This document shows positions 1-39,089 of a stretch of 39,089 bases of DNA, piece after piece. Position 1 is the stretch's first letter. Each line of letters begins with the position of its first letter. The DNA comes from Erysipelotrichaceae bacterium (GTDB lineage Bacteria > Bacillota_I > Bacilli_A > Erysipelotrichales > Coprobacillaceae), in contig JAJQFG010000134.1 of the NCBI GenBank assembly GCA_021201315.1, positions 1 to 39,089 on the forward strand, written 5' to 3'. Below the pieces are notes generated by a model that had not been told where the DNA came from, did no database searches, and saw only the letters and a program-made list of their open reading frames with translations. A program made the translations under genes and the position numbers.

Positions 1-63
1 CAAAAGTCAAAAGACAATACTCTGCAAAAAGAGTCCCAGAAAATAAAACAAGATGTAAAATAG
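1..63 (+). CDS. 3' end of an unidentified gene (partial)
   Basis: An open frame enters from the left edge and stops at TAG 61-63. Only 20 residues are visible. They are lysine- and glutamine-rich and hydrophilic, and end in QDVK. Nothing in them identifies a family. A weak inverted repeat (TGTAAAAT ... ATTTTACA, about 54-83) overlaps the stop and could be a poor terminator. The frame could also be chance, since it is short and has no visible start. Confidence 0.25.
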   Translation, partial: QKSKDNTLQKESQKIKQDVK

Positions 64-164
64 TAATTTATCCATTTTACATTAGGATGAATTAGTTACA
101 TGTTATATAATAAAGTACGTGGTTGCCTTAGGACGCAAGGCTGCTCTAAAGGTGCGTTAATATA

Positions 165-184
165 TAATCCAAACGTTTGGATTA
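165..184. promoter_or_regulatory. 20-bp perfect palindrome with central CG
   Basis: TAATCCAAACGTTTGGATTA is a perfect palindrome with an AAACGTTT centre, the form typical of LacI-family operators. It lies about 60 bp upstream of the small toxin gene. No LacI-family gene is in the window. A GCCTT/AAGGC hairpin precedes it at about 125-141. The role is unknown: it could be an operator, or a structured part of the toxin's 5' leader or of an antisense RNA. Confidence 0.4.
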
Positions 185-244
185 AGGGTTTTATCCCAAC
201 CTATTTTATATATATTTATATATTTTAAAGAAATGGTAATCGTA

Positions 245-376
245 ATGAATACATATGAAATATTTATGCTTACCATTAGTATGTTAACATTCCTAATTGG
301 TATATTGGAAATTATATTGTTAGTGAATAATATCATTACTGATTTAATTCTTGAGATTATTAAGAATAAAAAATAA
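245..376 (+). CDS. Small holin-like (type I) toxin, 43 aa
   Basis: The peptide starts MNTYEIFMLTISMLTFLIG, is almost wholly hydrophobic through residue 28, and ends in a lysine-rich tail (IIKNKK). An N-terminal TYE followed by one membrane helix and a charged tail is the pattern of the putative holin-like toxins of Firmicutes, which insert in the membrane and are usually silenced by an antisense RNA. A 14-bp-stem terminator follows immediately, as is common for these genes. A second, truncated copy with the same start (M-T/N-TYEI) lies at 2303-2401. No antitoxin RNA can be proved from sequence alone. The gene is too small for most callers. Confidence 0.6.
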   Translation: MNTYEIFMLTISMLTFLIGILEIILLVNNIITDLILEIIKNKK

Positions 377-377
377 C

Positions 378-423
378 GAAAAACAACCATCGCTACCTAT
401 CAAGTTTTTGATGGTTGTTTTTC
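378..423. terminator. Terminator of the small toxin gene
   Basis: A 14-bp perfect stem (GAAAAACAACCATC at 378-391 with GATGGTTGTTTTTC at 410-423) surrounds an 18-nt loop. The arms end in A and T runs, so it could work in both directions, ending the toxin transcript and that of the convergent ATPase gene. Confidence 0.8.
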
Positions 424-444
424 AACCTGAAAAAAATTCCTAGG
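410..444 (+). repeat. Left copy of a direct repeat flanking the ATPase gene
   Basis: GATGGTTGTTTTTC, 9 variable bases, then A-rich sequence and TTCCTAGG. The same arrangement and spacing recur at 2381-2416 on the other side of the 546-2180 gene. The 14-base block and the CCTAGG are identical in both copies. Confidence 0.55.
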
Positions 445-545
445 GTAAAACCACTATTAGTTATTCCTTTTTACAAGTTTAATATAACATTCTTCAATAT
501 TTTATGATTTTGTTGGTTATATAAATAGTATGTTGTTGTGTTTAA

Positions 546-2180
546 TTAATCTCTAACAATCCATTTCATTGCAACTTTTTTGAGATGATGTCCAAATCCA
601 ATAAGAATGACTCTTCCTTTTAAAGGTGCGTCATATTTTTCTCTAATGATCTGTTGATATGCATCATCTGCAAGCTTATCTAAATTATCCTTTTCATCTT
701 TACTGTATTTGAATTCAAACACATATGATGGATATCTTGGTGTTTTTGATTGCAATACAATATCAGTTCTTCCATATCCCATTTCTCTATTTGACAAAGG
801 TTCGTGTGTTCCTTGAAGATATAAACATAAAGAGAGAAATAACATATGATAACTGTTTTCACTCTCATAGTCATAATAGGATGGTATCAATAAAATATCC
901 TGATAAGCTTTAAGAAAGTCATTTGGGTTTTCCTTTAAAAGACTGTTAGCAAGTTTAGATAACAATCTGCTAGATACTTTCAAATAGCTTGCAACTAATG
1001 ATTTGAATTCCTTAACAACTTCATTGTTAGGTATTTCGATACGATATTCTTCATATTCATTTTCATCAGTAATTGTTAAATAACCTGCATTGATAAATAA
1101 TCCCCACAAAGTATCTGTTTCAGACTGTTCATAAAAGCTTGTTTCCATGTTTACGTTGGTTTCAAGATAACCATTTTCTATCAATGATTCAAACTCATCA
1201 TTAAATGACGTATCAGCATCTTTCATTGCGTTTACAATCATGGTATTAGCACTAGTATTGATCCAGTATGCTTTCAATTTACGTTTGTTCGCATAATTGA
1301 GGATAGACCAAGGATTATAGACTTCACTATTTCCAATATGATAGCCATCATACAAGTTCTTAACTTCGTCATTTAGTTCCAGTCCAAAATATTCCAGCAA
1401 TTGTTTTGTTTCATCTTGAGTGAAGCCAAAATACTGGGAATATTGATCATCAGCCATGGTGCAGATAGTTGGATTGTTTAGTTTAGAAAAAATACTTTCT
1501 TTAGCAACTCTTTGAATACCTGTTATCATGGACAACTCCAAATACTGATTATCTTTAAGTACTGTTGATAATACTGAAGCTAAATCACCATGGATGTCTT
1601 CATAAAAGCCATTGACATGAGCTTCTATAAAAGGCGTATCATATTCATCAATAAATAGCATAACTTTCTTATTATAATATTTATAAAGCATCTTTGTGAG
1701 AAATAATAAAGAATCTGTTATATTTTCCAAAGTAGCAGTATTATCAAGCAATTCATTTATAATGATTTCATATTGCTTTTTTTCAAATATGTCCATATTA
1801 ATGCTGTTTAATTCTGATGAAAAATATCCATATTGATTTGAAATTTGTTTTTTTAAATAAGATATAACTTTTTCTTTAGTATCATTAGCATCTTTAAATG
1901 TCAAAAATATTGTAGGATATTGATTGATATAGGAAACATATTCGGTTTTCATAATATTGGTATCCTTAAAGACATCTTTAGAATCCTTTTTGATATCAAA
2001 AAATTCAGCCATCATAGACATATTTAATGTTTTACCAAATCTTCTTGGTCTAGTAATTAAAGTTACTTTTGATCTATAGTTTAGAAAATCTTTAATCATA
2101 AGAGATTTATCAACAAAGTAATAATTATTTTCTATAATTTCAGAATATTCAACTATTCCTATAGGTATGGCTATGTTCAT
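546..2180 (-). CDS. AAA-ATPase / PD-(D/E)XK nuclease-like protein (DUF1703 type)
   Basis: The 544-aa protein has the family's N-terminal signature (IPIG..EY, then YYFVDKSLMIKDFL). Walker A lies in RPRRFGKTLNMSMM (K50, T51) and Walker B in VMLFIDEYDTPF (D178, E179). The C-terminal nuclease-like core shows GRTDIVL and EFK (about D473, E489, K491). The parts match AAA-ATPase-like plus PD-(D/E)XK domains of a family found in many copies in gut anaerobes; its biological role is not established, and defence, mobility or selfish DNA have all been suggested. AAGGAG lies about 10 nt before the ATG. The gene is a single unit facing the toxin gene and is flanked by toxin-derived direct repeats. A frameshifted paralogue lies at 13862-15491. 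Confidence 0.85.
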   Translation of the reverse strand: MNIAIPIGIVEYSEIIENNYYFVDKSLMIKDFLNYRSKVTLITRPRRFGKTLNMSMMAEFFDIKKDSKDVFKDTNIMKTEYVSYINQYPTIFLTFKDANDTKEKVISYLKKQISNQYGYFSSELNSINMDIFEKKQYEIIINELLDNTATLENITDSLLFLTKMLYKYYNKKVMLFIDEYDTPFIEAHVNGFYEDIHGDLASVLSTVLKDNQYLELSMITGIQRVAKESIFSKLNNPTICTMADDQYSQYFGFTQDETKQLLEYFGLELNDEVKNLYDGYHIGNSEVYNPWSILNYANKRKLKAYWINTSANTMIVNAMKDADTSFNDEFESLIENGYLETNVNMETSFYEQSETDTLWGLFINAGYLTITDENEYEEYRIEIPNNEVVKEFKSLVASYLKVSSRLLSKLANSLLKENPNDFLKAYQDILLIPSYYDYESENSYHMLFLSLCLYLQGTHEPLSNREMGYGRTDIVLQSKTPRYPSYVFEFKYSKDEKDNLDKLADDAYQQIIREKYDAPLKGRVILIGFGHHLKKVAMKWIVRD

Positions 2181-2302
2181 ATATATCAGCTCCTTTTATT
2201 TATTGTAACATAATTTAGAGTATTTATGTAGATATAAAAAATCATAATATTTAAATGGGATAAAGATTTGGTTTAATAATCTGAAGAGAAAGGGTACTCG
2301 TA

Positions 2303-2401
2303 ATGACTACATATGAAATAGTAGTGTTAGTTATTGCTATATCAGTTATGATATTGACAAAAATACCTGATTTAATTTTTGATGGTTGTTTTTCTTCCTA
2401 A
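2303..2401 (+). pseudogene. Truncated copy of the small holin-like toxin
   Basis: This 32-codon frame starts MTTYEIVVLVIAI, like the intact toxin at 245, and shares the bases just upstream (CGTAATGA.TACATATGAAAT). After ACCTGATTTAATT it jumps directly to the right half of the toxin terminator (GATGGTTGTTTTTC), so the lysine tail and the left terminator arm are gone. It is a deletion remnant. An AAAGGG ribosome-site-like stretch remains, so a short peptide may still be made. Confidence 0.6.
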
Positions 2402-2416
2402 ATAAAATTTCCTAGG
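2381..2416 (+). repeat. Right copy of the direct repeat flanking the ATPase gene
   Basis: Partner of 410-444: GATGGTTGTTTTTC, 9 variable bases, A-rich sequence, then TTTCCTAGG. Together the two copies bracket the minus-strand ATPase gene. Confidence 0.55.
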
Positions 2417-2516
2417 ATATAAGGATATTAATGAAGGAAGAATCAAAGATGTAAGTGAAGTATTTTCAGATATTTACAGAGATTATAAAATTGATTTTTT
2501 TAACAATAAGGAATAA
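2406..2516 (+). pseudogene. C-terminal fragment of a Phd/YefM-type antitoxin
   Basis: An open frame of about 36 codons with no start ends at TAA 2514-2516. It contains EGRIKDVSEVFSDI and then YRDYKI, which resembles the usual Phd/YefM C terminus (G-x-x-x-DA-x-EVF-x-EL-x-x-KY). It also aligns with the shifted-frame end of the antitoxin at 6855 (DAKKVFHDI...VKI). The N-terminal DNA-binding part is absent. The assignment rests on a short match. Confidence 0.4.
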
Positions 2517-2530
2517 CTACAAAAAAAAGT

Positions 2531-2574
2531 ATTATTACCAGAAATTGCGTAAGTACGCATTTTTTAGTAATAGT
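2531..2574. terminator. Hairpin, possible terminator
   Basis: Nested complementary arms: ATTATTAC/GTAATAGT outside and TGCGTA/TACGCA inside, with an A-rich left side facing a T6 run. It lies after the antitoxin fragment and is probably left from its operon. Confidence 0.5.
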
Positions 2575-2606
2575 ATATAACACTATATCTTCATAGCAAG
2601 AATAAA

Positions 2607-2637
2607 GCATCGTATTTAAAAATACGGTGTTTTTTTG
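2607..2637 (+). terminator. Terminator upstream of the conjugation operon
   Basis: Arms GCATCGTATTT and AAATACGGTGT, with two G-U pairs, are followed by a run of seven T. It would block read-through into the conjugation genes from the left. Confidence 0.7.
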
Positions 2638-2659
2638 TTGTCATGAAATGACAACAAAA
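2633..2659. repeat. 12-bp perfect inverted repeat before the conjugation operon
   Basis: TTTTGTTGTCAT and ATGACAACAAAA are separated by only GAA. The repeat overlaps the T-run of the preceding terminator and lies about 90 bp before the first conjugation gene. It could be an operator for the operon. No relaxase is present to support reading it as a transfer origin. Confidence 0.5.
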
Positions 2660-2748
2660 TCCTTAAAACTATTCATCATGAAAGAAGGTGAGAAAATAGA
2701 TGAATATAATTTAAGGATAAATATAAAAAAGAAAAGGAGAAATAATTT

Positions 2749-3642
2749 ATGAATGATATCTATTCAATGTTGAACAAGGAAAATCCTAAGGCTAACAATA
2801 TTAATAAACGTATGCCAAAGGAAGAGTATGCTAAGATGATGAATGAAAACCGAAAAAGACTTTATGATATGTCTGATGTACAGGTAAAGAAGATTGCTCA
2901 TGATCCTTCAATGTATCTTGATTATCTAAAAATGCAGGCTAATACTGATTACACAGTATTCAATACCTTGCTTGTTATGGCACAGAAACCAGAAGCCACT
3001 ATGCTAAAGGATGCAGCGCATTGGAGAACTTCTAAAAACTATGTCAAAAAAGGTGAAAAAGGTATTCAGATTGTGGAGCCTAAAGGTGAATACACTAAAA
3101 ATGATGGTACAACTGGTATTAATTATGCTATTAAATATGTATTTGATGTATCACAGGTCAACGGCAATGTGGAACATGCTTCAAATATGCAGCCAAATGA
3201 TATACTACATGGCTTGCTGGATGACAGTGGTGTTCAGGTTAAATTATCAGAGATGAAATCAAATTATTCGGTCTATTATTCATCAGAGGATAAAATTATT
3301 TATTACTGTGATAACCTTACTGAAAATGAGCTTCTTAATGGATTTATTAGAGAATCATGCTACTTAGAGCTTGAGTCACAGTATGGAAACATCAACAGAA
3401 ATAGAGACAGCTTTATTGTTGAAAGCTCAGCTTATATTCTTTGTAAAAAATTAGGTGTAGAAAATAGTGGACAAAGTCTTTCCAATGAATCAGCAGTCTA
3501 TTTCAGTGGCATGGATGCCAAGGAAATGAAGAATGAGCTTAATGTCATTAAGACGATTGCATATGATGTCAGTAACCGAATGGATAGAGCACTTTATAAA
3601 AGACAGGAAAAACCACCAAAGAAAAGACAGGAGGTCAGATAG
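2749..3642 (+). CDS. ArdC-like ssDNA-binding-domain protein of a conjugative element
   Basis: 297 aa. Residues of about 35-135 match the N-terminal ArdC-like domain: NTLLVMAQKPEAT, a W in AAHWRTSKNYVKKGEKGIQI, then IKYVFDVSQVNG. In plasmids and ICEs this domain binds single-stranded DNA and is linked to protection of incoming DNA. The metallopeptidase HExxH part of full ArdC/TraC proteins is not visible; the C-terminal half ends in a lysine-rich tail. AAAGGAG lies about 11 nt before the ATG. It is the first gene of the conjugation operon, and the next gene starts 3 nt after its stop. Confidence 0.65.
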   Translation: MNDIYSMLNKENPKANNINKRMPKEEYAKMMNENRKRLYDMSDVQVKKIAHDPSMYLDYLKMQANTDYTVFNTLLVMAQKPEATMLKDAAHWRTSKNYVKKGEKGIQIVEPKGEYTKNDGTTGINYAIKYVFDVSQVNGNVEHASNMQPNDILHGLLDDSGVQVKLSEMKSNYSVYYSSEDKIIYYCDNLTENELLNGFIRESCYLELESQYGNINRNRDSFIVESSAYILCKKLGVENSGQSLSNESAVYFSGMDAKEMKNELNVIKTIAYDVSNRMDRALYKRQEKPPKKRQEVR

Positions 3643-3645
3643 TTT

Positions 3646-3831
3646 ATGAAGGAAGCTATTGTAACTATCAAGGTCACTGATGTTGAAAGAAGAATTATTA
3701 TCAAGGCATTGACTGATTTAAGAGATGAGCAGATAAGAAAACACAAAAGTTATGATTTTATAGAAGACATTATCAACAAGTCAGCTATGGCTACAACATC
3801 AAAGGAAAGATACAGATATGAGGAACGATGA
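3646..3831 (+). CDS. Small conserved conjugation-module protein, 61 aa
   Basis: I do not recognise a named domain. The protein is charged and predicted helical (VERRIIIKALTDLRDEQIRK), with no membrane segment. AGGAGG lies inside the end of the previous gene, and the 3' end overlaps the VirD4 start by 14 nt, so translation is coupled within the operon. Small proteins occupy this position before the coupling protein in Tn1549-like elements. Function unknown. Confidence 0.6.
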   Translation: MKEAIVTIKVTDVERRIIIKALTDLRDEQIRKHKSYDFIEDIINKSAMATTSKERYRYEER

Positions 3832-5611
3832 TGATAAGTCTGAAATCATTGTATTTGTCGTATTAGTTATACCAGTCATATGGCTTGCACTTATTATGGC
3901 ACCATATATCAACAAGGGATTGTTTAATGCATTAGGTGATATAACTGAAGCATTGAATCATCCTTTTTCTATCACTATATGTAATGATACACCAAGGATG
4001 ATATTTATATGTCTTGTTATCTATCTGTGCTGCATTATCATTTATTTTTCAAGCAAAAAGAACTACAGACGGCAGGAGGAATATGGTTCAGCCAGATGGG
4101 CCAGTCCTTCAGCAGTCAATAGGAAGTATGCTGATAAGGATTTTTTTGAAAACAAGATATTAAGCCAGAATGTACGAATAGGGCTTGATGGAAAGAAGCA
4201 TAGAAGAAATCTCAACACGATAGTCATTGGTGGAAGTGGTGCAGGAAAGACAAGGTTCTTTGTAAAACCAAACATAATGCAAACCAATACCAGTTTTATA
4301 GTGCTAGATCCAAAAGGGGAAATTTTGAAGGATACCGGTTATTTACTAAAAGAAAATAATTACGTTATCAAGGTAGTAGATTTAATCAATATGGATAAAA
4401 GCCACTGTTATAACCCTTTTGCCTATATTCATGATGACAAGGATGTATTAAAGCTTATTACAAACCTCATTAGAAATACAACGCCTAAGGGCAGTCAGAC
4501 CAATGATCCTTTCTGGGAGAAGTCGGAAACTGCACTGCTTGAAGCTTTGTGCCTATATCTATTGCATGAAGCACCAGAGGATGAGCAGAATTTCACCATG
4601 GTCATGGAAATGATTGCAGCAGCTGATGTTCGTGAGGATGATGAATCATATCAGAGTCCACTTGATCAGTTGTTTGAAAAGCTTGAATATTTTAAGCCAA
4701 ATAGCTTAGCCTTAAAGCAGTATAAGATTTATAAACAGGCAGCAGGCAAGACTGCAAAATCTATACTTATAAGCGTTGGCGTTAGACTTGCAGCATTTAA
4801 TCTAGATAGCATAGCAGCTTTGACCGCAACTGATGAACTCGAACTTGATAAGGTCGGTGAACGCAAGACAGCAATATTCGCAGTCATACCGGATAATGAT
4901 TCAACGTTTAACTTTTTAATAGGTATGCTTTATACACAGCTGTTTCAGATGCTTTACTATCAGGCTGATATTGTCCATGATGGTGAACTTCCAGTACCTG
5001 TGCATTTTCTAATGGATGAGTTTGCCAATGTTGCCCTTCCTGATGAATTTGATAAGCTGCTATCTACAATGCGTTCAAGACGGATATTTGTATCCATCAT
5101 TATCCAGAACCTTGCACAGATTAAGGCACTCTATAAGGATGCATGGGAAAGCATTGTTGGCAACTGTGATAGTCTATATTATCTTGGTGGCAATGAACAA
5201 AGTACCCACAAGTTCATGAGTGAATATCTTGGCAAGGAAACGGTTGATACCAATACCTATGGAAAATCTACTGGACATAGCGGCAATTATTCAACCAACT
5301 ATCAGCAGGCAAGCCGTGAACTATTGACACCTGATGAAGTAAGGCTTCTTGATAATGATTATGCACTTTTGTTTATCAGAGGTGAAAGGCCAATACTTGA
5401 TAGAAAGTATAACATCTTAAAGCATCCCAATGTGAAATATACTCGGGATGGTGATGCTAAACCATATAAACATGGTGAAACAAGACATAACATTGATGAC
5501 TGGGAAAATATTATGCTAAGCGATAACGAATATGAATTATACAGTGATGAGGATACGGAAGAATATTTTAATGAATTAGAAAAGAAGAAAATGGAGGAGA
5601 ATAAGAAATGA
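3818..5611 (+). CDS. VirD4/TraG-type conjugative coupling ATPase
   Basis: 597 aa. Two N-terminal membrane helices (about 10-30 and 61-78) precede the cytoplasmic ATPase. Walker A is GGSGAGKT (138-145), followed by FIVLDPKGEIL; Walker B is HFLMDEFANVA near 394-405, then a SIIIQNLAQI segment. This is the type IV coupling protein that brings the relaxase-DNA complex to the secretion channel at the membrane. The length is normal for the family. Its ATG lies inside the end of the previous gene, and its TGA overlaps the next ATG (ATGA). Confidence 0.93.
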   Translation: MRNDDDKSEIIVFVVLVIPVIWLALIMAPYINKGLFNALGDITEALNHPFSITICNDTPRMIFICLVIYLCCIIIYFSSKKNYRRQEEYGSARWASPSAVNRKYADKDFFENKILSQNVRIGLDGKKHRRNLNTIVIGGSGAGKTRFFVKPNIMQTNTSFIVLDPKGEILKDTGYLLKENNYVIKVVDLINMDKSHCYNPFAYIHDDKDVLKLITNLIRNTTPKGSQTNDPFWEKSETALLEALCLYLLHEAPEDEQNFTMVMEMIAAADVREDDESYQSPLDQLFEKLEYFKPNSLALKQYKIYKQAAGKTAKSILISVGVRLAAFNLDSIAALTATDELELDKVGERKTAIFAVIPDNDSTFNFLIGMLYTQLFQMLYYQADIVHDGELPVPVHFLMDEFANVALPDEFDKLLSTMRSRRIFVSIIIQNLAQIKALYKDAWESIVGNCDSLYYLGGNEQSTHKFMSEYLGKETVDTNTYGKSTGHSGNYSTNYQQASRELLTPDEVRLLDNDYALLFIRGERPILDRKYNILKHPNVKYTRDGDAKPYKHGETRHNIDDWENIMLSDNEYELYSDEDTEEYFNELEKKKMEENKK

Positions 5612-5937
5612 TAAAGGAATTTGTATGTTTTTTAAAGGAATCAAAGAAAAATCAGTTGATTGCAGTTATGTTTATATTAGGAGTACTGCTTTATAATTTT
5701 GGCATTATGCCAGTGTTTGCAGAGGATGATCCACTTGAAGTGGTTAATAATCTATCAGATTTTGTATTCAGTCTTATTAGAGCAATTGGTATGATACTTC
5801 TAGGATTTGGCATTGTTCAGGTTGGTTTAAGCTTAAAGAGTCATGATGCCTCACAGAGAGCCAATGGGTTTATGACTGTAGCTGGAGGAATTATTATTAC
5901 ATTTGCAAAGGAAATACTGAATCTTATAGTTGGATAG
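5608..5937 (+). CDS. Maff2-type small membrane protein of the T4SS
   Basis: 109 aa. A basic N terminus is followed by a hydrophobic helix (about 17-36) ending near VFAEDD, which reads like a cleavable or anchor signal. Two more hydrophobic stretches follow (LIRAIGMILLGFGIVQVGL and the glycine-rich VAGGIIITFAKEIL). The order coupling protein, this protein, TrbL-like protein and the fold pattern fit the Maff2 family of Clostridium-type conjugative elements, a likely VirB2-like channel or pilin part. Start ATG overlaps the VirD4 stop. Confidence 0.7.
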   Translation: MIKEFVCFLKESKKNQLIAVMFILGVLLYNFGIMPVFAEDDPLEVVNNLSDFVFSLIRAIGMILLGFGIVQVGLSLKSHDASQRANGFMTVAGGIIITFAKEILNLIVG

Positions 5938-5950
5938 GAGGTGATTCAGC

Positions 5951-6781
5951 TTGGATGGAGTTATTGATAACCTCACCAATGCCATTAATACATGGAATGA
6001 TAAACTAGCTGAAATATGGTCACTGCTGACAGAATCGCCACAGGATTTCAAGGGTGGAGGTATATGGGATATTATAGTAAGTATTCATGAAGCTTTGCTA
6101 GCTATAGGGCTTGCACTGCTTGTACTGTTCTTTGTCGTAGGAATGGTTAGAACATGTACCAATCTATCAGAATTAAAAAGACCGGAACAGGCAGTTAAGC
6201 TGTTTCTTCGCTTTGCGATAGCACGGGGAATGGTTGTCTATGGTATGGAGATTATGTTAGCTATATTTGATATCGTCCAAGGTATCTTGTCAAAGATAAT
6301 AGCTACTGTAGGTGTAGGAAGTGCAAGCTCTACAACGCTGCCACAGGAAATCATCGATGCCGTCAATGACTGTGGCTTTATGGAAAGCATACCAGTATGG
6401 GCAGTGACGCTTCTTGGTGGTATCTTTATTACCATTATGTCTTTTATACTTATACTGACAGTCTATGGCCGATTCTTTAAGATTTATATGTATACAGCAC
6501 TGTCACCAATACCACTTTCAGCAAGTGCAAGTGAAGGTACACAGTCTATAGCTATTTCATTTATCAAGTCATATATAGGTGTTTGTATGGAAGGAGCTAT
6601 TATTGTATTATCATGTGTTATCTATTCAGCCTATCTTGGTTCTGCACCATATGTGGATACTACAGCAAGTGCAATAACGATGGTCTGGACCTATATTGGC
6701 GAGACAATTTTCAATATGCTAATTTTAGTGGGTACTGTAAAGATGTCAGACCACATAGTTAAAGATATGATGGGACTATAA
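5951..6781 (+). CDS. VirB6/TrbL-like conjugative transfer membrane protein
   Basis: 276 aa with about six hydrophobic segments, for example ALLAIGLALLVLFFVVGMV, TLLGGIFITIMSFILILTV and the C-terminal TIFNMLILVGTV. This is the inner-membrane channel component of Gram-positive T4SSs. The start is TTG at 5951, about 9 nt after a strong AGGAGG that overlaps the previous stop; no ATG fits. It is followed by a promoter and a separate antitoxin gene, so the core operon is interrupted here. Confidence 0.8.
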   Translation: MDGVIDNLTNAINTWNDKLAEIWSLLTESPQDFKGGGIWDIIVSIHEALLAIGLALLVLFFVVGMVRTCTNLSELKRPEQAVKLFLRFAIARGMVVYGMEIMLAIFDIVQGILSKIIATVGVGSASSTTLPQEIIDAVNDCGFMESIPVWAVTLLGGIFITIMSFILILTVYGRFFKIYMYTALSPIPLSASASEGTQSIAISFIKSYIGVCMEGAIIVLSCVIYSAYLGSAPYVDTTASAITMVWTYIGETIFNMLILVGTVKMSDHIVKDMMGL

Positions 6782-6799
6782 AAAATGATTTTATACATT

Positions 6800-6827
6800 T
6801 TTGTTATAACAGTTATCATGATATAAT
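6800..6827 (+). promoter_or_regulatory. Promoter of the antitoxin gene
   Basis: TTGTTA (6801-6806) and TATAAT (6822-6827) are 15 bp apart; shifting the -35 by one base gives TTTGTT with 16. The sequence is AT-rich and lies between the VirB6-like gene and the antitoxin, giving the antitoxin its own transcription. Confidence 0.5.
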
Positions 6828-6854
6828 GATGATATTAAAAAGGAGCTGATAGAG

Positions 6855-7097
6855 ATGCCTGTAATGAAAGACATGGACAATTTAAATAGTATTGATGAAA
6901 TATCTGATTTTGTCCATGAAAACAAAGAGCCTGTTTTTATCATAAAAGATGATGATTGTGAATTTGTTGTAATGAGCTATGAATGCTATGATGATTTAAT
7001 GAAGGTAGAATCTATTGATCAGGCTATATTTGAATCTGAAATGGGTATTCTAAATGGACAGGAACCAATGGATGCAAAAAAGTTTTTCATGATATAG
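6855..7097 (+). CDS. Phd/YefM-family antitoxin, interrupted by frameshift
   Basis: 80 aa: MPVMKDMDNLNSIDEISDFV, then EPVFIIKD...EFVVMSYECYDDLM, the N-terminal DNA-binding fold of Phd/YefM antitoxins. No toxin gene is next to it. The frame ends early in DAKKFFMI. In the -1 frame the sequence continues DAKKVFHDIDNRVKI, which resembles the normal family C terminus, and then runs on without a stop into the frame starting at 7121 (joined product 152 aa). The shift point is GCA AAA AAG (7074-7082), the same phase as the E. coli dnaX slippery site. It may be a lost A (A6 instead of A7), a sequencing error or programmed slippage. Confidence 0.7.
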   Translation: MPVMKDMDNLNSIDEISDFVHENKEPVFIIKDDDCEFVVMSYECYDDLMKVESIDQAIFESEMGILNGQEPMDAKKFFMI

Positions 7098-7120
7098 ATA
7101 ATCGTGTAAAAATAAGAAAA

Positions 7121-7312
7121 ATGATTTTTGATGGAATAACATATAATGTTTTAACCGATGATGAATTAAATGAACTCATAGATGAGATTAAGCTTAAGAC
7201 TGAACTGGAAATTCAGCATAAAAGACTTTTAAATGGTGAAATAACAACAATGGATTTTGATGATTTTACACAAAAGCATAAGCTAAAATATAAAAAGCGT
7301 GAACAGGACTGA
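7121..7312 (+). CDS. 63-aa acidic protein, probably the shifted-frame continuation of the antitoxin
   Basis: I recognise no domain. The sequence is charged (LTDDELNELIDEIKLKTEL) and ends KYKKREQD. No proper ribosome site precedes the ATG. The frame is open upstream through the antitoxin's -1 frame (VFHDIDNRVKIRK then MIFDG), so it is best seen as the C-terminal half of a longer antitoxin-like protein, or as a protein reached by reinitiation 23 nt after the antitoxin stop. Confidence 0.45.
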   Translation: MIFDGITYNVLTDDELNELIDEIKLKTELEIQHKRLLNGEITTMDFDDFTQKHKLKYKKREQD

Positions 7313-7336
7313 ATCAAACGATCAGTCCTTTGTTTA
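7305..7336 (+). terminator. Hairpin over the end of the 63-aa frame
   Basis: AGGACTGA (7305-7312) pairs with TCAGTCCT (7322-7329), followed by TTGTTTA. The stop codon lies in the left arm. It is a weak terminator by its tail and may only partly separate the antitoxin transcript from the following T4SS genes. Confidence 0.5.
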
Positions 7337-7361
7337 TGTCTAAGAAAATGGAGGAATTGAA

Positions 7362-7751
7362 ATGGAAGTAAAAATTAATAAGGAAATAAGAGATTATACA
7401 GAAAGCATGTTTTTAGGTCTGACCCTAAGACAATGCTTTTTTTCTGTCCTTGCATGTATAACAGCTGTTGGACTTTATTTTTTATGTATTGATTATCTTG
7501 GTAATGAGCTTACAAGCTGGGTGTGCATGATATCTGCTGTACCTTTTGCAGCTTTAGGCTTTGTAAGATATCAGGGTATGAATGCAGAACAGATTGCTGT
7601 TAGTTTTATAAGATCGTTTCTGTTAAAGAATACAGAACTGATTGAAAAGCCATATAATTTCTATTATGAGCTTATGAAGGAAAAACAAAGACGGGAGGAG
7701 CGTGAGCGAAAGCATGATAAAAAGCTACGAAAGATTAAAAAAGCAGAATAA
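7362..7751 (+). CDS. PrgI-family (VirB3-like) T4SS membrane protein
   Basis: 129 aa. It starts MEVKINKEIRDYTESMFLGL, has paired membrane helices (about 25-42 and 51-68), and ends in a basic tail (KQRREERERKHDKKLRKIKK). PrgI family proteins precede the VirB4 ATPase in Gram-positive conjugation loci, and that order is kept here. GGAGG lies before the ATG. The 3' end overlaps the VirB4 frame by 50 nt. Confidence 0.8.
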   Translation: MEVKINKEIRDYTESMFLGLTLRQCFFSVLACITAVGLYFLCIDYLGNELTSWVCMISAVPFAALGFVRYQGMNAEQIAVSFIRSFLLKNTELIEKPYNFYYELMKEKQRREERERKHDKKLRKIKKAE

Positions 7752-10038
7752 GGATAAATTCTCTGTTCCAAGAACTGCTCAGGATATCATTGATATAGAT
7801 ACCATCTACAAGGATGGTATCTTTTGCTCTGGCAAGAAGTTTTCTAAAAGCTATAAGTTCAAGGATATTAACTATGCCATAGCTTCAAAAGAGGAAAAGG
7901 AAGGATCGTTTTTAAACTACAGTGAACTTCTTAATTCACTGGATAGTTCTGTTATTACTAAAATAACTATTAATAATCATAAGATAGACCTTAAATCCTT
8001 CAAGGAAAAGATACTGATACCTATGAAAGATGATGGAATGAATGACATGCGTGAGGAATACAACAATATTCTTTTGGATAACCTTGCCAATATTGATGGC
8101 ATGACCCAGGAAAAGTATATAACAATTACAGCATTCAAGGATTCTATTGATGAAGCAAGAAACTTCTTTGCCCGTACAACTGTTGAATTATCAGCTCACT
8201 TTGCAAAGCTTGGTTCTGAACTTGAGGAACTTGATGCAACAGAACGATTAAAGATATTACATGATTTCTATAGAAATGGCGAAGAGGAGCAGTTTATGTT
8301 CGATATGGAAGATTCAATGAGAAAGGGACATCACTTCAAGGATGCTATATGTCCATATTATCCAGTATTTAAGGATAAGTATTTTAAGCTTGGTGATAAG
8401 TATGGAAGAGTATTGTATCTATCTGAGTATGCAAGATATATCAAGGACAGCTTTATTGCAGAGTTGTGTTCATTAAACAAGAATCTTATGTATTCACTGG
8501 ATATTATTACAGTACCTACAGATGAGGCAGTTGGAGAAGTAGAAAAAGTATCATTAGGTGTTGATACCAATATTGCCAACTGGCAGATGAGACAGAACTC
8601 CAACAACAACTTCAGTGCTGCTATTCCTTATGATATGGAAATGCAGAGAAAGGAGTGCAAGGAGTTTCTTGATGATTTAACAGTTAGAGATCAGCGTATG
8701 ATGTTTGGATGTATTACAATCGTTCATCTTGCTGATTCATTGGAGGAGCTTGATAACGATACGGAAGTGTTAATGAGTACTGCCAGAAAATATATGTGCA
8801 AGCTTTCTATTCTTTATGGAGCAAGCCGTCAGCTTGATGGATTATCAACAGTATTACCTATTGGTACAAATAAGCTTGGCATTGTTAGGACATTGTTGAC
8901 TGAAAGCCTTGCAGTATTTATTCCATTCAGAGCACAGGAAATCATGGAAGAGGGTGGCTACTGGTATGGCCAGAATGCCATTACAAACAATCTTATTATG
9001 CTGAACAAGGAATCATTACTGAATCCTAATGGCATGAATCTGGGTGTCCCAGGTTCAGGCAAATCCATGATAACAAAGCTTCAGGTCTATGCAATAGGAC
9101 TTAGAGGTGAGGATGACATTATAATATGCGATCCTGAAGGTGAATATACGCCCCTTGTTCAAAGACTAGGTGGCGAGGTTATACAGATTGCAGCAGGAAG
9201 CAGGAATCATATCAATGCAATGGATATGAGTGAAGGCTATGGTGACAGTGGCAATCCAGTTGGTGATAAGAGCCAGTTTATTATGTCACTGTTTGAGCAA
9301 TTGGATAGAGAAGGTATTAAACCTATTGATAGAAGTATTATTGACAGATGTGTTACACAGGTCTATCAGGAAAGCTATGAAAACAATGAAATACCAACAT
9401 TAATGACATTAAGACGTAAATTGTTGGAACAGCCTGAAATGGAAGCAAGAAGTCTTGCATTAAAGCTTGAACTGTTTACTGAAGGTTCGCTCGATGTTTT
9501 TGCTCATAAGACTAATGTCAATACTAATAGCCGTATTATCTCCTATGATATCTTTAAGCTTGGTAAGCAGCTAAAGACAATAGGATTATTAGTTATTACA
9601 GATGCCATGATTAATCGTGTCAATGAAAACTGGAAGAGAGGCAAAAGAACACATATCATCATTGATGAGTTTCATGTGGTATTCTCCAATGAGGAAAGTG
9701 CAAGCTTCTTTAATTCAGCATGGAGACAGTTTAGAAAGCGTGATGGCTATCCGGTTGGTGTTACACAGAATGTTGAATATCTTTTAGATAGTGTAGAAGC
9801 GAGTACAATGTTATCAAACAGTGAATGTGTTGTTATGCTTAATCAGGCCTACCAGGATAGAGAAAAGCTTGCAACATTACTAAATATCAGTGATGAGCAG
9901 TTAAGCTATATTACCAATGCACAGCCTGGATGTGGTCTTATCAAGTATGGTGGAAGTATAGTTCCTTTTGTATGCAGAATACCAAAGAATACTGATTTGT
10001 ATAAAACAATTACCACAAAACCGGCAGATAGAAAATAA
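7702..10038 (+). CDS. VirB4-like conjugative transfer ATPase
   Basis: 778 aa. N-terminal VirB4 region, then Walker A GVPGSGKS (about 447-455), followed by IIICDPEGEYTPLV, and Walker B THIIIDEFHVVF (about 650-660). It powers assembly of the type IV channel at the membrane. The start is either GTG 7702, only 3 nt after GGGAGG, or ATG 7714, 15 nt after it; both lie inside PrgI, so translation is coupled. Length and motifs are complete. Confidence 0.92.
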   Translation: MSESMIKSYERLKKQNKDKFSVPRTAQDIIDIDTIYKDGIFCSGKKFSKSYKFKDINYAIASKEEKEGSFLNYSELLNSLDSSVITKITINNHKIDLKSFKEKILIPMKDDGMNDMREEYNNILLDNLANIDGMTQEKYITITAFKDSIDEARNFFARTTVELSAHFAKLGSELEELDATERLKILHDFYRNGEEEQFMFDMEDSMRKGHHFKDAICPYYPVFKDKYFKLGDKYGRVLYLSEYARYIKDSFIAELCSLNKNLMYSLDIITVPTDEAVGEVEKVSLGVDTNIANWQMRQNSNNNFSAAIPYDMEMQRKECKEFLDDLTVRDQRMMFGCITIVHLADSLEELDNDTEVLMSTARKYMCKLSILYGASRQLDGLSTVLPIGTNKLGIVRTLLTESLAVFIPFRAQEIMEEGGYWYGQNAITNNLIMLNKESLLNPNGMNLGVPGSGKSMITKLQVYAIGLRGEDDIIICDPEGEYTPLVQRLGGEVIQIAAGSRNHINAMDMSEGYGDSGNPVGDKSQFIMSLFEQLDREGIKPIDRSIIDRCVTQVYQESYENNEIPTLMTLRRKLLEQPEMEARSLALKLELFTEGSLDVFAHKTNVNTNSRIISYDIFKLGKQLKTIGLLVITDAMINRVNENWKRGKRTHIIIDEFHVVFSNEESASFFNSAWRQFRKRDGYPVGVTQNVEYLLDSVEASTMLSNSECVVMLNQAYQDREKLATLLNISDEQLSYITNAQPGCGLIKYGGSIVPFVCRIPKNTDLYKTITTKPADRK

Positions 10039-10063
10039 TTGAAAGTAAAGGAGAAATAAGAAT

Positions 10064-10819
10064 ATGGAAAAACAGTTACCAATGATCAAGGAAGAACCTG
10101 TAGTCATGGAATATATGAATATGTTATATAAGAATAACAATAAGAAGGAATTTGATAATACTCAGGAGCTTCTTGATTATATTTCATCAATGGAAAAGCA
10201 GTTTGAGCAAGTAGTCAATGAACTTCAGGATGTTAAGCAGATGCTCAATGAAATGCAAAATCCTACAATAAAGATGCGTATGTCAGATGCTATTGATAAA
10301 ACACAGATGGCCGTTGATGATGGTATAGGAAGACTTAATAATGTTAAGACTGATCTCATTGATTCAATGAAGGACTGCCTTGAATCAGTTAAGCAAAAAG
10401 GCAAGGAAGGTGTTGTTAAAACTATCAACCTTCTTCATTTTAAGGATGCTTTAAATGGTATAGGAAAGGTGTTATCCTATGGCATGGAAAAGACTTCAAA
10501 TGCTATTGTGACCTTTGACAGTATTTCAATGGAAGCTAGAAATACTAAGCTTCATATAGGAAACATTGGAAGAATCATGATGGGAAAGGAACCGAAGGAA
10601 AATGATTATTATATGTATTCCGATAAAAAGAATAAGGTTCAATGTGGTTTAAGAATCATCTATAACCGTCTTGAGGGTATGCAGGTCAAAACATCCAGTA
10701 TAGTCAAAAGTATTAAGAATTTTGAGAAATCATCAGTGAAGGCTGATATTAAAACCTTTAAGAGTAAAAATACAAATATCATCAAGGATACAAAGCAAAA
10801 AACGGAACAGTCACGCTAG
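10064..10819 (+). CDS. Coiled-coil protein of the conjugation module
   Basis: 251 aa, no membrane segment, mostly predicted helix with a coiled-coil stretch (about 30-75, LLDYISSMEKQFEQVVNELQ). The middle holds LLHFKDALNGIGKVLSYGM. It resembles the DUF6674-type proteins often found after VirB4 in clostridial ICEs, but I hold that family name loosely. AAAGGAG precedes the ATG. A strong hairpin with the TAG stop in its loop ends the gene. Confidence 0.55.
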   Translation: MEKQLPMIKEEPVVMEYMNMLYKNNNKKEFDNTQELLDYISSMEKQFEQVVNELQDVKQMLNEMQNPTIKMRMSDAIDKTQMAVDDGIGRLNNVKTDLIDSMKDCLESVKQKGKEGVVKTINLLHFKDALNGIGKVLSYGMEKTSNAIVTFDSISMEARNTKLHIGNIGRIMMGKEPKENDYYMYSDKKNKVQCGLRIIYNRLEGMQVKTSSIVKSIKNFEKSSVKADIKTFKSKNTNIIKDTKQKTEQSR

Positions 10820-10833
10820 TGGCTGTTCTTTGT
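10805..10833 (+). terminator. Hairpin with a stop codon in its loop
   Basis: GAACAGTCAC and GTGGCTGTTC (10 bp, one G-U) close a GCTA loop, with the stop codon TAG at 10817-10819, followed by TTTGTTGCTTTA. It may attenuate transcription into the hydrolase gene or protect the 3' end of the upstream message. Confidence 0.5.
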
Positions 10834-10861
10834 TGCTTTATATATAGAAAAGAGGATTTTT

Positions 10862-12592
10862 ATGAATAAGACTATAAAGACTAAGAAATCCGTACGCAAT
10901 ATCAAGACCATTAACAGGAGAAGCAATCTTAGGCATTACATCAGAAAGAAACAGATTTCTAATCTAAGAGTAAAAGACATTAATAATAACCAGTCCACCA
11001 ATGAAATCAATGATACCAATGCTACAAATAATACAGTCGGCACTATAACAAATGCCCAAAAGATTGCTGCAGTTAATACAGCAATACAGGCTAAGAAGAT
11101 AATCATAAATAAACGGAATAGAAATAATTCCAGTAAGTATGATACAGAATATAATGCTGATGATAAGACTGTTATAGATGATAATGATTATCATTATGAT
11201 AATAGTGAATACAGTTATGCTGATACAAATACAAACGATGCCCAATCATATAACCATAAATCATATATAGAAAAAAAGATGAATAAAAGAATCGGCAAAA
11301 CTGATTATAAGGATGTTAAGTATATTATTGAAAATACTGATATTGAAGATATAAAAGCTGAAAATAATTATCAAAGCACAAGAATAAAGCAAAAGCCTGA
11401 GAACTTTACATCAACAGGTAATAGCTATGATGAAACCGAAAGAATATCCCTGAGTGAGATTATGCACAGGTATTCAATAAATAAATACCAGAAAAAGCTG
11501 AAGGAACAGAATAGCAATATAAATAGCTCTCAGGTCAGTAATAAGAGCAGTTTATCTCCAAAAAATATTCTTAATAATTCCTATACTTATATTAAAAGAA
11601 AGGTTACTGATGGTACAAATTTGTTTGTATATGGTGGTGGCTTAATCATACTGGTTCTTATAACATTGTTTATTGGAATGTTTTCATCTTTATCAAGTGA
11701 TTCTGGTACAGATACATCAACGCTTAATCTAAGTGAAGAAGTTTTAGCTTATACAACAGTTATTCAGGCATATGCCATTGAATATGGCATTGAGGATTAT
11801 GTACCTTTGATACAGGCAGTGATGATGCAGGAATCAGGAGGCCAGGGTGATGATCCTATGCAGTCATCAGCATGTGGTTATAATAAGGAATATCCTGATG
11901 GTATAACTAATGCAGATTATTCTATTGACTGTGGTGTTCATTATCTATCAGATTGCATTGTAAAAGCTAATGTTGAAAGCACTACAGATATGGAACATAT
12001 TAAGTTAGCACTTCAGGGTTATAACTTTGGAAGTGGTTATATAACATGGGCTGTTACTAACTTTGGTGGCTATACAGCTTCAAATGCAAAAGTATATTCA
12101 GACCAGAAGAAAAGCGAGCTTAATACATCAGTCTATGGTGATGTTGATTATGTAGAGCATGTTTTACGGTATTATCATTTAGGTGGAAATCTTGTAGAAA
12201 TAGCCATAACACAGATAGGTAATACTGGTAATGTTTACTGGGAGTGGTATGGATTTTCTTCAAGAGTTGAATGGTGTGCATGTTTTGTATCGTGGTGTGC
12301 TAATGAAAGTGGTTGTTTGAATGTTACGGTGCCAAAGTTTTCAGGTGTTGAAGAAGGTATTTCATGGTATAAAAACAATAGCAGATGGCAGGATAGCAGT
12401 TATACTCCAAATGTATGTGATTTGATATTTTTTGATTGGAATAGTGATAATGATCCTGATCATGTTGGAATTGTTGAAAAAATTGAAGATGGATATATTT
12501 ATACAATTGAAGGCAATTCTAGTGATGAGGTCAAGGAAAGAAAATATCAGTTAGGATATATCAGAATATATGGGTATGGAGTTGTACAATAA
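10862..12592 (+). CDS. VirB1-like bifunctional cell-wall hydrolase (lysozyme-like + CHAP)
   Basis: 576 aa. Residues 1-250 are basic, asparagine-rich and of low complexity, presumably cytoplasmic. One membrane helix follows (about 256-276, GLIILVLITLFIGMF). A lysozyme-like domain (about 290-430) carries MMQESGG with the likely catalytic Glu. A C-terminal CHAP domain (about 445-576) has Cys in WCACFVSW (about 470) and His in DPDHVGIVE (about 531). Such enzymes open peptidoglycan for the conjugation channel, as in CwlT of ICEBs1. It is the last recognisable conjugation gene. The topoisomerase and relaxase genes usual further on are missing. Confidence 0.87.
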   Translation: MNKTIKTKKSVRNIKTINRRSNLRHYIRKKQISNLRVKDINNNQSTNEINDTNATNNTVGTITNAQKIAAVNTAIQAKKIIINKRNRNNSSKYDTEYNADDKTVIDDNDYHYDNSEYSYADTNTNDAQSYNHKSYIEKKMNKRIGKTDYKDVKYIIENTDIEDIKAENNYQSTRIKQKPENFTSTGNSYDETERISLSEIMHRYSINKYQKKLKEQNSNINSSQVSNKSSLSPKNILNNSYTYIKRKVTDGTNLFVYGGGLIILVLITLFIGMFSSLSSDSGTDTSTLNLSEEVLAYTTVIQAYAIEYGIEDYVPLIQAVMMQESGGQGDDPMQSSACGYNKEYPDGITNADYSIDCGVHYLSDCIVKANVESTTDMEHIKLALQGYNFGSGYITWAVTNFGGYTASNAKVYSDQKKSELNTSVYGDVDYVEHVLRYYHLGGNLVEIAITQIGNTGNVYWEWYGFSSRVEWCACFVSWCANESGCLNVTVPKFSGVEEGISWYKNNSRWQDSSYTPNVCDLIFFDWNSDNDPDHVGIVEKIEDGYIYTIEGNSSDEVKERKYQLGYIRIYGYGVVQ

Positions 12593-12660
12593 TTGATAAA
12601 AGTTAAAGTAATACTGATCAATAATAGTATGAACAATTTTTTTCATAAATGCTCTTTTTA

Positions 12661-12689
12661 TTGTAAATGGTTTTCTTGTTATTTATAAT
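12661..12689 (+). promoter_or_regulatory. Promoter of the alcohol dehydrogenase gene
   Basis: TTGTAA, 17 bp, TATAAT, ending about 20 bp before AAGGAGG and the ATG at 12711. The -10 is a perfect consensus. Confidence 0.65.
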
Positions 12690-12710
12690 GAAATTAAGGA
12701 GGATATTCAT

Positions 12711-13763
12711 ATGAAAGAAACTATGAAAGCGTGTATCTATAATAAAGCAACTGGTGTTCATCTTGCGGATGTGCCTACACCAAAGTTACAAAAATCAACA
12801 GACGCTATAGTAAAAGTTACATTATCAACTATTTGTGGCTCAGATATTCACATTAATAATGGTGTTTATCCAGTTGAAGAAAATTTGATAATAGGACATG
12901 AATTTGTGGGAGAAGTTGTTGAAGTAGGAAATGATGTTGGAAAATTTAAGGTTGGAGATCGTGTTGCAGTTAATTGTATTACTACTTGTGGTGAATGTTA
13001 TTACTGTGAACACGGATTTACTAATCACTGTGAAAACGGAGGCTGGATATTTGGCTATAAAATTGATGGATGTCAGGCTGAATATGTAAGAGTTCCTTAT
13101 GCAGATAATGGTATGTTCTTAATTCCAGATAATGTAAAAGACGAATCTGTTTTACTTGTTGGTGATATTTTATCTACTGGATATTTTGGTGCTGAACGTG
13201 GCAATATTAAAGAGGGAGATGTAGTTGTAGTAGTTGGATGTGGACCAGTAGGAATGTGTGCAATGGCATGTGCACGTTTATATAATCCATCTAAAATAAT
13301 AGCTGTTGATACAGTTGATTATCGTTTGAAAACAGCACTAGATAATGGAGTATGTGATGTAATTGTTAATTCTAAAAATGAAGATCCAATAGAAGTAGCA
13401 AAATCTTTAACTAATGGACGAGGAGCAGATGTTGCTATAGAATGTGCAGGTGTACCTCAAACATTTGATTTGTCATGGCAGATTGTTAGACCAAATGGTA
13501 CTGTATCAATTTTGGCTTTATATGGAGAATCAGTAGACTTGCCTTTAAATATTATGGGAGGTAAGAATTTAACTATTCGTTCGGGATGGGTTGATTCAAT
13601 TCATATGCAAAAGCTTATAGATTACATTGTTGAAGGAAAATTAAATGTAGAGTTCTTATTAACACATAGAGCACCTTTAAATGATATTTTAAAGGGATAT
13701 GATGTTTTTGGTAATAAGAAAGATGGATGTATTAAATGGGTTGTTACACCATATGAAGAATAA
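12711..13763 (+). CDS. Zinc-dependent medium-chain alcohol/polyol dehydrogenase
   Basis: 350 aa. Catalytic zinc ligands are in TICGSD and GHEF. A structural-zinc cysteine cluster is visible in TTCGECYYCEHGFTNHC. The Rossmann motif is VVGCGPVGMC, followed by acidic D in IAVD, which hints at NAD rather than NADP. The family oxidises or reduces secondary alcohols, butanediol or polyols; the substrate is not evident. It has its own promoter, an AAGGAGG 7 nt before the ATG and a terminator, so it is a single-gene unit. It could supply reducing steps for the nearby glycyl-radical pathway, but nothing physical links them. Confidence 0.85.
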   Translation: MKETMKACIYNKATGVHLADVPTPKLQKSTDAIVKVTLSTICGSDIHINNGVYPVEENLIIGHEFVGEVVEVGNDVGKFKVGDRVAVNCITTCGECYYCEHGFTNHCENGGWIFGYKIDGCQAEYVRVPYADNGMFLIPDNVKDESVLLVGDILSTGYFGAERGNIKEGDVVVVVGCGPVGMCAMACARLYNPSKIIAVDTVDYRLKTALDNGVCDVIVNSKNEDPIEVAKSLTNGRGADVAIECAGVPQTFDLSWQIVRPNGTVSILALYGESVDLPLNIMGGKNLTIRSGWVDSIHMQKLIDYIVEGKLNVEFLLTHRAPLNDILKGYDVFGNKKDGCIKWVVTPYEE

Positions 13764-13772
13764 CAAATTTTG

Positions 13773-13788
13773 AAAAGTTAAGGATATA
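13773..13788 (+). repeat. Direct repeat left of the DUF1703 pseudogene
   Basis: AAAAGTTAAGGATATA here and AAAAGTTAAGGAATATA at 15637-15653 differ by one base insertion and bracket the pseudogene. AT-rich, so chance is possible. Confidence 0.3.
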
Positions 13789-13835
13789 GATTTCATATGT
13801 GATTATGAATAGCTTTAACGTATAGACAAATATAA

Positions 13836-13866
13836 AAAAGTTTGGTTTTAACACCAAACTTTTATT
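13836..13866. terminator. Bidirectional terminator
   Basis: AAGTTTGGT and ACCAAACTT (9 bp) around a six-base loop, with A and T runs outside. It serves the dehydrogenase from the left and overlaps the stop of the convergent pseudogene. Confidence 0.8.
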
Positions 13867-15491
13867 TTACAATCCATTTCATTGCAACATTCTTGCTATA
13901 TAAACCTAGCCCAATATGAATAATTCTGCCTGTTAAATTAGCATCATATTTCTTTTCTTTGATTTGTGTTAATGCATCATCAGCTAATTTATCCAAATTG
14001 TCTTCTTTTTTACCATGCTTAAATTCTATAACATATGATGTATATTTTGATGATCTAGCTTTTAGAATAATATCTGTTCTTCCTTTACCTTCTTCTGGAT
14101 TTGACTTAACTTCATGAGTGTTAGAAAGATAGAGACATAAAGGATATAGTAACATATGATAGCTGTTTTCGCTTGTGAGATCATGATATGATGAAGCTAA
14201 TAACAGTTGTGTATATGACGTTAGGAAACCGTTTTTATCTTCATATAAAAGACTATTAATGATATTATCAAGAAATTCAACTGAAGATAAATCAAAATAA
14301 TATGATAAAAACTCCTTAAATTCATCTACAACTTCAAAATTTGGTATAACAATACGATATCTTTTAATGTCGATTTTATTTTCAATAGTTAAATATCCAG
14401 CATTAACAAACATTCCCCATAAGGTAGAGGTCTGATTATTTTCGTAGAAACTTTTACCTAATTCAATATTAACATCAACATAGCCTTGCTCTATTAATAT
14501 TTCGAAGCTATTTTTAAAAGTTATATCAGCTTTTCTTATAGCATTTTTGATCATTGTATTAGAACTTGTATAAATCCAATAGGTATCCAGCTCTTCATTA
14601 TCAACATAATTAAGTATAGACCATGGATTATACAGATAATCGTTACCAATATGATATCCATCGTACATTTGTTTTACATCATCATTAAGTTCTAAATGAT
14701 AGTATTCCAGTAATTCTTTGGTTTCACCTTCAGTGAAGCCAAAATATTGAGAATACTGTTTACGTGCTACGCTATAAATAGCAACATTATTGAGATCGCT
14801 AAAGATATTTTCATTAGCTACTCTTTGTATACCTGTAAGCATAGCATATTCTAATGGTTCAGCATCTTTTAAAGCATTATGAAGCAATGAGGCAAGTTGT
14901 TTTCTTATATCCTCATAAAAACCATTAACATGTGCTTCAATAAAAGGCGTATCATACTCATCGACAAAGAGCAAGACTTTTTTATCATAATATTTATAAA
15001 GCATATTCATTAAAAATAATATGGCTTCTTCAACGCCATCTAAAGAAGAATTTTTTCCTTTCTTCATAGCCTCTTTTAGATTATAGTAATCTTCCTCGTC
15101 ATTTTCTTCCATATTTGTAAATATATAATGATATTTAGCATATTCTGATCTTATAGAAGTCTTAATGCTATTAATAAGGTAATTTTTATTTCCCTTAGAA
15201 CTTGCAAATGATAAGAAAATAGTAGGATATTGATTCATGTAAGAAGCATACTCAGTATTCATGATATTAGTATTATTGAAAACATCTTCAGAGTATTTAG
15301 TAATATCAAAGAATTCTGCCATCATTGACATATTCAATTTTTTTTCCAAATCGGCGTGGTCTTGTTATTAAAGTGACTTTTTTTCTGTAATCCAAAAAAT
15401 CTTTAATCATTAATGTTTTATCAACAAAATAATAGTCTTTTTGAACTAACTCCTTATAATCAGAAATTCCTATTGGCATAGCCTTATTCAT
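13862..15491 (-). pseudogene. Frameshifted AAA-ATPase / PD-(D/E)XK protein (DUF1703 type)
   Basis: Two frames together give one protein like that at 546-2180. The N-terminal part starts at ATG 15491 after AAGGAG (MNKAMPIGISDYKEL ... RPRRFGK); the rest runs to 13862 (KLNMSMMAEFFDI ... LLFVDEYDTPF ... GRTDIIL ... IEFK). They are split by an A8 run on the minus strand (plus T8 at 15339-15346); A7 would restore the frame. Even then Walker A would read GKK, not GKT/S, so the ATPase would be damaged. Loss of Thr plus the frameshift argue for real decay rather than only a sequencing slip. Confidence 0.8.
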
Positions 15492-15581
15492 TTTAACCAG
15501 CTCCTTCATATTTTATTATATCATAGATTCTTAATTTAACCTAGATTTAGTTGCGTCTATAAAAAATAGAAAAAAGCACTT

Positions 15582-15595
15582 GATTAGATAAACTT
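15582..15595. repeat. GATTAGATAAACTT motif upstream of the DUF1703 pseudogene
   Basis: An identical 14-mer lies at 21864-21877 upstream of the DUF234 ATPase gene, where shorter copies form an operator-like palindrome. Here it is about 90 bp upstream of the minus-strand pseudogene start. Confidence 0.4.
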
Positions 15596-15596
15596 A

Positions 15597-15653
15597 TATC
15601 CTTAACTTATAAAAATTTAATAACTAATGATTTATAAAAGTTAAGGAATATAT
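15597..15653. repeat. Imperfect inverted repeat, possible hairpin
   Basis: ATATCCTTAACTTATAAA is answered by TTTATAAAAGTTAAGGAATAT after an AT-rich loop, with a two-base bulge. It lies between the divergent pseudogene and GntR genes. Function unknown. Confidence 0.35.
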
Positions 15654-15683
15654 GGAAAATGACTAAGGCTATTTCTATTTTAT

Positions 15684-15745
15684 TTGAAGAAACATAAAAT
15701 AGTGATATAATTATTAATGATAAATTTATAAATGATAATTTGTAT
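15684..15745 (+). promoter_or_regulatory. gntR promoter and half operator
   Basis: TTGAAG, 16 bp, TATAAT (15706-15711). AATTTGTATTGA follows at about 15734, the same 12 bases as in the palindromic operator at the PTS promoter (16511-16522). This suggests the regulator also controls itself. Confidence 0.5.
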
Positions 15746-15775
15746 TGATTAATCGTTACGAAAAGAGGGGGAAGT

Positions 15776-16462
15776 ATGAAGCATCAAGACGTTTATTTAG
15801 ATTTAAGGAAAAAAATATTAAATAAGTATTATGCACCTTGGAGTGCATTAGAAAGCGAAGAAATATTATGTAAAAAATATAATGTGAGTAGACCAACACT
15901 TCAAAAAGCAATTGCGCATTTGAAACAAGATGGGTTCGTTCATAGTAGACAAGGATCAGGAGTTTATATAAATCCACCTGAATTTCATAAACATAATAAT
16001 TTAGAAACATTATCAGAGCGATTTAAAGATGGAAATGTTACGATAGAAAATAAGATTTATCTTTTTGAAAAAATAAAATCGGGAGACAAAAATGCTATTT
16101 TTCAAATTAATGAAGATGAAATTTTAATTCATTATAAGAGAGCTAGAATTATAGAAGGAAAAGTACATTCATTTGAAGAAACATATATGCCATTATATTT
16201 ATTTCCAGATTTAAATGAAAAAGATCTTGATGGATCAATGATTCAATATATTGAACAAAAATGTGGCTTTGCAATAAGTCATGATATTAAAAAAGTCTCT
16301 GCTATTAATATAGATGAAGAAATGAGTTCAATTTTAAAAATAGAAAAAGGGAAATCAATCTTGCAAGTAGTACACTCGGTTTATTTAACAAGAAGTGTAT
16401 TAGCACAATATACAATTGAAATAACTACTGATCCAGAAATTAGAATTGCTTCAGTAAGATGA
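15776..16462 (+). CDS. GntR/HutC-family transcriptional regulator
   Basis: 228 aa. N-terminal winged helix (about 5-68): SEEILCKKYNVSRPTLQKAI, then QDGFVHSRQGSGVYI. The C-terminal region (about 80-228) is a UTRA-type ligand-binding domain with IHYKRARIIEGK and EETYMPLYLFPDL. Regulators of this kind repress sugar-uptake operons until a phosphosugar binds. GAGGGGG precedes the ATG. It lies directly before the PTS/glycyl-radical operon, whose promoter holds a matching palindrome, so this operon is the likely target. Confidence 0.85.
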   Translation: MKHQDVYLDLRKKILNKYYAPWSALESEEILCKKYNVSRPTLQKAIAHLKQDGFVHSRQGSGVYINPPEFHKHNNLETLSERFKDGNVTIENKIYLFEKIKSGDKNAIFQINEDEILIHYKRARIIEGKVHSFEETYMPLYLFPDLNEKDLDGSMIQYIEQKCGFAISHDIKKVSAINIDEEMSSILKIEKGKSILQVVHSVYLTRSVLAQYTIEITTDPEIRIASVR

Positions 16463-16464
16463 CA

Positions 16465-16495
16465 GAGGAAGTTGTAAAAAGCAACTCCCTTTTTA
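16465..16495 (+). terminator. Terminator after gntR
   Basis: GGAAGTTG pairs with CAACTCCC, with one mismatch or bulge, followed by a run of T. It separates gntR from the PTS operon promoter. Confidence 0.65.
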
Positions 16496-16504
16496 AAATA
16501 AATA

Positions 16505-16547
16505 AATACAAATTTGTATTGACAAATTAGTAATTACAATATACAAT
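16505..16547 (+). promoter_or_regulatory. PTS/glycyl-radical operon promoter with palindromic operator
   Basis: TTGACA (16519-16524), 17 bp, TACAAT (16542-16547): a near-consensus promoter. The perfect palindrome AATACAAATTTGTATT (16505-16520) overlaps the -35 box, an ideal place for repression by the adjacent GntR protein. Half of it recurs before gntR. Confidence 0.75.
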
Positions 16548-16620
16548 GAAAGCGTAAGGAGTTTCATTATAATAAGTATATGACTGGAGTTTTATTATAA
16601 AAGAAAGGAGAGAAAGTATT

Positions 16621-17070
16621 ATGGAATTAAATGAAGTCTTATTTGAAAATGGAATTACTTTGAATCTTAAAGGAGAGAATAAAGAAGAAGTCTTTAATGA
16701 ATTGGTGGATTTACTTTACAGAAACGAAAGGATTACAAGCCGTGAAGAATTTTTAAAAGCTTTATATGATAGAGAAGCTGAAGGAGTTACTGGTATAGGA
16801 AACGGAATTGCAATTCCTCATGGTTTAAGTGATTGTGTAGAAAAACCAACGATTGTATATGGTTTCCATGAAAAAGGAATCGATTATGAATCAATGGACG
16901 ACATACCAGTTCAAATGTTTTTTATGATTGCAGTTCCAAATAATTCTAGTAAAGAACATTTGAGTTTGATTTCAAAATTAGCAACTAAATTAATTCATGA
17001 AGATTTTATTAGGGAATTAAAAGAAGTAAAAACAAAAAAAAGAATTCTTACAATTATTTCAAGAAAATGA
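16621..17070 (+). CDS. PTS fructose/mannitol-type EIIA
   Basis: 149 aa, the usual length of a free EIIA of this class. The phosphorylated histidine is H67 in GNGIAIPHGLS. It takes phosphate from HPr and passes it to the EIIB domain encoded 31 nt downstream. AAAGGAGAG precedes the ATG. It is first in an operon with EIIBC, a glycyl-radical enzyme and its activase. Confidence 0.9.
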   Translation: MELNEVLFENGITLNLKGENKEEVFNELVDLLYRNERITSREEFLKALYDREAEGVTGIGNGIAIPHGLSDCVEKPTIVYGFHEKGIDYESMDDIPVQMFFMIAVPNNSSKEHLSLISKLATKLIHEDFIRELKEVKTKKRILTIISRK

Positions 17071-17101
17071 AAACGAAAAGGATGAAGGAGAGAAAGATAA
17101 A

Positions 17102-18475
17102 ATGAAAAAAATTGTTGCAATAACATCTTGTCCAACAGGAATCGCTCATACTTATATGGCTGCCGAAGCTTTACAGACAGTTGCAAAAGAATTAGGTTAT
17201 GAAATAAAAGTAGAAACACAGGGCCAAAGCGGATCTGAAAACATTTTAACAGCAACAGACATCAAAGAGGCGGACGCCATTATTTTAGCAGTAGATAAAG
17301 GAATTGATGAATCTAGATTTGTTGGACGAAAAGTATTAGTAGTTGGTGTTGGTAAAGCTATTAAAGAAACAAAATCTGTTATAGAAGATGCTTTAAACGA
17401 TAATGGAACTAGACTAATTCAAGGGGATATTTCTGAAATAGATGTTGAAAATAGTGGAGAAGGAGTTAAAGGCATTTATAAACATCTTATGAATGGTGTA
17501 TCATATATGTTGCCGCTTGTTGTTGCTGGTGGTGTTTTAACAGCTTTATCATTTGCATTTGGAATTTATGCTTATGAAGAAGAGGGAACACTAGCCTGGG
17601 CATTATATCAAATGGGTGCATCATACGGTCTGGGGTTAATGGTTCCTGTATTATCAGCTTTTATTGCTACTTCAATTGCAGATAGACCTGGTTTTGCACC
17701 TGGTATCATTGGTGGTATGATTGCTTCAAATATTGGAGCTGGTTTCTTGGGCGGAATACTGTCAGGGTTTATTGCTGGTTATACTGTATTATTGTTAAAT
17801 AAGTATATTCAGCTTCCTAAATCTTTCCAGGGACTTAAACCTGTGCTAATTCTTCCAATTTTATCAACACTTATTGTAGGATTATTAATGTACTATGTTG
17901 TAGGAACTCCAATTGAAATGTTAACATCTGCAATTACTGAACTTCTTTCTTCATTAACAGGTGCTAGTATTATTGTTTTAGGCATTGTATTTGGATTATT
18001 ATATATTGATTTAGGAGGTCCTTTTTCAAAAGTATTGTATGCATTTGCTATTGGAATGGTTGCTGAAGGTGTCAATGAGCCTATGGCAGCAGTTATGGTT
18101 TGTGGTATGATTCCTCCTATTGGTATTGCTATTGCAACATTTGTTAGACCAAAATTATGGACTCAGGAAGAAAGAGAAGCAGGTAAAGCTGCTTTAGTAT
18201 TAGGATGTAGTTATATAACTGAAGGTGCTATTCCTTTTGCAACAAGTGATCCTATGGTAATATTACCATCAACGGTTATTGGAGGAATGGTTGGAGCGAC
18301 TATTTCATTATTCTTAAATGTTGCAACACCTGCGCCTCATGGAGGTTTGTTCCTTGCATTTATTCCTAATGCAATTACAAACATTATGGGATTTTTATTA
18401 GCGATAGTTGCTGGCTCAATTGTTACTGCTATTTTGATTATAATTTTAAAAAGTAGAAAGGTAAAAAATGCTTAG
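17102..18475 (+). CDS. PTS fructose-like EIIBC transporter
   Basis: 457 aa. EIIB (about 1-100) has the phosphocysteine C10 in ITSCPTGIAHT. EIIC (about 125-455) has some eight to ten membrane segments and motifs such as GGPFSKVLYAFAIGMVAEG and EGAIPFATSDP. It imports and phosphorylates its sugar or sugar alcohol. The link to a glycyl-radical enzyme mirrors the E. coli frw-pflDC cluster, where a fructose-like PTS serves PflD, so the substrate need not be fructose. Confidence 0.9.
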   Translation: MKKIVAITSCPTGIAHTYMAAEALQTVAKELGYEIKVETQGQSGSENILTATDIKEADAIILAVDKGIDESRFVGRKVLVVGVGKAIKETKSVIEDALNDNGTRLIQGDISEIDVENSGEGVKGIYKHLMNGVSYMLPLVVAGGVLTALSFAFGIYAYEEEGTLAWALYQMGASYGLGLMVPVLSAFIATSIADRPGFAPGIIGGMIASNIGAGFLGGILSGFIAGYTVLLLNKYIQLPKSFQGLKPVLILPILSTLIVGLLMYYVVGTPIEMLTSAITELLSSLTGASIIVLGIVFGLLYIDLGGPFSKVLYAFAIGMVAEGVNEPMAAVMVCGMIPPIGIAIATFVRPKLWTQEEREAGKAALVLGCSYITEGAIPFATSDPMVILPSTVIGGMVGATISLFLNVATPAPHGGLFLAFIPNAITNIMGFLLAIVAGSIVTAILIIILKSRKVKNA

Positions 18476-18509
18476 AAAATAAATACTAAATAAAGATAAG
18501 GAGAAAAAT

Positions 18510-20774
18510 ATGGTAAGAATTAGTATTGACGGTCCACAAAATGTCGAAGTATGTAAAAAATTGCCATGTGAGAAGACTCCTCAAGAGCAACTTTGTATTA
18601 TGGAGAATTATACCAAAGCACATAAGGATAGCGAAGGATTAGATAAAGCTCAAAGAGAAATAAATTGTTTAAAAACAATTTTCCCCGTATTGTTTAGATC
18701 AATTGAAGATACTGATATGATAGCTGGAAGACTTGATTATTTACCAATTGGATTTGGTTGTGTAACAAGTTTAGGTGGTGTTGGTCATTATTGTGTATTT
18801 CATAAATTACGTGAATTTAAGGAATTACTATCAACAGATGAAGAAAAGGCTCGTGTAGATGCATTATATAAATATTGGGAAGATCATGATGTAAAGGCAA
18901 TTTATTGTCAAGACGTTTTAAATGATACAATAGGAAGATTCATTGATTGTAAGCATCCCCTAATGGCAACTGCAAGATTAAGTGGTATGATGCTTAATTA
19001 TAAAAAATTGATGGATTTGGGTATTGATGGATTAATAGAAAATATTCAGAAACAGGATTCTAATTCATTTATTGATGCAGCTATTGAGGCTATGTATTTA
19101 TTAAAGGATGTCATTGAAAAGCAAAAAAGACTAGCATTAGAATCTATGGAGACAGCAAATATAAATCGTAAAAAAGAATTAAAACTTATTTATGATGATT
19201 TAAATGTTATACAGTCAGAAAAGCCAAAGACATTCCATCAAGCTTTACAATTATTTTGGATTTATGCGTTATGTGCTGGTGTTATTAATTACGGAAGAAT
19301 GGATGTTGTATTAGGACCGTATTTGAAAAAAGATATTGATAATGGAATAATTGATGAAGATGAAGCCTATAAATATATTAAATCTTTATGGTTATTAATT
19401 GAAAACAGAAGAACTACCGTTAATGGAAGAATTATTGTTGGTGGTTATGGTAGAGAAGATGATGAGGCTTGCGATTTATTTACAAAAATCTGTTTGCGAG
19501 TTTGTTATGATACAAGATATGTAGAACCTCAGTTTACTTTAAGGTTAACTAATAAAACACCTGAATATATTAAAGATATGGCATACGAATGCATTGCTTC
19601 AGGGGCAACCTATCCTACTTTATATAATGATGAAGTTAACATTCCGGCAGTTGAATATGCGATGAGAGTAGATAGAAAAACAGCAGAGCAATATGTCCCA
19701 TTCGGATGTGGAGAATTTGTTATACAAGGCAAAAGCGTTGGAACTCCAAATATATTATTAAATATGTTAAAAATACTTCAAATAACACTCAATGAAGGTG
19801 TTGATCCTATGGATGGAATTAAACACAATGGTCCGGTTTATATACCACCATTAAAAGAATATGAAATATTTGATGATCTTTACAATAAATATAAAGAGTT
19901 ATTAGAATACTATTATGATTTGAGTATAGAATGTCAATTGCATAGTTACGAGATTATGAATCAAGAAGTATCATTTATATTTACAAGTATCTTAATGGAT
20001 GATTGCATAGGCAGAAGAAAAGCATTACTAGATGGTGGAGTGGAAATATTAGGTGGAACAAATGAAACTTATGGAAATATTAATTCTTCTGATGCGTTAT
20101 ATGCAATTAAAACGTTAGTATATGATGAAAAAAAATATACTCTAGAACAATTGAACGAAGCAGCACTACATAATTTTGAAGGTTATGAAAAGATTCAAAA
20201 AGATTTATGGAATGTTCCTAAATATGGTAATGACCATAAAGAATGTGATGAATTAGCCAATGATCTTTATGAACATGTTGCAAAAGGTATCCGTCAAAGA
20301 GGAGTTGATAAAGGAATGGGATACTATTTAATAGTTATCAGTAATAATCAAACAAACACAGAATGGGGACATGAAACAGATGCTTCTTTAGACGGAAGAA
20401 AAAAAGGTGTTTTTATGAATCCGGCTAATAATCCACAAGGTGGAGCCTCTAGAAATGGACCAACAGCCATGTTAAATTCATTAGTTAAGTTTAATCCAAA
20501 ATATCATGGTGGGAGTGTTCAAAATATAAAGCTTACTCCTAGAATGATGTATGAAGACAAAGAAAAAGTTAAAGCATTATTTGATACTTACTTTAAAAAA
20601 GGTGGTTGTCAATTAATGGTTACAGTTGTGGATCATGGTGTTTTACAGGATGCTCAAAAACATCCGGAAAATTATCCAGATTTACTTGTTAGAGTTGCAG
20701 GGTATAGTGCAGTCTTTGTTAATTTGACTCCTGATATTCAAGATGAAATAATTAGCAGGGAATTATATGATTAG
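18510..20774 (+). CDS. Glycyl-radical enzyme, PflD/YbiW-like
   Basis: 754 aa. The thiyl-radical cysteine is C400 in VPFGCGEFV, with Glu two residues on; the glycyl radical site is G731 in RVAGYSAVF. Cys-x-Glu is typical of lyases and dehydratases and excludes true pyruvate formate-lyase, which has Cys-Cys. Gene order (fructose-like PTS, radical enzyme, activase) matches E. coli PflD. From published work I know, PflD and YbiW open the ring of 1,5-anhydromannitol-6-P and 1,5-anhydroglucitol-6-P to give 1-deoxyfructose-6-P. By analogy the substrate is a PTS-made anhydrohexitol phosphate, but this is inference. The 3' end overlaps the activase by 8 nt. Confidence 0.88.
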   Translation: MVRISIDGPQNVEVCKKLPCEKTPQEQLCIMENYTKAHKDSEGLDKAQREINCLKTIFPVLFRSIEDTDMIAGRLDYLPIGFGCVTSLGGVGHYCVFHKLREFKELLSTDEEKARVDALYKYWEDHDVKAIYCQDVLNDTIGRFIDCKHPLMATARLSGMMLNYKKLMDLGIDGLIENIQKQDSNSFIDAAIEAMYLLKDVIEKQKRLALESMETANINRKKELKLIYDDLNVIQSEKPKTFHQALQLFWIYALCAGVINYGRMDVVLGPYLKKDIDNGIIDEDEAYKYIKSLWLLIENRRTTVNGRIIVGGYGREDDEACDLFTKICLRVCYDTRYVEPQFTLRLTNKTPEYIKDMAYECIASGATYPTLYNDEVNIPAVEYAMRVDRKTAEQYVPFGCGEFVIQGKSVGTPNILLNMLKILQITLNEGVDPMDGIKHNGPVYIPPLKEYEIFDDLYNKYKELLEYYYDLSIECQLHSYEIMNQEVSFIFTSILMDDCIGRRKALLDGGVEILGGTNETYGNINSSDALYAIKTLVYDEKKYTLEQLNEAALHNFEGYEKIQKDLWNVPKYGNDHKECDELANDLYEHVAKGIRQRGVDKGMGYYLIVISNNQTNTEWGHETDASLDGRKKGVFMNPANNPQGGASRNGPTAMLNSLVKFNPKYHGGSVQNIKLTPRMMYEDKEKVKALFDTYFKKGGCQLMVTVVDHGVLQDAQKHPENYPDLLVRVAGYSAVFVNLTPDIQDEIISRELYD

Positions 20775-21660
20775 TGTTTTTAACATTGAAAGATTTGCTA
20801 CACATGATGGCGATGGGATTAGGACAGTTGTTTTCTTAAAAGGCTGTCCTCTCCATTGCCCTTGGTGTTCAAATCCAGAATCATGGGGTACCGAACCTGT
20901 TCTTAGCTATAATAAGAAAAAATGCATTGGATGTAGAAGATGCGAAAAATACTGTAAAAGTGGGGCTATAACATTTGAAAATAATCAATTTGTTTATAAT
21001 AAACAATTCAATGATTTATGTGAAGAAAGTGTTGAACAATGCCCTAAAGGAGCACTAGAAATATTAGGCAAAAAAATGAATAATCAGGAAATTATTGAAA
21101 TAATTATGCAGGATATAGATTATTATAAAAATAGTCAAGGTGGTGTAACTATTTCTGGTGGAGAACCAATGTATCAATTTAAAGAAACTTTATCTTTGGT
21201 AAAAGATCTAAAAGAAAAAGATTTAAATATTGCTATAGAAACAACAGGTCAATATGATTTGCAGCAATTAATTCAAATTGAACCTTATATTGATACTTTC
21301 TTATTTGATATTAAACAATTAGATCAAAGCAAGCTTAAAATGATAGGTGGGGATTTAAAAATAATAATGAATAATTTTTATTATTTAACAGAAAAATGTC
21401 CCCATAAAGTTGTTATGCGTATTCCGGTGATTCCTGAATTTAATTATACAGATCAGTACTTAAAAGAAGTATTATCTTTAGCAAAAGAAACTCATGTTAG
21501 AGAAATTGATTTACTCCCTTACCATACTTTAGGGAAAAACAAATGGGATCGCATAATGAAACCATACTATTCAGATATGAAAATGCTTGATAAAAGTGAA
21601 TTAGTACCATATAAAAAAATTGGACAGGAAATGGGATTAAAAATTAAAATAGGAGGTTAA
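20767..21660 (+). CDS. Glycyl-radical enzyme activase (radical SAM)
   Basis: 297 aa. The radical-SAM cluster ligands C27, C31 and C34 lie in GCPLHCPWC (CX3CX2C). A ferredoxin-like insert supplies further cysteines (C53, C56, C59, C63, and later EQCPKG), as in activases of dehydratase-type glycyl-radical enzymes; pyruvate formate-lyase activase lacks it. GGVTISGGEPMYQ is the SAM-binding GGE motif. It installs the glycyl radical on the partner encoded just upstream, whose end it overlaps. Confidence 0.92.
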   Translation: MISVFNIERFATHDGDGIRTVVFLKGCPLHCPWCSNPESWGTEPVLSYNKKKCIGCRRCEKYCKSGAITFENNQFVYNKQFNDLCEESVEQCPKGALEILGKKMNNQEIIEIIMQDIDYYKNSQGGVTISGGEPMYQFKETLSLVKDLKEKDLNIAIETTGQYDLQQLIQIEPYIDTFLFDIKQLDQSKLKMIGGDLKIIMNNFYYLTEKCPHKVVMRIPVIPEFNYTDQYLKEVLSLAKETHVREIDLLPYHTLGKNKWDRIMKPYYSDMKMLDKSELVPYKKIGQEMGLKIKIGG

Positions 21661-21696
21661 ATAAAACTCCTAGGATTTAAATATAAAGTATTCATT

Positions 21697-21731
21697 AAAA
21701 CACTTAGATTTGTGATTCTAAGTGTTTTTAT
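21697..21731 (+). terminator. Terminator of the glycyl-radical operon
   Basis: AAAACACTTAGA pairs perfectly with TCTAAGTGTTTT (12 bp) around an 8-nt loop, followed by T-rich sequence. Confidence 0.88.
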
Positions 21732-21863
21732 ATAAAGCTCTTCCTATAATTATTTTAAGGAAGAAGAATACAGATATGATTATGGATATCAAAAAAACGA
21801 AAATATTGTTGTTGATATAAAATGTAAATATAATGAAAGTCTATAAAGATTTTAGTAAAACAA

Positions 21864-21953
21864 GATTAGATAAACTTGTATTTTTATTGATTTTATATAA
21901 AAAATATATTATAATTTATCTAATCTAAATTAGATAAATCGTGATTAGATAAA
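21864..21953 (+). promoter_or_regulatory. Promoter with four-copy ATTAGATAAA operator
   Basis: Promoter: TTGATT (21887-21892), 17 bp, TATAAT (21910-21915). ATTAGATAAA occurs at about 21865, again inside a perfect 10-bp inverted repeat (TTTATCTAAT-CTAA-ATTAGATAAA, 21915-21938) placed at the expected start of transcription, and again at 21944-21953 overlapping the ribosome site. This is a strong repressor-site pattern for the following ATPase gene. Confidence 0.65.
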
Positions 21954-21966
21954 AGGAGATATATGT

Positions 21967-23403
21967 ATGTTTATAGGAAGACAAAATGAACTCAATTTTT
22001 TTAATAACCGTTATAATTCATCCAAAGCTGAACTTATATTTTTATATGGTAGAAGAAGAGTTGGTAAAACAGAAACACTTCATGAATTTTGCAAAGATAA
22101 AGAACATATTTTCTTTTCATGTCAGGAATGTCCAGATAATATACAATTACGTAATTTTTCAAAGCTAATATTAAAAGAAAACATATCTGCTAGCCAATAT
22201 CTGGATACATTTAATGATTGGGAGCAAGCTCTAAAGTCAATTACTGAACTGCCATTTGAAGGTAAAAAATTGGTTGTTATTGATGAATTTCCATATATAT
22301 GCAAGAACAATACAGCTATTCCTTCTATACTTCAAAATCTATGGGATACAACTTTAAAGAATGAAAATGTTATGATTGTCTTGTGTGGTAGTGCTATGAG
22401 TTTTATTGAAAAGGAATTGTTAGGACAAAAGAATCCGTTATATGGAAGAGCTACAGGCATATATAAGATGAAAGAAATGGATTTTTATGATGCAAGAAAC
22501 TTTTTTCCGAATTATTCCATAGAAGAACAAATAATAACCTATTCAATATTAGGTGGTGTTCCACATTATCTTAATCAGTTTGATTCAGAACTGTCTATTG
22601 AAGATAACATTAAGAATAATATTCTTACAAAAGGTAGTATATTATTTAATGAAGTAGAATTCTTGTTACATCAGGAATTAAGAGAAACATCTTTATATAA
22701 CTCTATTATTGAAGCTATAGCTTTAGGTAATACAAAAATCAATGAAATATCAACACATACTTTAATAGATAATGTTTCAAAGACAAGCGTTTATCTAAAA
22801 AATCTTATTGAATTAGGTATCATTGAAAGAGAAGTATCTATAAATGCAGGAAACAAGGAAATATCTAATAATAATAGAGGCATATATCAGTTAACTGATC
22901 AGTTTTTTAGATTCTGGTACTCTTTTGTTTTTTCAAATTATTCAAGTCTTGAAGATGGTGATGTAGAAGGTGTGTATAAGTATGCAATTGAACCTGAATT
23001 AAACCGTTATGCTTCTATAACATTTGAAAAAGTCTGCCAGCAATATTTAACAAAATTACAGTTACAAAATAAATTGCCATTTAGATATGAAAAAATAGGA
23101 AAATGGTTTGGTAAAACAACAGTTAGAGAACATAACAAATTAGTAACGAAAGAAACTGAAATAGATATCTTTGCAATGTCAAAGAGAGAAAAATGCTATT
23201 TAATTGGAGAATGTAAATTTAAGGGAGCTCCGTTCTCTTATAAAGAATATCTCAATACAATTTCTAAATTATCTGCATTAAATAAGGATAATAACGTTTA
23301 TTATGCTTTGTTCTCAAAAAATGGGTTTGATAAACAGATATTAGATATTGAAGATGATATTGTGTTGTTATATGGTATTGAAGATTTAGATATAAAACCA
23401 TAA
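21967..23403 (+). CDS. ATPase_2/DUF234 protein (P-loop ATPase with nuclease-like C terminus)
   Basis: 478 aa. FIGRQNEL start, Walker A GRRRVGKT (28-35), Walker B KLVVIDEFPYI (D106, E107), and CGSAMSFIEKELLG typical of archaeal-type ATPase_2. A winged-helix-like middle region follows (about 255-300, KTSVYLKNLIELGIIER). The C-terminal DUF234 part has a PD-(D/E)XK-like core (TEIDIFAM ... GECKF). The family's role is not established. The helix-turn-helix could bind the repeated sites in its own promoter. It is a lone gene between two sugar operons, like the two DUF1703 genes. Confidence 0.85.
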   Translation: MFIGRQNELNFFNNRYNSSKAELIFLYGRRRVGKTETLHEFCKDKEHIFFSCQECPDNIQLRNFSKLILKENISASQYLDTFNDWEQALKSITELPFEGKKLVVIDEFPYICKNNTAIPSILQNLWDTTLKNENVMIVLCGSAMSFIEKELLGQKNPLYGRATGIYKMKEMDFYDARNFFPNYSIEEQIITYSILGGVPHYLNQFDSELSIEDNIKNNILTKGSILFNEVEFLLHQELRETSLYNSIIEAIALGNTKINEISTHTLIDNVSKTSVYLKNLIELGIIEREVSINAGNKEISNNNRGIYQLTDQFFRFWYSFVFSNYSSLEDGDVEGVYKYAIEPELNRYASITFEKVCQQYLTKLQLQNKLPFRYEKIGKWFGKTTVREHNKLVTKETEIDIFAMSKREKCYLIGECKFKGAPFSYKEYLNTISKLSALNKDNNVYYALFSKNGFDKQILDIEDDIVLLYGIEDLDIKP

Positions 23404-23507
23404 TGATTTACAAAGCTATGATATTATGTATATAAAATCATCTGATGCAAACAATTAATAAAACAAGCTAAATGCTGAAAATAACACCAAAATAACTTTA
23501 AAAATTG

Positions 23508-23536
23508 TTGACAATTTAATAATATAATTTTACAAT
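23508..23536 (+). promoter_or_regulatory. Promoter of the beta-glucoside operon
   Basis: TTGACA (23508-23513), 17 bp, TACAAT (23531-23536), with an A+T-rich spacer. The leader RNA starts shortly before the RAT element. Confidence 0.75.
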
Positions 23537-23551
23537 ATATTTAACAAGTAA

Positions 23552-23636
23552 AAAGGATTGTAACTCTTCGAGGCATTACCTAATAACGATTAGATGAAAA
23601 TCTGGTTATTTTGTATGTGTTTTGAAGAGTTTTTTT
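23552..23636 (+). promoter_or_regulatory. RAT antiterminator site and overlapping terminator, first copy
   Basis: The RNA reads GGATTGTAACTCTTCG then AGGCATTACC (23555-23580), close to the LicT/SacY ribonucleic antiterminator consensus. AACTCTTC of the RAT also pairs with GAAGAGTT (23624-23631), followed by seven T, forming the alternative terminator. Binding of the BglG-type protein encoded two genes on should keep the RAT folded and let transcription continue. Confidence 0.88.
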
Positions 23637-23658
23637 ATGGAAAATGGAGAGATATGAT

Positions 23659-24138
23659 ATGTTTGGTTTTAAAAAGATAAATAAGATTTTAGAGTTAAAA
23701 TCGCCAGTTAATGGTATATGTATACCTTTGGATGAAGTCAATGATAAAGCTTTTGCCAGCGGTATGATTGGAGAGGGATGTGCTTTTAATTTTGATGGTG
23801 ATACTATTTATTCTCCAATTAACGGAGAAATATTAATGGTAGCTAATACAAAGCATGCAATTGGTTTAAAAGCACGTAATGGTGCAGAAATATTAATACA
23901 TGTAGGTTTAGATACAGTAAATTTAAATGGAGAGGGACTATATGTATTGGTAAAGAAAAATCAGAAAGTAAAACAAGGTGATCCTATTTTGAAGGTAGAT
24001 CTTGAAATAATGAAAAGTAATAATATTGACTTAACTACACCTATGGTAATTACAAATAGTAGTAATTTTAAATTATGTAATTACCACATTGATGACAAAG
24101 TAAACATTGAAGATGTTGTAATTTCTGTTCAACATTAG
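23659..24138 (+). CDS. PTS glucose/beta-glucoside-type EIIA
   Basis: About 159 aa. I start at ATG 23659 (MFGFKKINKI), 7 nt after GGAGAG, rather than at the upstream in-frame ATG 23644. The phosphohistidine is in ILIHVGLDTV; the family motif DPILKVDLE follows. It donates phosphate to the EIIB domain of the EIIBC at 25141. In most beta-glucoside permeases this domain is fused to the C terminus of EIIBC; here it is a separate first gene. Confidence 0.9.
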   Translation: MFGFKKINKILELKSPVNGICIPLDEVNDKAFASGMIGEGCAFNFDGDTIYSPINGEILMVANTKHAIGLKARNGAEILIHVGLDTVNLNGEGLYVLVKKNQKVKQGDPILKVDLEIMKSNNIDLTTPMVITNSSNFKLCNYHIDDKVNIEDVVISVQH

Positions 24139-24166
24139 TTTCGTATTGAAGAGAGGTTTTAACTCA

Positions 24167-25000
24167 GTGAAAGTATATAAGAAAATCAACAATAATGTTG
24201 CATTTTGTCGCGATGCAAATGGACATGAACTGATAGCAATTGGCAGAGGTATTGGATTCCCTGCAACACCTTATGAACTTAATGATTTGAGTAAAATTGA
24301 TAGAACATTTTATGATGTTAATTTTAATCAGCTAGAAGTTTTAAACGATATATCAGAAGAAATCTTTGATATAAGTATAAGAATTTTAGAACTGGCACAA
24401 AAAGAAATTGAAGCTAATTTTAATGAAAATCTTGTGTTTACTCTAGCCGATCATATTAATTTTGCTATCGAGCGAGAAAAAAAGGGAATTAAGATTAAAA
24501 ATCCATTACAGTTTGATATAGAATATATGTATCCAAAAGAAATGAATATTGGATATAGTGCTATTAGAATTATTCAAAAAGAATTGGGCATTAATTTCTC
24601 AAGAAGTGAGGCTGCAAATATTGCAATGCATCTTATTAATTCAGAAGAGAGTTATGGAGAGTCTAAACGAAATGATAATTGTGATGTTATTGAAGAGATA
24701 ACTAAAATAGTAGAGAAAGATTTTGATATAAAAGTTGATAGAAAAAATTTTAATTATTCACGATTTGTCAGTCATTTAGAATACTTATTAAAGAGAAAAA
24801 ATGCTGGTGATCAAATTTCAACAGAAAATAAGGCACTGTTTAATAAAGTAGGAAATGATTTTCCTCAATCTTTGGAATGCGTGAAGCATATTCGACAATA
24901 TTTTGCTGAAAAATTAAATTTGTTTCCAAATGATGAAGAACTTTTATATTTGATGTTACATATTGATCGATTATGTTCAAGAGAGGATTGTAACCATTAA
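24167..25000 (+). CDS. BglG/LicT-family transcriptional antiterminator
   Basis: About 277 aa. The start is best taken as GTG 24167 (VKVYKKINNNVAF), 10 nt after AGAGAGG. The RNA-binding CAT domain comes first (about 1-55), with the usual KKINNNVA and GRGIGFP. Two PRD domains follow with the regulated histidines (LADHIN, AMHLIN; SHLEYL, LMLHID). PTS phosphorylation tunes it to sugar supply. Its two RAT targets lie upstream of EIIA and at its own 3' end, so it controls its own operon. Confidence 0.92.
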   Translation: MKVYKKINNNVAFCRDANGHELIAIGRGIGFPATPYELNDLSKIDRTFYDVNFNQLEVLNDISEEIFDISIRILELAQKEIEANFNENLVFTLADHINFAIEREKKGIKIKNPLQFDIEYMYPKEMNIGYSAIRIIQKELGINFSRSEAANIAMHLINSEESYGESKRNDNCDVIEEITKIVEKDFDIKVDRKNFNYSRFVSHLEYLLKRKNAGDQISTENKALFNKVGNDFPQSLECVKHIRQYFAEKLNLFPNDEELLYLMLHIDRLCSREDCNH

Positions 25001-25068
25001 AATTGGGCATTACCTCAGTACTAACAGATATTTTATTATGTCATGTTTTGTGCTGAGGTTTTATTTTT
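24985..25068 (+). promoter_or_regulatory. RAT antiterminator site and terminator, second copy
   Basis: GGATTGTAACC, then AATTGGGCATTACC (24985-25014) is a second RAT, and the stop codon of the antiterminator gene (24998-25000) lies inside it. ACCTCAGTAC (about 25012-25021) pairs with GTGCTGAGGT, followed by a T-rich run, as the competing terminator. Expression of the permease and glucosidase therefore needs a second antitermination event. Confidence 0.87.
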
Positions 25069-25140
25069 GGAAAATACAGGTATGAAGCGTACGGTCATGC
25101 TTGTTAAACATAGATAAAAATTAAATAAAGGAGAAAGATT

Positions 25141-27980
<2,840 letters not shown>

Positions 27981-28014
27981 AAAGTTTATATTTATATTTC
28001 TTCCGTTTAAATAA

Positions 28015-28045
28015 TAAATGTCATGTTAAGCATGGCATTTTTATT
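28015..28045 (+). terminator. Terminator of the beta-glucoside operon
   Basis: AATGTCATG pairs with CATGGCATT (9 bp, one G-U) around a TTAAG loop, followed by a T run. Confidence 0.85.
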
Positions 28046-28143
28046 CTTAAATCAAGTTTAAATATTAAAACTGTCGTTTTTAAAGATTGTTTTAAATGAA
28101 ATGTAGTGCTATACTTTCCATTATCAAAAAGAGGAGGCTGAAT

Positions 28144-28419
28144 ATGAATAAAAAAGAACTTATTAATAAAGTAGCTGATAAAGAAGATTTAACAAAGAAG
28201 GAAGCAGAATCACTTGTTGATTGTGTTTTTGAGACTATAACTGAAACTTTAGTAGAAGGAGATAATGTATTGATTTCAAGCTTTGGAACATTTAGAGTTA
28301 AGGATTGTCCACCTCGTAAAGGTGTAAGTCCTAAAACTGGAGACTATATGACCATTCCTGCTTCAAAGAAGGTTTCATTTAAACCTAGTAATAAATTAAA
28401 GGATGCTATGAATAATTGA
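28144..28419 (+). CDS. hup: HU-family DNA-binding protein
   Basis: 91 aa from ATG 28144, about 6 nt after GAGGAGG; the longer frame from 28096 has no such site. MNKKELINKVADKEDL, then SFGTFRVKDCPPRKGVSP, the DNA-binding arm, and a basic C terminus. HU compacts and bends DNA and commonly assists site-specific recombination. That could matter for the recombinase encoded nearby, although HU is a general chromosomal protein. It has its own terminator. Confidence 0.93.
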   Translation: MNKKELINKVADKEDLTKKEAESLVDCVFETITETLVEGDNVLISSFGTFRVKDCPPRKGVSPKTGDYMTIPASKKVSFKPSNKLKDAMNN

Positions 28420-28435
28420 TGATATATTGTCTATT

Positions 28436-28461
28436 GGGATGACTTGAGTCATCCTTTTTTA
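28436..28461 (+). terminator. Terminator of the HU gene
   Basis: GGATGAC pairs with GTCATCC around TTGA, followed by six T. Confidence 0.87.
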
Positions 28462-28548
28462 TTTGTCTTTAAAACTGAGATAAAGAACTATTTATTAACG
28501 AAGATAATATAATTTCAATTTATTCATTTGATTTACAATAAATATAAG

Positions 28549-28586
28549 TACAATGTCATTGCGATTTAATGTAATTAATTCGCAAT
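28549..28586 (+). promoter_or_regulatory. XRE gene -10 box and inverted-repeat operator
   Basis: TACAAT (28549-28554) is followed at the expected start of transcription by ATTGCGA (28558-28564) and its complement TCGCAAT (28580-28586). A related TTCGCA/TGCGAA pair overlaps the -10 region of the recombinase gene at 29146-29170. Likely sites for the XRE protein. Confidence 0.45.
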
Positions 28587-28648
28587 ATAAATTAGAGGAA
28601 TCTATTATTTTAGGTTGATATGGTTAAATATGAAAGGAAGTGACAATT

Positions 28649-29026
28649 ATGGTTAAAATTGGTGAAAGAATTAAATATTTAAGAAAGAAAAAGAATCTAA
28701 CACAGACTCAACTAGGTGTATTATTAGGATTTAAAGAAAATGGTGCTGCTGTTAGGGTTGCTCAATATGAGAATGATAGAAAAATGCCAAGAAGTGATAT
28801 TATCGAAAAGTTGTTATTTATATTTGATATCAATGAAAATGTATTGTTAAGTAATACGGATGATGAGCTTATAAATATTTGTATTGATATGTATTGGCGA
28901 GGAATACAAGGCAAAGATATTATGCTTGTATATAAATTCTTTGAATTATTTAAGGAATATAATGAGGAAAGATATAACCAATTTAATACAATAATAAAAA
29001 GGCATATTTTAACCAATTTTGTTTAA
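28649..29026 (+). CDS. XRE-family transcriptional regulator
   Basis: 125 aa from ATG 28649, 8 nt after AAGGAAG; a GTG at 28640 is in frame but overlaps that site. N-terminal helix-turn-helix (about 1-65): IGERIKYLRKKKNLTQTQLG, then QYENDRKMPRSDIIEKL. The C-terminal 60 residues are acidic and helical with no known domain. It lies directly before the invertible recombinase segment, and similar inverted repeats mark both promoters, so it may control the switch. Confidence 0.85.
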   Translation: MVKIGERIKYLRKKKNLTQTQLGVLLGFKENGAAVRVAQYENDRKMPRSDIIEKLLFIFDINENVLLSNTDDELINICIDMYWRGIQGKDIMLVYKFFELFKEYNEERYNQFNTIIKRHILTNFV

Positions 29027-29040
29027 ATATGCCTTATTGA
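28993..29040. terminator. Hairpin terminator at the end of the XRE gene
   Basis: AAGGCATATTT (28999-29009) pairs with AAATATGCCTT (29025-29035), 11 bp. The stop codon 29024-29026 adjoins the right arm. The T tail is weak on the plus strand, and the A run on the left would give T on the minus strand, so it may also stop leftward transcripts from the recombinase segment. Confidence 0.65.
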
Positions 29041-29058
29041 TTTTAAATATTTAATACC

Positions 29059-29094
29059 GAAAAAATAAACTATGCAAAAGATTACAAGAATCTT
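29059..29094. other. Left recombination core site and outer flank
   Basis: AAGATTACAAGAATCTT (29078-29094) has 6-bp inverted arms around a 5-bp spacer (ACAAG), the layout of a tyrosine-recombinase core. The same arms with the reverse-complement spacer (CTTGT) lie at 30227-30243. The outer flank, read leftwards, gives GTTTATT followed by T6, able to pair with AATAAGC at the recombinase 3' end if the segment is inverted. Confidence 0.7.
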
Positions 29095-29102
29095 CGACAC
29101 AC

Positions 29103-29131
29103 ATACTACCATATTTTTTTACATTTGAAAA
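29103..29131 (-). promoter_or_regulatory. Possible outward promoter inside the invertible segment
   Basis: On the minus strand TTTTCA (29131-29126), 17 bp, TAGTAT (29108-29103). Each box matches 4 of 6 consensus bases. It faces left, out of the segment, and would point at the polysaccharide genes after inversion. Speculative. Confidence 0.3.
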
Positions 29132-29145
29132 GAAAAAAGTTAAAA

Positions 29146-29170
29146 TTCGCACAAGTTTTATAATTGCGAA
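29146..29170 (+). promoter_or_regulatory. Recombinase -10 box within a TTCGCA/TGCGAA inverted repeat
   Basis: TATAAT (29159-29164) lies between TTCGCA (29146-29151) and TGCGAA (29165-29170). No good -35 box is seen, which fits a promoter needing an activator. The half-sites resemble those at the XRE promoter. Confidence 0.45.
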
Positions 29171-29277
29171 CTAGTTAACGAAATTAAGTATAGATAAAAA
29201 TTACATTAATCTTGAATATATCTAAAATAATGTGATTTCAAGTGATTTAATTAGTAGGTGGAAAGGAGGAAAAGATT

Positions 29278-30219
29278 ATGCAGGAAAAAGATAAGAAATT
29301 TAATCTTGTATCACAGGAATGGCTTAAATATAAAAAACTGGAAGTAAAGATATCAACTTACGTTAAATACGAAAAGATCATTAAATGCCATTTAAATGAT
29401 TTATACCAGGATAAAAATATTGATGAATTAGATGCATATGATTATCGTGATTACTTTACAAAGCTTAAAGAAGATAATCAATTATCACCTAGTATGCTTA
29501 ATTCTATTAGAACTGTATTAAAAGGTATATTAGAATATGCTGAGGAACGATATAACATTGAACATGTTGATTTATCACGTATTAAACTATCTCGTTCAAA
29601 AACAGTTGCAACAGTATTATCCGATGATGAATTTGAAAAATTATCCCAATATTGTGAAGAAAACATTAATATTTATACTGTTCCAAGTTATTTAAGCTTA
29701 TATAGTGGTATGAGATTAGGTGAAATATGTGGCTTAAAATGGCAAGATATTGATGTTGTCAATGGTGTTATCTATGTCAGAAGAACTGTTGAAAGACTTG
29801 AAGATGAAGATAATCCAGATTCAAAAACAACTCTAATGCTATTAGAGCCAAAAACAGAATCATCTAAAAGAGAAGTAACTATTGTTAATTTTCTATGCAA
29901 GTATTTATTGATGTACAAACAGTTATGTGATGGTCAGGATACTGATTATATTGTTACAAACAATGATAAGATACCAGATCCTACTACAGTTGAAAGAAGA
30001 CACAAGCGATTGTGTCTTTTACTGAATATTAGCAACTATAAGTTTCATACTTTAAGACATACATTTGCTACAGAATGTGTTAAACAGGAAGTTGATTATA
30101 AAGTGTTGTGTGAAACATTAGGGCATTCAGATGTTTCAATCACATTAAATGTTTATGTACATCCTAGTCGTGAATTTAAGAAAGAACAGATTGATAAAAT
30201 TTCGAAAAAGAAGAAATAA
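29278..30219 (+). CDS. Tyrosine recombinase (putative DNA invertase)
   Basis: 313 aa. N-terminal SAM-like core-binding domain (about 10-95). The catalytic domain has R146 in SGMRLGEICGLKW, H257 and R260 in HTLRHTF, H283 in LGHSD and nucleophile Y293 in LNVYVHP. Phage- and ICE-type integrases usually have an extra N-terminal arm-binding domain; none is seen, so this is closer to XerC/D-like or inversion recombinases. GGAAAGGAGG precedes the ATG. The gene lies between two inverted core sites 1.13 kb apart, directly before the polysaccharide operon. Confidence 0.92.
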   Translation: MQEKDKKFNLVSQEWLKYKKLEVKISTYVKYEKIIKCHLNDLYQDKNIDELDAYDYRDYFTKLKEDNQLSPSMLNSIRTVLKGILEYAEERYNIEHVDLSRIKLSRSKTVATVLSDDEFEKLSQYCEENINIYTVPSYLSLYSGMRLGEICGLKWQDIDVVNGVIYVRRTVERLEDEDNPDSKTTLMLLEPKTESSKREVTIVNFLCKYLLMYKQLCDGQDTDYIVTNNDKIPDPTTVERRHKRLCLLLNISNYKFHTLRHTFATECVKQEVDYKVLCETLGHSDVSITLNVYVHPSREFKKEQIDKISKKKK

Positions 30220-30262
30220 GCCGCATAAGATTCTTGTAATCTTCTGAAGCTTATTATTTTTT
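30215..30262 (+). terminator. Recombinase terminator containing the right recombination site
   Basis: Outer arms AATAAGC (30215-30221, including the stop) and GCTTATT (30249-30255), inner arms AAGATT and AATCTT with spacer CTTGT, then T7. The inner part (30227-30243) is the right core site, inverted relative to 29078-29094. Crossing over in the spacer would separate the two terminator arms. Confidence 0.7.
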
Positions 30263-30309
30263 TGCTTATTAAACTCAACTGCTCTTTTTCATGGGCAAAA
30301 AAATAATAA
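30251..30309. repeat. 15-bp inverted repeat beside the right site
   Basis: TTATTATTTTTTTGC (30251-30265) and GCAAAAAAATAATAA (30295-30309) are perfect complements around a 29-nt loop. The left arm is also the T-run of the recombinase terminator. Role unclear; it could be an added stop signal or a protein site. Confidence 0.5.
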
Positions 30310-30530
30310 CAAACATTTAATCATAGCTATTTTATTATAAAAAGACTGTAAACCATTAAGAAAGGATAAGTCTTCTATATTTTTAGGTAAAAATGTCGCA
30401 GAACCAAAAGTTCGATGGATAAAAATTAAATAGAATAACTTGATTGTTTTATTTTGTCTATGCAATTCGCAGAGCAGAAAAGAAATGCAGAGTATGGTAT
30501 ATATGATGGTGTCCACATATATAGAGTGTT
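30310..30530. promoter_or_regulatory. Polysaccharide leader region with weak promoter
   Basis: No convincing gene. An extended -10 box TGGTATATA (30495-30503) lacks a clear -35. A lone TTCGCA half-site lies at 30466-30471. A minus-strand frame of 82 codons (30289-30537) looks non-coding or degenerate. A transcript from here would start about 20 nt before the leader terminator. Confidence 0.35.
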
Positions 30531-30531
30531 T

Positions 30532-30595
30532 GAACATAGTTTATTTGTCCGATATGTATGTACCTATTGGATAGATAAACTATGTTCTTTTTTTT
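30532..30595 (+). terminator. Leader terminator directly before the polysaccharide operon
   Basis: GAACATAGTTTAT (30532-30544) pairs perfectly with ATAAACTATGTTC (30575-30587), 13 bp, followed by eight T. The loop is 30 nt. The ribosome site of the first gene starts 6 nt after the T-run, so there is no room for a promoter after it. Expression of the operon must read through, which points to antitermination or attenuation. Confidence 0.88.
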
Positions 30596-30612
30596 ATTGA
30601 AGGGGGAGGAGA

Positions 30613-31410
30613 TTGAAGTTGGAAGCATATGTGGATGATATAAGAAACACTAGTGATGAAGTTAATAATTGTGCATTCTGTGGTAAACAGATTCAATATA
30701 AACCTAATGTTTCCACAGATTTTAAAGTGAATAAGTATCATTTATGTAGAGAGTGTTATGAGGAGTTTTATAGTAAGGATGATGTTAAGCCTTTTTATTA
30801 TGTGTTTTTAAAAAGGTTTATAGATATTTTGGGAGGACTTGTAGGATGTTGTTTTGTTGTTGTCTTTGTCATTGTTATTAAGATAGCTTATATGCTTGAT
30901 GGTGATTTTGATTCAGTATTCTTTGTACAAAGTCGAATTGGCAAAGATGGCAAGATATATAAGATGTATAAGTTCAGGTCTATGGTACCTAATGCAGAAG
31001 ATGTATTAAGTAAACTTATGATGGATGATGAGGATATCAGAAATGAGTATCTTACCAATAAAAAGCTTGAGAATGATCCTAGAATAACAAGAATAGGGCA
31101 TTTTATCAGGAAGACTTCCATTGATGAATTTCCACAATTCATTAATGTATTAAAAGGAGAAATGTCGCTTGTTGGACCAAGGCCATATCTTATAAGGGAA
31201 ATAGAAGACATGGGTTTTGCATACAATGAAATTATTAAAGTAAAACCTGGTATTACAGGACCTTGGCAAACCGGAGGACGTAGTGATATACCATTTAATG
31301 AGAGAGTAAAGATAGAAGCAAGATATCCTAGAGAAGCATCGCTTATTGGAGATATAAAAATATTATTTAAGACAGTCAGTTCTGTTTTGCTCTCAAAGGG
31401 GGCTATCTAA
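30613..31410 (+). CDS. Polyprenyl-phosphate sugar-1-P transferase with N-terminal zinc-ribbon
   Basis: 265 aa from TTG 30613, 4-6 nt after GGGGGAGGA. Residues 20-48 hold C20-x2-C23 and C45-x2-C48, a probable zinc ribbon not usual in this family. A membrane segment follows (about 68-95). The catalytic part has KFRSMVPNAE, KTSIDEFPQF and LVGPRPYL, the signature of bacterial sugar transferases (WbaP/PglC/EpsL type) that start polysaccharide units on undecaprenyl phosphate at the membrane. It is first in the operon, as expected. Confidence 0.9.
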   Translation: MKLEAYVDDIRNTSDEVNNCAFCGKQIQYKPNVSTDFKVNKYHLCRECYEEFYSKDDVKPFYYVFLKRFIDILGGLVGCCFVVVFVIVIKIAYMLDGDFDSVFFVQSRIGKDGKIYKMYKFRSMVPNAEDVLSKLMMDDEDIRNEYLTNKKLENDPRITRIGHFIRKTSIDEFPQFINVLKGEMSLVGPRPYLIREIEDMGFAYNEIIKVKPGITGPWQTGGRSDIPFNERVKIEARYPREASLIGDIKILFKTVSSVLLSKGAI

Positions 31411-31430
31411 AATGAAGTCGAGTTTTTTTT

Positions 31431-32264
31431 ATGTGTAATCATTATAACCAATTATTATTAGATAAAGTTGAAATTCTTAATGGTATTGGAAACCCTTTGA
31501 TTTCTATTATAACTCCTTCTTTTAATAGTGAAAAATATATTACTGATACAATAGAATCAGTATTAAATCAATCATTTAAGAACTTTGAAATGATAATTGT
31601 GGATGATTGTTCATCAGATTCAACCTGTAAAATTGTAGAGAGCTATATGAATACTGATGATAGAATAAAATTGTATAAATTAGAGAATAATTCTGGAGCA
31701 GCTGTTGCAAGAAATACTGCTTTAGATATATCAAAAGGACGTTTTATTGCATATCTTGATGCTGATGATATTTGGAAGAAAGATAAGTTAGAAAAACAAG
31801 TAAGTTTTATGTTATCCACAGATATAGCTTTTTCTTGTACATCTTACGAAGTGATAGATGATTTAGGTAAGGATTTAGAAAAAGAGATACATATGCTTAT
31901 CAAGGTTGATTATGAATCTTTTTTGAAAAACAATTTATTACAAACTGTAGGAATAATGGTTGATACAAGTAAAATAGATAAATCGTTATTAAAAATGCCA
32001 TTAATCAGAAGACGACAAGATGCGGCTACTTGGTTACAAATTTTAAAAGCAGGATATCCCTGTTATGGGTTGGATTTGATTTTGGCTCAATATAGAAGAA
32101 CTGATAATTCTTTATCAAGTAATAAAATTAAAGCTATTAAGGGAATATGGTACTTATATAGAAAAATAGAAAATTTATCTTTAATGTTTAGTTGCTATTG
32201 TTTTGTAAGATATGCATTTTTAGCAATTTGGAAAAGAATTTATTTCAAGAGGTATCAAAAATGA
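31431..32264 (+). CDS. Family 2 glycosyltransferase
   Basis: 277 aa. PLISIITPSFNSEKYI, then IIVDDCSSDST, NNSGAAVARNTAL and the DxD in AYLDADDIW are all GT2 (GT-A fold) motifs. It adds a sugar to the lipid-linked unit at the inner face of the membrane. There is no clear ribosome site; ATG 31431 follows a T-rich stretch and a frame opening at GTG is possible. A terminator follows within the operon. Confidence 0.85.
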   Translation: MCNHYNQLLLDKVEILNGIGNPLISIITPSFNSEKYITDTIESVLNQSFKNFEMIIVDDCSSDSTCKIVESYMNTDDRIKLYKLENNSGAAVARNTALDISKGRFIAYLDADDIWKKDKLEKQVSFMLSTDIAFSCTSYEVIDDLGKDLEKEIHMLIKVDYESFLKNNLLQTVGIMVDTSKIDKSLLKMPLIRRRQDAATWLQILKAGYPCYGLDLILAQYRRTDNSLSSNKIKAIKGIWYLYRKIENLSLMFSCYCFVRYAFLAIWKRIYFKRYQK

Positions 32265-32274
32265 GAATCCCTAT

Positions 32275-32294
32275 GCCTTAAAAGGCTTTTTTTA
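32275..32294 (+). terminator. Internal terminator in the polysaccharide operon
   Basis: GCCTT/AAGGC around two A, followed by seven T. Short stem, so probably leaky. It would give the first two genes higher expression than the rest. Confidence 0.6.
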
Positions 32295-32401
32295 TCTCCA
32301 ATAGATTGTTTTAAGGAGGCTAGAAGATATATTGGAAGTAAAACAATGAGTTAATTCTTAAATAATTATTTATTATATAAAATTGTGGAGGTTTTTGAAC
32401 A

Positions 32402-33871
32402 GTGAAAGAATTAAGAATTGTCAGAACACTATTAGATGAAATGAACAATGATATTAGATACTGTCATTGGAAAAGCAATCAACATTTTTCTGACGCATTA
32501 TTAGGTATAGACGATTTAGATATATTAATAGATAGAACTCAATATCTTGAATTACTAAATATTTTAAATAAGCTAGAGTTTAAACATTTTTATACGCCTA
32601 GTGAACGTACTTATGTAGGTATTGAAGATTATTTAGGTTTTGATTATGAGACAGGAAAAATTATACATCTTCATTTACATAGTCAGCTAGTTATAGGAGA
32701 AAAACATTTAAAGGGATTTCAGGTTCCTTTTGAAGAAAAAATATTAAAAAATCGTAGATGGGATAGTGAATATAATGCTTATTTATCATCAGAATATGAT
32801 GAATTGTTGTTATTAATAATACGTCTTGGTATGAAAGCTAGATTACGTGATTGTTTTAAAAAGGTTTCTGCTGAAAAAAATACAGCTTATGAATTTTGTT
32901 GGTTAAAAGAACGATGTCCTGATTTTTGTAATATATTAGATGAAGAGGATTCTTTGTCGAATAGATTAAAGATATTAATAAAAAAAACATATACAAATGG
33001 ATTCACTTGGTCAACTTCTTATAAGATAAAACGATGTCTCTATAAAGAATGGTTATGTTATTCACAGGGGAGTGGTTTATACAATTCGATTAAGCGACAT
33101 AAGCGTGAATTTCAGAGAATTATATCGGAAATAAAGAAGAGATATCTTCATACTAAAAACTCATTTCTTAGAAGAAGATCAGCGACCGGAGGAATATTAA
33201 TTGCATTTTTGGGATCTGATGGAGCAGGGAAAAGTTCTACTATCAAAGAAATTCATAAATGGCTTATCAAAGTAGTAGATGTTCGTTGTTTTTATTTAGG
33301 TAGTGGTGATGGCGATAGTTCGTTACTTCGAGCACCATTAAAAATTTTAAAAGTTTTAGCACAAAAACTAGGAATATTAAAAATCACTAATAATTTTAAT
33401 GATGCTAATTTGCATGAGAAGAATAAAACAAATAAGACAATTGGTCTGGCTAGAAAGGTTTGGATATATACTCTCTCTAGAGAAAGAATCAAGAAATTAG
33501 TTTCTGCAAGAAGGTGTAGAACAAGAGGATATGTAGTTATAACCGATAGATATCCTCAAAGCGAATTTTCTGGACTCTGTGATGGACCAAAATTAAATAA
33601 TCAAAAAGGATTGTGTGCAAGTAAAGAGGCTGAATCATTTAGAATAGCAAAACTTTCTCCTCCAGATTTGGCTATAAAATTAATTGTCTCACCTGAAGTA
33701 GCTCAATCAAGAAAACCAGGTGAAATTGATTTGGAAACTAGTAAAAATCTAACTGAGAGAATACAAATGATTCAGTTTTCAGAACAAACGAAAATTGTTG
33801 AAATTGATGCTAATCAATCCCAGGAGGAAGTTATTTTAAATGTAAAAAAAGCCATATGGCAAAATATTTAG
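32402..33871 (+). CDS. Two-domain protein: nucleotidyltransferase-like and thymidylate-kinase-like
   Basis: 489 aa from GTG 32402, after GGAGG. The N-terminal half has YCHWKSN and GIDDLDILIDR, like the GxxDxD core of the nucleotidyltransferase fold. The C-terminal part begins with a P-loop FLGSDGAGKSS (about 267-278) and continues with DRYPQSEF, the kinase DRY-type motif, and a late LIVSPEVAQSRK. Proteins of this type recur in polysaccharide loci, but no reaction is known to me. It might phosphorylate a sugar, nucleotide or lipid. Confidence 0.65.
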   Translation: MKELRIVRTLLDEMNNDIRYCHWKSNQHFSDALLGIDDLDILIDRTQYLELLNILNKLEFKHFYTPSERTYVGIEDYLGFDYETGKIIHLHLHSQLVIGEKHLKGFQVPFEEKILKNRRWDSEYNAYLSSEYDELLLLIIRLGMKARLRDCFKKVSAEKNTAYEFCWLKERCPDFCNILDEEDSLSNRLKILIKKTYTNGFTWSTSYKIKRCLYKEWLCYSQGSGLYNSIKRHKREFQRIISEIKKRYLHTKNSFLRRRSATGGILIAFLGSDGAGKSSTIKEIHKWLIKVVDVRCFYLGSGDGDSSLLRAPLKILKVLAQKLGILKITNNFNDANLHEKNKTNKTIGLARKVWIYTLSRERIKKLVSARRCRTRGYVVITDRYPQSEFSGLCDGPKLNNQKGLCASKEAESFRIAKLSPPDLAIKLIVSPEVAQSRKPGEIDLETSKNLTERIQMIQFSEQTKIVEIDANQSQEEVILNVKKAIWQNI

Positions 33872-33884
33872 AGGAGATGTGTGT

Positions 33885-34966
33885 GTGAAAATTGCTTTTA
33901 TTTCTTCAGGAAATTCAATACATGTAAAAAAAATAGCTAATCAATTAGTAGAATGGGGACATGATATTACATTGTATACATTACCTGATTACAATAAATT
34001 ACTTTCTGATTTTGACAAAAGAGTTAAAATTGTAAAATTACCATTTTCTGGTAAAAAAGGATATTACTTAAATGTTCCATATTTAAAAAAAGAAATTGAA
34101 AATGGAAAATATGATCTTGTTAATAGTCATTATGCATCTGGTTTTGGTACTATGGCTAGACTTACTGGTATTCATCCAATGGCGCTTGCAGTCTTTGGAG
34201 CTGATGTTTATGATTATCCATTTAAATCAAAAAGCAATATGAAAAGGGTTATTAAAAATCTTGAAAATGCTGACGTAATTACTTCTACAAGCCACGTTAT
34301 GGCAAAAAAGGTAAGAGAGTATTATCACGAAGATAAACCCATTATAGTAACCCCCTTTGGGGTTGATTTAAATATATTTTATCCTAGAGTTGTAGATAAA
34401 GATGATTATTTTGAATTTGGGATTGTAAAAAAATCGAAAAAAAATACGGGATTGATATTTTATTAAAAGCATATAAGAAATTTAAGGAACTACAGCCTGA
34501 TGTTAAATCTAGACTTGTAATTTATGGAAGAGGAACAGCATTAGATGAGTATAAGTTATTAGCAGATTCGTTAGGGTTGGATTCAGAAATGATATTTAAA
34601 GGATTTATAAAAAACGAATTAGTCCCTGAAGTATTATCTCATATGGATGTCGCATGTTTTCCTAGTATACTAGATAGTGAAAGTTTTGGGGTTGCTGCTG
34701 TCGAGGCAATGGCTTGTGGTACGCCTGTTATAGCCTCTGATGCTTCGGGTTTTACAGAGGTGATTGAAGATAATATAACAGGTATAGTAATTCCTAAGAA
34801 TTCTGTTGATGCTTTATGTGAAGCAATGATGAAAATGTATTCATTATCAAAAAAAGATAGAGAAAATATGGGTGTGGCTGGAATAAAAAGAGTTCATGAA
34901 TTATATAATTTCGAAAATAATATGAAAACTTATGTTGAGGCAATTAGTAATGCAGTTAGAAAGTAA
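33885..34966 (+). pseudogene. Family 4 glycosyltransferase, frameshifted at an A7 tract
   Basis: Two frames make one GT4 protein of about 360 aa. The first, from GTG 33885 (8 nt after GAGGAG), has KIAFISSGNSIHVKK and SHYASGFGTMARL and ends at 34466. The second, open after the break and carrying 34577-34966, has ESFGVAAVEAMACGTPVIA, the E-x7-E motif of GT4. The break is at A7 34427-34433: with A8 the frame reads IVKKIEKKYGID, as expected for the family. A second tract (A8, 34437-34444) could also be the site. Phase variation, decay and sequencing error are all possible. Confidence 0.82.
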
Positions 34967-35627
34967 AAACATAACTGAATATTGTGGAATATCTGGTGTA
35001 GGGAAATCAACTCTTTTAAGAGCTGATTTTTATTATAAACAGAAAAAAGGAAAAGATTGTGCTTGGCCAAGAAAATCTCTTTATGAAGATAAATCATGGT
35101 TTTATAGAAATATATTAAAAGCTTTTGGAGTAGTGAAACAGATAATACTACATCCGAAATGGTTTAGGAAAGTTTTAAAAATTTTGAGTAATTATAAATT
35201 AAGCAATAAGGATTTTTTCCAACTTCTTTTTAATTATTTATCTCTAAAAAATACAATGGAAAAATGTAATTCAAAAAAATATGAATATTTATTTGACGAA
35301 GGCGTTATTCAGATTATATGGGCAACTTACATGCGTAGTAATATTCAATTTTCGAATGAAAATTGTAAATGTATATTTGATTTGTTTTCACCTCCCAAAA
35401 AAATAATATTTGTAGATGCACCAACAGAAATTATTGTAGAGAGGCTAAAAGAACGTGGTAGAAATACTAGGATTTTACAATTTCAGGATTTAAAATCAGA
35501 AATAGATTATATGAGGATAATTTTAAATAGGATATTAGAATGTGCAATTAAAATACAATATATAGATGCTAATTCTATAATAAAAATTACGAATACTAAA
35601 GAAATTGATGGAGAAAAATATGATTAA
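34950..35627 (+). CDS. P-loop kinase-like protein of the polysaccharide locus
   Basis: 225 aa from ATG 34950, which overlaps the end of the glycosyltransferase gene; GAGG lies 9 nt before. The P-loop is GISGVGKST at about 13-21. Late motifs KIIFVDAPTEIIVERLKERG and RNTR look like the LID region of small-molecule kinases. The substrate is unknown. It is the second kinase-like gene in this locus and is followed without a gap by the acetyltransferase. Confidence 0.6.
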   Translation: MQLESKNITEYCGISGVGKSTLLRADFYYKQKKGKDCAWPRKSLYEDKSWFYRNILKAFGVVKQIILHPKWFRKVLKILSNYKLSNKDFFQLLFNYLSLKNTMEKCNSKKYEYLFDEGVIQIIWATYMRSNIQFSNENCKCIFDLFSPPKKIIFVDAPTEIIVERLKERGRNTRILQFQDLKSEIDYMRIILNRILECAIKIQYIDANSIIKITNTKEIDGEKYD

Positions 35628-36178
35628 AACAAAGGATGATCTTAAATTATATCTTGAACAAGATAAAGAACAATTAGGAAAAACATATTCTAAACCACAT
35701 GTATTTGGTGATGAAATTTGGAAATTTCAGATTTACTTAAGGAAATTAGAATATTACACAAATTCTTCTGTCGGGGGGGGGGATAATACACATTATAATG
35801 AAAAAATATTTTTCTTTTAAGAAACATTATTTAGGTATTAAATTAGGTTTTACTATCCCAATCAATGTATTTGGTCCTGGTTTAAATATCCATCATTATG
35901 GATATATTGTTGTCAATGCTCATGTAAGAGTAGGTGAAAATTGTAATATTCAGCAAGGTGTAAATATAGGACAGAACTATGGGAAAGATAATTGTCCTAT
36001 TATTGGAAATAATATTTATATTGGACCTGGTGCTAAAATATTTGGAAAAGTAACAATCGCTGATAATATTGCAATAGGTGCAAATGCAGTAGTAACACAT
36101 TCTTTTTATGAAGAAGGTATAACTATTGCAGGATGTCCAGCCAAAAAAATTGGAGTAAGAAAATTTGAAGAGATATAA
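35620..36178 (+). pseudogene. Serine-acetyltransferase-like O-acetyltransferase, out of frame at a G10 tract
   Basis: The first frame starts at ATG 35620 (MIKTKDDLKLYLEQDKEQLG, 6 nt after GGAG) and reaches LEYYTNSSVGGG, then stops at 35820. The second frame (KKYFSFKKHYLGIKLGFTIP) carries left-handed beta-helix hexapeptide repeats, HHYGYIVV and IAGCPAKKIG, to 36178. The tract is G10 at 35773-35782; G9 would join the frames as VGGGIIHIIMKKYFSF, giving about 185 aa. The protein would O-acetylate the polysaccharide. A G10 tract in so AT-rich a gene is the form of a phase-variable contingency tract, here OFF. Confidence 0.85.
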
Positions 36179-36216
36179 AAAGGTTAATTTTATTATTTGC
36201 TTTAGAAAGGAATGTT

Positions 36217-37396
36217 ATGAAATCAATATTGTCATCAAAAGGAATAGTATTGTTTATTCTTATGCTTATTGTTCCTTTTTTTAGTGGAAATTCACAGGAT
36301 ATTATATTTGGAATGATTTTTATAATGTCTTGTTATATATTTTGTATTGAATTACAAAAAAAAGATTTTAAAATTTCAAGTAAAAAAAATAATACAACAT
36401 TTAAAATACTAATCATTTCTAGTATATTTATTATTTATTCATTAATTAATATAGTAATCAATGGTGTATCTTATAATAGTATAGTTAGAATTGTTCAACT
36501 TTATACTTGCTTTTTTGTCCTTATAGCTTCTTCAATGTATAATTGGAAAAAAAGAGATAGATGTTGTTTTTTTATTAATAAAGATAGTGATTTTTGTATC
36601 TATGCTGTTATGGCCATTATCTGGATTTAAAATAAATTATTATAATGCATTATTTACTAGGGGTAATGCTTTAGGAGGAGCAATTTTTTGTTATTTTGGA
36701 ATATTTTTTAGCTTTAAAAGGAAATTTGATTTATCTGATAAATTAATAATAGTAATCGGATTCATACTACTATATTTTGCTAACAGTAGATCCAGCATGA
36801 TAGCGTTAATCGTTTTTTTGATTATCAGATTTTTTCTAATTAATTTCAAAAAAATCCCATATAAAAATATTTTTATGATTGCTTTATTAGTATGTTTAGC
36901 AGTTCCTATAGTTTATATGATTTTATATAATTCATCAATGAGAGAAGTACTTGATAATTTTTCCTGGATATATTTGAGAAAAAGATTCTTTTCTGGAAGG
37001 CAATATATATGGGGAGCACTTTTAAATTATATTTCTCAAAAACCATTTATGGGATATGGATTGGGAGTTACAGCTGATGATTTTTTAAGTTTAGGTTGGA
37101 GTAGTCACAATTGGTATCTTCAAACACTTTTACAAATAGGTATTATGGGCTTTTGTTTATTGGTGGAAGTTTTAAAAATTATTTGGAATGATTTATATAA
37201 GTATAAAGATTCAATAGTATGTAAAAGTGTTTCGGCATTTCTTATTGGGGTTCTTTTATGGCAATGTTTTGAAGTAACTATAACTCAAAATAATATATCA
37301 ATAGGTATTTTGGTATGGTTTATATTTGGATTGGGAGTAAACAAAAATTTATTAACTCAAAATAATAAACACTTTATGGGAGATTACCATGAATAA
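36217..37396 (+). pseudogene. Wzy-like polysaccharide polymerase, frameshifted at an A7 tract
   Basis: The first frame (36217-36630) gives hydrophobic segments such as GIVLFILMLIVPFFSGN and VQLYTCFFVLIASS, then non-membrane sequence and a stop. The second frame, open from before GTG 36587 to 37396, gives FGIFFSFKR, GFILLYFANSRSSMIALIVF and MGYGLGV..DDFLSLGWSSHN, as in O-antigen ligase/polymerase proteins. The break fits A7 36547-36553: with A6 the frame runs NWKKEIDVVFLLIKIVIFV. The repaired protein of about 390 aa has some ten helices, normal for Wzy. Confidence 0.8.
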
Positions 37397-38849
37397 AGAG
37401 AATAAACAAATTACAAAAAACTATATTTTCAATTCTATATATAAAATTTTAAATATTTGTATGCCATTGTTGACTGCACCTTATCTTTCAAGAGTTGTAG
37501 GTGCAGAATCATTAGGAACATATGCATATTATTATGCCATAGCACATTATTTTTATTTGATTGGTAAAATGGGATTAAATAATTACGGTACAAGACAAAT
37601 AGCAAAAACTCAAAATGAGGAAGAGCGTTATAAAACTTTTTCATCTATTTATTCACAACAGATAATAACTGCTGGATTGATGATTATTATTTATGCAATT
37701 TTTTGTATATCTCAGATTAAAGTAAATTTTGTCATACCGTTAATTTTAGGTATATATGTAATAGGTTGTTTATTAGATATTGACTGGTTATGGTGTGGAT
37801 TAGAAAAATTTAGCACAATTGCTATTAAAAACATTATAGTTAAAGTTTTAACTATAATTGGAATTTTTATATTTGTTAAGACAGCCGCTGACTTATGGAA
37901 ATATACAATGATAATGTCTTGTGGTATGTTATTGGGATTTATAACACTCTGGTTTGGTATTAGAAAATATATAAAATGGAGAAAGCCAAAATTATCTGAG
38001 GTTTTAGTACATTTAAAACCAAATTTAATTTTATTGTTTCCTATTTTAGCTAGTAATATTTATCGTTCAATGGATAAAATAATGGTTGGGCAAATCAGTG
38101 GAGCCGCCGAATTAGGATATTATGATAATGCAGAGAAAATTATTTATGCGATAAGTGGATTGATTACTGCTTTTACAAATGTAATGTTACCAAGATGTAC
38201 AAAGCTATTAGCAATTGGAAATAAACATAAATGTTATGAATATATTAAGATTGCAATAAATTTTTTATATTTTTTAATAGGTGGGATGGCATTTGGAATA
38301 TTTGCATTATCAGATAGAATAGTTATTTTGTTTTATGGAAATGGATATGTAAATAGTATTATTTTGCTTAGAATATTATCAGTTACAATTCTTATGATGA
38401 TATGGAGTGAGATTGTAAGGTCAATGTGGGTTATACCTAATGGAAAAGACAAGATTTATTTATGCACATTATCTGTAGGTGCAATTACCAATTTGATAGT
38501 TAATTTTATACTTATACCTTTATATGGAGCTAAAGGCGCTTCAGTAGCAACTATTGGTGCTGAGTTTATCGTTCCTTGTGTTCAATTTATATTTTTGCAT
38601 AGTGAATTGAATTATCGTAAGATGATAAGAAATACTGCCCCATATTTGATATCGGGATTATCGATGGTTTTTATTTTATTTACATTATCTAATAGTCTTG
38701 TAAATAATGTGTTGAATTTGCTAATACTCATTTTTGTAGGCGCATTTGTATATTTCTTAATTTCAATAGTTTTTGTTTATATTTTAAATAGAAGTTTATT
38801 TGAATATGGGAAAAAAACATTGAGTAATTATATAAGAAATAATAAGTGA
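37389..38849 (+). CDS. Wzx-type polysaccharide flippase
   Basis: 486 aa with about 12-14 membrane helices. The N terminus NYIFNSIYKILNICMPLLTAPYLSRVVGAESLG is split here only by family-typical spacing and is the Wzx/RfbX start. SNIYRSMDKIMVGQISG and ELGYYDNAEKI are characteristic. It moves lipid-linked units across the membrane for Wzy. Start overlaps the end of the wzy frame. Unlike its three neighbours it is unbroken, although it holds similar A and T runs. Confidence 0.9.
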   Translation: MNKENKQITKNYIFNSIYKILNICMPLLTAPYLSRVVGAESLGTYAYYYAIAHYFYLIGKMGLNNYGTRQIAKTQNEEERYKTFSSIYSQQIITAGLMIIIYAIFCISQIKVNFVIPLILGIYVIGCLLDIDWLWCGLEKFSTIAIKNIIVKVLTIIGIFIFVKTAADLWKYTMIMSCGMLLGFITLWFGIRKYIKWRKPKLSEVLVHLKPNLILLFPILASNIYRSMDKIMVGQISGAAELGYYDNAEKIIYAISGLITAFTNVMLPRCTKLLAIGNKHKCYEYIKIAINFLYFLIGGMAFGIFALSDRIVILFYGNGYVNSIILLRILSVTILMMIWSEIVRSMWVIPNGKDKIYLCTLSVGAITNLIVNFILIPLYGAKGASVATIGAEFIVPCVQFIFLHSELNYRKMIRNTAPYLISGLSMVFILFTLSNSLVNNVLNLLILIFVGAFVYFLISIVFVYILNRSLFEYGKKTLSNYIRNNK

Positions 38850-38970
38850 TGTATAAATTAAATATAGGATGATGATATATCATTTAATATTTGGTATTAA
38901 TAATATTGATAGAACGGAACAAGAAAATTAAGCTATAGCAATTATTTGAATAATAAAATATTATAAAAAT
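38850..38970. other. Gap between wzx and the dehydrogenase
   Basis: AT-rich, with no clear terminator. A 17-codon frame from about 38870 has no recognisable content. TTGATA near 38908 could be a -35 box but no matching -10 stands out. I see nothing firm here. Confidence 0.3.
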
Positions 38971-38988
38971 AAGGAGTTGATGAATTAT

Positions 38989-39089
38989 ATGAAAATTACA
39001 GTAGCAGGAACAGGTTATGTTGGTTTAAGTATTGCAACACTTTTAGCTCAACATAATGAAGTTGTAGCAATTGATATTATTAAAGAAAA
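38989..39089 (+). CDS. ugd: UDP-glucose 6-dehydrogenase, 5' end (partial)
   Basis: The first 33 residues are visible: [20 protein letters not shown], then NEVVAIDI, the NAD-binding GxGxxG start of the UDP-glucose/UDP-mannosamine dehydrogenase family. It would supply UDP-glucuronate or a similar acidic sugar. AAGGAG at 38971-38976 leaves 12 nt to this ATG and 3 nt to the in-frame ATG 38980, so either may be used. The gene runs off the right edge. Confidence 0.8.

Follow-up and report, generated by a model that had tools for sequence, protein, structure and literature searches.

The locus described here raises the question of what a recombinase gene does that is itself enclosed by two inverted copies of a short palindrome and stands in front of a polysaccharide operon. 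The window, i.e. the whole stretch of DNA that was analysed (39,089 nucleotides), corresponds to contig C7; C-numbers denote contigs of the same genome and L-numbers the loci that were compared with it. The answer that can be given with considerable confidence is that the 1.15-kb segment between the two palindromes is a self-contained phase-variation switch inverted by its own tyrosine recombinase, flipping within the strain being inferred and not observed.

An earlier note on this DNA had described two 17-bp inverted palindromes flanking a tyrosine recombinase gene. Both are exact, lie where they had been placed (Table 1) and fall outside the range of a shuffle null: the ungapped inverted comparison of the two gene flanks gave a score of 17, whereas 300 shuffles averaged 10.4 and never exceeded 15. 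Exactly two matches to the pattern AAGATT-N5-AATCTT, mutual reverse complements, are present in the 39-kb window, and nine in the whole 3.0-Mb genome, seven of which are cassette sites. Between the two sites there is nothing but a 183-bp promoter region and one gene encoding a 313-aa tyrosine recombinase, and the resulting cassette of about 1.2 kb is located upstream of a capsule-type polysaccharide operon. Immediately 5' of the cassette lies a gene for an XRE-type regulator (28640-29026), relatives of which adjoin recombinases at C92, G002 and C93 and which is a possible switch regulator. An Rfam search of the region returned nothing but sub-threshold chance matches to microRNAs.

Table 1. 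Elements of the cassette and of the adjoining polysaccharide locus, in window coordinates.
Feature	Position	Strand	Remarks
Distal outer flank GTTTATT+T6, would complete the recombinase terminator after inversion	29060..29070	-	-18.2 kcal/mol joined to the gene end; locus-specific
Left recombination site AAGATT-ACAAG-AATCTT, extended promoter-side arm AATCTTCGAC	29078..29094	+	Exact inverted match to 30227-30243
Outward extended -10 promoter TTTTCA-17-TAGTAT, TG 5' of -10; predicted start at the left-site edge	29103..29131	-	Conserved position
Tyrosine recombinase, 313 aa, within the putative invertible segment	29278..30219	+	Pfam Phage_integrase PF00589, E 7.2e-26
Recombinase terminator around the right site; inner half in the segment, outer half on the polysaccharide side	30215..30263	+	Fold -14.8 kcal/mol
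Right recombination site AAGATT-CTTGT-AATCTT	30227..30243	+	Exact inverted partner of 29078-29094
Operon leader (about 370 bp), homologous in ON and OFF loci, conserved hairpin ~30497-30524	30244..30612	+	
Hairpin resembling an attenuator, GAACATAGTT...AACTATGTTC, with a T-run, 5' of the first gene of the operon	30532..30595	+	
Polysaccharide operon: WbaP-like sugar transferase, glycosyltransferases, hexapeptide acetyltransferase, flippase; presumed target	30613..38849	+	

Pfam and PDB matches of the recombinase were exclusively to tyrosine recombinases, and the criterion of a serine recombinase fold or a catalytic serine was not met. The catalytic residues R146, K192, H257, R260, H283 and Y293 are invariant in an alignment with 11 homologs; catalysis of the inversion by this enzyme is an inference. 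Counting that of the window, the genome encodes five recombinases at an identity of at least 50%, and the paralogs at C95 and C39 share 74% and 69% identity, respectively, with the window recombinase. These two are flanked by inverted palindromes of their own, which have the same arms as those of the window and the centres ATAGA and ACGTG compared to ACAAG. At C73, both sites (centre ATGCG), the promoter and the apparent end of a recombinase reading frame are kept and the recombinase gene is lost, whereas at C92 and G002, beside similar operons, the sites are degenerate. The reduced cassette of C73 (L053, 14986-15296), cut down to the sites, the promoter and the recombinase tail, is in the ON order and has in its neighbourhood, after an LCP-type gene, a truncated recombinase with an internal stop.

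The absence of such sites beside homologous recombinases had been named as a possible refutation of the switch; they were found in the paralogs as well as in related genera. Within the family, 14 clear homologous cassettes were identified in related genera, with pair scores of 17-32 (shuffles mostly 8-14) and recombinases that are mostly 40-50% identical. The layout is the same in paralogs and relatives, with one palindrome about 135-220 bp 5' of the recombinase and its inverted copy just past the stop codon. The site consensus including homologs reads GTCGYAGAWT-N5-AWTCTRCGAC, and GTCGYAGAAT-N5-ATTCTRCGAC in the other genera. The 5-bp centres, by contrast, are matched inside each pair and differ between loci (16 distinct centres in 17 loci). 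Six further recombinases with flanking inverted palindromes, whose arms are partly different, were found at the class level (34-42% identity); one has LoaP-like genes as neighbours and the rest have unrelated, partly surface-type genes. Homologs without site pairs (L091, L092, L097, L072 and C93 of the own genome) are surrounded by unrelated genes. As controls, 12 other recombinases of the own genome were scored; 10 of them, with scores of 9-12, were without a comparable pair, whereas L007 reached 17 and L018 a ragged 16. A Fisher test of inverted sites against LoaP or polysaccharide neighbours gave a p value of 0.0003, which is indicative at most, because the classes were assigned by the analyst, the species share ancestry and some bases of L094 are masked; the conservation counts take in related species and are not independent.

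Some arrangements touch on this family without belonging to its core. At L007 (own contig C31, positions 1466 and 2483), a tyrosine recombinase of 32% identity is located between inverted copies of TTTAGTTAAAAACTAAA, a different site sequence, and may be another self-inverting cassette. A second repeat family with the palindrome CTGTCAAAAAGTATACTTTTTGACAG is present at L008, L011, L015 and L016 (own contigs C93, C103, C107 and C97). Its two copies, about 150-170 bp apart, lie directly 5' of another group of tyrosine recombinases, several of them beside surface-protein genes, and possibly represent a second type of inverton. At L095 (G008), an insertion apparently breaks a cassette, which is accompanied by a truncated duplicate of its recombinase.

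Homologous loci occur in either orientation. In the assembly, the recombinase of the window and that of C39 are directed towards the polysaccharide genes (OFF), and at C95 and C73 the outward promoter is next to the homologous leader (ON). The leaders and inner regions of ON and OFF loci of the own genome align well. Among the relatives the majority is assembled OFF and three loci are assembled ON (L087, L088 and L204), so that the comparison of relatives proposed in the earlier note did reveal the opposite order at homologous cassettes with the same polysaccharide-side flank, and neither of the two refuting conditions named there was fulfilled. Since the two orders come from different loci and species, they indicate that both states are viable and recurrent and do not represent one locus caught flipping. 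In four closely related loci (L081-L084) the assembled order is OFF throughout; flipping may therefore be rare or biased. The previous assignment of the window to the OFF state fits the direction of the outward promoter, which does not face the operon, and the unbroken terminator that separates the recombinase gene from the operon. OFF is this simple in the present genome only and not a clean state in other genera, in which a clear terminator behind the recombinase is usually missing, and the recombinase in that order may therefore be co-transcribed with antiterminator genes.

The outward promoter lies where the earlier note had placed it (-35 at 29131-29126, -10 at 29108-29103 and TG at 29111-29110). 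Taken alone, the window promoter has a poor -35 and is not better than shuffled sequence (p about 0.2). As single-locus promoter scores are not significant in this genome, the conserved position across 21 cassettes was used as evidence. An extended -10 motif (TGnTAnnnT) faces outward in 20 of these, its end being separated from the 5-bp centre by 12-14 nt (by 14 nt in 16/21); the motif occurs once at other positions of these 80-bp stretches. From the fixed distance to the centre, the transcription start is predicted to fall on the inner site arm. In the own genome, the outward -35 overlaps an opposite-strand TTGAAAA that potentially serves the recombinase promoter, an overlap which suggests, by inference, that the two promoters compete.

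The right site does lie inside the recombinase terminator, which is composed of AATAAGC (30215-30221), GCTTATT (30249-30255) and a T-run from position 30257. This terminator is modest in the window (z -2.0). That of C39, in the OFF order, forms a nearly perfect stem of 18 bp with a T-run behind it (-30.2 kcal/mol, z -6.7). At C95, in the ON order, the two halves are about 1.1 kb apart and, rejoined in silico, fold with -24.1 kcal/mol (z -6.0 versus shuffled flanks); halves that are still complementary though distant are to be expected if the segment reverts to the opposite order. The recurrent feature of this genome is a terminator that is split, yet complete in the OFF order. The left outer flank provides GTTTATT plus T6 on the minus strand (29070-29060), and the proposal that inversion would re-form a terminator is supported at the window locus, where the hairpin predicted for the inverted state is no less stable than the present one (-18.2 compared to -14.8 kcal/mol). 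It was rejected as a general rule, as the distal sides of C39 and C95 are without such a sequence. All folding energies are predictions.

The core motif of the leader that follows has five copies in the genome, all at cassette-bearing loci (window, C95, C39, C73 and C92). In other genera, the cassette stands before a pair of NusG/LoaP-like genes, after which come a leader containing a hairpin and an attenuator and then the polysaccharide operon; the attenuator-like element located after the LoaP-like genes resembles that of the window. The window leader has both hairpin and attenuator, its loop is not of the UNCG type (UCCG loops occur in several relatives) and its operon is without a local LoaP. 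The best homolog of the own genome, the orphan at C79, reached 83 bits with the LoaP model NF033641 (NCBIfam, cut-off 125 bits) and thereby stayed below the threshold; any dependence on LoaP is inferred. A solo motif, GTCG[CT]AGAA[CT]-N5-[AG]TTC, is present in the leaders of the window (30393-30412), C95, C39 and C73; it matches the site consensus of the other genera and is possibly a relict of an earlier cassette. Within the operon, a glycosyltransferase gene (33879-34966) is apparently split into the frames 33879-34466 and 34577-34966, a possible frameshift.

These elements very probably act together as follows. The recombinase would bind the arms of about 10 bp of each palindrome, exchange strands in the 5-bp centre ACAAG and invert the segment of its own gene. 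Inversion and not deletion is to be expected, because the centres match only when the sites are antiparallel. In the inferred OFF state, the outward promoter would fire away from the operon and the recombinase transcript would stop at the terminator formed by its own 3' end and the polysaccharide-side flank. In the ON state, equally inferred, the outward promoter would abut this flank with the start at the site edge, the terminator would be deprived of its inner half and the polymerase would enter the leader. There, the attenuator would probably still require read-through by a LoaP-type antiterminator, a second checkpoint that C79 probably serves. Switching would be reversible, since the recombinase retains its own promoter in both orders. 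By inference, the private centres should prevent recombination between the several cassettes of one cell, and the shared arms might allow a single enzyme to act at more than one locus, the recombinase-less C73 among them.

Instead of being active switches, the cassettes might now be locked, i.e. relics of former switches that are retained as fixed promoters or terminators. Each locus is assembled in one order, C73 is without a recombinase, the sites of C92 and G002 are degenerate and the L063/L087 recombinase has an in-frame stop, all of which would fit. This reading is nevertheless unlikely. The intact catalytic residues and the matching, within pairs, of spacers that otherwise diverge between loci speak for ongoing exchange or selection, the split terminator of C95 is still complementary, and related recombinases of the same cell could act in trans on C73.

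A mobile-element integrase with its attachment sites, or a transposon-like unit whose ends are marked by the palindromes, is a quite improbable explanation of the pair. The sites are inverted and not direct, their 5-bp centre differs at nearly every locus without target-site logic, and the cassette consists of a recombinase and promoters only, in a constant position before the leaders of surface-polysaccharide operons; on these grounds the palindromes were rejected as ends of a mobile element. The N-terminal SAM-like domain of the recombinase and its similarity to Int proteins would agree with such an origin, as would a conjugative-element-like gene set elsewhere in the window (2749-12592; VirD4-like, VirB4-like and a lysozyme/CHAP-type protein, judged from translations alone). 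No close relative was found in mobile DNA: the viral contigs searched contained recombinase relatives of at most 35% identity and two chance matches to the site pattern without a recombinase, and the plasmids searched gave one distant match alone. The search for species-level relatives among genome contigs returned a single distant match as well.

That the palindromes are mere terminator or regulator-binding elements, such as operators autoregulating the recombinase, without any inversion is very improbable. The right site is indeed part of a terminator stem and the left one abuts a promoter, but centres that match in inverted orientation and yet vary between loci would be left unexplained, as would the opposite orders.

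The reading of the segment as a switch inverted by its own recombinase can be extended, with a slight preference and no more, to a class of self-inverting switches with a single gene each that is widespread in this clade of Bacillota and has not been named before. Its members would combine a tyrosine recombinase, private insulating centres, a promoter at a fixed distance from the site and, in this genus, a site that is at the same time a terminator stem; a single inversion would both turn the promoter and dismantle the terminator, ahead of a checkpoint that depends on an antiterminator. Capsule phase variation has been examined in depth in Bacteroides, but little is known of it from this branch of the gut Bacillota. 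If real, the switch would equip these commensals with several polysaccharide loci that flip independently of one another. It would also offer a compact module of enzyme and site, the centres of which are interchangeable, and a clear example of one DNA element serving as recombination site, promoter start and terminator stem. With the site consensus, existing long-read data can be searched for the class.

In Clostridioides difficile, the tyrosine recombinase RecV inverts regulatory segments (cwpV, flgB and cmr), including terminator-based switching, and the proposed system resembles it as tyrosine-recombinase inversion in Bacillota. RecV works in trans on several segments, and its gene is not known to lie inside any of them. 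In the open-access literature (subscription papers were not covered), no description was found of an inverton at a polysaccharide locus that contains the gene of its own tyrosine recombinase, which is not proof of novelty. A survey of invertons reported a median of zero per genome in Bacillus-like Firmicutes (PMC11892184).

The capsule invertible promoters of Bacteroides and other gut invertons are similar in that a promoter is flipped before polysaccharide operons, and the antiterminator genes that follow the cassette in relatives are NusG paralogs, as is UpxY of Bacteroides (PMC11892184). In those systems the invertase is normally encoded outside the segment (PMC11892184) or is a global one, such as Mpi (PMC5903667), and generally cannot be regulated by the inverton promoters (PMC11892184), whereas here every segment carries its own enzyme. 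The cps1 inverton of Akkermansia, which mediates capsule phase variation and has the inverted repeat CGGATT..AATCCG (PMC13343947), is similar to the window sites in the form of its half-sites; the phylum is different, a relation is not implied and no recombinase is described for this inverton in that paper. The LoaP of Bacillus velezensis (dfn) works via a leader hairpin and an intrinsic terminator (PMC12691694), and in the relatives the operon is likewise preceded by genes for NusG paralogs, by a hairpin in the leader and by an intrinsic terminator; the window operon differs in that it has no local LoaP, a C79 homolog below the cut-off and no UNCG loop.

The Hin/hix flagellar switch of Salmonella, cited as an example of a recombinase located within the invertible segment (PMC5903667), is comparable in that the recombinase gene and an outward promoter are inverted together. 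Hin is a serine recombinase; the present system has a tyrosine recombinase, sites with locus-private centres, several paralogous switches per genome, a polysaccharide operon as target and a site built into the recombinase terminator. As the enzyme class differs, the proposed switch would be Hin-like in its working but outside the Hin family.
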